Assembly: GCA_958296165.1 (NCBI GenBank)
Contig: OY282447.1
Coordinates: 434,001-498,000, forward strand
From: an uncultured Pseudomonadales bacterium
GTDB lineage: Bacteria; Pseudomonadota; Gammaproteobacteria; Pseudomonadales; Azotimanducaceae
DNA length: 64,000 nucleotides
Direction of reading: 5' to 3'
Shown here: positions 1 through 64,000 of the stretch, piece after piece
Position numbering within the stretch: the first letter of the stretch is position 1
Layout: every line of letters begins with the position of its first letter
Translations under genes and position numbers: made by a program
Notes under the pieces: model-generated
What the model saw: the letters and a program-made list of their open reading frames with translations, nothing else
Database searches by the model: none
What the model was told of the DNA's origin: nothing

Positions 1-350
1 GCTGTGAGCGTGACCGCGCTCAAAGTGGGGTCTAAGCCGAACAACATCAAGTGCTTGCCGCCCGGCGCCAGCGAAACGGTGGCCTTGGGCGCCACGTTAA
101 GCGACTGCAACGGACGCATGCGCACCATGCCGTCTTCGTGCGTAGTCTCGTGCATCTCCACGCGCACGCTGCCGGAAAAGCCCACGATGGCAACCGGCTG
201 CGCACCATTGTTGGCAATGTCGCAATAACCCGCCGTGACCGACTGGCTGGGCAGCGGTGCGCGTATCCAGGCGTTCTCGAACGTCACTGCACCGAGCGCG
301 GGCGACCCGACCAGCGCCAAGCAAAGGGCCAACATGCAGGGCCGGGACAT
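1..350 (-). CDS. Periplasmic copper chaperone PCu(A)C family (partial, runs off the left edge)
   Basis: Reading leftwards from the ATG at 350, the frame is open to the window edge, so the C-terminus is missing. The N-terminus is a signal peptide (MSRPCMLALCLALVGS, then PALGA). The mature part shows the family's copper site: an N-terminal Met-His cluster (EMHETTHEDGMVRM) followed by GGKHLMLFGL, matching the H(M)X10MX21HXM pattern. PCu(A)C proteins carry Cu(I) in the periplasm and help metallate the CuA site of cytochrome c oxidase. The start codon overlaps the stop of the lipoprotein gene upstream by one base (TGATG), so the two are probably co-transcribed. A Sco protein and other oxidase assembly factors lie at 46.9-49.2 kb. 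Confidence 0.85.
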   Translation of the reverse strand, partial: MSRPCMLALCLALVGSPALGAVTFENAWIRAPLPSQSVTAGYCDIANNGAQPVAIVGFSGSVRVEMHETTHEDGMVRMRPLQSLNVAPKATVSLAPGGKHLMLFGLDPTLSAVTLT

Positions 351-1069
351 CAACCGCCCTCCACGGCGGAAGCAGGCAGCAGCAGGATCGTCACTTTGGG
401 GGGAATGCCGATTTCGATGCCGCCTCGAATGCGCCGCTCGCCGGGCGCTTTGTTCAGCTGCTGATAGATCCACCGTCCGTCCGCGTCGCTGCCGGCGCGA
501 ATGGTAACCCGCGCATTCGGGTGCCGCGCGCGCTTGCCGAATGCAGCCAAGCGCGCTGCCACATCGGCCCGACGTTGCCGCAAGGCCGTGCGATCTAGCT
601 GCAAAGCCAGACGCTCGGCACTGGCGAGCTGTTCGACCTGGCGACGCAGCGGAGCGATGCCCGGATGCGAATGGTCGACAACCTCGGCTCGATCGAGCAT
701 CGAGCGCGCTCCTGCCCACCGCTCCTGCTCCACCGCGCGCCGTGCAAGAGCGAGATAGGCTTCCACGATGCGCTCGAACCCTTCCACGGCGTCCGGCTGA
801 TCCGGCACGAGTTCCAGCACCGCGGTGTAGTGCCGGTAGGCGCTGTCGTCCGCTGGCGTCAGCAGCCGCTGTTCCGCCAACGCCCGCTCGGCCGCATCCA
901 ATAGGGCATCGACGCGCACTTGGTCTACGGCCGGCGGCGGCACCGGTTCGGGCGCAACGACGGGCCGCATCGGCTCGCGCTGAGGCGGTGGCGTACCGCA
1001 TGCGGCAATCAACGCCGCGAACCCGGCCAGCGCCAACCACAGCGAGCTGGCATACAGAAGGCGGCGCAT
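350..1069 (-). CDS. Lipoprotein with helical, TPR-like repeats, function unknown
   Basis: A 239-residue protein with a lipoprotein signal: a hydrophobic stretch ending in LIAAC, with Cys24 as the lipidated residue. A Pro-rich linker follows (residues 25-48). The middle is helical and repetitive (YRHYTAVLELVPDQPDAVEG, then YLALARRAVEQERWAGARSM) and resembles degenerate TPR units. The C-terminus has a small globular segment rich in beta strand (RVTIRAGSDADGRWIYQQL, GIEIGIPPKVTILLLP). I do not recognise a specific function. It overlaps the copper chaperone gene by one base, so both may act in the envelope and be expressed together. Confidence 0.7.
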   Translation of the reverse strand: MRRLLYASSLWLALAGFAALIAACGTPPPQREPMRPVVAPEPVPPPAVDQVRVDALLDAAERALAEQRLLTPADDSAYRHYTAVLELVPDQPDAVEGFERIVEAYLALARRAVEQERWAGARSMLDRAEVVDHSHPGIAPLRRQVEQLASAERLALQLDRTALRQRRADVAARLAAFGKRARHPNARVTIRAGSDADGRWIYQQLNKAPGERRIRGGIEIGIPPKVTILLLPASAVEGG

Positions 1070-1156
1070 ATCGACGAACCCCGCGTAAATCGCGTGACGG
1101 AAGCTGTAGGCAGGTGCAACATATAGTCTCGCCGAGCACAGGACAACGCCTACGCC

Positions 1157-1723
1157 GTGAACTTCCGCACAGCCTTGCTGCCGGCATGCATCGCGCTTTC
1201 GTTGGCCGCCGACACCAGCGCTCCGCCGATTCGCCTCGAGGCAGGCAAGGATCCGTTGGCCGCGCCGCGATTCCTACCAGTAGACGAGGCATTCGCGTTC
1301 TCCGCCCGGCTTGTGGGCAAGCGTCTCATCGCACGCTGGGAGATGCCGCCCGGCTACTACCTCTACCGGCATCGCTTCCACGTTGAAGGCGGCGAAGGAG
1401 TGCGACTTGGTACGGTAGACATCCCGCCCGGCAAGCCAATCGTCGACGACTACTTTGGCGAAGCGGAGGTCTACTACGGCGAAGTCGAACTTGGCGCTGC
1501 CGTGCTCAGGCACGCCCCCAGCGAGGTGAACGCCAGCATCAGCTATCAAGGTTGCGCTGACTACGGCCTGTGCTATCCGCGCCAGATCCGCCGCGTGGCG
1601 TTAGCGGTGACCGATGCGGGCGGCGAGCCGGCGGCGGGCGGTGCCGAACGGGAAGATGCGCCGCACCGTGCGCCAGCGGCAGCCCCGGATGTCCAGCGCG
1701 ACGCAGCTGCGGCGCTTGACTAA
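1157..1723 (+). CDS. Stand-alone DsbD N-terminal (alpha) domain protein
   Basis: A 188-residue protein starting at GTG 1157 with a weak signal peptide. Residues about 30-155 match the periplasmic N-terminal domain of DsbD, including its redox pair in YQGCADYGLCYPRQ. In full-length DsbD this domain receives electrons from the membrane domain and passes them to DsbC, DsbG or CcmG. Here the transmembrane and C-terminal thioredoxin domains are absent: the protein ends in a low-complexity Ala/Glu/Pro tail and a tRNA gene begins 38 bases after the stop. It could be a true single-domain family member or a dsbD truncated at the tRNA locus. It would need a separate electron donor such as a CcdA-like protein. 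Confidence 0.75.
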   Translation: MNFRTALLPACIALSLAADTSAPPIRLEAGKDPLAAPRFLPVDEAFAFSARLVGKRLIARWEMPPGYYLYRHRFHVEGGEGVRLGTVDIPPGKPIVDDYFGEAEVYYGEVELGAAVLRHAPSEVNASISYQGCADYGLCYPRQIRRVALAVTDAGGEPAAGGAEREDAPHRAPAAAPDVQRDAAAALD

Positions 1724-1761
1724 CGCGCCGATTGGCGCAGAATTCGTGCGCTCTTGCCGAC

Positions 1762-1848
1762 GCCTGGGTGGCGAAATCGGTAGACGCGCCAGACTCAAAA
1801 TCTGGTATGGGCAACCATGTGAGAGTTCGAGTCTCTCCCCAGGCACCA
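1762..1848 (+). tRNA. tRNA-Leu (anticodon CAA)
   Basis: The cloverleaf can be folded by eye. The acceptor stem is GCCTGGG pairing with CCCAGGC, followed by discriminator A and an encoded CCA at 1846-1848. The anticodon stem CCAGA/TCTGG encloses loop CTCAAAA, giving anticodon CAA (reads UUG). A long variable arm (ATGG-GCAA-CCAT) marks it as class II, and the T arm is GAGAG-TTCGAGT-CTCTC. The downstream flank contains a decayed integrase, consistent with use of this gene as an integration site. Confidence 0.97.
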
Positions 1849-2072
1849 AATACCGGTTTTCCGCATAGTGTCCGTATTGGTATGTGAACGTCCGAAAACG
1901 TCCTTAATGTATTGATTTAACTCCGTATTTTCAGTCTCTACCTTGCCGTCGCAATATGTACAGCATTCCAATGGATTGCGCCAATCCGTGCTTGCGTGAC
2001 ACAAGTAGTGCAACAAAGCAACTTCGTGGAGAAGACCGTTGAGCAAGCTCACGGCAGCTCGGTGCGAACGGC

Positions 2073-2290
2073 CAAGCAGAGCCGCGCCGACGAACGACCA
2101 CCTCAGATCGTGCGACGAGCAATCCGCGATGCGCACCTGCTTGGCTCTTAGCTGCAACCGCTTCACCACGGCCTGCAGAGACATGGCCAGTTCCGGCGAC
2201 GGCTTGCCTTCGCTGCCCTTGCCGACAGGACAGAGTATAGCGATTCCACCTTCCCCGCGAACACGCAGCCACGCTTCGATGGACTTCCGG
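2073..2290 (-). pseudogene. Decayed tyrosine integrase (C-terminal catalytic remnant)
   Basis: Part of a longer minus-strand open frame reads like the catalytic domain of a tyrosine recombinase: KSIEAWLRVRG, AILCPVGKGSEGK, then LQAVVKRLQLRAKQ and SSHDLRWSFVGAALLG. The last segment corresponds to the conserved HxLR motif, with the second Arg replaced by Trp. Beyond about 2073 homology breaks up, although traces of the next motif (CHASTDW) persist, and no intact catalytic tyrosine segment can be read. The rest of the frame overlaps the tRNA and the CsgG-like gene and is not credible. Its place just behind tRNA-Leu suggests an old integrated element. Confidence 0.65.
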
Positions 2291-2325
2291 CGCCGTGCGG
2301 TGTCGGGGGCATCGAGTACCGCGCC

Positions 2326-3147
2326 ATGGACTCGGAGTCGAACAAGCGCTTGCGGGCCTACGGGCGCGAACCGCGCGAGGACACACGCGCCTTCGTGGAC
2401 ATGATCACCACCGCTCTCGTCAAGACCAACAAGTTCAACGTCATAGAACGCGACCGTCTCGGCGAAATCGCCCAGGAACAGGGCATCCAAACCATGAACG
2501 AAGGAGGATTCCCGACCGGCGTAAGCGTCGAGGGAGTCGACTACATCCTCTTAGGCGCAATCACGGAGTACGGCACGAAGGCGCAGGAGGCAAGGTTCGG
2601 CAAGTTCGGCGGTGCCTCTGAGACGGCCCGCATGGCCGTGGACGTGCGCGTCATCGACGCCCACACGGGTTCCATCGGTTTCGCCGAGACCATCAGCAAG
2701 GAGGTGCGCACTGGCGGCGCGTTCGCTATCGAGGGTGTAGCGTCCGGAGGCGAATCCGACTCCAGCGCCGCTCTCGGCGAGGTCATGCGCGTCACCGCCA
2801 AAGGAGTCACGTCCTTGATCGTGTCCAACATCTTCCCCATCAGAGTCGTCCGCGTCCAAGCCAACGGAGAGGTCATGCTGAACTACGGCACGGCTCTGCT
2901 AGGCGAGGACGACGTGCTTGAGGTGTTCAGTCAAGGCGAGGCGTTTATCGATCCGGACACTGGCGAAGAGCTTGGCCGGGAAGAAACGCTCGTCGGCAAG
3001 CTGCGCGTCACAAGCGTCCAAGAGCGCTTCTCGAAGGCCACGGTTGTCGACGGCGGTGACATGGCCGAAGGCATGCTCGCCCGCATCACCGACGAGGTCG
3101 TCGACAAGGGCCAGCAGAAGGCCAAGAAGAAGCGCAAACTGTTCTGA
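2326..3147 (+). CDS. CsgG/HfaB-like outer-membrane secretion or lipoprotein-type protein, 5'-truncated
   Basis: The 273 residues match the CsgG family: ITTALVKTNKFNVIERDRLG followed by the conserved IAQEQGIQ, then GVDYILLGAITEYG and the AVDVRVIDAHTG strand. CsgG forms outer-membrane pores that export curli subunits; relatives act in holdfast or polysaccharide export. The first ATG at 2326 lies inside conserved sequence (the frame reads GGIEYRAMDSES), and there is no signal peptide or lipidated Cys. The frame is open upstream to 2152 without a usable start, and from about 2290 backwards the DNA belongs to the integrase remnant. I infer that the N-terminus was lost at that junction, so the product is probably not a functional pore. 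The C-terminus is Lys-rich (KKKRKLF). Confidence 0.65.
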   Translation: MDSESNKRLRAYGREPREDTRAFVDMITTALVKTNKFNVIERDRLGEIAQEQGIQTMNEGGFPTGVSVEGVDYILLGAITEYGTKAQEARFGKFGGASETARMAVDVRVIDAHTGSIGFAETISKEVRTGGAFAIEGVASGGESDSSAALGEVMRVTAKGVTSLIVSNIFPIRVVRVQANGEVMLNYGTALLGEDDVLEVFSQGEAFIDPDTGEELGREETLVGKLRVTSVQERFSKATVVDGGDMAEGMLARITDEVVDKGQQKAKKKRKLF

Positions 3148-3668
3148 CCGCGGTGACGCGCGGAAGTCCACGGTCAGATCGCGCGGGGCGTGGAACGAGC
3201 GGGAAGCATCCACCCGTGCATCATCGTGGGCGTCTCCGCAGCAGCGCTGCGCGGCGACAGCCACGATCCGGTTGGCACGGCGGTCGAGGGCGGCAGCCGA
3301 AGCGATACCGGCGATATAAGTGCGCGGCGGCCGTGGCTGCTATGCGATATGGTTGCTCGCTTCAACGACGCACGGCGTCCCGTGCGGCCGGCTGCTGCGA
3401 GCTATTGGCGATAGCGCCCAATGCTCCTATTTTGGCTCACAAGCAACCCATACAAACTGAGCCGACGTTATTACTTAACTATTTGATAACCGTATCACTT
3501 TTTAGGCCATGTCCTTGCGCTCTCCCAGCGTCAAGTCCTCGGTTCTACCTATCAAACTCGGGCTTGCCACTGTCACGCCAAGGCGCAGGAAGGACCCAGT
3601 GGGCGATTTCGGCAGTGGTGGCAGTGGTAGGCTCGTCGCACGCACTCCACGCAGCCGACGTTTGCACC
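3148..3668 (+). other. Gene-free stretch with an AT-rich segment upstream of the secreted protein gene
   Basis: No convincing gene is seen in this 521-base interval. The open frame leading into the next gene continues back through it but has no family resemblance or ordinary signal peptide before Met at 3669. A noticeably AT-rich patch at about 3460-3505 contrasts with the GC-rich surroundings and is the most likely place for a promoter. I could not assign -35 and -10 boxes with confidence. Confidence 0.4.
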
Positions 3669-4667
3669 ATGGACACTGCCCGCCAGTCGACGTCCAGCGA
3701 CCGAACGCAGATCATCGTCGCGCTTGTCTGCTGCTTCCTCATGTTCGCGTCGATCTCATCGGCAGCAGGTTTCGACGTACCAACGGAGGCTGAGCCCTTG
3801 CCGAAGGAACGCCCGCCCGAACCGCTGCCCGACTACGCCGAGCTGTGGCGCAACCAGCAAGCGATTTCCGCCGAGGACCAGTCGTTGTGGGCTGCTGCCG
3901 TGGCGTCGCTGAGTGGCACCGACGGCGCCGGTTGCAGCTACGCCAGATGGACGGCGCCTTGCCCGAACTGCGGCGCGGCGCGCCCAATGGCCTATGCCTA
4001 CGCCGCACACACCTCGTTGGCTGCGGACACGCCTCGACTCTTGCCCCTCAGCGTTTGGTTCGATGTGCCCGTGCTCCACGATGCGACGTCCTGGGTGCTC
4101 GAACGCTTCAACGCACGGCAAGAACCAGTGCGCTGGACACTGACGACCATCGACGGAGCGCCGCCGACAGATCGACAACGCTCCGACTATTTGGCTGAGA
4201 AGAGCGCTTCCGCCACGGCAATGGCGAGAGCGAAGCGCATAGCCGCCGACAAGGGCGACAAGGGCAAGCAGGCACCGGATGAGTTCCATCCTGCGGTTGT
4301 TGAGCCACTGTTTCGTCCGCACCCGCCTACGGTCACGCTTCGCCGCACGTCCGCCGAGGTGGTGCTCGGCACCGCGCCAGACTCGGGATCGAGCCATCCG
4401 GCGGCCAGAGGAATGCAGTTCACCTACTCCATCGACCCAGCCACGGCTGCCCTCAAGTCCTTCGATCAGCGCACCTTGAGGCCCTATTCCCCGCACTGGG
4501 GCTTGAAGTTCCTGTCGTTTCGGCGCTCGGGCGTGTTGCAACGCGACCCGCACACTCAACGCGATGTGGTTGTCTTCCAAGAGGAGGTGTTCACCGCAAG
4601 GCTGACGATGGTCTTTGCCATCGCCAACCACACCACACATTGGTATGGCGACTTCAGCTGCCAATAA
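3669..4667 (+). CDS. Secreted protein of unknown function with a CPNCG motif
   Basis: I chose ATG 3669 because it is followed at once by a plausible signal peptide (TQIIVALVCCFLMFASISSA) with cleavage near AAG. The mature protein (about 300 residues) begins with a Pro/Glu-rich segment, has a Cys cluster APCPNCGAARP and ends in a beta-rich region. No catalytic motif is recognised. Its position after the CsgG-like gene in the tRNA-Leu island suggests shared ancestry with that element, but the 521-base gap argues against tight coupling. Function unknown. Confidence 0.55.
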   Translation: MDTARQSTSSDRTQIIVALVCCFLMFASISSAAGFDVPTEAEPLPKERPPEPLPDYAELWRNQQAISAEDQSLWAAAVASLSGTDGAGCSYARWTAPCPNCGAARPMAYAYAAHTSLAADTPRLLPLSVWFDVPVLHDATSWVLERFNARQEPVRWTLTTIDGAPPTDRQRSDYLAEKSASATAMARAKRIAADKGDKGKQAPDEFHPAVVEPLFRPHPPTVTLRRTSAEVVLGTAPDSGSSHPAARGMQFTYSIDPATAALKSFDQRTLRPYSPHWGLKFLSFRRSGVLQRDPHTQRDVVVFQEEVFTARLTMVFAIANHTTHWYGDFSCQ

Positions 4668-4727
4668 AGCGAACCAGTACACGTCCTTGACACCTCCTGC
4701 GCGGTCAGCAAAAGTGCGTCGTGCTGA

Positions 4728-5378
4728 ATGGTGCGGATCAAGCGCAGAATGACGACGTCCACGGCAGGAGACCGTAACTCGGCGGAGCACGCCTTCGGCG
4801 CCTTGCTGTGCGACTTGCTGCCTCGCCAGGGCTGCTGGTCGGACGACGCCTATCTCTGGCTAACGGACCACTCTCGTCGCTTGGTGGAGTTCACCGATGG
4901 CCGCATTGAGGAGTTGCCTATGCCAACGACGACGCACCAGACCATCTTGGCATTCCTGCACTTCCTGTTTCGAGATTGGATCAGGCCGCGTGGCGGTGTC
5001 GTCGTGGAGGCGGCGTTGCGGCTGCGCATCCGCGCCGGCAAGTTCCGCGAACCGGACTTGGTGGCGCTGCTCGACCGAACCGACGAACGCTACCAGGATC
5101 GTTATTGGCTGGGCGCGGACCTCGTAGTCGAGGTGGTCAGCCCGGATCGGCCGGCGCACGATGTCGTCGACAAACGTCTCGACTACGCCGAGGCGCACAT
5201 CACCGAGTATTGGATCGTGGACCCGCGCACAGAGACCATCACCGTGCTGAAGCTCGATGGCGAGCGCTACCAAGAGCACGGTGCGTTCGTTCGCGGCGAG
5301 AGGGCGGCATCCGCGCTCCTAGACGGTTTCTTCGCCGACGTCGACGCGGTCTTCGACGCCCCCGTCACCGGCGCTTGA
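4728..5378 (+). CDS. Uma2 family (DUF820) restriction-endonuclease-fold protein
   Basis: A 216-residue protein of the Uma2/DUF820 family, a PD-(D/E)XK-type nuclease fold common in mobile and cyanobacterial gene pools. The core is visible: REPDLVALLDR, then LVVEVVSPDRPAHD and KRLDYAEAHITEYWIVDP, which hold the conserved acidic residues and Lys of the predicted active site. Translation may start at ATG 4728 or at ATG 4749 (MTTSTAG). Uma2 proteins are often assumed to act on DNA, but their biological role is poorly defined. A second, frameshifted Uma2 copy lies at 29.7-30.4 kb. Confidence 0.85.
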   Translation: MVRIKRRMTTSTAGDRNSAEHAFGALLCDLLPRQGCWSDDAYLWLTDHSRRLVEFTDGRIEELPMPTTTHQTILAFLHFLFRDWIRPRGGVVVEAALRLRIRAGKFREPDLVALLDRTDERYQDRYWLGADLVVEVVSPDRPAHDVVDKRLDYAEAHITEYWIVDPRTETITVLKLDGERYQEHGAFVRGERAASALLDGFFADVDAVFDAPVTGA

Positions 5379-5419
5379 CTGGCGAACGTCCGTTTGTGAG
5401 AAGGACTGCAACGCGCGAG

Positions 5420-6478
5420 CTACCCAGTCGCCAAGCACGACGAGTCAATCCAGCCACCCTGCGACAGCCGGTCGACCGCGATCTTCAGTTGGCGCTGCGT
5501 GAACTGGTGTTTTCTTCGGTTCCAATCGCGAACTTGCCGCGTCAATTGGTCGATGTTCCGCGGCCTCTCTCTATCCACCACCCAATGCACGGTTGCGAGC
5601 AGCTCCAACCCGTAAGAGGACTCGAACCCCTCCACAAGGTCTTGCACCCGATGCAGACGACTGCGGGCGTCCTCGTGTGAGGCGAGTAACGCACTGGCAT
5701 CGTCAAAGGCACCCGGCACCAACTCCAGCGGCTTGCCGGGCTTGTCTCCACCATCGAGATAGCCTGCAATGAGATGACCCTCCACGACACTAAGGACATG
5801 GCGGAGATTCTGAGCGTAGGGCCCGTAGGTGCCCTTGACAAATTGGAGCCGAAGCGGCTCGCCGGAGACCTGCATGAAGTACATGAGCTTGTGTACTTCC
5901 AACAACGTAATGTATGGATCGAGCAAGACGCGGATGTAACGGTCCATCAGGGCGACCAGTACTGCCCGCCCCGGTGTCATGGCTGGAACCTCGCTGGATC
6001 TGTTCGCCCGAAGGTCCTTCGGACCACCCCCAGGTTCGAATATCACGACTCTGACGCCTTCCAAAGGCTCTAGGGCAGCAGCCAACTTCGAGCGCACTTG
6101 GCGCCAGTCCAACCCCCCCAAACCGCTGCCGAGAGCGGGAAGCGCTGTCGACTGAATGCCGCGTGTTTTGATCTCGGAGACCAACGACTCAAGGCCGGAT
6201 TCGATGTCATCCATACGGCTCTTTCCTCGCCAGTGCCTCTTGGTGGGAAAGTTGACGATGTAGCGCGGATTGCCGAGGTTTTTTGTCTCGAAAACGAACA
6301 CCTGCCCCGGTCGCATCTCGCCGCTCTTACAGCGTTCCGCGTAAGCGGTAAAGTTCGCTGGGAACGCACGCTTGAACTGCAGTGCAACGCCCCGACCCAT
6401 TACGCCAACGCAGTTGACGGTGTTGACCAGCGCTTCCACGTCTTCGTCGAAGATGTCGCCAGTTTTGTACTCGATCAT
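5420..6478 (-). CDS. darG: DarG antitoxin: macro-domain DNA ADP-ribosyl glycohydrolase
   Basis: A 352-residue, two-domain protein. Residues 1-155 form a macro domain: MIEYKTGDIF at the start, the ADP-ribose-binding segment NTVNCVGVMGRGVALQFKR, and the loop ALGSGLGGLDW. The C-terminal half (about 165-352) is the DarG-specific domain that binds and blocks DarT. In the DarTG system the macro domain removes ADP-ribose from thymidine in single-stranded DNA, reversing the toxin. The gene starts 14 bases after the darT stop, so the pair is an operon in the usual toxin-first order. DarTG systems act in anti-phage defence by abortive infection. Confidence 0.92.
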   Translation of the reverse strand: MIEYKTGDIFDEDVEALVNTVNCVGVMGRGVALQFKRAFPANFTAYAERCKSGEMRPGQVFVFETKNLGNPRYIVNFPTKRHWRGKSRMDDIESGLESLVSEIKTRGIQSTALPALGSGLGGLDWRQVRSKLAAALEPLEGVRVVIFEPGGGPKDLRANRSSEVPAMTPGRAVLVALMDRYIRVLLDPYITLLEVHKLMYFMQVSGEPLRLQFVKGTYGPYAQNLRHVLSVVEGHLIAGYLDGGDKPGKPLELVPGAFDDASALLASHEDARSRLHRVQDLVEGFESSYGLELLATVHWVVDRERPRNIDQLTRQVRDWNRRKHQFTQRQLKIAVDRLSQGGWIDSSCLATG

Positions 6479-6492
6479 CCGCTCCTCCTTCG

Positions 6493-7194
6493 CTAGTAGT
6501 ACCAGCTCCTCTTGACCTCGACGCTAGGCCGCGGATCGTCCGCCGGAAGGATGGATGCCACTTGGCTGCGGATGGTCTCCGTCATCACGCCTACATGGTC
6601 GATCAACTTCCATGGGAAGCGACTCTCCACAAGGAACTCCGCCTGCTTGTGCTCCTTTACCGTCGGATCGCGCCAATCCCGCGCTCTCACCGCTTCCCAA
6701 TCAATGTCCTTCAGATCCCGTAGGCTGCACCGATCCTCGAAGTATGCCGCTCCCGCGTTGGAGAGCGTGAACGCCCATCGCAGCTTCTCGTTCTCCGCCC
6801 ATTGCACCGTCCGTCGCAGATCGGCGACGAGGTGAACGATCGGTTCCTGACCACCTCTGTATGTCAATTCCGGATGGTTGCGGGAAATCACAAAGAGCAT
6901 CACCGAACGGGGCCAGAAGTAAAACGGCACACAGCCCCCCACGCGCAAGTCCGGGTGGCTCAACAAGGGCTTCAACAAACGACGTTGCTTGATTTGGCCG
7001 ATGCCGATTGTGGTGCCCGGCGACGAACGCTTCACGGCCATCTCATCGCACCAGAGGTACCCGTCATTGACAATGGACCGTAGCCGGTCGACATGGACGA
7101 TGTGGACGATCTTCGGGCGCTGCGGCACGGGTCGTGGTCGGCGTTGCTCGGCGCATAGTACACCGACCCTAGAGGAGAGCCAGGGCGATTGCAT
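6493..7194 (-). CDS. darT: DarT toxin: single-stranded-DNA thymidine ADP-ribosyltransferase
   Basis: A 233-residue DUF4433/DarT protein. The N-terminal NAD-binding region (PKIVHIVHVDRLRSIVNDGY), the central segment VGGCVPFYFWPRSVMLFVI and the catalytic-Glu region KQAEFLVESRFPWKLI are all present, so the toxin looks intact. The start is unusual: ATG 7194 lies inside the terminal inverted repeat of a short element (7181-7365) that inserted at the 5' end. Before insertion the frame would have begun with tandem ATG codons. A GTG at 7128, five codons before the family-conserved region, is an alternative start. Neither has a clear Shine-Dalgarno sequence. Confidence 0.9.
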   Translation of the reverse strand: MQSPWLSSRVGVLCAEQRRPRPVPQRPKIVHIVHVDRLRSIVNDGYLWCDEMAVKRSSPGTTIGIGQIKQRRLLKPLLSHPDLRVGGCVPFYFWPRSVMLFVISRNHPELTYRGGQEPIVHLVADLRRTVQWAENEKLRWAFTLSNAGAAYFEDRCSLRDLKDIDWEAVRARDWRDPTVKEHKQAEFLVESRFPWKLIDHVGVMTETIRSQVASILPADDPRPSVEVKRSWYY

Positions 7195-7365
7195 TTGGGA
7201 ATCTTTGGTGGGTTACGTGGCCAAACAGCCCCCGGCCGGGGCCGATTTCACCTCCAAAACGACCGAAATGGGTCTGACAAGACGGTTTTGAGGGGTCGCT
7301 TGCCACTGTTCGGCGTGCGTTTGGGCGACGAGACGACATTTTATGTCCTAATGCAATCGCCCTGA
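7181..7365. mobile_element. 185-bp MITE-like element with 15-bp terminal inverted repeats
   Basis: Perfect 15-base inverted repeats bound the element: CAGGGCGATTGCATT at 7181-7195 and its reverse complement at 7351-7365. They are flanked by an exact 10-base direct repeat, AGAGGAGAGC, at 7171-7180 and 7366-7375, as expected for a target-site duplication. The interior encodes no transposase, so movement would depend on a full-length relative elsewhere. A target duplication of about 10 bases is typical of IS4-type elements, but the family is not proven. The element sits at the 5' end of darT. Confidence 0.85.
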
Positions 7366-7560
7366 GAGGAGAGCATCATCCAATGGCGCGGTGCAGGCCC
7401 CGGGGCGTATCATCCGCACGCCAAGACGTTTGGGGCCTCGGCCGCGGCGCCGCACGCAAGGTACTTTCCATCACGCAGCCCAGCAGCTGAGCCACGCGGC
7501 TTTGACAGCCAAGCGACAAGGCGGCAGAGTACAGCGTTGCGACGCTCGGTTAGGGACGGT
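7366..7560. other. Non-coding leader between the element and the SPOR lipoprotein gene
   Basis: Beyond the right copy of the target duplication there is no recognisable gene. In-frame codons before Met 7561 (from 7537) encode no signal-like sequence. In the ancestral arrangement this DNA lay directly upstream of darT, so the original darTG promoter should be here, now separated from darT by the inserted element. Confidence 0.4.
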
Positions 7561-8307
7561 ATGTATCAAACGAGATGGCCGAGGACACTCCTGTTGGCGC
7601 CATGCGCGTTGCTGGCGCTAGCGGCTTGCCGGGGGCCAGCGCCGGCCGACGCCACCGCCAACCCGCGCACCTCGCCGGGCACCTGGTTTTGCCAATCGTC
7701 GGCTGGCGGCGGGGAGTGGGCCTGTCGTACCAACATCGATGCCGCCGTGCCGCGCCCAACGCGCCAGCCCGTCGTGAGGACGAAGCCGGATCCGTCGCCT
7801 AGGGCGGCACCAACACCGAGCGCGCCGATTGCACGGGCGCCGATCGCTGCGCCAGCGACCGAGCCGGCACCGCCACCAGCGCCTAAACCGCCAGCAGCCA
7901 CAGCACCAGCAGCAGCCCCAAAAACGGCAGCCGCGGCGGCGCCGCAGCGAGCCGACGATCCGGCCCTGCCTCTGTACCGGCGGCTCGCCTATCGATTGAA
8001 TGGCGAGACGCCGTTGAACGAACTGCCAGCAGAGTTCTATGCCCTGCAATTGCTCGCCATGTCTACGCCGGAGGAGTTGGCGCAGTTCACCGCCGAACGG
8101 CGACTGTCGGGCATGGCCAGCGTGCGCGTCGAGCGCAACGGCGACATCTACTACGTCCTGTTGGCCGGCATCTACGAAAACAGCGAGACCGCGGAACGCG
8201 CAGCGATCAGTCTCGAGGCGGAATTGGACGGCTTGGAACCCTGGATCCGCCCATTGCGCACGCTGCTGGACGCCATGCGCCGCGCCGACCAGATCGCCGG
8301 CGAATAG
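7561..8307 (+). CDS. SPOR-domain lipoprotein
   Basis: About 248 residues from ATG 7561. The N-terminus is a lipoprotein signal ending in LLALAAC. A long Pro/Ala-rich low-complexity linker follows, and the C-terminal 90 residues form a SPOR domain (EFYALQLLAMSTPEELAQF, then DIYYVLLAGIYENSETAERA). SPOR domains bind denuded glycan strands of septal peptidoglycan, so a role in division or wall remodelling in the periplasm is likely. The next gene begins 14 bases downstream on the same strand and also encodes a lipoprotein, suggesting co-transcription. Confidence 0.8.
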   Translation: MYQTRWPRTLLLAPCALLALAACRGPAPADATANPRTSPGTWFCQSSAGGGEWACRTNIDAAVPRPTRQPVVRTKPDPSPRAAPTPSAPIARAPIAAPATEPAPPPAPKPPAATAPAAAPKTAAAAAPQRADDPALPLYRRLAYRLNGETPLNELPAEFYALQLLAMSTPEELAQFTAERRLSGMASVRVERNGDIYYVLLAGIYENSETAERAAISLEAELDGLEPWIRPLRTLLDAMRRADQIAGE

Positions 8308-8321
8308 CGGCGAGCCGCCCG

Positions 8322-9476
8322 ATGAAGACGTCGCTGCTGGCTGCCGTCGGCTGCCTTGCCGCTTGTGGTGGCGGCGGCGGCGGTGGCAGTGGCGGCGGCA
8401 GCACCCCGCCACCCGCGCCTCCTCCCGTGTCTAGCGGCTGCTCGGTCGCCGTAGCCGCAGGCCCGTTCAACGCAGTCTGGCCAGACGACGACTGGCAACG
8501 GGCTACGCCACAGTCGCAGGGGCTGTGCCCCGATGCCATCGATGCCGCGCTGCGTTACGCCTTCGGCGAGGACAACTACACCGGTGCGGTGCTGGTGGCG
8601 AAAAACGGCTATCTGGTGTCCGAGCGCTACGCCGACGATCGCAGCGCGAACGATCTCGCCACGAGTTGGTCGGTCGCCAAGAGCTTCACCAGCGCCTTGC
8701 TCGGCACGGCGCGCGACGACGGTTTGATGGACGACATACGGGAACAGAAGGTCGCCGACTTGATGCCGGCCCGGTTTGCCGACGATTGGCGCGACACGGA
8801 AAAAGCCGACATCTCCGTGTGGCACCTAACGAACCTGCGCACCGGCCTCGAGCCCGTGGTTGCGGCACTGCTCTACGACGCGCCGGATCAGCTCGCGCTG
8901 GCCATGGATCGCAAACTGATCGGCAGTCCTGGAGAGAAGCTCTACAGCTACTCCAACGCCGACGTAATGATCGCTGGCGAAGTGATTCAAGGCGCTACCG
9001 GCACGCCCGCGCAGCACTATTTCGCGCAACGCATAGGAGCGACGATCGGCTTCAGCGGCGATTGGTGGCAAGACAGCGCCGGCAACGTGATGACCTACTG
9101 CTGCTTGGATGCAACGCCGCGAGATTTCCTCCGCTTTGGCCTGCTGTACGCGCGGGGCGGCGAGTGGAACGGCGACAGGTTGATCTCCGCGGACTGGATC
9201 GCCACGAGCACCGCTCCCGCACTGCGCGGCGAATATGCCTTCTACTGGTGGTCGGCGCCGCCGCAAGGCAAAGGCTTCACCGCCATCGGCCTGAATGGGC
9301 AGATCGTTGCCGTCTACCCGGAAGAAGACCTGGTGGTCGCCCGCTTCAGCCGCTATCGACGCATGGGCGACGGTCATGCCGTGAAAGTGGAAGGCAACTA
9401 CCACGAGACCACCGCCCCGGCGGCATTCGACAACGATACGTTCTTAGGCCAAATATTCGAGGCCGTAGAAACCTAG
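8322..9476 (+). CDS. Lipoprotein serine hydrolase, class C beta-lactamase/PBP4* fold
   Basis: A 384-residue protein with lipobox LAAC followed by a Gly-rich spacer of more than ten glycines and a Pro-rich run. The catalytic domain carries the SxxK motif in SWSVAKSFTSAL and the Tyr motif in YSYSNADVMIAG. The third motif is less clear, possibly the HxG-like IGLNGQ near the C-terminus. Such enzymes act on D-Ala peptides, esters or beta-lactams in the periplasm; the substrate cannot be read from sequence. It lies 14 bases after the SPOR lipoprotein gene. Confidence 0.8.
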   Translation: MKTSLLAAVGCLAACGGGGGGGSGGGSTPPPAPPPVSSGCSVAVAAGPFNAVWPDDDWQRATPQSQGLCPDAIDAALRYAFGEDNYTGAVLVAKNGYLVSERYADDRSANDLATSWSVAKSFTSALLGTARDDGLMDDIREQKVADLMPARFADDWRDTEKADISVWHLTNLRTGLEPVVAALLYDAPDQLALAMDRKLIGSPGEKLYSYSNADVMIAGEVIQGATGTPAQHYFAQRIGATIGFSGDWWQDSAGNVMTYCCLDATPRDFLRFGLLYARGGEWNGDRLISADWIATSTAPALRGEYAFYWWSAPPQGKGFTAIGLNGQIVAVYPEEDLVVARFSRYRRMGDGHAVKVEGNYHETTAPAAFDNDTFLGQIFEAVET

Positions 9477-9508
9477 CCGGCGGCGCAGCCTGCGGGTGCG
9501 AGCGCACT

Positions 9509-10450
9509 CTAGCGCGCCGGGCAGTGCGCCGCGAGGAATCTGGCCGGGCGCAGTGCGCTGGTGTCGAGCAGGCCGATGTGCCGATAGCGCTCGAACAAGG
9601 CATCGGCATCCGGTACCTCGTAGCGCTCCGGGCGGCGGACGAAATCATCGCAAAGGCGCAGCAGCCGCTCCTTCACGTACGGCAGCAGGGCGGCACTGTA
9701 GGCGTTGGGATTCAGAGCTTCATCCCAGAACGCGTTGACGTGATCCGCCCATGTAAAGGGGCGTTGCCGCACTGGTACGTCGTCGTGCCAGCCCAAGATC
9801 GCCGCTTTGCCCGGCACGATGCCATCCTCGAACAGGCTGCGATAGAACCGATAGCCCTCGTAGTTGGCCACTAGATCAGCGTTCGAGCGCACGCCGGTGG
9901 TCAACCGGCCGAACAACCCCACTTCCGTCACCACCGACCAGCGCGCCGCCCGCGCTTCGTCGCGCAAGCGACGATACCGGCCGTAGAACTTGCGGCCTTG
10001 CGAGAAGAAGTGGCCGATCTTGTCGGTGCCCATGTACACGTCGTTGACGTGAATGGTGGGCCCGAAGCCGAACACCCACGCCACGCGAGCGGCGTGGAGG
10101 GGAAAGTCGCCAACTACGGATTGATCCCTCGTGTTGGGCACCTTTTCCACCGCCGCGGCGTTCATTGCCCAACGTTCCAGCCGGTCCACCCAGTGCAGGC
10201 CGCCGAGCCGTCGGTAGACGGCCATCGCTATCTGCCACTCGTCCTCGCCGACCGACCACGATGCCGCCACCTCGTCCAATGCCTCGTTCACCTTGGCGTC
10301 GAGCACGGCCAAGCTGTCCGCGATGTCTACGTCGCGATTGGTGTACGGGTCGATCTCGTAGCCGGCAGCCGATGACGCGGCCAACGCCACCATCAACAGC
10401 ACCGCCTTGCGGCCTGTCGCCAGCGCGGACACCAGTGCGGTGATTGCCAT
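9509..10450 (-). CDS. Exported protein of unknown function
   Basis: About 313 residues from ATG 10450; a GTG five codons upstream (10465) is possible. The N-terminus is a signal peptide (KAVLLMVALAASSAAG, cut before YEIDPYTNRD). Notable segments are GFGPTIHVNDVYMGTDKIGH followed by FFSQGRKFYGRY, and a C-terminal region rich in aromatic and Arg residues. The DKIGH box recalls small periplasmic proteins of the YfiM type, but overall similarity is too weak to claim. It is convergent with the serine hydrolase gene and 3' of the MhpD-like gene. Confidence 0.6.
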   Translation of the reverse strand: MAITALVSALATGRKAVLLMVALAASSAAGYEIDPYTNRDVDIADSLAVLDAKVNEALDEVAASWSVGEDEWQIAMAVYRRLGGLHWVDRLERWAMNAAAVEKVPNTRDQSVVGDFPLHAARVAWVFGFGPTIHVNDVYMGTDKIGHFFSQGRKFYGRYRRLRDEARAARWSVVTEVGLFGRLTTGVRSNADLVANYEGYRFYRSLFEDGIVPGKAAILGWHDDVPVRQRPFTWADHVNAFWDEALNPNAYSAALLPYVKERLLRLCDDFVRRPERYEVPDADALFERYRHIGLLDTSALRPARFLAAHCPAR

Positions 10451-10484
10451 CGTTCGATTCGCCACCGCTTAACGGCCGCTCGTC

Positions 10485-11210
10485 CTACCTCAGCGGCGTG
10501 GTCAATTCGCCGCTTTCGTCTATCCTGCACGCCACCGATCCGAAACGATCGGTCACTACCGAAACTCGGCCCGGCTCGCTGATCGGCACCAAGGGCGCCA
10601 CGGAACCGCACAGCACGGTTTGACCGGCGTACAGGCGCAGGCGATGTTGGTGCAGTTCCTTGGCGAGCCAACGCAGCGACGCCGCCACGGTTTCCGCTAA
10701 CGCTTCGCCTGCCACGTGCGCGACTTCCACGTCGTCAACCTCCATCCGCAACGTGGCCGATGCGGCGTCCAACGGCGAGCTGGTGTCCGTCGCGTAGACG
10801 AAGCCGGCATGAATGGCGTTGCTGGCGATCAGCTTCGGCATCGATTGCTCGTCGGCGAAGGTGGGGTCGTGCAGTTCGATCACGGCGAACACGGAATCCA
10901 CCGCGCGGCGCAGGCGGGCGTCCGAGATGTCGCTTGCCGGGACATCTTGGCCCAGCCGCACGGCGAGTTCGCCCTCGACGGCGAGCGACGAGAAACGAGT
11001 GAGAGGAATCGTGGTTCCCGAAGGCCAGCGTCCGCTGTGGAACAGCCGTCCGAACACGGGCTGCTCGATGTTCAACTGGCGTTGCGTCGTCGGCGTTGCG
11101 CAACCAACCTTGTAGCCCACAACCGCGTCGCCGCGCCACTGCCGAAGGCGGCAGAAGGCGTGTTGCTCGGCGTAGGCCTGCTCCAGTGCGGTGGTGTTCA
11201 GCGGTGGCAT
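10485..11210 (-). CDS. 2-keto-4-pentenoate hydratase-like protein (MhpD group, FAH superfamily)
   Basis: A 241-residue protein with the MhpD/FAH-superfamily pattern: VVGYKVGCATPTTQRQL near the N-terminus, then SLAVEGELAVRLGQDVP with the metal-binding acidic residues, and AVIELHDPTF. MhpD-type enzymes hydrate 2-hydroxypentadienoate or related dienoates in meta-cleavage of aromatics; others are decarboxylases. No other catabolic genes are nearby, so the substrate is open. The protein is slightly shorter than MhpD (about 270 residues). Confidence 0.75.
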   Translation of the reverse strand: MPPLNTTALEQAYAEQHAFCRLRQWRGDAVVGYKVGCATPTTQRQLNIEQPVFGRLFHSGRWPSGTTIPLTRFSSLAVEGELAVRLGQDVPASDISDARLRRAVDSVFAVIELHDPTFADEQSMPKLIASNAIHAGFVYATDTSSPLDAASATLRMEVDDVEVAHVAGEALAETVAASLRWLAKELHQHRLRLYAGQTVLCGSVAPLVPISEPGRVSVVTDRFGSVACRIDESGELTTPLR

Positions 11211-11363
11211 CGGGGGTCCTTGGGCGGGGTGGGCGATGGTTCCCCGCTACGGCAATTGTCGAGATCGGCCATTGCTGTTCGCGTCCTAGTGTTCTTCCTG
11301 TGGTTTGCGTGGCAAGCGAAATATGCGACATTCCATAGCTTCCTAGCTACACCAAAGTCAACC

Positions 11364-12242
11364 ATGTCAAACGGAAGTTGCTTGTGCGGCGACGTCGCGT
11401 TCGAAATCACGGGGCCTGTCGAGCAGATGGGGCATTGCCACTGCTCGATGTGCCGGAAGTTCCACGGCAGCGCGTTCGCCACTTTCGGCGTCGTCGCGCC
11501 GAGCGATTTTCGCTGGCTGCGCGGCGGAGGGGGCGAGAGCGGCGAAGGGGGTGAAGGGAAAGTGGTTCACTACCCATCTTCGGCAAGCGGCTGGCGCAAC
11601 TTCTGCGGGCGCTGCGGCGCGGCCACTCCCGGTCTTCCGCCCAACGGCCCGTTCGCGCTGGTGCCAATGGGCGCCGTGGCGGAGGATCCGGGCAGCCGCC
11701 CCGTGCTGCACTTCTTCGTTGGCTCGAAGGCGCCGTGGCACTCGATAGTCGACGACTTGCCGCAGCATGACGCTTGGCCGCCGGAGTTCGGCGACGACGC
11801 AGTGGCGGTAGAGCGCCCGGTACGCACGGCGGCGACGCCCGGTGCCACCGGCGGCAGCTGCCTGTGCGGGGCCGTGACGTTCGAGTACGACGGCCAGCCC
11901 GAACGCATGTTGAACTGCCACTGCTCGCGTTGCCGCAGGGCGATGGGCGCCGCCTACGCCACGATGGTGATGGTGCGCCACGATGTCTTCCGGTGGCTGT
12001 CGGGCCAAGAGCAGATCGTCAACTACAAGATGCCGGAGGCGAAAGTGAAAGGCACGGCGTTCTGCCGCACATGCGGCTCGCAAGTGCCGCGCCGCCGCGA
12101 CGAAAGCGCCATGCAGATTCCCGCCGGCTGCCTGGACGACGACCCAGGCGCCCGGCCTTCGCTGAACATCTTCACCGATTCCAAAGCCGCCTGGTCTGCG
12201 CTCGACGCGAACTTGCCGGGGTTCCCGGACGCCCCCGGATAG
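11364..12242 (+). CDS. Tandem GFA-domain protein
   Basis: 292 residues from ATG 11364; the longer upstream open frame has no coding character. Two GFA (glutathione-dependent formaldehyde-activating enzyme-like) domains are fused head to tail. Domain 1 shows SCLCGDVAFE, HCHCSMCRKFHGSAF and FCGRCG. Domain 2 shows SCLCGAVTFE, NCHCSRCRRAMGAAY and FCRTCGSQVP. The Cys clusters are the zinc sites of the family. Most GFA proteins have one domain of 120-150 residues, so this looks like an internal duplication. Some members bind glutathione; the reaction here is unknown. Confidence 0.88.
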   Translation: MSNGSCLCGDVAFEITGPVEQMGHCHCSMCRKFHGSAFATFGVVAPSDFRWLRGGGGESGEGGEGKVVHYPSSASGWRNFCGRCGAATPGLPPNGPFALVPMGAVAEDPGSRPVLHFFVGSKAPWHSIVDDLPQHDAWPPEFGDDAVAVERPVRTAATPGATGGSCLCGAVTFEYDGQPERMLNCHCSRCRRAMGAAYATMVMVRHDVFRWLSGQEQIVNYKMPEAKVKGTAFCRTCGSQVPRRRDESAMQIPAGCLDDDPGARPSLNIFTDSKAAWSALDANLPGFPDAPG

Positions 12243-12266
12243 GCGCCGCCTAGCAAGCGAGCCGCC

Positions 12267-13433
12267 CTATCGCGCTGGCCAGCGCCACGGCGGCAGTTCG
12301 AGAGGGTCGAAGCCCACCGCGAAGGTCTGCCCAAACTCCTTGTCGAGTTCCAGATGGTTGACATCTTCGGCCTTGGTCAGCGCCTCGATCAGGCTGGGCG
12401 CATGCGTGGTCACCCATAGCTGCGTGTCGTCCGCACACTTGCGCATGAGCCGGCCTAGAGCCGGCAGCAGCTCCGGGTGCAGGCTCGTCTCCGGCTCGTT
12501 CAGCACCATCAAGCTCGGCGGGCGCGGCGTGAGCAAGGCAGCGATCCACAACAGGTAGCGCAATGTCCCGTCCGAGAGTTCCGCCTGGGAGAGCGGCCGC
12601 AACAGGCCATGTTGGCGAAACAGCAGCTTAAACAAGCCGCCGGCTTCCGCCACTTCGACCGTTGCATCGGGGAAGGCATCGGCCACCGCCTCGGCCAGCG
12701 CGGCGTCGTCGCCGATCTCCATGATCGTGCGCCAAGCCGCCGCCAAATCGTGGCCGTCGTTGGCCAGCACCGGCGTGCGAGTACCGATCTGCGGCACGCG
12801 CGCCGGCGAGGCGAGGTCGGTGCGGAAGTGGTCGTAGAAACGCCAAGAGCGTATCTGCTCGCGCAGCATCAATACCTCCGGCGCGCGCTCGGGATCTGCG
12901 AGGCGCGACAGCACGCTGTCGTAGCTCGGCAAGTTGCGTTCGATGGCCTGCCACCGACCTTCGCCGTCGCGCACGCGCACGACGGCGCCGCGCCGGTCCA
13001 TGCAGCCGCGTTGATCGTGCCAGGTGCCGCCGTGCCAGATGACTTCGCGCTTGATCTCAGGGTCCTTGTGGAACATGGTGCGCGGCACTGGCTGCGGCAG
13101 GCCGAAGTCGATGGCATAGCTGAAGTCGTCGGCGGCGAGACCGAAGCGCAAACTCACCGGCTTCTTGCGGGTCGTGCCCTGCACGGCGAAGTCGCCTCGT
13201 TTCACAGCGCGGCCGATGGTCTCCGGCCCGCCCCACAGCACCGACTCCACGCCGCCTTCGCCGGCCAGCGATTCCGTGGCGGTACCCAAGGCCGTCTCCG
13301 AGAGCAGCCGCAGGGCGCGATAGAGATTCGACTTGCCGCTGCCGTTCGCGCCGGTGACCACATTCAGCCGCGTTAGCGGCAATACCACGTCGCGCAACGA
13401 TCGATAGTTGGCAATGGCCAATGTGCGCAGCAT
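12267..13433 (-). CDS. RecF/SMC-like AAA ATPase of unknown role
   Basis: 388 residues from ATG 13433 (MLRTLAIANYRSLRDV); the upstream ATG at 13463 adds ten non-conserved residues. ABC-type ATPase motifs are complete: Walker A GANGSGKSN, signature LSDGTLRYL, Walker B SLMVLNEPETSLHP and switch His in VTTHAPSL. This domain (AAA_21/AAA_15) is shared by RecF and by ATPases of OLD-type and other defence systems. There is no attached or adjacent nuclease, so it stands alone here. It is divergent from nth, with about 115 bases between. Confidence 0.85.
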   Translation of the reverse strand: MLRTLAIANYRSLRDVVLPLTRLNVVTGANGSGKSNLYRALRLLSETALGTATESLAGEGGVESVLWGGPETIGRAVKRGDFAVQGTTRKKPVSLRFGLAADDFSYAIDFGLPQPVPRTMFHKDPEIKREVIWHGGTWHDQRGCMDRRGAVVRVRDGEGRWQAIERNLPSYDSVLSRLADPERAPEVLMLREQIRSWRFYDHFRTDLASPARVPQIGTRTPVLANDGHDLAAAWRTIMEIGDDAALAEAVADAFPDATVEVAEAGGLFKLLFRQHGLLRPLSQAELSDGTLRYLLWIAALLTPRPPSLMVLNEPETSLHPELLPALGRLMRKCADDTQLWVTTHAPSLIEALTKAEDVNHLELDKEFGQTFAVGFDPLELPPWRWPAR

Positions 13434-13549
13434 CAGCTTTCGCCGCCAAGCGCCCCGCAGCACACGGCCTTGTCGATGGTCGGCAGCTTGGCGGACAATC
13501 CACCTACACCCAACACGCGCCTCATCAACAAGCGCCTCATCGAACGCAA

Positions 13550-14188
13550 GTGAACAAAGACAAACGAGCGCAGATATTCGACCGTCTGCGCAGCGAAAAT
13601 CCCGAGCCTACCACCGAGCTCGATTTCGGCACGCCGTTCGAACTGCTCATCAGCGTGATGCTCTCCGCGCAAGCTACCGATGTGAGCGTCAACAAAGCCA
13701 CCGGGCCGCTATACGCAGTGGCCAATACGCCGCAGGCAATGTTGGATCTGGGCTTGGAGAGGCTTAAGGATTTCATCAAATCCATCGGCCTGTTCAACAC
13801 CAAGGCCGCCAACATACTGAAGACGTGTGGCCTTCTGATCGCCGAGCACGGCGGTGCAGTGCCGCGCAGCCGAACCGCCCTGGAGGCCCTGCCAGGCGTG
13901 GGCCGCAAGACCGCCAACGTGGTGTTGAACACCGCCTTCGGCGAGCCCACCATCGCCGTGGACACGCACATCCTACGGGTGTGCAACCGCACCAAGATCG
14001 CACCGGGCAAGACGCCGAGGGCGGTGGAGGACAAACTCGTGCGCTGGGTGCCGGCACAGTTCAAGCGCGGGGCCCATCACTGGCTGATCCTGCACGGCCG
14101 CTACGTCTGCACGGCGCGCAAGCCGCGCTGCGGGGCCTGCGTGATCGAGGACCTGTGCGAGTTCAAGGACAAGACCGAATACGCCTGA
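13550..14188 (+). CDS. nth: Endonuclease III (DNA glycosylase/AP lyase)
   Basis: 212 residues from GTG 13550, almost exactly the length of the E. coli enzyme (211). The helix-hairpin-helix LPGVGRKTANVVL carries the catalytic Lys, and AVDTHILRVCNR carries the catalytic Asp. The C-terminal iron-sulfur loop is intact (CTARKPRCGACVIEDLC, spacing C-X6-C-X2-C-X5-C). It removes oxidised pyrimidines and cleaves abasic sites in base-excision repair. The frame is open further upstream, but those codons have no homology. Confidence 0.96.
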   Translation: MNKDKRAQIFDRLRSENPEPTTELDFGTPFELLISVMLSAQATDVSVNKATGPLYAVANTPQAMLDLGLERLKDFIKSIGLFNTKAANILKTCGLLIAEHGGAVPRSRTALEALPGVGRKTANVVLNTAFGEPTIAVDTHILRVCNRTKIAPGKTPRAVEDKLVRWVPAQFKRGAHHWLILHGRYVCTARKPRCGACVIEDLCEFKDKTEYA

Positions 14189-14207
14189 GCCTTCCGCGAG
14201 CCGCCTT

Positions 14208-15608
14208 TCACGCCTCGTCCGCAGCCAAGCGCTGCTCGAGCTTCTCGTAGATGCCGCCGAACGCGCCGTTGCTCATCAGCACGACATGCGCCGCCAGCGC
14301 ACCGCCGCGCTTGGCCGCAAGCATTGCCACAAGGCGGTCGATGTCGTCTACGACCATTGCTGGCACCGCGCAGGCGCCAGCAACCGCTTCCACGTCCCAG
14401 CGGATGTTGGCAGCGCGGAACCAGATCACCTCGTCGGCGGCGGCGCAGCACTTCGCCAAGTCTGCTCGCAGCGTGCCGAGCGACATCGTGTGGGTGCTCG
14501 GGTCTACCACGGCGATCACCCGCTCGTCGCCGACGCGGGCGCGAATGCCCTCCAACGTAGTGCGGATGGCCGTGGGATGGTGGGCGAAATCGTCGTAGAC
14601 CTTGATGCCCGGCTGATCGACGATCAGCTCCATGCGCCGTTTGACGCTGGCGAACGAGCAAAGCGCCGCCGCCCCTTCCCGCGCCGGCACCCCCGCGTGC
14701 CGTGCCGCGGCCAGCGCCGCTAGCGCATTGGCGACGTTGTGGCGCCCCATCAGCGGCCACGACACGCTGCCGACCTCGCTGCCGTTGCATAGCACGGCGA
14801 AGCTGCTGGCGTCCGCAGCCACGTCCGCCGCCTGCCAGAGATCCCCCGCCGGCGCCTCTGGCGGCGCATCGACTGCAAAGCGCGTCAAAGGAGTCCAACA
14901 CCCCATGCGGAGCGTTTGGTCGACATTCTCATCGAGTGCTGGCACGACGATCAGGCCGTTGCCGGGCACCGTGCGCAGCAAATGGTGGAACTGCGTTTGG
15001 ATCTGTCCTAAGTCGTCGAAGACATCCGCATGATCGAGTTCTAGGTTGTTCACGATCAGCGTGCGCGGCCGGTAGTGGACGAACTTGGAACGCCGGTCGA
15101 AGTACGAAGTGTCGTATTCGTCCGCCTCCACGACGAAATGCACGCCCGTGCCGAGCCGAGCCGACACGCCGAAGTTGCCCGGCACGCCGCCGATCAGAAA
15201 GCCAGGATCACAAGCCGCGTAGTCCAGGATGTGGGCCACCATGCTGGCGGTGGTGGTCTTGCCGTGGGTGCCGGCGGCTGCAATGGGCCAGCGCCCGCGC
15301 AGCACGGCGTTTCCTAGCCATTCGGCGCCGGAGGCATAGGGCAAATTGTGGTTCAGCACGTATTCCACTGCCGCGTGACCGCGCGGCAGTTGGGCATTGC
15401 CGATCACCACCAGATCCGGCTCTGGGCGCAGCTGGCTCGGCTCGAAGCCCTCGAATACGGCAATGCCAGCATCGGCAAGTTGATGGCTCATGGGCGGATA
15501 CAGCGCTCGGTCGAAGCCGCTTACAGACGCGCCCATCTGCCGCGCCAAGAGCGCGAGGCTGCCCATCAGCGTGCCGCCGATGCCCATGAAGAACAGCCGC
15601 TGCGGCAT
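14208..15608 (-). CDS. mpl: UDP-N-acetylmuramate:L-Ala-gamma-D-Glu-meso-DAP ligase (murein peptide recycling)
   Basis: A 466-residue Mur-ligase-family protein. The N-terminal Rossmann segment (FFMGIGGTLMGSLALLA), the ATP loop AAAGTHGKTTTASMVA and the Mpl-typical VYDDFAHHPTAIRTTLEGI are present. Mpl joins recycled tripeptide to UDP-MurNAc in the cytoplasm, bypassing de novo stem-peptide synthesis. Length fits E. coli Mpl (457). It is convergent with nth and followed upstream on the same strand by a membrane protein gene. Confidence 0.95.
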   Translation of the reverse strand: MPQRLFFMGIGGTLMGSLALLARQMGASVSGFDRALYPPMSHQLADAGIAVFEGFEPSQLRPEPDLVVIGNAQLPRGHAAVEYVLNHNLPYASGAEWLGNAVLRGRWPIAAAGTHGKTTTASMVAHILDYAACDPGFLIGGVPGNFGVSARLGTGVHFVVEADEYDTSYFDRRSKFVHYRPRTLIVNNLELDHADVFDDLGQIQTQFHHLLRTVPGNGLIVVPALDENVDQTLRMGCWTPLTRFAVDAPPEAPAGDLWQAADVAADASSFAVLCNGSEVGSVSWPLMGRHNVANALAALAAARHAGVPAREGAAALCSFASVKRRMELIVDQPGIKVYDDFAHHPTAIRTTLEGIRARVGDERVIAVVDPSTHTMSLGTLRADLAKCCAAADEVIWFRAANIRWDVEAVAGACAVPAMVVDDIDRLVAMLAAKRGGALAAHVVLMSNGAFGGIYEKLEQRLAADEA

Positions 15609-15650
15609 CTGTGAAGCGCTCTTTACCGCTAGAAAGTCTGCGAGTGCGCG

Positions 15651-16178
15651 CTAGTTCGCCGCGTTGCCCAACGCCGCCGCGAGGGCGGGACCCAGCGCCG
15701 CCTGGACAACCACCAGGGTTACTGCATACGTCGCTACGGCGAGCAACACGCCAACCCACAGCTTGCACGACAAGGCGCGGTGCAGGATGAAGCCCACAAC
15801 GGTGATTTCCCACAGCAGGAACAGCCAGAGAGCGCCTTCGCGGAACACGCCAGTGGTGATGCCGTACGCCGCCAGAAAGGCGACTTCAATCACCAGACTA
15901 GTGCCCATGATCGCTCCCAACGTAGCGGGAAAGCGCACCTCGAAGTTGCGCACGTAGAGCGCAAACCAAGTGATGCAGGCGATCACGGCGACGGCGATCA
16001 AAGCGACGTTGATTGCCAGCGCCGTGGACAACCCAGGCCATACGACAGCCTGCCGAACCGCCGCCAACGCCAGCTGCCCAGCCACGAGCGCACATAGAAA
16101 CCAAGTGCGGGTTGGCACCAGTTCGGGGCCGAGGCGCAGCAAGCAGATGCCCCAGAACAGTCTCAAAACGGCGACCAT
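15651..16178 (-). CDS. Small multi-pass inner-membrane protein of unknown function
   Basis: About 175 residues from ATG 16178 (MVAVLRLFWGICLLRLGPEL); upstream codons are Arg/Ala-rich and unlikely to be translated. Five hydrophobic segments can be seen, for example LCALVAGQLALAAV, ALAINVALIAVAVIACITWF, TSLVIEVAFLAAYG, LWLFLLWEITVVGFIL and LLAVATYAVTLVVV. No family is recognised. It lies upstream of mpl on the same strand with a 42-base gap, so the two may be co-transcribed. Confidence 0.6.
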   Translation of the reverse strand: MVAVLRLFWGICLLRLGPELVPTRTWFLCALVAGQLALAAVRQAVVWPGLSTALAINVALIAVAVIACITWFALYVRNFEVRFPATLGAIMGTSLVIEVAFLAAYGITTGVFREGALWLFLLWEITVVGFILHRALSCKLWVGVLLAVATYAVTLVVVQAALGPALAAALGNAAN

Positions 16179-16286
16179 GGCGGCATTGTCGCATACAGGT
16201 GCGGGCGGCAGCGGCCGAATCGCACCCGTTCGCGCTGCGCGGCGCACCGCGCCGTATAATTGCCGCACCGACGCTCAAGCGGCACC

Positions 16287-17690
16287 ATGCCAACGGAACA
16301 GCCGAACGTGTTTGCGGCGATGCGAGCCTACGCAGGGCGCGGCGACAGATCTCCGCCGCCCGTGTTCATCGGCCGCGACGATGAACTGAGGCAACTACGC
16401 GACGTAGTGGAACGGGTTGCCGAAGATGCCTTAGGCAGCCACCCGCTAGGGCTGGTTCAAGTTGTTCAGGGCCCGCCGGGCGCCGGCAAGACCGCCCTTT
16501 GCATTGAACTTGAACGTCGCATCAATCGACTCGATGCAGCGACTCGAAAGGCGGTCGCCATCAATCTCAGCAGCCGCGTGCTCGACAGCGATCCGGTCGA
16601 TCTCGCCGCACGGATTGCTCCTCACGTGCCGCTTAACGTCAACAACGTATCGAGACACTTGCCAAGACTCGACGCGATCAAACAAGCGGCCAAGGACGTG
16701 GCTTCCTTCAGCTACGCGATGTGGAAGAACACGGTTACGAGAGAGCTCGTCAACAACGCATTGGGCTTGAACAAGGAATCCACGCTGGCGGACTGCCTCG
16801 ACGCCTACCGGCGCCTCTGGGACGACGTGGTGATCGTGCTCACGATGGACGAGATGCAGAATGCGCCGGTGTCCAAGCGCGCCAAGCAGAACCTAGAGGA
16901 AATACACCTCGGCCGACACGACGCCCGCCTGCTGCTGATCGCCTTCGGCTTGCAGAACTCGAAGGACGTGCTGGCCACCAAGCACGGCTTGTCGCGCTTG
17001 GATGACGAAGCCGTCGTCAATTTAGGTTCCTTGCATTGCGGCGAAGGCATGGACGTGATCGAGGCCACGTTCGATCATCTAGGCATTACTTGGGAGAACG
17101 CCGAATTGCGCACCCATCTGCGCCGGGCCGGGTTCGACGCATCGACATGGAACGCATGGGCGGCCGACGTCCGCGCCGCCATTGAATCCGAGTCGTGCGA
17201 CTTCCCCCACCATCTCACCAACGGTATGAGAAGCGTGTGCCGGGAACTGCTGCGCGACTGGCAATCCGTTAGCCCGCCCTCTGCCGACGACTTGAAGGCG
17301 CGGATCATGGCGGGCAGCCGCGCGAGTCGGATCCGCTACTACCGGGCGCGTCTTGCGCCTGTGAGCCGCCACACCTTGGCAATCGCCGCGGCGCTGGTCG
17401 CGCAGGTGCGCTCCGGCGGCGTGGATCTCGACGAAGGGCAGGCGTTGAAGGCCCTGGCGACCACCGACAACAGTGGCTACGAGGTGGGCGCAAAGGCGGC
17501 GCGCCAAGCATTCGAGATGGCCTTTGAGCGCGGGATATTCGAGGCCGGCGCCAGCGAGGGCACCCTGCGCGTCGGCATTCCATCGATGCAACGGTACCTT
17601 GTGGACGAGTTCGACCAAGCCGTCGCCAGAGGCAGTGAAGCCGCGCTGGCACTCGAAGAGGCGCTGCGGCTGACGCCATCAAAGACGTGA
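16287..17690 (+). CDS. Stand-alone P-loop ATPase, AAA_16/NACHT-like, function unknown
   Basis: 467 residues from ATG 16287; nine earlier codons are possible. Residues about 35-220 are a P-loop NTPase: FIGRDDELRQLRDVVERV, Walker A VVQGPPGAGKTALC, and Walker B VIVLTMDEMQNAP followed by sensor-like LLLIAFGLQNS. The C-terminal half is helical with no recognised effector domain. The FIGRDDEL opening is typical of STAND and AAA_16 ATPases found in regulators and defence proteins. No partner gene is adjacent. It is an accessory gene between mpl and the carboxylase block. Confidence 0.75.
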   Translation: MPTEQPNVFAAMRAYAGRGDRSPPPVFIGRDDELRQLRDVVERVAEDALGSHPLGLVQVVQGPPGAGKTALCIELERRINRLDAATRKAVAINLSSRVLDSDPVDLAARIAPHVPLNVNNVSRHLPRLDAIKQAAKDVASFSYAMWKNTVTRELVNNALGLNKESTLADCLDAYRRLWDDVVIVLTMDEMQNAPVSKRAKQNLEEIHLGRHDARLLLIAFGLQNSKDVLATKHGLSRLDDEAVVNLGSLHCGEGMDVIEATFDHLGITWENAELRTHLRRAGFDASTWNAWAADVRAAIESESCDFPHHLTNGMRSVCRELLRDWQSVSPPSADDLKARIMAGSRASRIRYYRARLAPVSRHTLAIAAALVAQVRSGGVDLDEGQALKALATTDNSGYEVGAKAARQAFEMAFERGIFEAGASEGTLRVGIPSMQRYLVDEFDQAVARGSEAALALEEALRLTPSKT

Positions 17691-17722
17691 GCTGCTCGTG
17701 CAGACGTAGCGGCGCGGCCCCT

Positions 17723-19033
17723 TCACAGCATGCCCGTGTGCAGGCGACCGGCAATGAACGGCGCGCTGCCGAGCACGTCCATCAGCAGTGCGCGATTGGT
17801 GGCCACGCCGCGAATGTCGAACGCCTTGACGCCGATCAGGGTGCGGCCGATGGCCTGCTCGCGGCTTGCACCGGTGCCGATCACCTTGGCCAGCAGCGGG
17901 TCGAAATAGGGCGTGACCCACTGCCCTTCGGCATAGCCGGCTTCGATGCGCACGCCGGTGAGCGTCGGTGGCCGAAACACCGCCAAGCGCCCGGTGGAAG
18001 GCAGCATGCGTTCGGAATCTTCGGCGTAGATGCGCGCCTCGACTGCGTGGCCGTTGGCGACGATGTGCGCTGGCAGCACGGCCTTCAGCCCCGCGCCGGC
18101 GGCGATTTCGATCTGCGCCGTCACCAAATCGATGCCCGTGATCTCCTCGGTCACGCCATGCTCCACTTGCAGGCGCGTGTTCACTTCGAGGAAGCCGTAT
18201 TCGTTGTTTGCGAACAGGGTCTCCACGGTGCCTAGGCTGTCATAGCCGGCCAGCGCCGCCACGGCCGCGGCCTCCATCTCGGCCAAGCGCGCCCGCTCCA
18301 AGCCGGGCGCCGGCGCTTCTTCGATGACCTTCTGGTGGCGCCGCTGCACCGAACATTCCCTTTCCAGCACGCCGGCTACGGCTTCGCCATCGCCGACCAC
18401 TTGGAACTCGATGTGTCGAGGCCTGTCCAGCCACGCCTCCAAGTACACCGAGGCGTCGCCGAACGCATGCGCAGCCTGCGCCCGTGTGGTCGCGAATGCG
18501 GTGCGAAGTTCCTGTTCCGTTTCCGCCTTGGCCATGCCGATGCCACCGCCACCCGCCGCCGGCTTCAACAGCACGGGAAAGCCGATCTGGGTGGCCGCCG
18601 CGAGCAACGCGCTCTCGTCCGCCAGAACGTCGCTGCCAGCGCGCACCGGAACGCCCGCCGCAGCCATTGCGGCGCGGGCGCGGGTCTTCTCGCCGAAAGT
18701 CTCGATCCAGTGCGGTTGCGGCCCGATGAAGCGCATGCCAGCTGCCGCCACGGCGCTGCCGAAGTGGGCGTTTTCGGCCAGAAAGCCGTAGCCGGGATGC
18801 AGCGCGTCGGCGCCGGCCGCTTTGGCGGCGGCGATGACGGCGTCGATGTTGAGATAGGTGTCCGTCGCCAGATAGCCGGGCAGCCGCGCGGTGGCCGTGG
18901 CCTCCGCCAAGTGCGGCGCTTGCGCGTCGATGTCGGCGTAGGCGGCTACGCTGTCTATGCCGAGCTTCGTACACGCCCGGACGATGCGCCGCGCCACCGC
19001 GCCGCGGTTGGCGATGAAGACTCGGCTGAACAC
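17723..19033 (-). CDS. Biotin carboxylase (acetyl-/acyl-CoA carboxylase alpha-type subunit)
   Basis: A 436-residue biotin carboxylase: N-terminal FIANRGAVARRIVRAC, HPGYGFLAENAHF, the ATP-grasp Gly loop KPAAGGGGIGM, and FLEVNTRLQVEHGVTEEITG. The enzyme carboxylates biotin with bicarbonate and ATP. The protein stops after the carboxylase domain, with no biotinyl (BCCP) domain and no carboxyltransferase gene beside it, so partners must be encoded elsewhere. RQV in NTRLQVEHGVTE keeps the catalytic Arg, but canonical HPVTE is HGVTE here. It lies nine bases after the AICAR transformylase gene on the same strand. Confidence 0.85.
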   Translation of the reverse strand: MFSRVFIANRGAVARRIVRACTKLGIDSVAAYADIDAQAPHLAEATATARLPGYLATDTYLNIDAVIAAAKAAGADALHPGYGFLAENAHFGSAVAAAGMRFIGPQPHWIETFGEKTRARAAMAAAGVPVRAGSDVLADESALLAAATQIGFPVLLKPAAGGGGIGMAKAETEQELRTAFATTRAQAAHAFGDASVYLEAWLDRPRHIEFQVVGDGEAVAGVLERECSVQRRHQKVIEEAPAPGLERARLAEMEAAAVAALAGYDSLGTVETLFANNEYGFLEVNTRLQVEHGVTEEITGIDLVTAQIEIAAGAGLKAVLPAHIVANGHAVEARIYAEDSERMLPSTGRLAVFRPPTLTGVRIEAGYAEGQWVTPYFDPLLAKVIGTGASREQAIGRTLIGVKAFDIRGVATNRALLMDVLGSAPFIAGRLHTGML

Positions 19034-19042
19034 GGCCCTCGC

Positions 19043-20200
19043 CTAGTGGTGGAACAGGCGCAGACCCGTGTGCGCCATGGCGATGCCGTACTCGCGGCAG
19101 GCGGCGGTCACCTCGTCGTCGCGGCTGCCGCCGCCTGGCTGAGCGATGAACCGTACACCGTGCCGTTGGGCGTGATCGACATTGTCGCGGAACGGAATGA
19201 ACCCGTCGCTGACGAGCGAGACGCCGTCCATGCCGGCAAGCCAGTCGGCGCGTTCTGCAGGCGTGAGCGGCGCCGCCGGCAATGCCAGCGCTTGCGCAAA
19301 GGCCGCTTGCTCGGCAGTCGTCATGTCGCCTTCGATGTAGCGCACCCGCCAGTTGATGCGTTCCTGACGCTTCACTCCTGCTCGGAACTCCAAGCCGCGT
19401 ACCTTGGGGTGGCGGCCCAAATGCCAAACGTCCGCCTTGGCCCCGGCCAACTTCGTGCAATCCACGCGCGATTGCTGGCCGGCGCCAATGCCGATGGTCT
19501 GGCCGCCCCAAGCGTAGGCGACGGAGTTGGATTGCGTGTACTTGAGCGTGACGAGGCCGAGCAGCATGTCCGCCTTGGCGCTCTCGGTGACTTGGCCGCA
19601 CACCACATGATCGAGGTGCTCGAAGGCGATGCGGCAGTTGTTGCGCTCTTGCGTCAATCGCACGCCGAACACTTCGCGGGCTTCGCTCGCCGGAGGACGG
19701 TAGGAGGGGTCTGCCTCGATCACCACGAACGCACCGCCCTTCTTCGCAGCCAGCACGTCCAACGTGCCCGGCTCGAAGCCCGGCGCGATCACGCCGTCGC
19801 TGACGACGCCGCGCAGATAGGCCGCAGTGACGGCATCGACAGGATCGGAGAGCGCCGCGAAATCTCCGAACGAGCATTTGGGATCGGTGCCGCGGGCGCG
19901 GGCGTAGGCAGTGGCAAGCGGCGACAGCTGGCGGTTGCCGAGCTCATAGGCGCGGCGTAGATCGTCCGGCAGCGTGGCAGCCAGCGCGGCGCCGGCTGGC
20001 GAAACATGCTTGAAGGACGCCGCCGCCGGCAGCCCCAGCACCGCCTTCAGTTCGGCAACCAGCTGCCAGCCATTGAGCGCATCGAGCATGTTGACCATGG
20101 ACGGCTTGCCCGAACGCACCCGCACTGGCGCGCCGGCGCCGAGTTCCGCCTCAGCTTGGCGCTGGTGCGGGTTGCAGCCGTATTTCAGCGCGAAGGCCAC
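19043..20200 (-). CDS. Stand-alone AICAR transformylase (phosphoribosylaminoimidazolecarboxamide formyltransferase)
   Basis: From GTG 20200 the protein has 385 residues and begins MAFALKYGCNPHQRQAE, matching family N-termini; the ATG at 20281 would put the start inside purC. Conserved features are ALKYGCNPHQ, SFKHVSPAGAALA, TDPKCSFGDFAALS, LKYTQSNSVAYA and IGIGAGQQSRVDC. It formylates AICAR to FAICAR with 10-formyl-THF in purine synthesis. The IMP cyclohydrolase domain that completes bifunctional PurH is absent, so ring closure must come from another gene. The GTG lies four bases after the purC stop, indicating a tight operon. Confidence 0.9.
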   Translation of the reverse strand: MAFALKYGCNPHQRQAEAELGAGAPVRVRSGKPSMVNMLDALNGWQLVAELKAVLGLPAAASFKHVSPAGAALAATLPDDLRRAYELGNRQLSPLATAYARARGTDPKCSFGDFAALSDPVDAVTAAYLRGVVSDGVIAPGFEPGTLDVLAAKKGGAFVVIEADPSYRPPASEAREVFGVRLTQERNNCRIAFEHLDHVVCGQVTESAKADMLLGLVTLKYTQSNSVAYAWGGQTIGIGAGQQSRVDCTKLAGAKADVWHLGRHPKVRGLEFRAGVKRQERINWRVRYIEGDMTTAEQAAFAQALALPAAPLTPAERADWLAGMDGVSLVSDGFIPFRDNVDHAQRHGVRFIAQPGGGSRDDEVTAACREYGIAMAHTGLRLFHH

Positions 20201-20204
20201 GCCG

Positions 20205-21128
20205 TCAAAGGGCCAGTTCCGCGCCGGTGAGCCGGCGATAGGCTTCCAGATAGCGCGACAGCGTATTTTCCAACACTGCATCCGGCAGGGCCGGGCCGGG
20301 CGGCGTCTTGTTCCAGCGCCCGGCAGCGACGAGCGTTTCCAAGTAGTTGCGCACGTATTGCTTGTCGAAGCTCGGCTGCTCGGCGCCCGGCTGCCACCGG
20401 TCGGCGGGCCAGAAACGCGAGCTGTCCGGCGTGAATATCTCGTCGATCAGGATCGGCTCCAGGGAGTTTTCCAGCGTGCCGAACTCGAACTTGGTGTCTG
20501 CCAGCACGATGCCGCGCTCGAAGGCGTAGTCGCGTGCAAGGCCGTACAGACGCAGCGTCTTCTCTTGCAGCCAAGCCATCGTCTCATCGCCGACGATAGC
20601 GGCGCCCTGCTCGAAGCTGATGTTCTCGTCGTGGCCGGTGTCGGCCTTGGTGGAAGGCGTGAACAACGGCCTAGGCAAGCGGTCGCCGTTCAATAGGCCG
20701 GGCGGCAGGTCGATGCCGCACACGCTGCCGTCGCGTTGGTAGTCCTTCCAGCCGCTGCCGGCTAGATAGCCGCGCGCGATGCACTCCACAGGCAGCACGC
20801 GAGTGCGCCGGCACAGCATCATGCGGCCGGCGAGCTGTGCTTGCTCAACTGCCGTTAAGCCCGGCACATCTGCCGGGTCGGTCGAGATCAGGTGGTGGTC
20901 GATGACGCCGGCGAAATGGTCGAACCAGAACTTGGATATCTGCGTGAGCACCACGCCTTTGCCGGCCGGGCCGTTGCCCAATACGATGTCGAAGGCGCTA
21001 ACGCGATCCGTGGCGATGATTAACAGTGCCTGCTCGCCGTCTGGCAGTTCAACGTCGTAAAGGTCGCGCACCTTGCCGCTACGCTTGTTGGGCAGACCAA
21101 GATCGGTCTCCATCACCAAAGTGGCCAT
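20205..21128 (-). CDS. purC: SAICAR synthetase
   Basis: A 307-residue PurC of the longer, ADE1-like type (E. coli PurC has 237). Motifs include SGKVRDLYDVELPDGEQALL, ATDRVSAFDIVLGN, PVECIARGYLAGSGWKDYQ, FTPSTKADTGHDENISF and LADTKFEFG, with LIDEIFTPDSSRFWP near the C-terminus. It condenses CAIR with aspartate in purine synthesis. The downstream transformylase gene is four bases away. A plausible ribosome-binding site (AGGAGAAG) precedes ATG 21128. Confidence 0.97.
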   Translation of the reverse strand: MATLVMETDLGLPNKRSGKVRDLYDVELPDGEQALLIIATDRVSAFDIVLGNGPAGKGVVLTQISKFWFDHFAGVIDHHLISTDPADVPGLTAVEQAQLAGRMMLCRRTRVLPVECIARGYLAGSGWKDYQRDGSVCGIDLPPGLLNGDRLPRPLFTPSTKADTGHDENISFEQGAAIVGDETMAWLQEKTLRLYGLARDYAFERGIVLADTKFEFGTLENSLEPILIDEIFTPDSSRFWPADRWQPGAEQPSFDKQYVRNYLETLVAAGRWNKTPPGPALPDAVLENTLSRYLEAYRRLTGAELAL

Positions 21129-21189
21129 CGCTTCTCCTCTTTCTGTGGGCTGTGGGCCAGTGCAGCAGGCCCGTGGGTCGGTCTATGAG

Positions 21190-21957
21190 CTAATAGGTAT
21201 TGCTGCCGCCGTCGGCCTTGTAGATCGAGCCGGTGACGAACGCGGCATCGTCGCTGGCGAGAAACAACATCACCTTGGCGATGTCGAGCGGCTCGGCATA
21301 GCGGCCGAGCGGTATGGTCTCGGCAATGCGCTGGCGTGCGCCTTCCGGGTCGCCCGGCGACATGCCGCGCTCGAGGCTGCGCATCATGCGCGTTTCCACC
21401 GGCGCCGGATTGACGGTGTTCACGCGGATGTTCGCGGCCGCACATTCCCGTGCCGCGGCGCGCATCAAGCCGATCACGGCGTGTTTGCTGGCGCCATAGG
21501 GCGCGATGTTCGGCGTGCCCGACAGCCCGGCCACGCTGGACGTGATGACGATGCTGCCGCCGCCGCGCTCGGCAATGCGCGGAATGCCGTACTTCAAGCC
21601 GAGCCATACGCCCTTCACGTTGACGTCGATCACGCGGTCGAAATCCGCCTCGTCCATGGCCACGATGGGCGCGACGACGCCTTCGATGCCAGCGTTGGCA
21701 AGCAGGATGTCCACGCCGCCGTAGCGCTCCACCGCAGCCGCGAACATCCGTTCATTGTCGGCCGCTTGGGTGACGTCCGCCACGCAATAGCTGACGCGAT
21801 TGCTGGCGGCATCTTCCACGGCGCCCGCCAGCGCGGTTTCGTCCAAGTCCACCACCAGCACGTTCGCGCCTTCGGCCGCGAACAACTGCGCGGCTGCGCG
21901 GCCAATGCCGCCAGCGCCACCGGTGATCACTGCGGTCTTGTTGTCCAAACGGCCCAT
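21190..21957 (-). CDS. Short-chain dehydrogenase/reductase (classical SDR)
   Basis: 255 residues from ATG 21957 (MGRLDNKTAVITGGAGGIG); an ATG eight codons upstream is possible. Classical SDR features are all present: cofactor loop GGAGGIGRAAA, NAGIEG, the catalytic Ser in ITSSVAGLSG and the YGASK active site, plus an NPAPVETRM motif after the PG-like turn. The acidic VVDLDET after beta-2 suggests NAD(H). Substrate unknown. It lies between purC and the PLP enzyme gene, all on the same strand. Confidence 0.9.
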   Translation of the reverse strand: MGRLDNKTAVITGGAGGIGRAAAQLFAAEGANVLVVDLDETALAGAVEDAASNRVSYCVADVTQAADNERMFAAAVERYGGVDILLANAGIEGVVAPIVAMDEADFDRVIDVNVKGVWLGLKYGIPRIAERGGGSIVITSSVAGLSGTPNIAPYGASKHAVIGLMRAAARECAAANIRVNTVNPAPVETRMMRSLERGMSPGDPEGARQRIAETIPLGRYAEPLDIAKVMLFLASDDAAFVTGSIYKADGGSNTY

Positions 21958-22000
21958 ACCCTTTTTCCTCACGCCCTTCACGCCCCTTCACGCCCCACCC

Positions 22001-23224
22001 TCACGCGAGCGCTTGTTCGAAGTCGCCGAGCAGATCTTCCACATCCTCAATGCCCGTGGAAATGCGAATCAGCGAGTCCGCGATCCCCATGCTGGCGCGG
22101 CGCTGAGGCCCCATCTCGTGATAGATCGTCTCCGCGACCGGAATCGCCAACGTGCGGTTGTCGCCTAAATTGCTGGACTTGATGACGACTTGCAAGCGAT
22201 TGAGAAACGCGAAGGCGTCGATGCCGTCGACAAGCTCGAAGCTGAACAGGGCGCCGGGATGGCGGAACAGCGCCATTGTCTTCGCGTGTTGGGGATGGTC
22301 GGCGAGGCCGGGATAGTAGACGCGGCGCACTTTGGGATGCGCGGCCAGCAGATCGACCAGCGCTTGCGCGTTGGCGCACTGGCGCTCCTGGCGCAACGCC
22401 AGCGTCTCTGCGCCCAAGCTCAAGTGGTGCGCCGCCTCCGCGCCGAGCGTGGCGCCGAAATCGCGCAGGCCCTTCTTGCGCATCTGCGTGATCGCCCACT
22501 TCCTGGCGTCGCCCTTCTTGTAGGCGTCGTAGATGTTGGCGAACGCAGTCCAGTCGTGCAGTCCGGTCTCCGTGATCGCGCCGCCGAGAGCGTTGCCGTG
22601 GCCGCCGATGTACTTGGTTAGGCTGTTGACGATCAGCGAGGCGCCCACCGTCACCGGCTGGAACAGATAAGGCGACGTCATGGTGTTGTCCACAACGTAC
22701 ACCAAGCCGCGTTCTCGACAGACTGCGCCGATGCCGTCGAGGTCGCTCACTTGCGTACGCGGATTGGCGATGGTCTCGACGAACACCAGCTTGGTATTCA
22801 GGCGCAGAGCGTCTTCCACCGCACTCGTGCGGGCGGCGTCTACGAACGTAACGTCCACGCCATGCGCCGCGAAGCTCAAGAACAAGCTGTTGGTGTTGCC
22901 GAACAGGAACGAACTCGACACGAAGTGGTCGCCCTCGCGCAGCAGCGCGAACAGCATCGTGCCGATGGCGGCCATGCCGGTGCTGAAACACACCGTGGCG
23001 ATGCCGCGCTCCATGCGGCTCATCTTCGCCTCCAGGGCAGAGACGGTGGGATTCACCTGCCGAGCGTAGGAATAGCCGGAACTCTTGCCCTGGAATACGT
23101 CCGCCAAGTCCCGCACGTCGTCGTAGCCGTAGGCGACCGTGGCGTGGATGGGTTTGTGCAACGAGCCGTGTTCGATAGGGTCGAGCCGGTCCGAGTGGAC
23201 GATGGAGGTGGTGAAGCCGCGCAC
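22001..23224 (-). CDS. PLP-dependent trans-sulfuration enzyme (cystathionine gamma-synthase/O-acylhomoserine sulfhydrylase family)
   Basis: A 407-residue Cys/Met metabolism PLP enzyme. The cofactor Lys is in SLTKYIGGHGNALGG, with SGYSYARQVNPTVSALEAKM near the N-terminus, CFSTGMAAIGTMLFALL, and VDNTMTSPYLFQP holding the PLP-nitrogen Asp. The C-terminal SNLGDNRTLAIPVAE and LIRISTGIEDVEDLL segments are typical. The family makes cystathionine or homocysteine from O-acylhomoserine, or degrades cystathionine or methionine; the exact reaction cannot be set from sequence alone. Confidence 0.88.
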   Translation of the reverse strand: MRGFTTSIVHSDRLDPIEHGSLHKPIHATVAYGYDDVRDLADVFQGKSSGYSYARQVNPTVSALEAKMSRMERGIATVCFSTGMAAIGTMLFALLREGDHFVSSSFLFGNTNSLFLSFAAHGVDVTFVDAARTSAVEDALRLNTKLVFVETIANPRTQVSDLDGIGAVCRERGLVYVVDNTMTSPYLFQPVTVGASLIVNSLTKYIGGHGNALGGAITETGLHDWTAFANIYDAYKKGDARKWAITQMRKKGLRDFGATLGAEAAHHLSLGAETLALRQERQCANAQALVDLLAAHPKVRRVYYPGLADHPQHAKTMALFRHPGALFSFELVDGIDAFAFLNRLQVVIKSSNLGDNRTLAIPVAETIYHEMGPQRRASMGIADSLIRISTGIEDVEDLLGDFEQALA

Positions 23225-23591
23225 GATCTCTTGGGGCAGGATGGCGAAAGCGTGGCGACTATAGCCGTTCGGCGCGAGGCTGTCAGGGTTGGCAAGCTCG
23301 ATGCGCTTGCGTTGTGGCGTTTTTCGGCAGGCGCGGGCCGTGCGATGTGGCGAACCTCGTATCCCGCGCCGCTAAGCGGCGAAGGTCGGCGCTATCCATG
23401 TCGGCGAACGGCGCCGGCTCGACCAGCGAGCGCAGGCGGTGGAGACACCCGGCTTGGCCGTGCCCAGCGCCGGCCCCGCCCGTCGCCTTCGTCAGGTACT
23501 GCGGCAGCAGCCCCTTGTCGGTCCCGTAGCGACGTCGCCGGTGATCCAGTGAGCTAAGACCCACCGCAGAGGCTACCGGAGGCTACCGGCA
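23225..23591. other. Gene-free stretch bounding the three-gene operon
   Basis: No recognisable gene in 367 bases. A minus-strand open frame at 23283-23564 has no family resemblance. At 23571-23589 a 10-base unit (GGCTACCGGA) is tandemly repeated nearly twice, just beyond the stop of the AAA ATPase gene. I see no terminator or att-like sequence. Confidence 0.35.
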
Positions 23592-24701
23592 CTACTGTGG
23601 CCGGTGGTTCATTTTCAGTCTGTCTTCCGCCATGCGATGCAGCCTGTGCAAGAACTCCCGTTGGCGGACCCCTTCGTCGCCCCTCTTTTGGGCTTGATCT
23701 TGCATGTCTCGAAAACAATCTTGGATTTCGGACGATTTGATGATCGGCTTGCTCCCACCCATGGTGCTCCTAGTTTGTTGTGCCGTTCGTCGCGCAGTTT
23801 GCAGGTAGAACTTGGCGAGGTCATGTGCATCTTGATCATCATTCAACGGCCTAAGCTCGATGTGGTTCTCTAGGCGACTGCGCAGTGCGGGGTACGCGTA
23901 TGAGTAGCGATTAAGTGCGTCGGGCGTGGCTGCTATCATCAGGAACAGGCGCCGTGGCAGCGCATCCACCATCGCTCTCAGCGCTGAGAGGTACCGTATG
24001 ACGGCCTTTGGTCCGAGAACGCCGTCTTGCTTTTCGATTTCGTCTAGTAGTAGGAAGATGCCTTTCAACACGCCCGCCCTACCGCTCACCTGCGCCAGAT
24101 CTCTAAGCGCGGCTGTTTTCGACTCGACGGTGTCCAATCGGAACTGGACGTCGAGCGCCAGTCGGTGCGCCTTGAACAGTCTAAGGCCTAGCAGCCACTC
24201 CATCATCAGACCCTTGGTTTCGTCGTTGTTCGACTTCCGCAACCTCCGCAGCGCCGTTCGCATGTCGTGACTGCGAGCTTCCTCTATTGGCCCTTTATCG
24301 TCCTTCAAGCTGTCAGCTAGCTTGCCTAAGTGCTCTGTACCCAATTCCTCAACGAGGCGTCTTGTGGTTCCGTCGAATGATCCTTCTGGATCCGCCAGAT
24401 AGCGAACAACATAGTAGCCGCGCCTATCCCGCAGAGCATTTCGTACTTCGATCTCGAAGTGATTCAGGAAGTTGGTTTTTCCAACACCTTGGGTGCCATG
24501 AATGACAACAACCTGCGATGTGTCGTCGCGGAAGAAAGTCACGACACGGTCTTCAGCTTCCGCATCGGCCTCTGAAGTTTGATGTGGGTTTCCCATCGTC
24601 TGATTAGACGCAGGATACGGATTGGTCTCGATACCGAATCGCTCGTACAGGTCACTGGCAGGTTGGTTTTCGAGCTCTCTTAGTTTGTCGCGCAAACTCA
24701 T
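23592..24701 (-). CDS. AAA ATPase of the three-gene putative defence operon
   Basis: A 369-residue AAA ATPase of the ORC/Cdc6-like type. Residues 23-30 (GIETNPYP) form a short lead-in. Walker A is GTQGVGKTN (69-77), Walker B IFLLLDEIEKQ (215-225), sensor 1 LFLMIAATPDAL (252-263), with Arg-finger candidates in LRSRLENHIEL (273-283). The C-terminus is helical and charged. Its ATG overlaps the stop of the PIN-like gene by four bases (ATGA), so translation is coupled. I do not recognise a named family. Base composition looks less GC-rich than neighbouring housekeeping genes, suggesting transfer. Probable role: powering or gating the co-encoded nuclease (inference). Confidence 0.7.
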   Translation of the reverse strand: MSLRDKLRELENQPASDLYERFGIETNPYPASNQTMGNPHQTSEADAEAEDRVVTFFRDDTSQVVVIHGTQGVGKTNFLNHFEIEVRNALRDRRGYYVVRYLADPEGSFDGTTRRLVEELGTEHLGKLADSLKDDKGPIEEARSHDMRTALRRLRKSNNDETKGLMMEWLLGLRLFKAHRLALDVQFRLDTVESKTAALRDLAQVSGRAGVLKGIFLLLDEIEKQDGVLGPKAVIRYLSALRAMVDALPRRLFLMIAATPDALNRYSYAYPALRSRLENHIELRPLNDDQDAHDLAKFYLQTARRTAQQTRSTMGGSKPIIKSSEIQDCFRDMQDQAQKRGDEGVRQREFLHRLHRMAEDRLKMNHRPQ

Positions 24702-26689
24702 CGTCGAACCTCCTCAATGCGCAAGCTCACGCTCGCCTTGCCTGGGATCAAGAAGTCGCCGCGATATAGATGGATCGGCATGGCGATGGGTCTGCCGCCA
24801 TCCACACGGAGAACATGGACCACATGATCATCGAACTGAGTCTGAGTGGTAGATCCCTCCGTTGAGCGATGCAGAAACCCTTCTTCGCTCGCCTGCTCCA
24901 ATAGTCTGCGAGCGACTTCAGGGTGAATGCCGTCGTCTCGGATGAGAGACTCTAACCAGCGGCCCGTAGGAACAAGCCCGTCGCCTCTTTCGACAGCTCG
25001 AAATCGGCGCAGCGCTATCGCGGCGAAACGATCTGGCGCCGGGGTGGCCGGAGTCGAATACGTCTCGTCCTTTCCTATCGACGCGCACAGGAGTGTCATC
25101 TCTCCTAGCACCCGGTAAGTTCTCGCGCTTTGGCGTAGGTCGGACAAATCCAATGGCCGTCCCTGTTGTGATTGTTTTGTCCGCGTTGAGAACTCCGCGA
25201 AGGACGGGGAACGCAGAAGGCCATCGAGTAGTTTCCTTGGATCTCCATCGCGCAATGCGACCGAAACGGGGACCAGTGCTCGGTTTGCTGTCCAACGCGT
25301 GCCTTCGACGGTGATGAGTTCAGCGGACGCGAGAAACCGCCGATAGTGTCCCGCACTGTAGCGGCTACCCACAAGACGTATGACTTGAGCTTCGTCTAAC
25401 TCCTGGCTATCGTCCAACAAGCAGATCAACGAGAGCAAACTGTTGACGTTGAGCCGTTGGAAGGTAACCGGCTTGGGTTCCGTCCGGCCCGCTTTCTTTG
25501 CTTCTCGCTTGGTAGCGGAACGTACACCTGCGTCGCCCCTCTGTTGGACCGGAGGTACAACAGGTGAAGCAACGCCCTTTGTCTCGCACTCCTCACGCCA
25601 GAGCAGGTCGTCCGTCGAGTGGAACGGGAACCAAGGTTTGTCCTCTGTCAATGCACAGACCGTCCATTTCCTGTCATCCTGCTGTAAACGCGCACTGCCG
25701 AAAGCAGTCGCAAGCTCCCAGAGCAGCGATGCTAACGAGACGGGCCGCGATTCTCCGGTAAAGGGGTCCAATGGCCGCCCCATTAGGCGTTTGCCAAAGA
25801 GAGCGTCCGCCTGCACAGCCCGAAAGTGAAGCGGCCTCGCGCCTTCGGCCAACGTCATCAACGCCAGGCCCTGGTCGCTTGTGAGGAGCAACACGGGGTG
25901 GCCCCGCTCTGATTGCGCTTGGTGCAGGCGCACTGCCTCCAACACTAGGCGATCGACATACGCTCGCAGAGGGACACTGATATTGAGCTGCCGTAGGTGC
26001 TGATCTTGGTCCGGTTGAAAAGCACTGCGCAAAGGGTCCCCAAGAAGGTAGGTTCGCTCTATCTCGACGTCGTCTTGGAGTTCCAGCCGGACTAGCGCTC
26101 GCTGGCCGCCTTGGCTCTTCATGTGCTCGATCAACTCGTCGACTCGTTGCCGTTCCGCTCCTTTTCGTCGAATCGAGAAGAAGCGATGAGAGAAGTTGGC
26201 GACTTCCATCTGCACGATGGACGGTATTTTCACTCTAGCTGTCGGGTGCAGATGGCGCGCCACGAAGTCGAGAGCGCCCTGCAGTGCGCCGGAAGTGTCC
26301 GAAACCACCGTCGTTGGGCGGCGAAGGGGCATTTGCTCAATGGCGGCAGGATCGAAGATTGGATGCAACAGCCCTATGCGAACGGCAATAGTTGCGACCT
26401 GATCCAAGGCGCGGTGGACCTTGTCGTCGCCCTCTTTAACGCCCAACAGGCCAACCAAACTATGTTGGGTCTCAGTGACATCAGGCAGCGACCACTCGAA
26501 TGCGCCCTCGCGGACGACATCGACTCGATCCTGGGGAGCGGCCTCCGACGTGACCGTAATCGTCCCTAGTGGAAGCCACTGTCCGCTAAACGCCCGCTGC
26601 TCCTTGACAGCGAGGGCCCATCGACCCGGCGAAAAGAGATCGGCGATTTCCTGCTCGGCATCGTTTCGAGAGATGAGGTGGGCGGTCAT
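24698..26689 (-). CDS. Large protein with a PIN-like nuclease domain, three-gene putative defence operon
   Basis: 663 residues from ATG 26689, chosen because it overlaps the stop of the preceding gene as ATGA; an ATG 17 codons upstream also exists. Residues about 125-300 look like a PIN-type nuclease: Asp131 in TTVVSDTSGALQG, Glu162 in IVQMEVANF, Asp246 in PLRAYVDRLV and Asp272 in LLLTSDQGLALMTLAEG, the expected acidic quartet. The N-terminal 120 residues are beta-rich. A Lys/Arg/Pro linker (about 405-435) leads to a helical C-terminal part resembling winged-helix repeats. Predicted to cut RNA or single-stranded nucleic acid. Whole-protein family unknown. Confidence 0.6.
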   Translation of the reverse strand: MTAHLISRNDAEQEIADLFSPGRWALAVKEQRAFSGQWLPLGTITVTSEAAPQDRVDVVREGAFEWSLPDVTETQHSLVGLLGVKEGDDKVHRALDQVATIAVRIGLLHPIFDPAAIEQMPLRRPTTVVSDTSGALQGALDFVARHLHPTARVKIPSIVQMEVANFSHRFFSIRRKGAERQRVDELIEHMKSQGGQRALVRLELQDDVEIERTYLLGDPLRSAFQPDQDQHLRQLNISVPLRAYVDRLVLEAVRLHQAQSERGHPVLLLTSDQGLALMTLAEGARPLHFRAVQADALFGKRLMGRPLDPFTGESRPVSLASLLWELATAFGSARLQQDDRKWTVCALTEDKPWFPFHSTDDLLWREECETKGVASPVVPPVQQRGDAGVRSATKREAKKAGRTEPKPVTFQRLNVNSLLSLICLLDDSQELDEAQVIRLVGSRYSAGHYRRFLASAELITVEGTRWTANRALVPVSVALRDGDPRKLLDGLLRSPSFAEFSTRTKQSQQGRPLDLSDLRQSARTYRVLGEMTLLCASIGKDETYSTPATPAPDRFAAIALRRFRAVERGDGLVPTGRWLESLIRDDGIHPEVARRLLEQASEEGFLHRSTEGSTTQTQFDDHVVHVLRVDGGRPIAMPIHLYRGDFLIPGKASVSLRIEEVRR

Positions 26690-27144
26690 TGAAGAGACAC
26701 CGAGATGCCGGGGCGGTCCTTGAAACATGCGACCAGCCACTTCAGATGCAGAACCAAGGCCAACAGTGGGTTGGTCTCGATCGCGCCGTATGGTTCGTGG
26801 ACTTGGTAGATCGGGAGGTCGCTGACGGGAACTGGTCCTGCCTCGCCCGTGCGAATGGCCTCCTCCGCTTCTGCGACGAAGCGCTCGAGCGCATCGATGC
26901 CGCGCTCGGTCGGCTGCAAGGAGACCGCTAGCCTATCCACCAACAGATCGCGAAGGCGATCGCGGACAGCCTCGCTGGCGATGCCACTGAACGGCTCTTC
27001 CGACGACCACGAGTACACTTCCGTTTGCAGGTTCACATCGGAGTCGATCACGCGCGAACCAGCCTGCTCATCATGGAGCGCAATGGGGTGCGGCGGCGTG
27101 AAGTTCCGCCAAATCGAGAGCTTGAGATGAACGACATCGGCCAT
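26686..27144 (-). CDS. First gene of the three-gene operon, unknown 152-residue protein
   Basis: From ATG 27144 the product is MADVVHLKLSIWRNFTPP and onwards, 152 residues; thirty in-frame codons further upstream look non-coding. The N-terminal half is beta-rich (HLKLSIWRNF, VNLQTEVYSW). The middle is a long charged helix (RLRDLLVDRLAVSLQPTERG, then ALERFVAEAEEAIR), and the end is hydrophobic (ALVLHLKWLVACF). No signal peptide, membrane span or catalytic motif is seen. It overlaps the PIN-like gene by four bases, so it is probably an obligate partner such as a sensor, adaptor or inhibitor. That role is inference. Confidence 0.55.
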   Translation of the reverse strand: MADVVHLKLSIWRNFTPPHPIALHDEQAGSRVIDSDVNLQTEVYSWSSEEPFSGIASEAVRDRLRDLLVDRLAVSLQPTERGIDALERFVAEAEEAIRTGEAGPVPVSDLPIYQVHEPYGAIETNPLLALVLHLKWLVACFKDRPGISVSLQ

Positions 27145-27278
27145 CGCACGATTCCACACAAACTGCTGCGCCCGATGAGCGAGCTGGGGCCGGAGTATAC
27201 GCGATGCAGATGGAAGCGCTGCTAAACGACACAACGGTCACGCCAGCCACCCCCACGTTTCTTGGCCCGCGCCGCTTA

Positions 27279-27389
27279 ACTGCTGGTAGTGTTCCGCTCC
27301 GCCCTGTGGAGAACGCGAATATCGCATCGAACCTCGCTCGGCACATGGTTGGCTGCCAGCGCCATCCTGCCGGCCACAAACGAACATCG
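27279..27389 (+). pseudogene. Decayed duplicate of the 5' end of the lipoprotein gene at 30564
   Basis: This segment lines up by eye with 30523-30673, the leader and first codons of the intact lipoprotein gene. Shared blocks are ACTGCTGGTAG, GCATCGA-CCTC, CTCGGCACA, GTTGGCTGCC, TGCCGGCCAC and CGAACATCG. The copy lacks about 40 bases of the signal-peptide region, and the position of the start codon reads ATC instead of ATG. Beyond 27389 similarity fades. The rest of 27145-27531 shows no gene. Confidence 0.65.
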
Positions 27390-27531
27390 CGGCATCTGCA
27401 CGATCACCCGGACGAGTTCTACGGCGAACCGAGAGCAAGGCTGCCAGAATTGAGGCGAGTCTACATTCGAACCATCCAAATCGCCCGTCATCGATGTGCC
27501 ACCCTGGGTTTCCGGTCCTGATCTGGGCCAA

Positions 27532-29276
27532 CCCTAATGTTGCATTAAGTACGCCGATCTATAGGGCGAAAGCGGCGAGGTAGTCGTTCATCGTGGCCTC
27601 GGTCCTGGGGTCGCACATGATGGAAAGGACGGGTTTTCGCTGCGGGTACAGGAAGCGTCCGGCGCGCAGCAGGAAGTCGTTTCGCATCGTGCGCAGCTGC
27701 TCGAAGTTCCAAAGCGGCGAGCGCTTGGCGCTGGCGCGGCGTTGCGGCGCGCGGGCGGCCATCTGGAGTTCTCTGGCGAGGTTGTGGGCGAGCATGGCGG
27801 CGAGCGCGAACAGGCGGTTGGCGGGTTCGCGGCGGGCGGGGACGCGGGACAGTCCGCACTGCGACTTGAGTTCGGCGAACAGGGCCTCCTGGGCGCCGCG
27901 GCCGTCGTGGAACAGGGCGACGCGCCGGGCGCTCTGGCGCTTGTTGGTGACGACGGCCTTGAACTCGAAGCCGTGGGCGCGGGGTTCGAACAGGTCGAGC
28001 TGCAGGGGCCCCGGGCGGCGGATCGGCACGCGCCGGCGGATCACGACGATGCGGCGCTGGCTGGCCCAGCTGTTCGGCTTCCAGTCCGGCTCGAAGCACT
28101 CGGCGTCCCGGCCGGCCTTGCGCCATCGGGTCTGGCTCTCGATCAGCTGCTTGAGCGCCGGGAAGCGCTCGAAGGGCACGGACACGGAGTAGTCGACGCG
28201 GCGCCGCTCGAACAGGCCGAGGACGTCCTCGCCGAAGAAGGCGCCGTCGGCGCGGGCCTCCAGCCGCGTTCCGGGCAGCGCGTCGCGCAGGCGGGCCAGC
28301 GTTTCGTCCATGAACTCCCGGGCTCCCGTGGAATCGGCCACGTTGCCGGGGCGGTGCAGCACGTCCAGCGCCTGGCTGGTCTGCGCCACGGTGGCGAACA
28401 GCGGCCAGTAGCTGCGCTGGCCCTTGCGCTGCGGGTTGTAGCCCGCCGCCGTGCCTTCCGCCTGCCGCTTCGTGCCCAGCACCGAGCCGTCGAAGTCGAC
28501 CGTCGCGCGCCCCGGGCGCAGCGCCCGCAGCCGCTCGACCACCAGTTCCCGGTTCGCCGCCCGCATCTTGTCGACGCAGCGCCCGTCCATGCCGGCGAGC
28601 GCGCGCGAGACCGTCGACACGTCCGGCAGCCGCCGCAGCCCCACCGCGCGCCGCACCGCCTCGTCGTTGCGGTAGCGCGCCATGTCGCGCAGGCTGCGGC
28701 AGCCGAGCAGCAGGTGAACCACCAGCAGCAGGACGACGGCGTGCGGCGGGTAGGCGCGCTCGGGCAGGTGCCGGAAGCACGGCCGCAGGCGCTCCTTCAG
28801 CCCCAGCCGGGCGAACAGCCGCTGGAAGACGACCAGCCCGGCGTGCGACGTGAGGCGCTGCGCCTCGAATCGGATTTCCAGCGCCCGGTTCGCTTTTCCG
28901 CGCACGGCGTTCCTGCTAATCTTCACTTCGGCGGCCTCCTTCGATGTTTGTTTGAGCACCTCCATCGTACCAAGGGAGGCCGCCGCTTCCGAGATCCGCA
29001 GAACGATTCGGCATCGGTTTTCGAAAGGGCCGAAAGGCGTCGTCGGAGCGGCGCCGCTCAGGCCAACCGCCGGTGCGTTTGAGCGGCAACGCCGAAAATC
29101 CGCATTGGATCCAATCGGGGAGGATCCGAATCGTCCTCGCCGAAACGCCTTCGTCGCGCCTTCCCTTGGTGCGCGCCTACTCTTCTCCCGCTTCGTTTCG
29201 TCGGGAGAACCGACTACGACTCGCCGTGCCGCTCAATCCCAAGGGGATAGATTGAGAATCTAATGCAACAATAGGG
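27532..29276 (-). mobile_element. IS1380-family insertion sequence, complete (1745 bp)
   Basis: The ends are imperfect inverted repeats: CCCTAATGTTGCATTA at 27532-27547 against CCCTATTGTTGCATTA read inwards from 29276, with one mismatch in 16. Both sides are flanked by the 4-base direct repeat CCAA (27528-27531 and 29277-29280), a target duplication size usual for IS1380. Inside is one long intact transposase gene on the minus strand. About 310 bases between the transposase start and the right end are non-coding. The intact gene and matching ends suggest a fairly recent insertion. Confidence 0.92.
27559..28926 (-). CDS. IS1380-family DDE transposase
   Basis: I favour GTG 28926 (455 residues, MKISRNAVRGKANRALEIRF) because AAGGAGG lies a few bases upstream; ATG 28965 would add 13 residues. 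It is a DDE_Tnp_1 transposase: first Asp in TVDFDGSVLGTKRQAEG, second in EARADGAFFGEDVL, and the Glu in the C-terminal region GAQEALFAELKSQCGLS. The N-terminus has the family's LGLKERLRPCFRHLP segment. It cuts and pastes the surrounding IS. No frameshift or stop is seen, so it may be active. Confidence 0.93.
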   Translation of the reverse strand: MKISRNAVRGKANRALEIRFEAQRLTSHAGLVVFQRLFARLGLKERLRPCFRHLPERAYPPHAVVLLLVVHLLLGCRSLRDMARYRNDEAVRRAVGLRRLPDVSTVSRALAGMDGRCVDKMRAANRELVVERLRALRPGRATVDFDGSVLGTKRQAEGTAAGYNPQRKGQRSYWPLFATVAQTSQALDVLHRPGNVADSTGAREFMDETLARLRDALPGTRLEARADGAFFGEDVLGLFERRRVDYSVSVPFERFPALKQLIESQTRWRKAGRDAECFEPDWKPNSWASQRRIVVIRRRVPIRRPGPLQLDLFEPRAHGFEFKAVVTNKRQSARRVALFHDGRGAQEALFAELKSQCGLSRVPARREPANRLFALAAMLAHNLARELQMAARAPQRRASAKRSPLWNFEQLRTMRNDFLLRAGRFLYPQRKPVLSIMCDPRTEATMNDYLAAFAL

Positions 29277-29712
29277 CCAAGGAAGGCATCCTTCACGAAC
29301 GAGCGTCCGCTCGCTACCGCAAAGACGGTCGGCAAGCTCGCTTATTTTGAGCATGTCGTCCCGATCGGCAGCACCAACGAAGCGGCGTTTCTCAAGAGCT
29401 GCCGAAGCGCTGTCGCACGAAAACTGATGCCGGCCGCAGGGGCCGACGCGCACAAAGGAAACGGCGGCGGACGGACAGCGTCACTTGCGCGAGTGACGCA
29501 CGCGCCGCAAGCAGACCGATGCCAGCGCTTGGGCGGGCGCGAGGTTAGAGCGTCAGAGAAGTCGCACAGAAGATCGAGCGGACGTCCTACAGACAAGCAC
29601 TTGTTAGGCCGTGAAACTGCTTGCCGGGCTGGCGCGGGCCAGCGCGGCAATCGACGGGCAAGATCATGCTACTTTCACCGCTGGCGCGGCGGCTGGCCGC
29701 GCCGGACCGCCA
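29277..29712. other. IS target flank, no recognised gene
   Basis: If the IS and one CCAA copy are removed, the flanks join into a sequence with short open frames (for example one containing KLAYFEHVVPIGSTNEAAFL), but none resembles a known family or has a convincing start. The insertion may have hit a gene already in decay. An inverted GCGGTCGGAC-type GC-rich stretch near 29460-29520 could form structure, but no terminator is evident. Confidence 0.3.
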
Positions 29713-30432
29713 TGACGGAGGACAGCCACATGCCAGCGCACACACCGGCCGCGGCCGCCTCGTCCGCGCCAGCGGTCCACGCGCAGATCGCCGCCGAGGA
29801 CGCCCTCTACCCCTGCTCGGACGGCAAGCCGATGTCCGAGAACATGTGGCAGGGGCTGGCCATCGTGAACGCCGTCGTCGACCTCCGCGTGGCGCGCCCG
29901 GGCGCGCCACGCGGCGCCCGACATCCTGGCGTACCCGGAGCAGGGCAACCCGAGGAACCGCGTCGCGCCGGACGTGCTGGTGTCGTTCGGGCTGGGCGCG
30001 CACAACCGCTCGACATACCTGGTCTGGAAGGAAGGGAAGCCGCCGGACTGGGTGCTGGAAGTGGCCTCGCCGAGCACGGTGGGGCGCGACCTGGACGCCA
30101 AGCGGCGCATCTACGCGGAGATGGGCGTGCCGGAGTACTGGCAGTTCGACCCGCAGGGCGGCCTGTTCCCGCTCGGCGCGCCGCGGCTGCAGGGGCTGGC
30201 GCTGTCGGACGGCGGCTACGAGCCGCTGTCGGCGCGGCTCATGAACGGCGAGCGGACGATCCGCAGCCCCGTGCTGGGGCTGGACCTGCGCGCCGAGGGC
30301 GGGCTGATCCGCTTCCGCGACCCCGTGACCGGGAAGGACATTCGGCACCACGACGAGGCAACCGCGGACCTCGCCGCCGCGCAGGCGCGCATCGCGGAGT
30401 TGGAGGCTGCCCTCCGTCGACGGGACGGTTGA
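29713..30432 (+). pseudogene. Uma2 family (DUF820) gene broken by a frameshift
   Basis: The 5' part from ATG 29713 reads MTEDSHMPAHTPA up to MWQGLAIVNAVVDLRVARPG in one frame. The remainder is in another frame: APDILAYPEQGNPRNRVAPD, LVWKEGKPPDWVLEVASPST and DAKRRIYAEMGVPEYWQFDP, the Uma2 core. The switch falls in or next to an 18-base perfect palindrome, GGCGCGCCCGGGCGCGCC, at 29891-29908. The two halves together give a full Uma2 protein (about 240 residues) with a C-terminal coiled coil. A single-base error or true mutation would explain it. An internal ATG (29974) could express only the C-terminal part. Confidence 0.8.
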
Positions 30433-30563
30433 TAGCAGGCTGTCTCTAAGAAGCTGGCCGTTCGGCCGCGCTGCCATAGTTGCCCACGAGAGGGGCAATT
30501 GCGCTGCAAAACGCCGCACACGACTGCTGGTAGGGTTCGTTCTGTTCTTTGGAGGACGCGAAC

Positions 30564-31355
30564 ATGGCATCGATCCTCAAGACTTTCGCTCTCGGCACAC
30601 TCGGCCCACCCGGCGCGCTCGCTTTACTCGTTGGCTGCCAAGCCCCTTCCTTGCCGGCCACGGACGAACATCGAGCGTTGTTTCCGGGCGAATACAGCGG
30701 CTCGCTGGGTGGCGATTTGCAGGCCACGTTGTCGATCACGCCGGCACTGTCGTACGTCTACGAACAGGATCTGGGCGAAGCCAGCAGGCTCGACCGCATC
30801 AGTCGCGCCGGCACATTGCAAATCACCGGCCTAAAGAGCGCAACCGCCGGCAGCGTAGTCCTGCAATGGCAGAACAAGAACGCCGTTACCGTGCGCTCGC
30901 CGCACGGTTCGCGTTTCGATCCCAATCCGCTCGGCGGCGGCGATTACATGCAGGGCCACGAGTTCACGATGCGGCGCACCACGGCGCGTGGCGAACGGGT
31001 CATCGGCACCGTCACTGTGGCGATGGCGCCGCGCAAGCCCCAGTGCGAAGCGCAGGTCTCGATCTCCTACGTGCAGATGAACACTCGAGTGCGCGTCGAG
31101 ACCACGGTGGAGAACGAAGGCTGCGCGGCCTCCAGCGGTGATTACGCCCTGCGCCTGCGCACCGTGGACGGCGATGGCGAGATCGAAACCCGCACGTTCG
31201 CCGAATCTTGGTCGCGCGCGAACACCGAGCCCGTAGCCACGGCGAAGCTCTACGACATCGGCAGCGGTCGGCGGCTGGTCTGGGCGCAGGTGTCCACCGC
31301 GCCGGCAACGAACTGCCGTTGCCACGGCGTCGAAGACGAAGCCCCTGCGCTATGA
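30564..31355 (+). CDS. Lipoprotein of unknown function
   Basis: 263 residues from ATG 30564, with a lipoprotein signal ending in LALLVGC. The mature part is beta-rich (YSGSLGGDLQATLSITPALS, GSVVLQWQNKNAVTV, RVRVETTVENEGCAASSGDY) and has several Cys that could pair in the periplasm. No family recognised. GGAGGAC upstream of the start serves as a ribosome-binding site. A decayed copy of its leader and N-terminus lies 3.2 kb away at 27279-27389, on the other side of the IS. Confidence 0.6.
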   Translation: MASILKTFALGTLGPPGALALLVGCQAPSLPATDEHRALFPGEYSGSLGGDLQATLSITPALSYVYEQDLGEASRLDRISRAGTLQITGLKSATAGSVVLQWQNKNAVTVRSPHGSRFDPNPLGGGDYMQGHEFTMRRTTARGERVIGTVTVAMAPRKPQCEAQVSISYVQMNTRVRVETTVENEGCAASSGDYALRLRTVDGDGEIETRTFAESWSRANTEPVATAKLYDIGSGRRLVWAQVSTAPATNCRCHGVEDEAPAL

Positions 31356-31388
31356 TGCGAACGATCAATCAGCCCCAAGGAGAAGGAA

Positions 31389-32429
31389 GTGTCCAAGCTG
31401 TCGGAAGACCCGCGCATAGACCCGCGCATCAAGGCAGGCTTCACAAACATGCCGGAAATGCAGAATCCGGGCGACGCGGCGAGCCGCGAACAACTGCTCG
31501 AAGAGGCGGGCTCGGCGCAAGCGAAGGCCGCCGCCCAGGGCATGAAGGCATTCATGGCGCTGTGCGACACGGAAGAAGTGGCGCCTTCCACAGGCTTGCG
31601 GACTGAAACGAGAACGTTCGAGTCGGCGCCGGACGGCAACACGATCAAGGTGCAGTACATTCGCCCGGACAACGCCGAGACGCTACCGGCCGTCTACTAC
31701 GTCCACGGCGGCGGCATGCAGTCCATGTCCTGCTTCGACGGCAACTACCGGGCTTGGGGCCGCATCATCGCAGCGCTTGGCGTGGCAGTGGCGATGGTGG
31801 ACTTCCGCAACGCCCTCACGCCGTCCTCGGCGCCCGAAGTGGCGCCGTTTCCCGCCGGCTTGAACGACTGCGTCGCCGGCGTCAAATGGCTGGCCAACAA
31901 CGCCGACGAGCTGGGCATCGACGCTGGCAGCATCGTCATCGCCGGCGAGAGCGGCGGCGGCAACTTGACGTTGGCCACAGGCCTCGCCCTGCTGCGCAGC
32001 GGCGACATCGGCCTGATCCAAGGGCTCTACGCGCTGTGCCCCTACATCGCCGGGCGCTGGCCGCTGCCGGAGAATCCTTCCTCCACGGAGAACAACGGCA
32101 TCCTGCTGAACCTGCACAACAACCGCGGCGCCATGGCCTACGGCATCGGCGAACTGGAGAACGGCAATCCGCTGGCGTGGCCGGGCCTGGCCAGCGAGGA
32201 CGACGTGCGCGGGCTGCCGTATGTGGTCATCAGCGTGAACGAATGCGATCCGCTGCGCGACGAGGGCGTCAACTTCTACCGCTTGCTGCTGCGCGCCGGC
32301 GTGCAGGCGAGCTGTCGGCAAGTGATGGGCACCATCCACGGCACCGAGATATTCCCCATGACCTGCCCGGAGATCAGCCGCGAAACGGCGCGCAGCATCG
32401 CCGACTTCTGCCGCGGCACAACGCGGTAG
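31389..32429 (+). CDS. Alpha/beta hydrolase, HSL-type esterase
   Basis: 346 residues from GTG 31389, with AAGGAGAAGGAA just upstream. The oxyanion motif is YYVHGGGMQS, the nucleophile elbow VIAGESGGGNLTLA, the acid VISVNECDPLRDEG and the His GTIHGTEIF, giving a full catalytic triad of the hormone-sensitive-lipase family. Substrate unknown; relatives hydrolyse short acyl esters. It is followed nine bases later by the HD-domain gene, so both are likely in one transcript. Confidence 0.88.
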   Translation: MSKLSEDPRIDPRIKAGFTNMPEMQNPGDAASREQLLEEAGSAQAKAAAQGMKAFMALCDTEEVAPSTGLRTETRTFESAPDGNTIKVQYIRPDNAETLPAVYYVHGGGMQSMSCFDGNYRAWGRIIAALGVAVAMVDFRNALTPSSAPEVAPFPAGLNDCVAGVKWLANNADELGIDAGSIVIAGESGGGNLTLATGLALLRSGDIGLIQGLYALCPYIAGRWPLPENPSSTENNGILLNLHNNRGAMAYGIGELENGNPLAWPGLASEDDVRGLPYVVISVNECDPLRDEGVNFYRLLLRAGVQASCRQVMGTIHGTEIFPMTCPEISRETARSIADFCRGTTR

Positions 32430-32438
32430 GGCCAGTCC

Positions 32439-32996
32439 ATGAAGACGGTCGCTTTCACCCGCATGGCGGACGGCACAGCGGAGGAATATGCATTTCTGCT
32501 GCCGCTCTACGAGCAGAATCGCAACAAGGTGCCAGACGCCCTGTTCGGTCTGCTCGACGCCATGCGCGGCGATCGTCTGGGCTACCAAGTGGATCGCTAC
32601 ACGCACTCCCTGCAAACCGCCAGCCGGGCGCTACGCGACGGCGCAGACGAGGAAACCGTGGTCTGCGCCCTGCTGCACGACGTCGGCGACGTGCTGGCGC
32701 CCGACAACCACAGCGCCGTCGCCGCGGCCGTCCTGCGCCCCTTCGTGAGCGAGCGCAACCACTGGGTGGTGCTGCATCACGGCCTGTTTCAGGGCTACTA
32801 CTACTTCCACCACCAGGGCCAAGACCGCAACGCCCGAGATCGCTACGGCGATCACCCCCACTATCGCGCCTGCGTGGACTTCTGCCAGCATTGGGATCAG
32901 CAATCGTTCGACCCGAACTACCCCACCCTGCCGCTGGCCCACTTCGAGCCCATGGTGCGGCGCGTGTTCGCCGAACCACGGCGGCAATTCGATTGA
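32439..32996 (+). CDS. HD-domain protein, PhnZ/MIOX-like
   Basis: A 185-residue HD-superfamily protein. Metal ligands are visible: His56 in YTHSLQTASRA, His80-Asp81 in ALLHDVGDVLAP, and conserved NHSAVAAAVLRP, with further His residues in VVLHHGLFQGYYYFHH. Its size and motif spacing resemble PhnZ-type HD oxygenases that use a diiron site rather than phosphodiesterases. Substrate unknown. It is nine bases after the esterase gene. Confidence 0.75.
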   Translation: MKTVAFTRMADGTAEEYAFLLPLYEQNRNKVPDALFGLLDAMRGDRLGYQVDRYTHSLQTASRALRDGADEETVVCALLHDVGDVLAPDNHSAVAAAVLRPFVSERNHWVVLHHGLFQGYYYFHHQGQDRNARDRYGDHPHYRACVDFCQHWDQQSFDPNYPTLPLAHFEPMVRRVFAEPRRQFD

Positions 32997-33018
32997 TCGG
33001 CGCTGCGTTGCCGGCGCC

Positions 33019-33078
33019 GCCAGCTACCAATTAGCGCCAGCTACCAATTGGTGCCTGTAGCGCCAGCTACCAATTGGT
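33019..33078 (+). repeat. Short tandem repeats duplicating the 3' end of the dehydratase gene
   Basis: The 19-base unit GCGCCAGCTACCAATTGGT occurs at 33034-33052 and 33060-33078, 26 bases apart, with a partial third copy (GCCAGCTACCAATT) at 33019-33032. Read on the minus strand each full copy contains ACC AAT TGG TAG, the last three codons and stop of the dehydratase gene. So the gene's tail has been duplicated in tandem downstream of its stop. Confidence 0.9.
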
Positions 33079-34215
33079 AAAAGCACCGTCCGGCCGATGC
33101 AATTGCGGCGGCCAGCCGTTCAGCGGCGCGCGCCGAGACTCCGCCAACGCCTCGTCGAACACAACGCCCAGCCCCGGCGCCTCGTTGCACATGGCGTAGC
33201 CGTCGCGCCAATCGATCTGGCGCGGGAACAGGTCGGTAGCGAACGTGCCGGGGGCGCGTGGCATTTCCTGCACGCCGACGTTGCTGGTGGCCATGCACAG
33301 CGCCACGCCGGCTGCCGCGCTTACCGGGCCGAGCGGATTGTGCGGCACGATGTCGATGTAGTGCGTCTCGCACCAGTGCGCGATCTTCAATGCCTCCGTG
33401 AGGCCGCCGACGATGCCGAGATCGATGCGGGCATAGCTCACCAGCTCCTCCTCGATGACCTCACGGAACGCCCACTTCGACGCCCACTGTTCGCCGGCCG
33501 CAATGGGCAGCCGAACGTGGCGAGCCAGCGTGCGGTAGCTGGCCGGATTCTCTGAACGCAGCGGATCTTCGATGAAGAACGGGCGATACGGTTCCAGGCG
33601 CGTACACAACTCGATGGCGCGCGGCGTGTCGAGCCGCGTGTGTACGTCCAGGCAAAGGCCGATCCTATCGCCCACCGCTTCGCGCACTGCCGCCATGTGC
33701 TCCACCGCGCCGGCGCACGCCAGGCCCAGGTCGAGCAAGCCGCCGGCGTCGTCCTCGTCGGTCGGCAGATGCCAGCGCAGGAACTTCCACCCCGCCGCCA
33801 CCGCCGCTTCGCAGTTGGCGAGCAGTTCTTCCAAGTTGCGGCCCTGGACATGCGGATAGCACACCACTTTGTCGCGCACCGGGCCGCCGAGCAGCTTGTA
33901 GACGGGCATCTTGAGCGCCTTGCCCTTGATGTCCCACAGCGCGACGTCGATGGCGCTGATGGCGCACGCGTAGACCTTGTCGGCCGGGAAGAAGCTGGCG
34001 CGGAACATGCGTTGCCAAAGCCGCTCCGTGGCGAACGGGTCCGCGCCAACCACGATTTCCGATAGATGTCGGACCGCTTGATCGATGGCGCCGCCCCAGT
34101 GCCCGATGCCGGCTTCGCCCAAGCCGGCAATGCCGGCGTCGGTCTCCACTTTGACGATGAAGTACTTGCGGCCCTCGCCTCGGCAGCAGAAGGTCTTGAT
34201 GGCTGTGACTTTCAT
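33067..34215 (-). CDS. Enolase-superfamily dehydratase (mandelate racemase/mannonate-galactonate dehydratase-like)
   Basis: 382 residues from ATG 34215 (MKVTAIKTFCCRGEGRKYF); earlier codons look non-coding. Metal ligands of the barrel are seen in LCLDVHTRLD, FFIEDPLRSEN and AAGEQWASKW, with VPHNPLGPVS near the C-terminus. DVH in the first ligand segment places a His where sugar-acid dehydratases have an acid/base catalyst. The likely reaction is dehydration of a sugar acid to a 2-keto-3-deoxy acid, with substrate unknown. The gene ends inside the tandem repeats at 33019-33078. Confidence 0.85.
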   Translation of the reverse strand: MKVTAIKTFCCRGEGRKYFIVKVETDAGIAGLGEAGIGHWGGAIDQAVRHLSEIVVGADPFATERLWQRMFRASFFPADKVYACAISAIDVALWDIKGKALKMPVYKLLGGPVRDKVVCYPHVQGRNLEELLANCEAAVAAGWKFLRWHLPTDEDDAGGLLDLGLACAGAVEHMAAVREAVGDRIGLCLDVHTRLDTPRAIELCTRLEPYRPFFIEDPLRSENPASYRTLARHVRLPIAAGEQWASKWAFREVIEEELVSYARIDLGIVGGLTEALKIAHWCETHYIDIVPHNPLGPVSAAAGVALCMATSNVGVQEMPRAPGTFATDLFPRQIDWRDGYAMCNEAPGLGVVFDEALAESRRAPLNGWPPQLHRPDGAFTNW

Positions 34216-34418
34216 GTGAAACTTAAGCGTCCGCGTTCCCCTCATGCTGCCACACGGCGGCCCGTCTTTGGCAGCAGCGGCGGCGCCGAAGTGTAGATTC
34301 CGCGCCTTGATGCGGCCGGTCCCGGCCAGCCTTGCTCGCACACCTGTGAGCTAGGGTTGCAAAGACGCCGCAAAACCATCATGTTTCGCGCTTGGCAAAG
34401 AACAGGCGAGAGGTCTGA

Positions 34419-35696
34419 ATGGCCAACGACCACGGCAAGCGCAGCGGCGAGTTCCTGTACTGCTCGTTCTGCCACAAGAGCCAGCACGAGGTGCGCAAAC
34501 TCATCGCTGGCACCGCGGTACACATCTGTGACGAGTGCGTTGAGCTGTGCAACGACATCATCCGCGAAGAGGTGCCCGACGCCGATGGCAAGGAAAGCGA
34601 CAAGCTGCCGGTGCCGGTGGAGATCAAGCAAATCCTCGACGAATACGTCATCCATCAGGAACAGGCCAAAAAAGTGCTTTCGGTTGCGGTCTACAACCAC
34701 TACAAGCGCCTCAAGTACAAGGGCAAGAAGGACGACGTCGAACTGTCGAAGTCCAACATCCTGCTGATCGGCCCCACCGGCTGCGGCAAGACGCTCTTGG
34801 CGGAGACGCTAGCCCGCCTGCTCGACGTGCCGTTCACCATCGCGGACGCCACCACCCTCACCGAAGCCGGCTATGTGGGCGAGGATGTCGAGAACATCAT
34901 CCAGAAGCTGCTGCAGAAGTGCGAGTACGACCGTGAGCGGGCTCAAGTGGGCATCGTCTACATCGACGAGATCGACAAGATCTCGCGCAAGTCCGACAAC
35001 CCCTCGATCACTCGGGACGTGTCCGGCGAAGGCGTGCAGCAAGCGCTGCTCAAGCTCATCGAAGGCACCATCGCCTCCGTACCGCCGCAAGGAGGCCGCA
35101 AGCATCCGCAGCAGGAGTTCCTGCAGGTGGACACCTCCAACATCCTGTTCATTTGCGGCGGCGCGTTCTCCGGCCTCGACAAAGTCGTCATGGCCCGCAC
35201 CAACAAGAGCGGCATCGGCTTCGGCGCCGACCCCGCCACAGCCAAGCAAGATCTAGCCTCGATCGGCGAGATCCTCCGCCAGGTGGAGCCGGAGGACCTC
35301 ATGAAGTACGGCCTCATTCCCGAGTTCGTCGGCCGCCTGCCGGTGATCGCAACGCTCGGCGAACTCGACACAGACGCACTGATGCGCATTCTCGTCGAGC
35401 CCAAGAACTCGCTCACTCGCCAGTACACCAAGCTGTTCGAGATGGAAGGCGTGGAGGTGGACTTCCGCGACGACGCGCTGCGCGCCGTGGCCGAGAAAGC
35501 CATGGACCGCAAGACGGGCGCGCGTGGTCTACGCTCCATACTGGAATCCGTGCTGCTCGACACCATGTACGAACTGCCCTCGTCCGAATCGGTGGCCAAG
35601 GTGGTGGTGGACGGCAGCGTCATCAGGGGCGAGAGCGCACCCATGCTCATGTACGAGAACGTCGACGAACCTAGCACCGCGTCTTCGCAGGGCTAG
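34419..35696 (+). CDS. clpX: ClpX, ATP-dependent unfoldase of ClpXP
   Basis: A 425-residue ClpX. The zinc-binding domain has two Cys pairs ([18 protein letters not shown]). Walker A is [13 protein letters not shown], pore loop 1 is in [11 protein letters not shown], Walker [12 protein letters not shown], and the ClpP-binding IGF loop is present (SGIGFGAD). Sensor 2 lies in [13 protein letters not shown]. It unfolds tagged substrates and feeds them to ClpP. In most gammaproteobacteria clpP lies just upstream; here the upstream neighbour is the divergent dehydratase gene, so clpP must be elsewhere. lon follows 39 bases downstream. Confidence 0.98.
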
Positions 35697-35735
35697 CGAT
35701 GCGCCGCCGGCGAGAGACAGCGTAGGTCGCCAGCC

Positions 35736-38162
35736 GTGACTCTCTCCCTAGCCGTCTTGCCGCTGCGCCAGATGGTCGTCTATCCGCACGGCATCCACCC
35801 GCTGTTCGTCGGCACCGAGCGCTCCATCCGCGCTCTGCAAGCGGCCACCGCCAGCGACAAGAGCATCCTATTGGTCGCAAGGCGCGATGCCGAGGCGGCC
35901 GACCCAGGCCCGGACGACCTGTTCGACGTAGGCACGGTGGGAAACGTGCTGCAGCTGCTCTCGCTGCCGGACGGCAAGGTGAAGGTGCTCATCGAAGGCG
36001 GGCGACGTGCCAAGATCGAGCGGATCGCCGTCGACGGCGACTACATCACGGCGGACGTCACCGAGGTGGACGAACCGCAGCCGTCCGACGCCTTTGCCGA
36101 AGCGGCGCTGCGTTCCCTGCTGACCCAGTTCGAGCGCTTCGCCAAGGCTTCCAAGAAAGTCGCGGAAGATGTGCTCGCATCGCTCGCAAGCATCGACGAT
36201 CCGGCTCGACTGGCCGACACCATCGCCGCGCAAGCGCCGTTCAAGCTTGAAGCCAAGCAGGAGGTGCTGGAAACCTTCGACTTGGAGCAGCGCGTCGGGC
36301 GTGTAGTCCGCCTGCTCAACGAGGAAATAGACGCGCGCCGAATGGACCGCCGCATCCGCGGCCGCGTCAAGAAGCAGATAGAAAAGAGCCAACGCGAGTA
36401 CTACTTGAGCGAGCAGATCAAGGCCATCCACAAGGAACTCGGCTCGCTCTCAGACGCACCTAGCGAGTTCGATGCAATGCAGGAACGCATCGACGCCGCT
36501 GGCATGTCCAAGGACGCCCGCAAGAAGGCCATCGGCGAGCTGGCCAAGCTCAAGCTCATGGCGCCGATGGCGGCGGAAGCCACCGTGGTGCGCAGCTACC
36601 TCGATTGGATGCTCTCGATCCCTTGGAAGAAGAAGAGCCGCGTGCGCCGCGATCTCAAGGCGGCGCAGCGGATTCTCGCCGAGGACCACTACGGCTTGGA
36701 GGACGTCAAAGAGCGCGTCTTGGAGCATCTTGCGGTGCAAAGTCGCGTCAGCAAGGTGAAGGGTCCCGTCTTGTGCTTGGTCGGCGCGCCGGGCGTGGGC
36801 AAGACCTCCCTCGGCGAGTCCATCGCCCGCGCCACCAACCGCAAGTACGTGCGCATGGCCTTGGGCGGCGTGCGCGACGAAGCGGAGATCCGCGGCCACC
36901 GGCGCACCTATATAGGCTCGTTGCCCGGCAAAGTGCTGCAGAAGATGGCCAAGGCCGGCGTGCGCAATCCGCTATTCCTGCTCGACGAAGTGGACAAGAT
37001 GGGCATGGACATGCGCGGCGATCCTGCTTCGGCCTTGCTCGAAGTGCTGGACCCAGAGCAAAACCACGCCTTCAACGACCACTACCTCGAAGTGGACTAC
37101 GACCTCTCGGACGTGTTCTTCGTTTGCACCTCCAACTCCATGAACATCCCGCCGGCGCTGCTCGACCGCATGGAAGTCATCCGCTTGGCGGGCTATACCG
37201 AAGACGAAAAGCGCAACATCGCCAAGCGCTATCTCATCCCCAAACAAAAGCGCTTGAGCGGCCTCGCGGCAGACGACTTGAGCATCGGCGCCACTGCGCT
37301 CACGCACTTGATCCGCTACTACACCAAGGAAGCCGGAGTGCGTGGCCTAGAGCGCGAGATCGCCAAGCTGTGCCGCAAGGTGGTGACGGAACAGGCATTC
37401 AACGGCGCACGCCCGGCCCCCAAAGAGATCGGCCGAGACGACGTCGAGGCGTACAACGGCGTGCGCAAGTTCAACTACGGTCGCGCCGAGCGGCGCAACC
37501 AGGTGGGCGTGGTGAGCGGCTTGGCGTGGACGCAGGCCGGCGGAGAGTTGCTGAACATCGAGGCTTTGGCAGTGAGCGGCAAGGGTCGTCAGATCAAGAC
37601 CGGCTCGCTTGGCGACGTGATGCAGGAATCCATCCAGGCCGCGCTCAGCTTCGTGCGCAGCCGCGCCGACGCCCTCGGCATCGCGGCAGATTTCCACGAA
37701 CGCCTAGACCTGCACATCCACGTGCCGGAAGGCGCCACGCCGAAAGACGGCCCTTCCGCCGGCATCGGCATGTGTACGGCGCTCGTCAGCGTGCTGACGG
37801 GCATTCCGGTGGCCGCCGACGTCGCCATGACCGGCGAAATCACGCTGCGCGGTCAAGTGCTGCCCATCGGCGGCCTAAAGGAGAAGCTCCTGGCCGCTCA
37901 CCGCGGCGGCATCAAGCGCGTGGTGATACCCAAGGAGAACGAGCGCGACTTGAAGGAAGTGCCCGACAACGTCAAGACCAAGCTCGACATCCTGGCGGCG
38001 GAGTGGATGGACGACGTAATCGAAATCGCTCTGGTGCGCTCACCGCAACCATCGGCCTCGAAGGCTGCTGAGACCAACTTGCTGCTTGAAACGGCAGCCA
38101 GCAAGACGCTAAATCAACCAACCGCGGCAGGAACCACCCATGACCAAGACCGAACTCATTGA
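35736..38162 (+). CDS. lon: Lon ATP-dependent protease
   Basis: 808 residues from GTG 35736. N-domain [20 protein letters not shown], Walker [13 protein letters not shown], Walker [13 protein letters not shown], and the catalytic dyad Ser in [11 protein letters not shown] and Lys in [10 protein letters not shown]. It degrades misfolded and regulatory proteins in the cytoplasm. The C-terminus runs about 24 residues beyond the usual end as a low-complexity tail and overlaps hupB by 23 bases, so a stop codon may have been lost. The clpX-lon-hupB-ppiD order is standard. Confidence 0.98.
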
Positions 38163-38412
38163 CCACATCGCCTCCGAAGCGGATATCTCGAAGGCAGCCG
38201 CCGGGCGCGCGTTGAACACCACTTTGGCCGCCATCGCGAAATCCTTGACCGAAGGCGAGGACGTTACGTTGATCGGCTTCGGCACGTTCCTAGTGCGTGA
38301 ACGCAGCGCCCGCACGGGACGCAATCCGCGCAGCGGCGAGATGTTGACGATCGCCGCTTCCAAAACGGCTGCTTTCAAACCCGCCCAAGCGTTGAAGAGT
38401 GCGCTCAACTAG
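38140..38412 (+). CDS. hupB: HU family DNA-binding protein
   Basis: A 90-residue HU protein. The N-terminal helices ([20 protein letters not shown]), the core [20 protein letters not shown] and the DNA-binding arm [16 protein letters not shown] are complete. HU bends DNA and organises the nucleoid. The ATG lies within the 3' end of lon (23-base overlap), with GCAGGAACC as a ribosome-binding site inside the lon tail. Confidence 0.97.
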
Positions 38413-38499
38413 CCAACCGCGGGCAACGATGTGGCATCCTGCTCTCGCGTCGGTGCGGGCTGACCGTCTCGACGCACTAGCCTCAATGTACTAACTGCC

Positions 38500-40392
38500 A
38501 TGCTGCAAAAAATGCGCGCCGGCGCCCAAGGGATGCTGGCCAAAGTCCTTGTCGGCCTGATCGTCTTCGTGCTGGCGGTGTTTGGGTTCGGCGCCTTCGA
38601 TTTGTTTTCCACGTCGGAGCCGGTGGCGGCCACCGTCAACGGCGACGACATTACCGAACGCGCGCTCGATGTCGAGACCGATCGGCGGCGCGCGGCGGTG
38701 GAAGCCCAATACGGCGAAGATGTACCGGCGCAGTACATCGAGCAGCTGGTGCAGCGCAGCTTGGTGCTGGAGTCGCTGATCGCACAGGCGCTCATCGATC
38801 GGGCCGCTGCCGATCTGAACCTGACGATCGCCGATCAGGCGGTGCAGACGTTGATTCGCCAGCAATTCTCGGACGACGACTACTACCGCAGATTCCTCTC
38901 CTGGCAAGGGCATACGCCGTTGACCTATCAAGCCGCAACGGCCGAGGGCGAGATCCGCCGGCAGTTGGTGCGCGGCTTCAGCGACACCGCCTTCGTCACC
39001 AATCGCGAGGTGCGCGGCGCCGCCCGATTGCGCCTCCAACGCCGCGACGTGGCGTGGCTGTTGTTCGATGTCGAGACGCTCGCCGCGAGCGTGCAGGTGG
39101 CCGACGCCGAGATCGAAGAACACTACGGCACCCACCTCGACGACTACATGACCGACGAGCGCTTCGACTTCGATTTCGTGCGCTTGCCCAAAGCCGCCTT
39201 AACCGAAGACATCGAGCCCGAAGACATCGACCAGGACGCCGTCGCCCAAGCCTACGAGGACGAGACCGCCATGCTCGAGCCGCGCCGACACGGCGCCCAC
39301 ATCCTGCTCGAAGTCAACGACGAGCGCAGCGTCGAAGACGCGAAGAGCATCCTCCTCGACGTGCGCTCGGAGGTCGACGCCGGCGCGGACTTCGCGGCAA
39401 AGGCAAGAGAACTGTCCGAAGACGCCGGTTCGGCCGCCGAAGGAGGCGACTTGGGCGCCGCCGGCAAAGGCGTCTTCGCAGCGCCCTTCGAGGAAGCGCT
39501 GTGGGCGTTGGCGCCGGGGCAGATGTCGGATCCGGTGGAAACCGAGTTCGGCGTTCACCTCGTCAAGCTCATCGCCATTGAAGACCCCGAAATCCCCCCC
39601 CTCGAAGAACGCCGCGACGCCATCGTCGCCAGCCTGCGCGATGCAGAAGGGCAGCGCCGGTTCGACGAAGCGCTGGACGAGATGAAGGAAATCGCGTTCG
39701 AGCAGGCAGATTCGCTGGCCGCCCTCACCGAGAGCTTCGGCTTGGCGATCGAGCAGCTAGACGGCGCTACCCGCACCAGCCAGGATGGCATCCTCGCCGA
39801 CAACGCCGTGCGCCAAGCCCTATTCGCAGACGACGTGCTGTTCGAAGCCTACAACAGCGATGCTGTGGCGAGCGCCGACGGCCACATCGTGGTCGGGCGT
39901 CTGCGTGCGCGCCATCCCGCCGAGGAACGCCCGTTGGAGGAAGTTCGCGAGGCGATCCGCAGCCAGCTTGCCAACACGCAGGCGCTCGGGCTGGCGGAGG
40001 AAGCGGCCTTCAACGCGTTGGCCGCCTTGTCTAGCGGCGTCACGCCAGCCGATGTCGCAACGCAGAGCGGCGTCGATTGGGAACGAGGCGACGGGTTGCA
40101 GATCGACAACAGCGAAGTACCGGCGGCCATCGTCAAGACGGCGTTCGAAATGGCCGCACCGGCGGCGGGTGAACGGCAGACCGAGGTGGCAACGCTGGCC
40201 AACGGTTCGCGCGCAGTATTGGTGTTGTCCAACGTGGTGTTGGCCGACTATCAGGCGTTGTCGGATTCGGAGCGCACCGCGATGGCCGAAGTCGTCAAGC
40301 GCGAAATTGCCGAGCGGGACTATCTGGCGTTGCTGGCGAGCTTGCGCGCCAATTCCTCCGTGACCGCGATCAGCTTCAACGACGCGCAATAG
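38500..40392 (+). CDS. ppiD: PpiD, membrane-anchored periplasmic peptidyl-prolyl isomerase/chaperone
   Basis: A 630-residue protein with an N-terminal membrane anchor (MLAKVLVGLIVFVLAVFGFG), a SurA-like N-domain (residues about 40-200) and a parvulin domain (HGAHILLEVNDERSVEDA, then FAAKARELSEDAGSAAEGGD and FGVHLVKLI). Length matches E. coli PpiD (623). It acts at the SecYEG exit on emerging outer-membrane and periplasmic proteins. It follows hupB by 87 bases without other genes. Confidence 0.95.
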   Translation: MLQKMRAGAQGMLAKVLVGLIVFVLAVFGFGAFDLFSTSEPVAATVNGDDITERALDVETDRRRAAVEAQYGEDVPAQYIEQLVQRSLVLESLIAQALIDRAAADLNLTIADQAVQTLIRQQFSDDDYYRRFLSWQGHTPLTYQAATAEGEIRRQLVRGFSDTAFVTNREVRGAARLRLQRRDVAWLLFDVETLAASVQVADAEIEEHYGTHLDDYMTDERFDFDFVRLPKAALTEDIEPEDIDQDAVAQAYEDETAMLEPRRHGAHILLEVNDERSVEDAKSILLDVRSEVDAGADFAAKARELSEDAGSAAEGGDLGAAGKGVFAAPFEEALWALAPGQMSDPVETEFGVHLVKLIAIEDPEIPPLEERRDAIVASLRDAEGQRRFDEALDEMKEIAFEQADSLAALTESFGLAIEQLDGATRTSQDGILADNAVRQALFADDVLFEAYNSDAVASADGHIVVGRLRARHPAEERPLEEVREAIRSQLANTQALGLAEEAAFNALAALSSGVTPADVATQSGVDWERGDGLQIDNSEVPAAIVKTAFEMAAPAAGERQTEVATLANGSRAVLVLSNVVLADYQALSDSERTAMAEVVKREIAERDYLALLASLRANSSVTAISFNDAQ

Positions 40393-40393
40393 C

Positions 40394-41215
40394 ACCACGA
40401 ACGCGTACGACCAGGCCGTTCCCGAGCAGCGCGACCAGCGCGCGCGGCTGTTCGCCGCCTGGCTCGGCTCTGACGCCGGCCATCGGCTCCTGGCGGCGGA
40501 ACGGCCTCTGCTGCACGAGGCGGTGCGCCGCTTCCACGGCGACGCCGTGCTCTGGGTGGGCGCGGTGCGCGACTTGCTGGACACGACGACTCGTTGCATG
40601 GTGCGCGAGCGGCTGTTTGCCAGTTGCCGCCGCACCGCTTGCGGCGAGCGAACGGCGGCCGAAGCCGCGCCTGGCTCGTGGTGCGATTTCAAGGTGGTGG
40701 CATCCGACGCCGCACAGCTGCCGCTGCCAGCGGCCTGCATGGACGGCGTGGTGCTGCATCATGCCTTGGAGACCAACCCGGATCGTCGCGGCGCGCTACG
40801 CGAAGCGGCAAGAGTGTTGCGGCCGGGCGGCCGATTGCTGATCCTCGGCATCAATCCGCTCAGCCTGTGGCTGCTGGCCAAGCCGGGCGGCACTTTCCGA
40901 CACATGAAGCCCGTCAGCGCGCCGCGCCTGCACGACTGGCTGGCCCTGCTCGGCTTGGAGCGGGATGCCAGGACGGCGTATCTCAACTACCGCTCCGTGC
41001 TTCCCTTGGCGTTGGATGGCGAACGATGGCGGCGCGTCAGCGCCTGGTTGAGCAAGGCGCAGGCGCCGGTAGGCGGCGTGTATCTCGTCACGGCCGTCAA
41101 GGTCGGCCACGGCTTCATCGGCGCACAGCGCCGCATCGGCGCAGAGCAGCTGCCCGCGAACTCCGCCGCCCTGCCCAATCCGGCTCGCCAAGCCGCGCAG
41201 ACGTCCAACCGATGA
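40394..41215 (+). CDS. SAM-dependent methyltransferase, YafS-like, start uncertain
   Basis: The protein contains a methyltransferase core: [20 protein letters not shown] and [20 protein letters not shown]. The first standard start is GTG 40523, but residues encoded just upstream ([20 protein letters not shown]) look like the N-terminus of this family, and between the stop at 40361 and 40523 no ATG, GTG or TTG exists in frame. So either a non-standard start or a lost start codon is involved; my left boundary is the open frame after ppiD. The order methyltransferase-rnhA-dnaQ matches E. coli yafS-rnhA-dnaQ. The stop overlaps rnhA as ATGA. Confidence 0.75.
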
Positions 41216-41667
41216 CGGTTCGCGTTGAGATATTCACCGACGGCGCGTGCCGCGGCAACCCCGGCCCCGGCGGCTGGGCCGCGCTGCTACGCTACCGCGA
41301 GGCCGAGAAGACCATTCGCGGCGCCGAATACTGCACCACCAACAACCGCATGGAACTCTTGGCTGCCATCGAAGGATTGGCGGCGCTCAAACGCAAGAGC
41401 GAAGTGACGTTGACGACCGACTCGCAATACGTCCGGCAAGGCATCACGCGGTGGATCGAAAGATGGAAGCAGCGCGGCTGGAGACGGGCCGACAAGCAGC
41501 CGGTGCTGAATCAAGACCTTTGGCGGCGCCTGGACGACTTGAACCAGCGCCACGACGTGTCCTGGCATTGGGTGAAGGGACACAGCGGCCATGCCGAGAA
41601 CGAGGCCGTGGACAGCGCCGCCAACGCCGCCATCGACGAAATGCTGTTGCGCCGCGGCAACGGCTGA
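41212..41667 (+). CDS. rnhA: Ribonuclease HI
   Basis: 151 residues from ATG 41212, which overlaps the methyltransferase stop by four bases. The catalytic residues are all present: Asp in [17 protein letters not shown], Glu in [14 protein letters not shown], Asp in [12 protein letters not shown], His and Asp in [14 protein letters not shown]. It degrades the RNA strand of RNA-DNA hybrids, such as R-loops and primers. Length fits E. coli RnhA (155). Confidence 0.98.
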
Positions 41668-41714
41668 AACGCGCTCTTGCGGCGCTCTTATAGCTCTTGT
41701 TAGGGAGAAGGCCG

Positions 41715-42437
41715 ATGCGGCAAATCGTCCTCGACACGGAAACCACCGGCCTAGAGCCGGAGCAGGGCCATCGGGTGATCGAAGTAGGCGCAGTGGAGCT
41801 CGTCGATCGCCGCATTACCGGCAACAACTTGCAGCTCTATATCGACCCGCAGCGCGACATCGACGATGCGGCGTTCGAGGTGCATGGCCTAGACGCCGAC
41901 TTTCTCGCCGGCAAGCCCAAGTTCGCCGATGTTGCCGAGCAGTTCCTGGGCTTCATCAAGGATGCCGATCTCATCATCCACAACGCGCCGTTCGACATCT
42001 CCTTCATCGATTACGAACTGTCGCTGCTCGAAGGGCAGCGCAAGACGAGCATCGACGAGCTCTGTGCGGTCACCGACTCGCTGGCGCTGGCCCGACGCAA
42101 GCATCCCGGCCAGAAGAACAGCTTGGACGCGCTGTGCCGCCGCTATGGCGTAGACAACTCGACCCGGGAACTGCACGGCGCCTTGCTGGACGCGGAGATT
42201 CTGGCAGACGTCTACCTGGCCATGACGGGCGGGCAGCTATCGCTGTTCGGCGACGAGGACGGCGACAGGCCCGGTGCGGCAGACGAGGAGTTCGTCCGCC
42301 TGCCCGAAGACCGCCCGCCGATCCTCGTATTGCGCGCCAGCGCCGATGAGCTGATCCGTCACGAAGCCTACTTGGACGTCCTCGACAGCGCCGCCGCGGA
42401 AGGCGCCCTGTGGCGTCGCGCGGCGGCTGCTGCCTGA
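41715..42437 (+). CDS. dnaQ: DNA polymerase III epsilon subunit (proofreading exonuclease)
   Basis: 240 residues from ATG 41715, with AGGGAGAAG as ribosome-binding site. Exo motifs are complete: VLDTETTGLEPEQGHRVIEV, NAPFDISFIDYEL and ELHGALLDAEILADVYL. A clamp-binding motif follows the catalytic domain (GGQLSLFGDE), and the C-terminal tail would contact the alpha subunit. It gives replication its proofreading. This matters here because the Pol I of the same genome has lost its own exonuclease residues. Confidence 0.97.
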   Translation: MRQIVLDTETTGLEPEQGHRVIEVGAVELVDRRITGNNLQLYIDPQRDIDDAAFEVHGLDADFLAGKPKFADVAEQFLGFIKDADLIIHNAPFDISFIDYELSLLEGQRKTSIDELCAVTDSLALARRKHPGQKNSLDALCRRYGVDNSTRELHGALLDAEILADVYLAMTGGQLSLFGDEDGDRPGAADEEFVRLPEDRPPILVLRASADELIRHEAYLDVLDSAAAEGALWRRAAAAA

Positions 42438-42439
42438 AC

Positions 42440-43969
42440 CTACAGCAGCCAGGTGACGCAGATCCAACCCGCTATGCCCATCGTAAAGGTGTAAGGCAGA
42501 GCCATCAGCACCATGCGCCCGTAGGAAAGCTGGATGAGGGGCGCCAACGAGGAGGTGAGCAGGAACAGGAACGCGGCCTGGCCATTCGGCGTCGCCACGC
42601 TGGGGATGTTGGTGCCGGTGTTGATGGCCACCGCCAACAGCTCGAACTGCTGGCGACTGATGATGGCGGCATCGAACGCCTTCTCCACCTGGCCGATGTA
42701 GACAGTCGCCACGAATACATTGTCGCTGATCATCGAGAGCACGCCGTTGGCGATGTAGAACACCCCCGGCTGCTGGCTCTCCGGCAGTTGCAGCACGTAG
42801 TCGATCACCGGCTGGAACAGGTGTTGATCTGAAATCACGGCGACGATGCCGAAGAACACGCACAAGAGCGCCGTGAACGGCAGCGCCTCTTCGAAGGCCG
42901 GGCCGATGCGGTGCTCCTGAACGATGCCATTGAATGCCGTTTGCAGGACGATGATCGACAGCCCGATCAGCCCGATCTCCGCAACGTGGAACGCCAGCGC
43001 GAGAATCAACAGCAGCGCGGCAATGGCCTGCACTACCAGCCGCGCACGATCAACGTTCGTGCGCTTGGCGGTTTGTTCGGCATCGTAGTTTTCGAGCACC
43101 GTCAACACCTTGGCGGGCATGGGGATGCCGTAGCTAAACGCCTTCGTCGCCTCGAGCGCCAGGCATGTGACGAGGCCAACGGCCAATACCGGCAGCGTCA
43201 CCGGCGCCATGCGGAGAAAGAACTCGATGAACTCCCAGCCCATGCGCGTGCCGATGAGCACGTTTTGAGGCTCGCCGACGATGGTCATCACGCCGCCCAA
43301 AGCCGTGCCCACCGCGGCGTGCATCACGAGGCTTCGCAAGAAGGCGCGAAAACGGTCGATGTCTTCGTTGGCCAACTCGGGCACTTCTTCATCGCCCTCT
43401 CTAACGGCCTCTTCGAGCCTATCGATCGCTCGCTCGAAGACTACATCGTAGTAGACCCGGTAGAAGCCCGCCGCCACGCTGATGACCACCGCCATGACAG
43501 TGAGCGCATCCAGGAAGGCCGACAGAATCGCCGCGACGAAGCTGAACAGGACCGCCAACAGCAGCTTGTTGCGAACGCCAACGAGAATCTTGGTAAACGT
43601 GAACAGCAAGAGATCCTTCATGAAGAAAATGCCGGCGACCATGAACATCAGCAGCAGGATCACAGGCAGGTTGACTTCCACTTCGTGAAAGACATGCTCG
43701 GGCGACGTCATGCCGATCACCAACGCCTCGATCGCCAACAAGCCGCCCGGTTGCAGCGGATAGCAGCGCAAGGCCATGGCGAGGGTGAAGATGAACTCCA
43801 GCACCAACACCCAACCAGCGATGAAGCCGCCAAAGGCGGCATAGAGGAATGGATTGACGATCAAGAAGGCGACGATCGCGCCCTTGTACCAAGCCGGCGC
43901 GCCACCAAGGAAGTTGGTCAAGTAGCTGTGCCACCAAGCTCCGTTGCGCAGGTCTTGTACTTCGGCCAT
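42440..43969 (-). CDS. nhaB: Na+/H+ antiporter NhaB
   Basis: 509 residues from ATG 43969 ([20 protein letters not shown]), with GGAGAACGC upstream; E. coli NhaB has 513. About a dozen hydrophobic segments are seen, with NhaB signatures [60 protein letters not shown] and [19 protein letters not shown]. It exchanges cytoplasmic sodium for protons, implying a sodium-containing habitat. Convergent with dnaQ, divergent from nudC. Confidence 0.95.
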
Positions 43970-44100
43970 GCGTTCTCCTTCAATCTTGAGGTCAATACGA
44001 GACCATGCCGCGACACGCCGCCCACGGTCTTGCCGTAGGCGCCCCAATCCGCGAAACTAGACGGCAAGGCTTTGCGCCGAGTATAGCAACAGGGGTTGCC

Positions 44101-44955
44101 TTGTTTCAGAAAACGCCTTCCCGCTTCGTCTCTGAAGTCAATCCGCCCAGCGGCGTCGCGCACGACGACGCCTACTACTTCATCTGCGTGGGCGAGCAGC
44201 TACTGAGCATCAGCGAGCAAGGCATTCCCCGGCCCGTCACGGCCGACGAGTTCCGCTGGCTGGACGTGGACGTAAGCTACAAGCACTATCTAGGGCGCTG
44301 GGACCACCGCGCCTGCTACGCCTTGGCCGCGCAAGGCAGCGTTCCGGAAGGCTTCGCGCTAACCGGCCTGCGCGCCTGGCTCGGCCGCGTCGAACCGGAT
44401 TTCTTCTACTTGGCAGGGCGCGCCAAGCAGATCATCGAGTGGCACCGGGACCACCGCTTCTGCGGCCGCTGCGGCAGCAAGAACGACGACCATCTCACCG
44501 ATCGCGCCAAGTGCTGCCAAGAGTGCGGCCTTGTTACCTATCCGCGCTTGAGCCCCAGCATCATCGTGCTGGTGCGCAAGGAAGACCGCATGCTGCTCGC
44601 CCGCAACGCCGCGTGGCCGGCGCGCATGTTCTCCACCTTGGCCGGCTTCGTCGAGCCCGGCGAATCCATCGAACAAACGGTGCATCGAGAGGTGCGCGAG
44701 GAGGTCGGCATCGACGTGGACAACCTGCGCTACCTCGGCAGCCAGTCGTGGCCGTTCCCGAACTCGCTCATGCTGGGCTTCCATGCCGACTACGCCGGCG
44801 GCGACATCGTCTGTCACGACGGCGAGATCGCGGAAGCGCACTGGTTCCACTATCGAGACCAGCCCAACGTGCCCGGCGGCACGGCCATCTCTCGCTGGCT
44901 GATCGATGCGTTCATCGAGGAGATGAAGGAGCGCGAACGCCGAGACGGCGCTTGA
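44101..44955 (+). CDS. nudC: NAD+ diphosphatase / RNA deNADding enzyme NudC
   Basis: About 284 residues from TTG 44101, chosen because AGGGG lies seven bases upstream; the frame is open to ATG 44005 but the added residues are not conserved. It has the zinc ribbon (FCGRCGSKN and [11 protein letters not shown]), the Nudix box [23 protein letters not shown] split here as [11 protein letters not shown] and REVREEVGI, and the [18 protein letters not shown] segment specific to NADH pyrophosphatases. It hydrolyses NAD(H) and removes NAD caps from RNA. Length fits E. coli NudC (257) with an N-terminal extension. Confidence 0.93.
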
Positions 44956-44996
44956 GCAGGGTTGGGAGCATTGGGAAAGATAAGGAGCTAGGCAAG

Positions 44997-45497
44997 ATGG
45001 CTTGGGTGGCTGTACTAATGGGATCGGAAACGGACTGGCCGACGATGCGGGCCTGCACAGAGGTGCTGGATGCGTTGGCGATACGCTTTGAAGTGCGCGT
45101 TACGTCCGCGCACCGCACGCCGGCGGCCACCGCGCAATACGTCGAGGACGCCGCAAGCCGCGGCTGCCGAGTGTTCATTTGCGCGGCCGGCCTGGCCGCG
45201 CATCTCGCCGGTGCGGTCGCCGCGCACACGACGCGGCCGGTAATCGGCGTACCCATGCACGGCGGGCCGCTAAACGGCGCGGACGCGTTGCTTTCCACGG
45301 TGATGATGCCCGGCGGCGTGCCGGTCGCAACCGTGGCAGTTGGCAAGGCCGGGGCCAGGAACGCCGGCTATCTGGCCGCGCAAATGCTGGCCATCGCCGA
45401 TGCCGATCTGGCCGCTCGCATTGCGACCGATCGCCAAGCCAATGCCGCCAAGGTAGCCGCCCAGAACGAATCCGTGCAGCGCTCGCTAACGGCGTAG
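44997..45497 (+). CDS. purE: N5-carboxyaminoimidazole ribonucleotide mutase
   Basis: 166 residues from ATG 44997, with AAGGAG upstream. Class I PurE features: [53 protein letters not shown] and [16 protein letters not shown]. It converts N5-CAIR to CAIR in purine synthesis. Class I enzymes need N5-CAIR made by PurK, yet purK, which often follows purE, is absent: tsaC begins nine bases after the stop. purC and the AICAR transformylase are at 19-21 kb. Confidence 0.95.
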
Positions 45498-45506
45498 ACA
45501 ACGCCG

Positions 45507-46055
45507 ATGTGCGATGCCGAACTGCACGCCGCGGTGCGTGTTCTGCGCCGCGGCGGCGTGGTGGCCCATGCGAGCGAAGGCGTTTGGGGGCTCGCCTGCG
45601 ACCCCTTCGACAGCAGCGCAGTGGCGAAGATACTGGCCATCAAAGGCCGCGCAGTGGCCAAGGGACTGATCGTGATTGCCCACGACGCCGCCCAATTCGG
45701 CCCGGAACTCGCCGCTTTGGAAGATGCCGTCGCCACCCGCATTCGGGCCAGCTGGCCCGGCGCCGTTACATGGGTGGTCGCCACTCGGCGTTTCCCGGAC
45801 TGGATAACAGGCGGCAGCGACGCTGTGGCCATTCGCGTTCCCGACCACGCGCAGGCGCGCGCCTTGACGGCGCTGTTCGGCGGCCCGCTGGTCTCGACCT
45901 CGGCCAATCGCAGCGGCGCACCCCCAGCCACCTGCGCGGCCAGCGTTAGCGCCTCGCTCGGCGCCGAAGTGGACTATCTGCTGCCGGGAAAAATCGGCGC
46001 GCGACGCGGCCCTAGCCGCATCTTCGACGCCGCGAGCGGCAAGGCGCTGCGATGA
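45507..46055 (+). CDS. tsaC: Threonylcarbamoyl-AMP synthase TsaC (YrdC/Sua5)
   Basis: A 182-residue YrdC-domain protein: GGVVAHASEGVWGLACDPFD, ILAIKGRAVAKGLIVIA with the substrate-binding Lys and Arg, and VSTSANRSGAPPA. It makes threonylcarbamoyl-AMP for the t6A modification of tRNAs reading ANN codons. Length fits E. coli TsaC (190). Its stop overlaps aroE as ATGA, and gene order purE-tsaC-aroE is common in gammaproteobacteria. Confidence 0.94.
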   Translation: MCDAELHAAVRVLRRGGVVAHASEGVWGLACDPFDSSAVAKILAIKGRAVAKGLIVIAHDAAQFGPELAALEDAVATRIRASWPGAVTWVVATRRFPDWITGGSDAVAIRVPDHAQARALTALFGGPLVSTSANRSGAPPATCAASVSASLGAEVDYLLPGKIGARRGPSRIFDAASGKALR

Positions 46056-46876
46056 CCGATCGCTACGCGGTGGTGGGCAATCCGGTAGCGCACAGCCTGT
46101 CGCCCCGCATCCACGCCCTGTTCGCCGCCGCTACCGCGCAAGACATGCGCTACGCCAAGCTCGAAGCGCCGCCGGACGGCTTCGCCGCCGCAGTGGAGCG
46201 GTTCTTAGCCGCCGGCGGCAGCGGACTCAATGTAACGCTGCCCTTCAAGTTGCAGGCGTGGCGCTGGGTAGACAGCCACGACGAGGCGGCGCGGCAATCC
46301 GGCGCGGTGAATACCATCGTCTTGGAGGGCGACCGGCGGCATGGCTGCAACACCGACGGCATCGGCCTGGTAGGCGATCTCACCGGCAACCTGGCTTGGC
46401 CGCTGCTGGGCGCTCGCACCCTCGTGTTGGGCGCCGGCGGGGCCGTGCAAGGCGTGTTGGCGCCGCTGCAACGCGCCGGCGTTGCCGATCTCACCATCGC
46501 CAACCGCACCCTCGCCAAGGCGCGACGCTTGGCCGACCGCATCGGCGCCAAGGCATGCGCCCTGGCGGATGTGGATGCAGGCTGGGACGTGGTCATCAAC
46601 GGCACTTCCGCCGGAGTGGGCGGCACAGGCCAGTTGGTTGCTCCGGCAGTGGTGTTGAACAGCCGCTGCTACGACATGTTCTACGCCTTGGACGGCGGCA
46701 CGCCGTTCTGCCGATGGGCGGCAGCCGCCGGCGCACAGGCCGTCAGCGACGGCCTCGGCATGCTGGTGGAACAGGCCGCGGCGGCGTTTGCGCTCTGGCG
46801 CGGCGTGCAGCCGGACACCGCTGGCATCGTCGCGGCGCTGCGCGGAGGCACCGGGCGAGCGCGAGATCTCCCGTGA
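46052..46876 (+). CDS. aroE: Shikimate dehydrogenase
   Basis: A 274-residue AroE: VVGNPVAHSLSPRIHALFA binds shikimate, NVTLPFKLQAW has the catalytic Lys, GAVNTIVLEGD and CNTDGIGLVGDL carry the catalytic Asp, and VLGAGGAVQGVLAPL with NRTLAKARRLA bind NADP. It reduces 3-dehydroshikimate in aromatic amino-acid synthesis. It overlaps tsaC and the SURF1 gene by four bases each, so the run is translationally coupled. Confidence 0.96.
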   Translation: MTDRYAVVGNPVAHSLSPRIHALFAAATAQDMRYAKLEAPPDGFAAAVERFLAAGGSGLNVTLPFKLQAWRWVDSHDEAARQSGAVNTIVLEGDRRHGCNTDGIGLVGDLTGNLAWPLLGARTLVLGAGGAVQGVLAPLQRAGVADLTIANRTLAKARRLADRIGAKACALADVDAGWDVVINGTSAGVGGTGQLVAPAVVLNSRCYDMFYALDGGTPFCRWAAAAGAQAVSDGLGMLVEQAAAAFALWRGVQPDTAGIVAALRGGTGRARDLP

Positions 46877-47589
46877 GCGCGACATTTCGCCCCGGCTGGG
46901 CGCTTACGTTGCAGGTCGCGGCAGCGCTGGTCACCGTACTCGTCTTGGCGAGCTGGCAATTCTCCCGCGCTTTGGAAAAGACCGCCTTGCGCGACGCTCG
47001 AATAGCGAAGCTGCTGGCCGAACCCGCGAGCGTGGCCGCGGCACCGTTCGCGGCGGAGATCGAGGATTTCACGCGCCTCTCTCTCACCGGACGCTACGAC
47101 GCCGAGCGCCAGTTCTTCGTCGTCAACCGGCCCGGCGGACGACTGCAAGTGGTGACGCCGCTGCGCACCGCCGATGGCGTCTTCCTAGTCAATCGCGGCT
47201 CTATTCCCCCGCCCGGCAATGGCGCACCACCGGTGCCAACGCCCATCGATGAAGTGGCTCTGGTAGGCGTGGTCTGGCCCATCAAACCACTTTCGCCAAT
47301 GCTGGCCCAAGCACCTTGGCCGGCGGGTTGGCCAAAGCAAGTGCGCACACTCCAGCCAGCGCGGATGGCCGCCGCGCTCGAAAGCGACCATGCGAACGTG
47401 TACGAGCGGGAAGTCCGCTTGGAAGCAGGCAATCCCGGAGTTTTCCAAGCCGCATCGCTGGCGTGGGACTACTCCCCCGGCACCCACTGGGGCTACGCAG
47501 TGCAATGGCTGCTGATCGGCGTGGCCGTCGGCTTCGGCTATATGGTCATCGGCAAACGTCGCGCCAGATCCCAGCGCAGCGATGGCTAA
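46873..47589 (+). CDS. SURF1 family cytochrome oxidase assembly protein
   Basis: 238 residues from GTG 46873, whose GTGA overlaps the aroE stop. The N-terminal span (LQVAAALVTVLVLASWQFSR) and C-terminal span (YAVQWLLIGVAVGFGYMVIG) flank a periplasmic domain with FTRLSLTGRYDAERQFFVVN and WDYSPGTHWGYAVQW, the usual SURF1 layout. SURF1 helps insert heme a into aa3-type oxidases. The stop overlaps ctaA by eight bases. Confidence 0.88.
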   Translation: MSATFRPGWALTLQVAAALVTVLVLASWQFSRALEKTALRDARIAKLLAEPASVAAAPFAAEIEDFTRLSLTGRYDAERQFFVVNRPGGRLQVVTPLRTADGVFLVNRGSIPPPGNGAPPVPTPIDEVALVGVVWPIKPLSPMLAQAPWPAGWPKQVRTLQPARMAAALESDHANVYEREVRLEAGNPGVFQAASLAWDYSPGTHWGYAVQWLLIGVAVGFGYMVIGKRRARSQRSDG

Positions 47590-48547
47590 GCCTGGCAGAA
47601 CGGTATTCGCGCTGGCGGCCGGCGGCGTCGCGCTCGCGTTCGTTGTGGTTTTGCTCGGCGCCTACACGCGCCTAGTGGACGCCGGCTTGGGCTGCCCGGA
47701 TTGGCCCGGCTGCTATGGCCACCTCGACGTGCCATCGAGCAGCGCGGAAATCGCCCGCGCCGCAGAAGCGTTCCCCACCGCAGCGCCCGTGGATGCCGAA
47801 AAAGCGTGGACGGAGATGGTGCATCGATATGCCGCCGCACTGCTCGGCTTCCTGATTCTGCTCATCCTGGCCTTGGCGGTGAAGAACCGGCTGCCGTGGC
47901 GTCTGCCCGCAACGCTTGCCGCCCTAGTGATGGCGCAAGGCGCCTTCGGCGCATGGACCGTAACGCTCAAGCTCTGGCCTCAAGTAGTAACCACTCACTT
48001 ACTTGCCGGCTTCGCAACCCTCGCCTTGCTCTGGCTATTGGCCATCGCGATGCGACGCCCGGCGTGGCGCGTGCCGCCAGCGCTCAACCGGCTGGCAACC
48101 TTGGCCCTCGCCGTGCTAGTGGCGCAAGTGGCGCTAGGCGGCTGGCTAACCTCCAACTACGCGGCGCTCGCCTGTCCGGACTTCCCCACCTGCCACGGCG
48201 AGTGGCTGCCGAGCATGGACTTTCGGGCCGGTTTCAACGTCTTCCAGAGCATCGGCCCCAACTACTTGGGAGGCCTGCTTTCGAACGATGCCAGAGTCGC
48301 CATCCACATCGGCCACCGCATCGGCGCGGTGGCCGTATTGCTGACGGCGGGCGCCTTGGCACTGCGCGTAGGCAACAGACCGCTCGGCTGGCTGCTCGGC
48401 GGCGTGCTGGCAGCGCAGCTGGGGTTGGGCATCGCCAACGTAGTATTCGCACTGCCGCTGGCGGTAGCCGTGCTGCACAACGGCGCCGCGGCGGCTTTGC
48501 TGCTAACGCTCGTGACCGTGAAGTACGCCGCTCGCCAGCAGGCATAA
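47582..48547 (+). CDS. ctaA: Heme A synthase
   Basis: A 321-residue CtaA/COX15 protein with about eight membrane spans. Conserved features are LGAYTRLVDAGLGCPDWPGC near the N-terminus and EMVHRYAAALLGF, THLLAGFATLALLW and IHIGHRIGAVAVLL carrying the heme-ligand His residues. It oxidises heme O to heme A for cytochrome oxidase. The heme O synthase gene ctaB, commonly next, is absent: a Sco gene follows after seven bases. Confidence 0.93.
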   Translation: MAKPGRTVFALAAGGVALAFVVVLLGAYTRLVDAGLGCPDWPGCYGHLDVPSSSAEIARAAEAFPTAAPVDAEKAWTEMVHRYAAALLGFLILLILALAVKNRLPWRLPATLAALVMAQGAFGAWTVTLKLWPQVVTTHLLAGFATLALLWLLAIAMRRPAWRVPPALNRLATLALAVLVAQVALGGWLTSNYAALACPDFPTCHGEWLPSMDFRAGFNVFQSIGPNYLGGLLSNDARVAIHIGHRIGAVAVLLTAGALALRVGNRPLGWLLGGVLAAQLGLGIANVVFALPLAVAVLHNGAAAALLLTLVTVKYAARQQA

Positions 48548-48554
48548 TGCGACC

Positions 48555-49181
48555 ATGAAATTCGCGCTCGCGTTCCTGCTTGCCGCCGGCCTGATCGGCG
48601 GCGGCTTGGCGGTGGCCTATCTGCTGCCGGAGCACGCCTACAGCAACGAGGAACTGCGCGCCTTCGGCTTCACCGCATTCGATGAGCCGCGGCCGATAAA
48701 CGCCTTCGCCCTAGCGGACGCCAGCGGCGACACATTCGGCCCGGAGCGGCTGCGAGGGCGCTGGTCGCTGGTGTTCTTCGGCTACGCCAACTGCCCGGAC
48801 ATCTGCCCGATCACGCTCTCGGTACTCGGCGACGCTGAAACCCTCCTACGCGACAACCAAGACGAAGCGTTCCAAGGCATATTCGTGAGCGTAGACCCAG
48901 AGCGCGATACGCCGGATGCGCTAGCACAGTACGTGGCCGCGTTCTCAGCGGATTTCGTAGGCGTGACCGGCAACGTCCATGCCATCAAGTCGTTCGCCCA
49001 GAGCCTGCACGCCGGCTTCTCCAAAGCAGCAGTGGAAAAATCGGCCCTCGGCTATCTGATGGATCATTCCAGCCACATCGCCGTTATCGACCCCCAAGTG
49101 CGCCACTACGGCTTCATCCGCACGCCGGTGGAAGCAGCGGGGCTCGCGACGCTCGTGCGGGCACTCGCGGGGCGCAGCTAG
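48555..49181 (+). CDS. Sco1/SenC family copper chaperone
   Basis: A 208-residue protein with an N-terminal anchor (ALAFLLAAGLIGGGLAVAYL) and a periplasmic thioredoxin fold. The copper site is complete: FFGYANCPDICPITLSVLGD with the CPDIC pair and the distant His in YLMDHSSHIAVIDP. Sco delivers copper to, or reduces, the CuA centre of cytochrome oxidase. It would act with the PCu(A)C protein at the left edge. The oxidase subunits themselves are not in this window. Confidence 0.94.
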   Translation: MKFALAFLLAAGLIGGGLAVAYLLPEHAYSNEELRAFGFTAFDEPRPINAFALADASGDTFGPERLRGRWSLVFFGYANCPDICPITLSVLGDAETLLRDNQDEAFQGIFVSVDPERDTPDALAQYVAAFSADFVGVTGNVHAIKSFAQSLHAGFSKAAVEKSALGYLMDHSSHIAVIDPQVRHYGFIRTPVEAAGLATLVRALAGRS

Positions 49182-49208
49182 GCGACGCATCACGCCAACC
49201 TCCAACAC

Positions 49209-50159
49209 ATGGCTGCCGATGACATCTTGGAGCGGTTCCGCAAGCTGAGGACTTGGGGCAGCAACGGCCGGCGCGCACCCCACAAACCCCTGCTGGCCCT
49301 TTGGGCAATTGGCCGTTGCCTAGCCGGCCAAAGACGAATGGCGCCGTTCGCCTTGGTCGACCGAGAGCTCGCAAGGCTGCTGCACACGTTCGGTCCTCGC
49401 CGCAAGACGACGCACACCGAGGTTCCCTTCTGGCGGCTGCACAACGACGGAGTTTGGCAGTTGGACAACCCTAGCGTAGTCACCACCACCCCAAGTGGCG
49501 ACGCGCATAAGTCGAAGCTGATCGACAACAACGTCCGCGGTGGACTGTTGGAGGACGATTACGTCGCCTTTCAAGCGAACCCGAAAATCGCCTGGGATGT
49601 GGCGGACATGCTGATAGACGCCCACTTCCCGCAAAACTACCGCGACGACATCCTACGGGCGACCGGACTCGTAAGTCACACGGGCGAGCTGCAACGGCTG
49701 GGAGAACGAGGCACTGAGATCAGGGATGAAAGGGTCGAGTACGAGCTTGCTAGACGTCGCAAACGGCATCCGGCGTTCAGAGGTGCAGTCTTGAGTGCAT
49801 ACAGCGACCAATGTGCCGTGTGCGGGTTGGACATCCGGTTGGCTGACGCGCCGATTGCCGTTGAGGCAGCCCACATCCACTGGTTCAAGGATGCCGGGCC
49901 GTCCAACGTGTGCAATGGCTTGGCGCTCTGCGTTTTGCACCACAGACTGTTTGATCGAGGAGCGTTCACCGTTGTTGCAGACTTTCGAGTCATCGTCGCT
50001 GCACAGGTGGATGGCACCGGGTTCCACGACGCACTAGGCGGTTTCGACCGGAAGCGACTGCGAATCCTCCCCGTCCGCGCCGACCTGCGGCCGGACCGGC
50101 GCCATCTGAGCTGGCACGCCAAGGAGGTCTTCAGAGATCCAGACGCCATACGAGCGTAA
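49209..50159 (+). CDS. Phosphorothioate-DNA-dependent HNH restriction endonuclease (type IV-like)
   Basis: A 316-residue, two-domain protein. Residues 1-150 resemble the sulfur-binding domain of PT-dependent restriction enzymes: GRRAPHKPLLALWAIGRCL, then LLHTFGPRRKTTHTEVPFWR and LHNDGVWQL. Residues 190-260 form an HNH nuclease: YSDQCAVCGLDIRL, VEAAHIHWF, SNVCNGLALCVLHHRLFDRG, with Cys pairs for structural zinc. Such enzymes cut DNA bearing Dnd-type phosphorothioate marks. No dnd genes are present, consistent with a host that destroys marked incoming DNA. It lies 27 bases after sco and next to an integrase remnant. Confidence 0.85.
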   Translation: MAADDILERFRKLRTWGSNGRRAPHKPLLALWAIGRCLAGQRRMAPFALVDRELARLLHTFGPRRKTTHTEVPFWRLHNDGVWQLDNPSVVTTTPSGDAHKSKLIDNNVRGGLLEDDYVAFQANPKIAWDVADMLIDAHFPQNYRDDILRATGLVSHTGELQRLGERGTEIRDERVEYELARRRKRHPAFRGAVLSAYSDQCAVCGLDIRLADAPIAVEAAHIHWFKDAGPSNVCNGLALCVLHHRLFDRGAFTVVADFRVIVAAQVDGTGFHDALGGFDRKRLRILPVRADLRPDRRHLSWHAKEVFRDPDAIRA

Positions 50160-50485
50160 CCGGGCCGAAGCGCTCAGCGGCTTCGGTGGTCGGCGTTGCG
50201 CACATTTATCCAAGAGAGCACCTAGGGAAGGTCTGACAAAGCGCCGATCGACCGCCGGAAGTGGCCGAGAGGCGGTTTTGGCAGCGATGCCGTGTCGAAG
50301 GGTCGAAAAAAGGCGCGGTTCCGGCCCTTTCGACGCCGTTTCCGCGCTTCGGCCGCAGAGCGTCGAGGGATTCGGCTTGGCGCGTTCGCGCCTGCAGGCT
50401 CTCGGCTTCGGCGTCTTGATGCGGCGGTCCGTAGTCGGTCGGCAAGGTTTCGATAACGGCCGTTCTAGCAACCGAAACACGTGAA
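50160..50485 (+). other. Gene-free stretch before the integrase remnant
   Basis: No gene recognised. An imperfect inverted repeat (GTCGAAGGGTCG near 50295 and GGCCCTTTCGAC near 50320) surrounds a run of six A, which could form a hairpin. A GGGAAGGTCTGACAA string at 50225-50239 recalls insertion-sequence ends, but no partner repeat was found in the window. Confidence 0.3.
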
Positions 50486-50663
50486 GTGCCGCACGGCTTC
50501 CACTCCTCGTTCCGCGACTGGGCAGCGGACAAGAACGATGTGCCGAGGGAGGTCGTGGAACCCGCGCTGGCGTACACCGTGCGCAACGCCGTCGAAGCTG
50601 TGTACGCCCGCACCGACGCTTCGAGCGCCTCAGGGCACTGATGGACGCCTACTTGTCCGCGTA
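50486..50663 (+). pseudogene. P4-type tyrosine integrase, C-terminal fragment
   Basis: One frame reads VPHGFHSSFRDWAADKNDVP, REVVEPALAYTVRNAVEAVY and ARTDA, the C-terminal signature of P4-type integrases (normally HGFRSSFRDWA and ALAHxVxNxVExAYxRxD). After a frameshift at about 50618 the tail continues as FERLRALMDAYLSA and ends at TAG 50661. The Arg before SSFRDW is His, and most of the gene is missing. It marks the left part of a decayed integrated element. Confidence 0.85.
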
Positions 50664-51232
50664 GGGGGACTCTGGGGCGACTTGATCCCACTCGTTTAGG
50701 ATCGCCTGCAACTCAGTGATGTACATGTCGCACAACTCTAGGACGTCCTCTTGGCCAGACCAGTCCTCGAATCGGTACTCGACCCTTCGTTCGATCTTCG
50801 TCGGCTCTGGCTCCGATGGCGTATGTTCGCCCTCGCTGCGTCTTACGAGATTTTCGTCTTCGAACACACTGATCGAAAAACTATCTGCCGTATATATCGT
50901 GTCCGTCATCGTCAAAGTGACGTGCTGCTGGGGCTCTATGGGATGCGTGTGAATATTCAAATTCCGTTTTTGCCTAAGAATCCAAGCGTCTTGTTGATAT
51001 TGATCTGGCGGTCATACCACGAGCAGTGTTCTTTCCCGCAACACCCTTTGAGACCAGGGTAACGGCAGGCTTCCTTGCACTCTTCAAGCAGGTATTGCAT
51101 GACGGTACGTGCCGCCGTAAGAAACGCGCTCAATTCGTACTTGAAGCAAACTGGATCGTTTACGTATTTGTCCATGTGGGCACGGAAATACCGTGCCTCG
51201 TCGAGCTTCTCGTCCACTCCCGACTGTTCCAT
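50649..51232 (-). pseudogene. Conserved hypothetical gene split in two by a one-base frameshift
   Basis: Two open frames abut. The first (51232 to 50957, 91 residues) contains DEARYFRAHMDKYVNDPVCF, KYELSAFLTAARTVMQYLLE and YDRQININKTLGFLGKNGI. The second (TTG 50960 to 50649, 103 residues) begins NIHTHPIEPQQHVTLTMTDT. Adding one base to the run of five A on the minus strand (window 50967-50971) joins them as LGFLGKKRNLNIHTHPIEP, which resembles a known hypothetical family with this layout. I infer one original gene of about 194 residues. The region is visibly AT-richer than its surroundings, suggesting transfer. Function unknown. Confidence 0.65.
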
Positions 51233-51383
51233 TTCCGTTTCCTCTTTCGTTGCTAAAAAATCAGCCCAGAACTGCCTCTAGGCCCCGATGAGGGCCCTGC
51301 GGGCTGGTTCTTCATCGCGTCCGCCATGCCTTCGCGGGGGCCGGTGCCGCCTGACTTAGGTGGTTGCTTACGGCCCGATGCTG

Positions 51384-51866
51384 TCAATCGCTAAACATCC
51401 GCTCGACGGTCACCTTCTGTTCTCGGTTCGGGCCAGTTCCTTCTAGTTGCTCGTAGGATTTGTCAACTTCTAGGCCAACTTCGTTGAGCTTAAGAACCAG
51501 TCGGCGGTAGGAGGTCTCTCCTAACTTGCGGGCGCCGCTCCAGCCGTAGAAGTAGTGCATGAGCGTGTTGATCTTAAGCGTGACTTGGTTCCTGTCCTTG
51601 TCACCTTTGTTGAAGACTTCGAGCGCTGGGTCACGAAGCTGGAGAGCACAGTAGACTATGGCCTTTAGGCGGCGTTCGTCATCGAGAAGTCCAAGCGCCT
51701 TGAGCAACTCCTTCTTCCGCAAGTCGTCGACTAGCGCTCTTAGGCCACCGTGGTTGCTGTAATAGCTGACCAGCTGCCGTGGCGTGTTCGTGTCGTGCTC
51801 GTTCTGAAGGCGGCCAATAGTCGCCTTCGTGAGTACGTTGACTACGTCCTTTACGCGTGTGGACAT
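51384..51866 (-). CDS. Hypothetical protein of the DUF932 patch
   Basis: 160 residues from ATG 51866 (MSTRVKDVVNVLTKATIGRL), just after AGGAGACCTC. The upstream open frame would overlap the DUF932 gene and is rejected. The protein is helical and charged, with GLRALVDDLRKKELLKALGL and LVLKLNEVGLEVDKSYEQL; no family recognised. It follows the DUF932 gene by 31 bases on the same strand, so both are likely co-transcribed from near 52880. Confidence 0.6.
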   Translation of the reverse strand: MSTRVKDVVNVLTKATIGRLQNEHDTNTPRQLVSYYSNHGGLRALVDDLRKKELLKALGLLDDERRLKAIVYCALQLRDPALEVFNKGDKDRNQVTLKINTLMHYFYGWSGARKLGETSYRRLVLKLNEVGLEVDKSYEQLEGTGPNREQKVTVERMFSD

Positions 51867-51897
51867 TCGAGGTCTCCTATGTGATGGGAAGTGCAGG

Positions 51898-52845
51898 TCA
51901 AGCCGCTTCGGCGTATTCAACGGCCAAGTCAAGCGCCCTCTTCTTGCGCATTTTGCCTTGGCCGTACCAGGCGGTGCCGAGACGAGTGGCGGCACTGCGG
52001 CCGATCTTGTGGTCGGTGAGGTAGGTGACCGCGTTGAAGGCGTTCCACCAGCTACCGGGCGCGTATTCGCGGCCTGGCTGGGTCTCCACGACCTCGTGAG
52101 CCAAGGCCACGCTGCGGGGCGGTTGGTCCGTGCGGGGAGGCACTAGGGGCGCGAACACCTGCTGGTAATACCGTCCCAACGTGTCTGGCGTATAGCGCTT
52201 GCTCGCCAATAGATCAGCCCGCAGCTTGTAGGCGTCCAGTTTGCCGGCTGCCACGGATACCAGCTTGCGGGCCTCCTCGGCGACGAAGCCGCGGGAATGG
52301 TTGAAGCTAATGCGGTAGTCGTTGTTCTTCTGGCCAAGAGCAAGGGAGAGCGTGTTCATACACACCACGCGTATCGGCGTGAAGCGAATGTCTACCGAAT
52401 GGCCGTATAGGTGAGGGTTGGTGAACAACAGGTAGCTCTCTGTCCTGTCCGCAGCGGAGATGGCAAGGCGGAAGCAATTATTGAGCTTGGCGAGCGCGAA
52501 TACGCGCTTGCCGTTAGATAGTGAGCCGGCCACCTCCATCGTCATGTCGCCGGCGCGAACGAAGTCGTTGAAGAACTCGAACGCCACCGAGTTCTGAACC
52601 GGCGTCCAGCGCTCGGACTTGACGGTGTCCAAGAATTGACCGTCTGAGGAGCGGATCAGGGCGTAGTGGCCAGACTCGTGATCCTGGCCGTTCAAGAGAT
52701 ACGTGAGGGGGACCTTCTCCACCTCCCAATCGAGACCGGCAGCTCTCTGGATATTGCGCGGCAGCACGGTGCTGTCAACGGTGACACCCAACCCGTGCCA
52801 AGGCGGATTACCCGCGTAAGCCATTGATTCTACTTCGTGTGACAT
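51898..52845 (-). CDS. DUF932 / phage-plasmid-like protein (TIGR03299 type)
   Basis: A 315-residue DUF932 protein: MSHEVESMAYAGNPPWHGLG at the start, RSSDGQFLDTVKSERWTPVQ, then FRFTPIRVVCMNTLSLALG-type sequence (DIRFTPIRVVCMNTLSLAL) and SWWNAFNAVTYLTDHKIGRS near the end. The family is widespread on plasmids and prophages; its biochemical role is not established. It heads a two-gene minus-strand unit and has a palindromic operator-like site upstream. Confidence 0.88.
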   Translation of the reverse strand: MSHEVESMAYAGNPPWHGLGVTVDSTVLPRNIQRAAGLDWEVEKVPLTYLLNGQDHESGHYALIRSSDGQFLDTVKSERWTPVQNSVAFEFFNDFVRAGDMTMEVAGSLSNGKRVFALAKLNNCFRLAISAADRTESYLLFTNPHLYGHSVDIRFTPIRVVCMNTLSLALGQKNNDYRISFNHSRGFVAEEARKLVSVAAGKLDAYKLRADLLASKRYTPDTLGRYYQQVFAPLVPPRTDQPPRSVALAHEVVETQPGREYAPGSWWNAFNAVTYLTDHKIGRSAATRLGTAWYGQGKMRKKRALDLAVEYAEAA

Positions 52846-52875
52846 CGTTGCAGTGCTCGTGCCGTGGTCATGCGA

Positions 52876-52900
52876 CGTATTAAAACTGAGTTTTAATACG
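52876..52900. promoter_or_regulatory. Perfect palindrome upstream of the DUF932 gene, operator-like
   Basis: CGTATTAAAACT at 52876-52887 and its exact reverse complement at 52889-52900 flank a single central G. The site starts 31 bases upstream of the DUF932 start codon and is AT-rich, in contrast to its surroundings. Position and symmetry suit a dimeric repressor site. There is no T-run after either arm, so a terminator is less likely. The rest of 52846-53215 shows no gene. Confidence 0.6.
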
Positions 52901-53215
52901 ATTTCAACACCTTTCTGCTGTTTCCGGCACAGCGATGGTTGGGTCGCTGCATTTGATGAAATCCGTGCAGCACTCGAAGTTGGTGCGGGCAGTCAGCGCG
53001 TGTTGCTACCTGCCAGCTGGCATGGGCGATCGATGTTGACCGGATGGCGGCGCACGCACGCGGCTGGCGAGCGTGGCGGGTTCGGAGGCGTGCTACGCGG
53101 GCGGACGAACTGGCACCACTAACCTACGATTAGTCGTACACCTCCGTACACCTCCCTCCTTTTGCATCACAGCACCCACTTGCCTATGCTTCGCACCGCT
53201 TCTCAGGGGCGGGCG

Positions 53216-54490
53216 ATGTCGGAACCATTATTTCCGAGCGGTGCTGTCGTGGCCAACGGCGGGCGCCACCAATACGATGCGGTTCGGGCGCAAACCGAGG
53301 CGCTGTGTCGGCCGCTCGCCATCGAAGACTACGGCGTGCAGCCCATGGTGGATGCCAGCCCGCCGAAGTGGCACCTAGCCCACACCACTTGGTTCTTCGA
53401 GACGTTCCTGCTGCGGCCTTTCGTGTACGGCTACCAGCCGTACCATCCGCACTTCGAGTATCTGTTCAACTCCTACTACAACGGCGTCGGCACGCCGTTT
53501 CCGAGGCCGCGGCGCGGCACCTTGTCGCGCCCGACGGTGGCGGAGGTGCTGGCCTACCGACAGCATGTGGATGCCGCCATGCAGCCTTTGCTGGCCCGCG
53601 AAGACGCGGAAGTGCAAGGCAGGATCGAGTTGGGCGCCCACCACGAACAGCAGCATCAGGAGCTGCTCGTTACAGACATCAAGGCGAATCTGGGCTCGAA
53701 CCCGCTCAAGCCCGCCTACTGCGCCGCCACGGAGCAAGCGGATGCGGAGCAAGTAGAGCCAATCGTGCCGCTGGCGTTCGAGGAGGTGGCCGGCGGCATG
53801 GTCGAAACCGGCGCGAACGGCGGCTTCTGCTTCGATAACGAGCTGCCGCGCCACAAGCTGTGGCTGGACGATTTCGCGCTGGCCAATCGCTTGATTACCA
53901 ACGCCGAATACGCCGCCTTCATCGCTGCTGGCGGCTACGACGAGCCTTCGCTGTGGCTGTCGGACGGCTGGACGTGGCGGCAGCAGCTTGCTGTGGCGGC
54001 GCCGATGTATTGGCGTCATGCGGACGGCGTCTGGTTCGAGTACCGGCTCGATGGCGAGCGCGAGCTGCTCCCGGATGCGCCCGTCACCCACGTCAGCTAC
54101 TTCGAGGCGGATGCCTACGCGCGTTGGGCCGGCGCTCGGCTGCCTACCGAAGCCGAGTGGGAAGCGGCAGCGCAAGTGCGCGCCGTGCAAGGCCACTTCG
54201 CCGATGGCGTCCTGCACCCGCAACGTGCCGCGTCGCCCCGCTTGGGCCAGCTGTTCGGCGATTGCTGGGAGTGGACGTCGAGCGCCTACGGCCCCTATCC
54301 CGGCTATCGCACGCTGGCCGGCACGTTGGGCGAATACAACGGCAAGTTCATGTCCGGCCAGCAGGTGCTGCGTGGCGGCTCCTGCGCGACGCCGCCGGGC
54401 CACGTGCGCCCAAGCTACCGCAACTTTTTCTACGCGAAGGATCGCTGGCAGTTCACGGGCATCCGGCTGGCGAAGTCGGCGTGCCTTTGA
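53216..54490 (+). CDS. egtB: Ergothioneine biosynthesis sulfoxide synthase EgtB
   Basis: 424 residues from ATG 53216. The N-terminal DinB-like domain has the iron site: WHLAHTTWFFETFLLRPFVY and the HxxxHxE motif in AHHEQQHQELLVTDIK. The C-terminal formylglycine-generating-enzyme-like domain shows VTHVSYFEADAYARWAGARL, LPTEAEWEAAAQ and GGSCATPPGHVRPSYRNFF. EgtB couples a thiol to hercynine with oxygen. egtD follows with a 10-base overlap, so hercynine formation and sulfur insertion are encoded together. Confidence 0.96.
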   Translation: MSEPLFPSGAVVANGGRHQYDAVRAQTEALCRPLAIEDYGVQPMVDASPPKWHLAHTTWFFETFLLRPFVYGYQPYHPHFEYLFNSYYNGVGTPFPRPRRGTLSRPTVAEVLAYRQHVDAAMQPLLAREDAEVQGRIELGAHHEQQHQELLVTDIKANLGSNPLKPAYCAATEQADAEQVEPIVPLAFEEVAGGMVETGANGGFCFDNELPRHKLWLDDFALANRLITNAEYAAFIAAGGYDEPSLWLSDGWTWRQQLAVAAPMYWRHADGVWFEYRLDGERELLPDAPVTHVSYFEADAYARWAGARLPTEAEWEAAAQVRAVQGHFADGVLHPQRAASPRLGQLFGDCWEWTSSAYGPYPGYRTLAGTLGEYNGKFMSGQQVLRGGSCATPPGHVRPSYRNFFYAKDRWQFTGIRLAKSACL

Positions 54491-55494
54491 AGGAGGAAGT
54501 CGAAGCCGGTACCTCTGCTTCGCACGTCCCGCGCTTTCGGCTGTACGACCGCAAGCCGCCGCCGCCGGACATGGCAAGCGAGGTGTTGCGCGGTCTGCGA
54601 GCGCCGCGCAAGTCCATCGCGCCGAAGTTCTTCTACGATGCGGCTGGCTCGGCGCTGTTCGACGCCATCACAAGGTTGCCGGAGTACTACCTCACGCGCA
54701 CCGAAGTGGGCATCCTGCACGATCACTGCGCCGCCGTTGCCCGCCATGTGGAAGCGAACGCCTGCCTGGTGGAATACGGCAGCGGCAGCAGCGTCAAAGT
54801 GCGCATTCTGCTCGATGCGTGTGTACCCACGGCCTATGTGCCGGTGGACATCTCCAAGGATCACTTGGCGCAGTCCGCGCGAGCGGTATTCGACGACTAC
54901 CCGGCGTTGTCCGTCTATCCCACCTGCGCGGACTACACCGGGCCGTTCGAGTTGCCGCCGCCGGTACATGCGCTGCCGCGGCTGGCGTTCTTCCCCGGTT
55001 CAAGCATCGGCAACTTCGATCCGGCCGCCGCGGACGATTTCCTCGCCACGGTCAGACGTTTGGTAGGCCCCGGCGGCCATCTGGTGATCGGCGTAGACAC
55101 CAAGAAAGACAGCGGCATGTTGATTCCCGCCTACAACGACGCGGCGGGGGTCACGGCGCGCTTCAATCGCAACCTGCTGCGCCACATCAACACCGCCGTC
55201 GGCGCCGATTTCGATGCCACGGCATTCGACCACCGTGCCGTCTACAACGCCGATGCCGGCCGTGTGGAGATGTATCTAGACGCCAAGCGCGATCAAGTCG
55301 TGTACATCAACGGCGAGCAGATCGCCTTCGCGCGTGGCGAGGCATTGCACACGGAGAACTCCTACAAATACGCGCCAGACGAGTTCGTCGCCAAAGCGCA
55401 GCGAGCCGGCCTCGAGTGCGTGGACGTCTACCAGGATCGGCAGGGCTACTTCATGGTGCTCTTGCTGTGCGCCAGCGGCCTAGAACTCCCATAG
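54481..55494 (+). CDS. egtD: L-histidine N-alpha-methyltransferase EgtD
   Basis: 337 residues from GTG 54481, inside the end of egtB; ATG 54571 is a later option. EgtD features: KSIAPKFFYDAAGSALFDAI, TRLPEYYLTRTE, the SAM loop LVEYGSGSSVKVRILL, and FFPGSSIGNFDPAAADDFL. It trimethylates histidine to hercynine, the first step to ergothioneine. Length fits the mycobacterial enzyme (321). The EgtA, EgtC and EgtE functions are not in the window. The 3' end overlaps the convergent DUF2782 gene by 15 bases. Confidence 0.95.
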   Translation: MPLKEEVEAGTSASHVPRFRLYDRKPPPPDMASEVLRGLRAPRKSIAPKFFYDAAGSALFDAITRLPEYYLTRTEVGILHDHCAAVARHVEANACLVEYGSGSSVKVRILLDACVPTAYVPVDISKDHLAQSARAVFDDYPALSVYPTCADYTGPFELPPPVHALPRLAFFPGSSIGNFDPAAADDFLATVRRLVGPGGHLVIGVDTKKDSGMLIPAYNDAAGVTARFNRNLLRHINTAVGADFDATAFDHRAVYNADAGRVEMYLDAKRDQVVYINGEQIAFARGEALHTENSYKYAPDEFVAKAQRAGLECVDVYQDRQGYFMVLLLCASGLELP

Positions 55495-55974
55495 CACCCA
55501 CTCCGCCAACAGCATGTCGGCCTGCTCTAGATCGCCGAAGCCGCGCGTGGGGTCGCGCGGCGTGAGGTAGTAGGGCTTGCCGACCTTGGGCACGACCTTA
55601 ATCATGCGCAGCTGGCCGTTCTGCCGGTATTCGTAGACGTGACGCTCCTCGCTGGCGATGAGCGTCACGTCCGGGCCGCGAAACTGCGCTGGCGGGCCGC
55701 TCGGCGGGAGTCTCGACGGCGGCAGGCCTCGAACGGACGTGTTCGATGCCGCGCCGTTCGATGGCTCGGCTTGCGATTGCGTTGGTGCCTGCGCTGGCGC
55801 GTCGCGCACGCTGGCAGAAGGTGCCTGCTCGGCGGCTTCCGCAGTTTTCGCCGGCTGTGCATCCTCGTCATCCGTCGCGGCTGCCGCCACGAGCGGGCCG
55901 AACGCCAGCCAAAAAAAGGCACAAAGCCCGGCGGCGCGGCGGCGATGGAGTCGGTGGCGAGCTTGCGAAAGCAC
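55480..55974 (-). CDS. DUF2782 domain exported protein
   Basis: A 164-residue protein with an N-terminal signal (AAGLCAFFWLAFGPLVAAAA), a Gln/Pro/Ala-rich linker and a C-terminal DUF2782 domain (EERHVYEYRQNGQLRMIKVV and PKVGKPYYLTPRDPTRGFG). Small proteins of this family sit next to polA in many gammaproteobacteria, as here, where it is divergent from polA with 44 bases between. Function unknown; probably periplasmic. Confidence 0.85.
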   Translation of the reverse strand: MLSQARHRLHRRRAAGLCAFFWLAFGPLVAAAATDDEDAQPAKTAEAAEQAPSASVRDAPAQAPTQSQAEPSNGAASNTSVRGLPPSRLPPSGPPAQFRGPDVTLIASEERHVYEYRQNGQLRMIKVVPKVGKPYYLTPRDPTRGFGDLEQADMLLAEWVLWEF

Positions 55975-56018
55975 GGCGCAAGGTGGTTGTATTGGGCTAG
56001 CGACCGGGGAAATCTAGC

Positions 56019-58706
56019 ATGGCTGCCGACAAACCGTTACTGCTCGTAGACGGTTCTTCCTACCTCTTCCGAGCCTTCCATGCCTTGCCAGACCTGCGCA
56101 CGCTCGACAGGTTCCCCACCGGCGCCATTCGCGGCGTCATCGGCATGTTGCGCAAGCTCGCCGACGATTTCGAGGGCAGCCCGGTGGCGGTGGTGTTCGA
56201 TGCCAGCGGACCGACGTTCCGCAACGCCCTGTTCCCTGCCTACAAAGCCAATCGGCCGCGCATGGCGGACGACCTGCGCGTTCAGATCCAGCCCATCTTC
56301 GACATCATCGAAGCGATGGGCATGCCCTTGTTGCGCGTGCCGGACGTGGAAGCGGACGACGTGATCGGCACCTTGGCGGCGGAAGCAACGCGCATGCAGC
56401 GGCGCGTCATCATCTCCACCGGCGACAAGGACATGGCGCAGCTGGTGTCCGAGCACGTGACGCTGGTGAACACGATGACGGAGACGGATTTGGACCGCGA
56501 CGGCGTGCTGGCCAAACATGGCGTGCCGCCGGAACTCATCGTCGACTACCTGGCGTTGATGGGCGACTCCATCGACAACATCCCCGGCGTGCCCAAGGTA
56601 GGGCCGAAGACGGCCGCCAAGTGGCTCAATCAATACGGTTCCTTGGACGCCGTGATCGAGCACGCAAACCAGATCAAGGGCAAGGTAGGCGAAAACCTGC
56701 GCCAAAGCGTGCAGCAACTGCCGCTCTCGCGCCAACTCACCACCATCCGATGCGATGTCGAAATCGGGGTCGGCATCACCGATCTCACCGTTCGGCCGCC
56801 CGACGAGGAGAAGCTGCGAGCGTACTTCGAACGCTACGAGTTCAAGCCTTGGCTCGAGGAGCTCGGCGTCGTAGACGCGGCAACGCTGGTGCCAGCCGAG
56901 GCGCAGGTCATCGCGAACCGCGAGTCGCTCGCCGCACTGCTCGACCGTGCCCGTACAGCCGGCAGACTAACGCTCGGCATCGAGACCGTCGGCGCGCGCT
57001 GGATGGACGTAGCGCCGGTCGGCGTGGCGCTCGGCATCGAGCAGGGCGACCTCGCCTATGTTCCGGTGGGCCACGACTACGTCGGCGCGCCGCCGCAGCT
57101 TACCTGGGCGGATTTCGTCGACTTGGCCCGGCCGCTCCTGGAGAGCGCCGCGATTGCCAAGACAGGGCAGGATCTCAAGACCGTCAAGAACGTGCTGGCC
57201 CGCAACGGCGTCGAACTGCGCGGCGTCGCCAACGACACGATGCTGGAGTCCTATGTGCTGGACAGCGTCGGCGCTCGCCGCCACAGCTTGGAGGACATCG
57301 CCGGCAAGTACCTAGGCGCAGACGTTCCCGCCTACGAGGCCATCGCCGGCAAAGGCGCCAAGCAGCTGACCGTCAACGCCATTGCCGTGGATGCCGCTGG
57401 CGCATATGCCGCTGGCCGCGTGGACGTCGCCACGCGGCTGCACGAAACGCTGCGGCCGAGGCTCGAATCCGCCGGCGCTCCGGCGCGCGTATACGACGAG
57501 ATCGATCTGCCGCTCTTGTCCGTCTTGTCGCGCATCGAGTGCCGCGGCGCACTGGTGGATGCCGGGTTGCTCGAAGAACACAGCCGCGAACTCGCCGAAC
57601 GCCTGCGTGACCTCACCGAGCAGGCATATGCCGCCGCCGGGCGCGAGTTCAATCTAGGTTCCACCAAGCAGCTGCAAGAAATCCTGTACGACGAGCTGGG
57701 CCTGCCGGTGCTGAAGAAGACGCGCAAGCGGCAGCGTTCCACCGAGGAATCCGTGCTCAGCGAGTTGGCGGCGCGCAACCACGAACTGCCCCGCGTGATT
57801 CTGGAACACCGGGCGTTGGCGAAGCTGAAATCGACCTATACAGACGCCCTGCCCCTCGAAATCAACCAGCGTACAGGCCGCATTCACACCTCCTACAACC
57901 AAGCCGTGGCCGCCACCGGGCGGTTGTCGTCGGCAGACCCCAATCTGCAGAACATCCCGATCCGCACGGCCGAGGGCCGCCGCATCCGGCAAGCCTTCGT
58001 AGCGGGCCCCGGCAAGAAGCTGATCGCCGCCGACTATTCGCAAATCGAGCTGCGCATCATGGCCCACCTTTCGGCGGACGAGGGCCTGCTGCGCGCCTTC
58101 GAGCACGGCGACGACATCCATCGTGCCACCGCCGCGGAAGTATTCGGCTTGCACTTGGAAGACGTCTCGGACGACCAGCGCCGCAGCGCCAAGGCCATCA
58201 ACTTCGGGCTGATCTACGGCATGTCGTCGTTCGGCTTGGCGAAACAGCTGGCCACCACCAGAAACGTGGCGCAGGGCTATATAGACCGCTATTTCGCCCG
58301 CTACCCCGGCGTGTACGAATACATGGAGCGCGTGCGCGCCCAAGCCCATGCCGAAGGCTTCGTAGAGACGGTGTTCGGGCGTCGCCTCTACCTGCCGGAG
58401 ATTTCCGCCCGCAATGCCGCCCGCCGCCAAGGCGCCGAACGCGCCGCCATCAATGCGCCGATGCAGGGCACTGCCGCAGACATCATCAAGCTCGCCATGC
58501 TGGCGGTGGACGAGTTCACCTCGGCCGCGCCGCAGAACGCCGGCATGGTCATGCAAGTCCACGACGAGTTGGTGCTGGAGGTGAACGAACACGATGTGGA
58601 GAAGGTCGCAGCCGAGGTATCGGCGCGGATGCGCGGCGCCGCCGATCTGGCGGTGGAGCTGGTGGTGGATTTGGGCGTCGGCGACAACTGGGACGAAGCG
58701 CACTAG
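56019..58706 (+). CDS. polA: DNA polymerase I with an inactivated 3'-5' exonuclease domain
   Basis: An 895-residue Pol I. The 5'-nuclease domain is intact (LLLVDGSSYLFRAFHALPDL, PDVEADDVIGTLA, STGDKDMAQLV). The polymerase domain has ADYSQIELRIMAHLS, RRSAKAINFGLIYGMSSFGL and MQVHDELVLEV. The middle exonuclease fold remains, but metal ligands are gone: relative to E. coli, Asp355 is Gly320 (LGIET), Asp424 is Val389 (GQDLKTV) and Asp501 is Arg467 (YAAGR), leaving only Glu322. It should replicate and nick-translate without proofreading. Confidence 0.96.
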   Translation: MAADKPLLLVDGSSYLFRAFHALPDLRTLDRFPTGAIRGVIGMLRKLADDFEGSPVAVVFDASGPTFRNALFPAYKANRPRMADDLRVQIQPIFDIIEAMGMPLLRVPDVEADDVIGTLAAEATRMQRRVIISTGDKDMAQLVSEHVTLVNTMTETDLDRDGVLAKHGVPPELIVDYLALMGDSIDNIPGVPKVGPKTAAKWLNQYGSLDAVIEHANQIKGKVGENLRQSVQQLPLSRQLTTIRCDVEIGVGITDLTVRPPDEEKLRAYFERYEFKPWLEELGVVDAATLVPAEAQVIANRESLAALLDRARTAGRLTLGIETVGARWMDVAPVGVALGIEQGDLAYVPVGHDYVGAPPQLTWADFVDLARPLLESAAIAKTGQDLKTVKNVLARNGVELRGVANDTMLESYVLDSVGARRHSLEDIAGKYLGADVPAYEAIAGKGAKQLTVNAIAVDAAGAYAAGRVDVATRLHETLRPRLESAGAPARVYDEIDLPLLSVLSRIECRGALVDAGLLEEHSRELAERLRDLTEQAYAAAGREFNLGSTKQLQEILYDELGLPVLKKTRKRQRSTEESVLSELAARNHELPRVILEHRALAKLKSTYTDALPLEINQRTGRIHTSYNQAVAATGRLSSADPNLQNIPIRTAEGRRIRQAFVAGPGKKLIAADYSQIELRIMAHLSADEGLLRAFEHGDDIHRATAAEVFGLHLEDVSDDQRRSAKAINFGLIYGMSSFGLAKQLATTRNVAQGYIDRYFARYPGVYEYMERVRAQAHAEGFVETVFGRRLYLPEISARNAARRQGAERAAINAPMQGTAADIIKLAMLAVDEFTSAAPQNAGMVMQVHDELVLEVNEHDVEKVAAEVSARMRGAADLAVELVVDLGVGDNWDEAH

Positions 58707-58725
58707 CACGTGCTCTAGCACGCCC

Positions 58726-59655
58726 TTACCGCTCGTTGAGGGCGGCCACCTCCGGCAGAACGCGCTCGATCAAGAGCTTGGTCTGCGCGAGCATCTCATC
58801 CGTGCCCGCAGCGATGGGGCGCAGAATGAACTTGTGTACGCCAGCGGCGCGGAAGCCTTCCATCAAGGCCATGATTTCGCCTTTGCCGCCCACTGCCGTA
58901 AACGCTGTCGGCGGCTTGCCGAGCAAGCGCGTGAGGCCGGCATTGTGACGCTGAACGATCGGTTCGTCGGGGCTGCCGAAGCGGTAGCTGAAACCGGCCC
59001 CGTAGTGGTCTTCGTCGATCGTGCGGCCGAACTCGGCCGCCTTCTCCTTGATTGCGCGAATCACCGGCGCCACCTTGTCCGCCGATTCGATGCCCGCCTG
59101 CCAACCGGTGCCCCAGCGAGCCGTGCGTTCGATGGCTTTCGGCGCCGAGCCGCCTATCCACAGGGGCATCGGCCTCTGCACGGGTTTGGGCGCGATGGAG
59201 GCATCGTCCAAGCAAAAGAACTCGCCGCGCATCGAAACGGCATCTTCGCTCCACAGCCGCGTGAGGATCTGCAAGCCTTCGTCCATGCGCTTGCCGCGCC
59301 GCCGCGTCGGCGTGGCTGTGGCGGCGTAGTCCCGCGAGCGGCTGCTGCCGAGGCCGAATGCCGGCAGCAGGCGGCCTTCCGAGAGCACATCGATGGTGGC
59401 GCACTGCTTGGCGGCGAGCACCGGGTCGCGCAGGCCCAGGCTTGCCACGTTCATGCCGAACTTGAGCCGCTTGGTGGCGCCAGCCAGCGCCGCCATCACG
59501 CTCATGCACTCCAGATTGGCTGCCGCGGAGATCAAGCGGTCCGATTGCCAGATGGAATCGATGCCGCCGCTCTCGCACATGTCCACCCACCGCCAGAACC
59601 CGGCGGCGTCGGCGAAGGGGAAGTTGGCGATGCCGATGCCAGCGCTAACCGTCAT
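58726..59655 (-). CDS. LLM-class flavin-dependent oxidoreductase (luciferase-like)
   Basis: 309 residues from ATG 59655; the longer open frame upstream lies across the receptor gene. LLM-class barrel features: GIANFPFADAAGFWRWVDMC, SIWQSDRLI, FGMNVASLGLRDPVLAAKQC, FGLGSSRSRDYAA and PMPLWIGGSAPKAIERTARW. Members use FMN or F420; the C-terminal segment (AVGGKGEIMALMEGFRAAGV) resembles F420-type enzymes, but the cofactor is not settled. The ATG overlaps the TonB-receptor stop as ATGA, so uptake and oxidation of the same compound is a reasonable inference. Confidence 0.85.
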   Translation of the reverse strand: MTVSAGIGIANFPFADAAGFWRWVDMCESGGIDSIWQSDRLISAAANLECMSVMAALAGATKRLKFGMNVASLGLRDPVLAAKQCATIDVLSEGRLLPAFGLGSSRSRDYAATATPTRRRGKRMDEGLQILTRLWSEDAVSMRGEFFCLDDASIAPKPVQRPMPLWIGGSAPKAIERTARWGTGWQAGIESADKVAPVIRAIKEKAAEFGRTIDEDHYGAGFSYRFGSPDEPIVQRHNAGLTRLLGKPPTAFTAVGGKGEIMALMEGFRAAGVHKFILRPIAAGTDEMLAQTKLLIERVLPEVAALNER

Positions 59656-62300
59656 TGGCCGAAGCGCGCTTCTACGCGAATGAAGGCGCGCCGCCCGCGC
59701 GGGTCGGCGGAGCGCACGTCGTAGCTGCCGGCAACGTTGACGAACGGCGGCGGTTCGTCCGTTAGATTGATGACGCCTAAGCGCACCGTGGCGGAGGTTC
59801 CATTGCGCAGCATCTCGCCCAACTCGAAGGCGACGTCCACATCCCAGGTGGCGAAGGGATCGATGTCCACGCCGCCGTCGTCCTCGTAGCCGCCCACGTA
59901 GCGCAATTTGGCGTTGGCGGTGACTCTGCCCCGTTCCAGCCGAGCGCCGACGTTGGCTTTCAGGCGCTGATTCGGCGCGCCGACGTTGGCGCGATTCAGG
60001 CGGCCGAGACCATCGACGCGATTGCCAGCATTGGTGACGTCGTAGGAGAGCATCAGCGTGCCTTCGACGAACGGGGAAAGGACGCCCAAGCGCGTCTCGA
60101 ACTCGCCGCTCATACCGAGGTCGATGCCGCTGGTGTCGAGCGCGTCCGCGTTGATGAAGGCCACGTTGACGATGGCGACGGTGCCGGCCGACGTGCGTTC
60201 GATGCGCGGGTCGAACGGATTGGCGTTGACGATGGCCTGGGCGTTGTCCTTGCGCAGCACATCCTCGAACGAGTAGCTCCAGTAGTCGAGATCGAACTCG
60301 ACGCTGTCGCGCGGCTGCCAAGTGCCGCCGACGTTGAAGGCGGTGGAGGTCTCCGGCTGCAAGTTCGGATCGCCTACGGTGCGACGCCCGGCGAAGGTGC
60401 GCGTACCATCGAAATCCAGGATGTTTACGAAATTGGTTTGTACGCCTTGGGTTTGGAACGTCGATGGGGCGCGGAAGGAAGTGCCAGCGGAGGCCCGCAA
60501 AGACAGCGTCGGCGAAGCCAAAATCAACAGCGTGATTTTCGGATCCAACGTGCTGCCAACGCCGCCGCCGTAGTTCTCGAACCGCAATGCGCCCGAAACC
60601 TCCACGCGCTCGGAAAACGGCAGCCAGAGCTCTCCGTAAGCGGCATACACGTCCGTTTCGCCGCCGTAGTTCGCATTGCCGATCAGAAAGGCGAAGCCAT
60701 CCTCCTGCGTAATCGAATCGTAGCGGGCGGCGATGGACTTATCGCGCAGTTGAGCGCCTACCGCGAAACCAACAGGCCCGCCGGCAAGGTGGCCCCAAAA
60801 GCCGGTCAGGTTGGCCTCGAGCACCTGCATTTCGGAGCCGGCATCGCCCAAGTAGTCGCCGATGATGAAGCCGCGCAGGCTCGGATCGTTGTAGCCGGGC
60901 TGGCCCGGCCCGGCCCGCAGCGCCGACCCGAAGGGGTTGAAGAACAGGCAGGCGCCCTCGCCGGGCTGCGCCGGCGCAGCCGCGGTGGGGCTGGTGTCGC
61001 AGCCATCGCCGCCGAAGCCCTGCAAAGCGGCTTGAAAGTTCGCGGCGATCACGTCGCGCGGGTTCAGCACCGCATCCGTGTTCGCCCGCATGAAGGAGAC
61101 GTTCCAGGACAGATCGTTCGCCAGCGTGCCTTCGGCGCCGAACGCGAGCCGAACGGTGTTGTGCTGCCAGTAGCTGCGCTCGGTGGGATGACCCACGCCG
61201 AACGGGCGGCCTTGGAAGAAAACGTCCTCGCCGAACGGGTTTTGCGGGTGGTACGCGGGCACTACGGGCGTGTTCAGCACCGGATAGCTCGGCGAGACCT
61301 CGCGGACGATGTCGTTTCTTGCGTAGCCAAGTTCGGCCCAAAGCTGCGTTGCGGCGGAGAGATCCCAGTCAGCGTGCGCATAGCCCTGCAGGCGATCCTC
61401 CTCCGGCACGGCGGTGACCTGCGGGCCGTAGTCGAAGCGGCAAATGGCGCCGCCGTTAGACAGTTCTTGCAGCAGGCCCCCGGCGCCGGCGCAGACCGGG
61501 TCCGCCACGGTGCGACCGAGCGACGGCACGTTGAAGCTGCCGGGATTGCCGAAGCCGCTCGTGGCCGGGCGCAGCCAATCCACTTCCCCTAGCAGCAGGC
61601 TGGTGCGTTTCAGATAGCTGGCGGCCAACAGGAAAGAGCCGGTGCCGAACGTCGCCCCCGCCACGCCGTCTATGTTGAGATCCTGCTGCGTGCCGTTGTT
61701 CGTGCGTCTGCGGTATTCCGCATGCACCTCGGCGCCGTCGTAGTCGCGCTTGGTGATGAAGTTTGCGACGCCCGCGACGGCGTCCGAACCGTAGATTGCC
61801 GATGCACCGTCTTTGAGGATTTCAACGCGCTCGACCGCGAGCAAGGGCACCAGCGCGGCGAGATCGACGAAACTCGAGCCGTCATCCGTTTGCACTGCGG
61901 AGAAGACCTGGCGCTTGCCGTTCAGCAGCACCAGCGTGGATGCCACGCCCAAGCCGCGCAAGTTCATGTTGGCAGTGCCGGGGGTGTAGTTCTGGGTCAG
62001 GTTGTCTGCGTTGTTCTCCGCGCCGTTGTTGATGGGCAAGGCGCCGATCAAATCGCGGATGTCCTTGGCGGCGCTGTCGCGCAGATCTTCGCTGTCGTAA
62101 TCGGCCAATGGCGAAGGCAGGTCGGCATGGCGCTTGATGCGGCTGCCCGTACGAGCGACTACCACGAGTTCTTCGATGTTCCCTTCGATGCCCCCTTCGC
62201 TGGCGTTCTCAGTCTCAGTCGACGCTGCCAGGAGCGAGTGGCTGCCGATCAGCAGCGCGAGCGTTGCCAGGCAGCGCGTTCGGATGTTGAGGTGCATCAC
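59652..62300 (-). CDS. TonB-dependent outer-membrane receptor
   Basis: An 882-residue receptor with a signal peptide (TLALLIGSHSLLAAS), a TonB-box-like ELVVVARTGSRIKR, a plug domain (LRGLGVASTLVLLNGKRQVF, LAVERVEILKDGASAIYGSD, AVAGVANFITKRDYDGAEV) and a C-terminal beta-barrel ending in FIRVEARFGQ with terminal aromatic-Gln. It imports a ligand across the outer membrane using TonB energy. Ligand unknown. Coupled to the LLM oxidoreductase gene downstream; both probably share a promoter near 62310-62370. Confidence 0.94.
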   Translation of the reverse strand: MMHLNIRTRCLATLALLIGSHSLLAASTETENASEGGIEGNIEELVVVARTGSRIKRHADLPSPLADYDSEDLRDSAAKDIRDLIGALPINNGAENNADNLTQNYTPGTANMNLRGLGVASTLVLLNGKRQVFSAVQTDDGSSFVDLAALVPLLAVERVEILKDGASAIYGSDAVAGVANFITKRDYDGAEVHAEYRRRTNNGTQQDLNIDGVAGATFGTGSFLLAASYLKRTSLLLGEVDWLRPATSGFGNPGSFNVPSLGRTVADPVCAGAGGLLQELSNGGAICRFDYGPQVTAVPEEDRLQGYAHADWDLSAATQLWAELGYARNDIVREVSPSYPVLNTPVVPAYHPQNPFGEDVFFQGRPFGVGHPTERSYWQHNTVRLAFGAEGTLANDLSWNVSFMRANTDAVLNPRDVIAANFQAALQGFGGDGCDTSPTAAAPAQPGEGACLFFNPFGSALRAGPGQPGYNDPSLRGFIIGDYLGDAGSEMQVLEANLTGFWGHLAGGPVGFAVGAQLRDKSIAARYDSITQEDGFAFLIGNANYGGETDVYAAYGELWLPFSERVEVSGALRFENYGGGVGSTLDPKITLLILASPTLSLRASAGTSFRAPSTFQTQGVQTNFVNILDFDGTRTFAGRRTVGDPNLQPETSTAFNVGGTWQPRDSVEFDLDYWSYSFEDVLRKDNAQAIVNANPFDPRIERTSAGTVAIVNVAFINADALDTSGIDLGMSGEFETRLGVLSPFVEGTLMLSYDVTNAGNRVDGLGRLNRANVGAPNQRLKANVGARLERGRVTANAKLRYVGGYEDDGGVDIDPFATWDVDVAFELGEMLRNGTSATVRLGVINLTDEPPPFVNVAGSYDVRSADPRGRRAFIRVEARFGQ

Positions 62301-62377
62301 GGAATCGGACCAGATCTATGCCAAGGCGCGATTTTGCCTTGAAAGCACAGGGCTTGGTAGCGCGGGCCAACCATCAA

Positions 62378-63889
62378 TCAATCACTGGCCGCGTGATCGG
62401 CGAACACATCGCCGTAGGTGTCTCGCAGCGCGGCCTTCTGCACCTTGCCCATCGCGTTTCTCGGCAGCCCATCCACGCGGACTACCTGCTTCGGCTGCTT
62501 GTAGCGCGCCAGTTTGTCTTTCAGGAAGGCGTCCACGCAGGCTTTGTCTACGGTTTCGTCGGCGACCACTACCGCCACTACAGCTTCGCCGAAGTCTGCA
62601 TGCGGCACGCCGATGACGGCGGATTCCTCCACTCCGGGCATCGCGTCTAGCAGTGTTTCCACCTCCTTGGGATAGACGTTGTAGCCGCCGGAGATCACCA
62701 GGTCCTTGGCGCGGCCGACGATGCGGACGCGGCCCTCCTCGTCCATGCTGCCCATGTCGCCGGTCATGAAGAAGCCGTCGGCGCGAAACTCCTCGCGGGT
62801 CTTCTCCGGCATTCCCCAATAGCCCTTGAAGACGTTCGGGCCGCGCACTTCAATGCCGCCAACCGCATCGGCCGGCAACGTCCGGCCAGCCGCATCGGCA
62901 ATGCGGATTTCCATGCCGGGCAGCGCGAAGCCAACGCTGCCGGCTAGCCGCTCGCCGTCGAGCGGATTGGAAGTGTTCATCAACGTCTCGCTCATGCCGT
63001 AGCGTTCCAGGATGCGCCTGCCGGTGCGCCGCTCGAAGGCGGCGAAGGTCTGCTCGGTAAGCGGGGCGGAGCCGGATATGAAAAGGCGCATGTTGCGACA
63101 CGCATCGGCGTTGAAAGCGCTCTCGTTCAGCAAGCGCGTGTAGAACGTCGGCACGCCCATCAGCACCGTCGAACGCGGCAGCTCGCGCAGCAGCGCCTTC
63201 GCATCGAAGCGCGGCAGGAAGATCGTCGGCGTGCCGGTGAGGAACGCACAATGCAGCGCTACAAACAGGCCGTGTACATGGAAGACGGGCAGCGCATGCA
63301 GCAACACGTCGTCGTCTCGCCAGCCCCAATAGGCACACAGCGTCGCGGCGTTGGAGGCCAGATTGGCGTGGCTCAGCATGGCGCCCTTGGAACGACCGGT
63401 GGTGCCGGACGTGTAGACGATGGCGGCCGTGTCGTCGTCCGCGCGCGGCACCGTTTCGGCAAGCGCAGTAGCATCCGCTGCCAGCGCAGCCAAGGAACCG
63501 TTGCCGTTGGCGTCGAGCGTTTCGGTTTTCACCGAGGTTGCCAACGGCGTAGCCGCGGCGATGTAGGGCGCCGCGGCGATGTAGAGAGCCGGTTCGGCGT
63601 CGTCGAGAAAATAGGCGACTTCCGCCGCCGTGTAGGCCGTGTTGATGGGCGCGTAGATGGCGCCGATCTTCAAGCAGGCGAGATAGAGCGCCACCGCTTG
63701 CGGCGTCTTCTCGACCTGCACGAGCACGCGCTCGCCCGGCTCTATGCCCAGATTCGTCAACGCGGTCGCCGTTCGGCCGACGGCGCCGCGCAGCCGAGCG
63801 TAGCTCCAATCCTGCCCGCCCGGGCAAAGCAGCGCTGGCGCAGCGCCGGCCGCCTCGAACACCGGGTCGAATCGCTCGTAGATGTTCAT
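62378..63889 (-). CDS. Acyl-CoA synthetase, malonyl-CoA synthetase (MatB)-like
   Basis: 503 residues from ATG 63889 (MNIYERFDPVFEAAGAAPAL); an upstream start at 63916 is possible. ANL-superfamily motifs: the P-loop IVYTSGTTGRSKGAMLSHAN, RILERYGMSETLMNTSNPLD, FFMTGDMGSMDEEGRVRIVG, NVYPKEVETLLDAMPG and the C-terminal catalytic Lys in PRNAMGKVQKAALRD. MNTSNPLDGERLAGSVG after the active site fits MatB, which activates malonate to malonyl-CoA with ATP; a short-chain acyl-CoA ligase is the alternative. It is 77 bases upstream of the receptor gene's start region, same strand. Confidence 0.8.
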   Translation of the reverse strand: MNIYERFDPVFEAAGAAPALLCPGGQDWSYARLRGAVGRTATALTNLGIEPGERVLVQVEKTPQAVALYLACLKIGAIYAPINTAYTAAEVAYFLDDAEPALYIAAAPYIAAATPLATSVKTETLDANGNGSLAALAADATALAETVPRADDDTAAIVYTSGTTGRSKGAMLSHANLASNAATLCAYWGWRDDDVLLHALPVFHVHGLFVALHCAFLTGTPTIFLPRFDAKALLRELPRSTVLMGVPTFYTRLLNESAFNADACRNMRLFISGSAPLTEQTFAAFERRTGRRILERYGMSETLMNTSNPLDGERLAGSVGFALPGMEIRIADAAGRTLPADAVGGIEVRGPNVFKGYWGMPEKTREEFRADGFFMTGDMGSMDEEGRVRIVGRAKDLVISGGYNVYPKEVETLLDAMPGVEESAVIGVPHADFGEAVVAVVVADETVDKACVDAFLKDKLARYKQPKQVVRVDGLPRNAMGKVQKAALRDTYGDVFADHAASD

Positions 63890-64000
63890 CAATCTCGTTG
63901 CAGGACCGAAACTCAACGCGGGCGCAGGCAGCAGGCGCGGCGCAGCTTCACCGCATCGTGCGATCGTCGCGGCGAATCGTCGATAATCACACGCCGCGAA
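63890..64000. other. Right edge, upstream of the MatB-like gene
   Basis: Only the leader of the MatB-like gene is seen. The first 27 bases could code if the start at 63916 is used. No further gene can be supported. Confidence 0.4.

Follow-up and report, generated by a model that had tools for sequence, protein, structure and literature searches.

A rare three-gene cassette encoding a BrxC/BrxD-type ATPase and a large PIN-domain protein, probably an unnamed anti-phage system

Three overlapping genes, called A, B and C here, form a rare cassette whose members travel together and which is probably a previously unnamed anti-phage system. They were found in a 64,000-nucleotide stretch of contig OY282447.1 from an uncultured bacterium of the Azotimanducaceae (Pseudomonadales), and this whole stretch is referred to as the window. 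We consider it reasonably probable that these genes make up a compact module that moves horizontally and is directed against phages (or mobile elements), in which the ATPase C activates the PIN-domain protein B to bring about abortive infection.

Organization and distribution of the cassette

A sequence-only reading of the window had described a three-gene block with two ATGA overlaps. Three minus-strand ORFs, in the order A-B-C, and both joints were found exactly where it had placed them (Table 1); the letters read CAATGACC across the A/B overlap and CGATGAGT across the B/C overlap. The same order with overlapping joints exists in four loci besides that of the window (five loci at four sites), and all 10 joints between the trio genes are overlaps of 4 bases or 1 base. 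Since the trio recurs in four other loci at protein identities of 41-61% to the window, the observation exceeds chance. Strong matches to A, B and C were recognized in the same four of the 195 genomes searched (the window's own included) and never separately, and the genome containing locus L012 is a further carrier. The three genes are therefore together in every genome with strong matches, in support of the earlier proposal of a co-inherited unit. However, with five known loci, two of them near-identical (98%), the support for the best explanation is thin.

Table 1. Positions of the cassette genes and related features in the window
Feature	Position	Strand	Description
Gene A	26686-27144	-	ORF, 152 aa, first gene
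Gene B	24698-26689	-	ORF, 663 aa, PIN-domain protein
Gene C	23592-24701	-	ORF, 369 aa, AAA+ ATPase of BrxC/BrxD (Orc/Cdc6-like) kind
ATGA overlap A/B	26686-26689	-	letters read
ATGA overlap B/C	24698-24701	-	letters read
PIN region of B (about residues 125-300)	25790-26317	-	D131, E162, D246, D272; conservation
AAA_21 gene	12267-13463		defence-like
DarT/macro pair	5420-7194		defence-like

In homologue scans, which score few candidates per genome and may let distant members escape, B had no plasmid match at 1e-5, no phage match at 1e-2, none in genome contigs by a single-protein scan (26 candidate stretches) and none in viral contigs (28 stretches), and evenly drawn samples of orders, classes and phyla (390 and 369 genomes) gave nothing credible outside the window's own genome. 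By the same scans, C matched three plasmid records at 1e-2, all haloarchaeal, but no phage and no viral contig (103 stretches), and again nothing credible outside the window's own genome in an evenly drawn sample (349 genomes, 1e-6). Several matches were dropped as chance. Two weak ones for B fell in a proline dehydrogenase gene (G017) and in a short stretch with three internal stops (G330); that for C in G032 covered the P-loop of a protein looking kinase-headed, and those for A in G006 and G032 lay in regions resembling an ABC transporter and a sulphite reductase, the last two labels being taken from the appearance of the ORFs.

The ATPase C

The motifs GTQGVGKT, FLLLDE, TPD and R274/R276 of C, which in line with the sequence-only reading we take to be Walker A, Walker B, a sensor-1 candidate and Arg-finger candidates, respectively, are conserved in all five members. 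Four of the five matched the BrxC_BrxD family (PF10923) at E up to 0.01, the best being the L012 copy (1.5e-8; 34.4 bits against a cut-off of 22.2). The exception is the window copy, in which PF10923 was absent at E up to 1 and Pfam gave only NACHT, ATPase_2, AAA_22 and AAA_16 at 1e-5 to 2e-4, all under their cut-offs; its identity with the four matching copies is 59-61%. In a profile comparison, C was aligned with a haloarchaeal "BREX system ATP-binding" protein over 278 columns at a probability of 98.5%. The C family, as judged from its sequences, belongs with the Orc/Cdc6-like ATPases of the BrxC/BrxD type, and the earlier description of an Orc-like ATPase is supported by PF10923 in all members except the window copy.

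The PIN-domain protein B

All five B members matched PIN_4 (PF13638) at E up to 0.05; the L012 copy (E = 3.7e-5, 24.5 bits) is over the cut-off of 21.9 bits and the window copy (E = 0.0038, 18.0 bits) is below it. The acidic quartet pointed out in the sequence-only reading (Asp131, Glu162, Asp246 and Asp272) is present and invariant in all five, and its placement suggests that these are the catalytic positions. Invariant positions make up 56% of the PIN region, against 20-29% in the three other parts of the protein. The predicted structure of B is poor (AF2 mean pLDDT 48, with residues 130-241 below 50). No chain described as PIN was among the 50 Foldseek matches listed for it, and a profile of B compared with PDB sequences found no PIN. 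The earlier identification of B as a PIN-like nuclease is supported by the sequence profiles, which favour PIN, whereas the PIN fold of residues 125-300 is putative. The top Foldseek match, SiRe_0806 with cA4 (E 0.0025), was set aside because of the poor model and an rmsd of about 14 A. PADLOC-DB contained no match for A or B. This, the poor model, the lack of a PIN chain in both comparisons, the sub-cut-off PIN_4 score of the window's B and the missing PF10923 match of its C all weigh against the explanation preferred here. A resemblance of the C-terminal half of B to the archaeal proteins encoded beside C homologues, as a winged-helix partner, was also considered, and profile comparison showed no similarity.

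B and C may instead form a restriction-like complex that scans DNA, B nicking or cutting the invading DNA without killing the host, but this is unlikely. A stretch of the poor B model (about residues 415-468) has a pattern that may resemble a winged helix, and several winged-helix regulators were among the Foldseek matches to that model, at E of about 0.08-0.4. Against this, Pfam recognized no HTH in the C-terminal part of B in four of four members tried (the one family listed for the window's piece, DUF6895 at 0.007, is under its cut-off), the ORF lists of the window and G092 showed no DNA-modification gene adjoining the trio, and PIN domains are best known as RNases. They are likewise called ribonucleases in the excerpt of PMC13092281, whereas Orc/Cdc6-type defence ATPases are proposed, in the available portion of PMC10853773, to ring DNA and to work with winged-helix recognition proteins, which would suit a DNA target.

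The small protein A

Homologues of A in the four other loci are 41-43% identical to it. In agreement with the earlier remark that the first protein resembles no known family, nothing notable was matched by A in Pfam, PADLOC, NCBIfam and PHROGs or among PDB sequences. A beta-rich N-terminal half followed by three helices is predicted (AF2 mean pLDDT 74), and comparison of this model with known folds gave no significant match.

With a small gene ahead of a PIN gene that overlaps it, the gene order resembles that of VapBC, and this order, together with the overlapping joints, would fit a toxin-antitoxin-like stress module with B as PIN toxin, A as antitoxin and C as regulator, and with no specific link to phages. 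We regard this as rather improbable, because A has neither an antitoxin or DNA-binding family nor a significant fold match, B with its 663 aa is not a single-domain PIN protein, C accompanies A and B in every genome in which those two were found, and the L012 trio lies within a candidate defence locus.

Defence setting of the loci

That locus is of the Hma (helicase-methylase-ATPase) type. In L012 the trio is situated between two genes to which PADLOC gives scores of 1375 bits for HmaB and 1575 bits for HmaA, and this location supports the idea of a defence role put forward in the sequence-only reading. The hmaA-hmaB gap was compared in three loci (L012, L063 and L064). In place of the trio, L064 has an AAA_15/AAA_21 ATPase and a 161-aa ORF, and L063 has a 275-aa ORF of no Pfam family. 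In L010 the trio has as neighbours an orphan DNA methylase, a protein whose HATPase_c match comes near the cut-off and two ATPase genes looking RecF/SbcC-like; this methylase and these ATPases also support the defence association. Against it, a distance of about 10 kb or more separates the trio of the window from the nearest recognized defence-like genes (Table 1), and no defence gene was evident adjoining the trio in the ORF list of G092. A DNA-modification gene is situated near the trio in both L010 and L012.

The position between hmaA and hmaB could also mean that the trio is an accessory of Hma, or of another large defence system, and not a standalone unit. This has very little probability, because the trio in L012 is on the strand opposite to hmaA and hmaB, the HmaB-profile matches in the four other trio genomes are either on a different contig or at a great distance from it, and the Hma locus of the window's own genome, at about 2.69 Mb, does not contain the trio.

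Base composition and mobility

The GC content of the trio is 57.8%, against 64.4% for the window, and is the minimum among stretches of the same length sampled every 50 bases; the block is thus GC-poorer than its flanks, as had been noted from the sequence, and the trio was below its surroundings in all five loci. B of G092, a member of another genus, shares 61% identity with B of G002 and G003, whereas B of the window, from the same genus as G002 and G003, is only 49% identical to theirs, although the window's genome and G002/G003 have 79-80% identity in the gene adjoining the trio. By these sequence comparisons, the relationships of the cassette conflict with those of its hosts and its distribution is patchy, a pattern pointing to horizontal spread of the trio.

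In G003 the neighbours on both sides of the trio are cut relative to G002, and the trio itself is intact. The attempt to define clean cassette borders from L010 and L011 was abandoned, as what distinguishes the two seems to be deletions in L011 by which adjacent genes were truncated. When an empty insertion site upstream of the gene at 22001-23224 was sought in seven relatives, only the end of that gene matched the window. Decayed duplicates had been reported nearby, but at the level of direct repeats of at least 20 nt they are unsupported, none being found in 22000-33000. An IS-like ORF, so labelled from its appearance, is located near the trio at 27559-28965.

Orc/TniB-like ATPases are found in transposons. 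This background, and the IS-like ORF adjoining the trio in the window, would suit a transposon-type ATPase operon; otherwise the genes might serve housekeeping nucleic-acid processing without a defence role. Both are highly improbable, since no transposase adjoining all five of the trios could be seen (neighbours mostly read as ORF lists) and a core function agrees poorly with an occurrence in only four of 195 genomes.

Proposed role

The best mechanism for the trio, as far as its sequences suggest, is ATPase-driven abortive infection by a PIN nuclease. C, as a BrxD-like ATPase of the Orc/Cdc6 type, would recognize infection, probably loading on the invading DNA or a replication intermediate, and would switch B on in an ATP-dependent manner. 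The PIN domain of B would then cut nucleic acid, most likely RNA, and growth of the infected cell would halt before the phage is completed. A may hold B and C together, or may silence B as long as the cell is uninfected. What the data show is a conserved three-gene unit, PIN and ATPase assignments by sequence profiles, conserved motifs, horizontal spread and, for some copies, a place at defence-like loci; activation by C, RNA as the substrate, the abortive outcome and the roles of A are what we infer here. More tentatively, the trio may be the founder of a defence family still without a name. In such a family, a large PIN ribonuclease would be licensed by a BrxD-like Orc/Cdc6 ATPase via a new small partner, and the cassette would be exchangeable and would spread to, among other places, the hmaA-hmaB gap, in which other accessory genes would replace one another. 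The contents of this gap differ in the three loci read, which suggests a place to seek further unknown defence genes.

Comparison with known systems

We could not find a published system with the make-up of the trio in the literature searched. BREX and related systems have ATPases of the BrxC/BrxD type at their core. The role of BrxD is called uncharacterized in the available part of one survey (PMC12839542). The trio, with an ATPase of this type and one recognizable nuclease, would be a much smaller object for testing whether such ATPases sense invaders and turn on an effector. C shares PF10923 with the BREX ATPases in four of five members; however, its partners are A and a PIN protein, and no PglZ, PglX/BrxX or BrxC was noticed beside the trios (ORFs read). 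Related PADLOC models matched the window copy of C weakly: PbeC at 3.9e-5 (P-loop stretch only), Mad8 at 4.1e-4 and SngB at 0.035. Although nested in one Hma locus, the trio lacks the helicase, methylase and DUF499 ATPase of Hma, and A, B and C of the window had no match to the PADLOC models HmaA, HmaB and HmaC at E up to 1. VapBC consists of a single-domain PIN toxin and a DNA-binding antitoxin, unlike the large B and an A of no antitoxin family.

The haloarchaeal "BREX system ATP-binding" genes (L016 and L017), situated beside tRNA-guanine transglycosylase genes, encode ATPases clearly homologous to C and form overlapping gene pairs, as in the trio; their partner of about 300 aa, however, could not be related by sequence either to A (L016 copy) or to B (both copies). 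DS-3 and DS-5, found with DefensePredictor, require a PIN ribonuclease for defence, and DS-5, which additionally depends on another protein, is described as probably no toxin-antitoxin system, according to the excerpt of PMC13092281. They resemble the trio in having a PIN protein (a ribonuclease role is predicted for B) but consist of one and two proteins, respectively, against three, and, unlike in the trio, no Orc/BrxD-like ATPase is mentioned with them in that excerpt.

SspB-SspC and the operons combining an Orc/Cdc6 ATPase, a multi-wHTH protein and a nuclease, as described in the available portion of PMC10853773, pair the ATPase with a recognition protein and, in some, with a nuclease. The nucleases named there are REases, whereas that of the trio is of the PIN type, and a recognition domain in B is only putative. 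We rate the trio as a probable Orc/Cdc6-ATPase and nuclease defence module, a known theme, to which it would bring a PIN effector and add the protein family A, of no known kind.

Distribution and co-inheritance

The trio of the window (gene A for a small protein, gene B for a putative PIN-domain protein and gene C for an AAA+ ATPase) is a real co-inherited unit, and a rare one. Its three minus-strand genes are joined by ATGA overlaps at both joints, as the sequence-only reading had claimed. Full-length B was found in four of 195 genomes (relatives and the window's own genome, G000, a single contig of 5.07 Mb): G000, G002, G003 and G092. C and A, each searched in 195 relatives, gave strong matches in the same four. 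A fifth row listed for B, in G017, falls in a proline dehydrogenase gene and was rejected as chance; weak extra rows in G032 (for C) and in G006 and G032 (for A) were dropped, the host genes looking unrelated. A scan of genome contigs yielded B relatives in 4 out of 157 candidate stretches, namely three already known and one, locus L012, that belongs to genome G1159. Co-occurrence of the three families elsewhere, which the sequence-only reading had left as a check, is borne out by G002, G003, G092 and L012. In all five loci the order A-B-C is kept on one strand, all ten joints overlap (by 4 bases or 1 base), and protein identities to the window copy are 41-43% for A, 46-50% for B and 59-61% for C.

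Features of the window and of the compared loci
Feature	Location	Strand	Remarks
DarT (PF14487, E 2.3e-54) and macro-domain protein (E 3.7e-26)	window 5420-7194	(-)	DarTG-type toxin-antitoxin pair
AAA_21 / AbiEii-like ATPase	window 12267-13463	(-)	E 8e-35
Gene adjoining the trio	window 22001-23224		lyase-like by appearance
Gene A	window, block 23592-27144	(-)	152 aa; 5' member
Gene B	window, block 23592-27144	(-)	663 aa; middle member
Gene C	window, block 23592-27144	(-)	369 aa; last member
468-aa ORF	window 27559-28965	(-)	third-position GC very high (0.93); transposase-like by appearance
HNH_2 endonuclease	window 49209-50159	(+)	E 3e-10
678-aa protein	L010 (G002 locus) 7017-9053		HATPase_c match just under cut-off; adjoins orphan DNA methylase and trio
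Overlapping pair, ~300-aa protein and C-like ATPase	L016 7064-9125; L017 7066-9119		haloarchaeal plasmid loci

The three proteins

The motifs of an active AAA+ ATPase, for which the sequence-only reading had named a full Walker A and B with sensor 1 and Arg-finger candidates in C, are conserved in all five members. BrxC_BrxD (PF10923) matches four of them (best E 1.5e-8), unlike the window C, which matches NACHT, ATPase_2, AAA_22 and AAA_16 at 1e-5 to 2e-4, all under cut-off. A profile of C aligned over 278 columns with two proteins of haloarchaeal plasmids, both carrying the annotation BREX system ATP-binding (probability 98.5% and 98.0%), and the C-like protein of L016 was scored by PADLOC as BrxD at 1e-13 and as SngB at 2e-10. 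In both L016 and L017 the C-like gene lies near a tRNA-guanine transglycosylase gene. No similarity was detected between its ~300-aa partner and B, for which both copies were compared, or A, for which one was; the L016 copy had no PADLOC match at 0.01.

Pfam PIN_4 matches all five B members (E up to 0.05), spanning residues 130-283 in the window B, which falls below the curated cut-off exceeded by the L012 B. Among the five members, 56% of positions are invariant in region 125-300, whereas the remaining three parts of B reach 20-29%. The acidic quartet, correctly named beforehand as Asp131, Glu162, Asp246 and Asp272, is invariant in all five. The AF2 model, for which just five sequences were aligned, is of poor quality (mean pLDDT 48), and no chain described as PIN occurred among the 50 Foldseek matches listed for it, nor was a PIN found among PDB sequences with a profile of B. 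B is therefore predicted to be a PIN-domain protein from its sequence profile and motif conservation. The earlier claim of a PIN-like nuclease is favoured at the level of profile and residues. The model gives a bare hint of a winged-helix-like stretch at ~415-468, to which Pfam lends no support.

A could be assigned to no family and had neither a relative of solved structure nor a fold match of significance, in agreement with the claim that it matches nothing; conservation is highest in a C-terminal motif, ~H133-L-K-W136 and R144-P-G146.

Genomic setting

The L012 trio, together with an HTH gene, lies between two genes to which PADLOC gives HmaB (1375 bits) and HmaA (1575 bits) scores, and is encoded on the strand opposite to theirs. 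HmaB is truncated there by the contig end. The rest of HmaB stands at the end of another G1159 contig, which probably joins the first; further in, this second contig carries an AAA_21 ATPase, a DUF4276 protein, a 419-aa ORF and a DUF499 protein. In the other Hma loci read, L063 of G000 and L064 of G003, the hmaA-hmaB gap holds a 275-aa ORF without Pfam family and an AAA_15/AAA_21 ATPase plus a 161-aa ORF, respectively. Its contents differ among all three loci read, as if different accessory genes could be exchanged there. Several Hma-like loci seem to be present in G000, where DUF499 is matched five times, at four separate places, and the HmaB profile several times.

The G002 copy is surrounded by an orphan DNA methylase, the 678-aa protein with the HATPase_c match, to which PADLOC assigned no family at 0.01, and two ATPase genes of RecF/SbcC-like appearance, and the ORF list of the G092 locus revealed no evident defence neighbour. 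DarTG-type pairs, one of which lies in the window, are a known kind of phage defence, and the AAA_21 / AbiEii-like gene is possibly another defence gene. From the neighbours of the L012 and G002 copies, one of the five loci places the trio inside a recognised candidate system, and two further loci, those of G002 and G003, occupy one common site, which has defence-like genes in G002.

Mobility and selection

The trio spreads horizontally between genomes. It is present in 3 of the 16 genomes of the window's genus, and the gene adjoining it in all 16. G092 belongs to another genus, yet its B shares 61% identity with the G002 and G003 proteins; the window B, from the genus of G002 and G003, shares only 49% with them. 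The adjoining gene is 79-80% identical between G000 and G002/G003. The block has 57.8% GC, versus 64.4% in the window, the lowest among same-length window stretches (sampled every 50 bases), which upholds the claim of a GC-poor block; in all five loci the trio's GC is below that of its surroundings.

Between G002 and G003, the flanking pieces are 91-92% identical and the trio stretch 98.1%. Of the base differences in the trio genes, 32 lie in synonymous codons and 20 in non-synonymous ones, which, most sites being non-synonymous, points to purifying selection on the three genes. By comparison with G002, deletions seem to have truncated the genes on either side in G003, yet the trio is intact.

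Proposed mechanism and comparison with known systems

C, as an Orc/Cdc6-like ATPase, would sense infection and activate B, whose PIN domain would cut RNA and halt the cell; A may tether or restrain. The data show which components are present, how well they are conserved and where they lie; the order of events is the most likely one by analogy with such ATPases and PIN domains elsewhere. A defence role, as the sequence-only reading proposed, is favoured by the nesting of the L012 trio in an Hma locus but unproven.

The portions of four papers covered here name Hma as a candidate system (PMC8565338), and describe PIN endoRNases among the rarer backup effectors in BREX-type systems, in some cases together with OLD-ABC ATPases (PMC12839542), two PIN-dependent defence systems, one-protein and two-protein (PMC13092281), and Orc/Cdc6 ATPase operons with multi-winged-helix proteins and restriction-type nucleases (PMC10853773); in these portions, no system combining a BrxD-like ATPase with both a PIN protein and a small protein is described. 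The literature search likewise found no system of this make-up, consistent with the claim that none had been named; most subscription literature was outside its scope, and absence is unproven. The trio is best filed with the Orc/Cdc6-ATPase plus nuclease defence modules, as a variant without a name in the literature searched.
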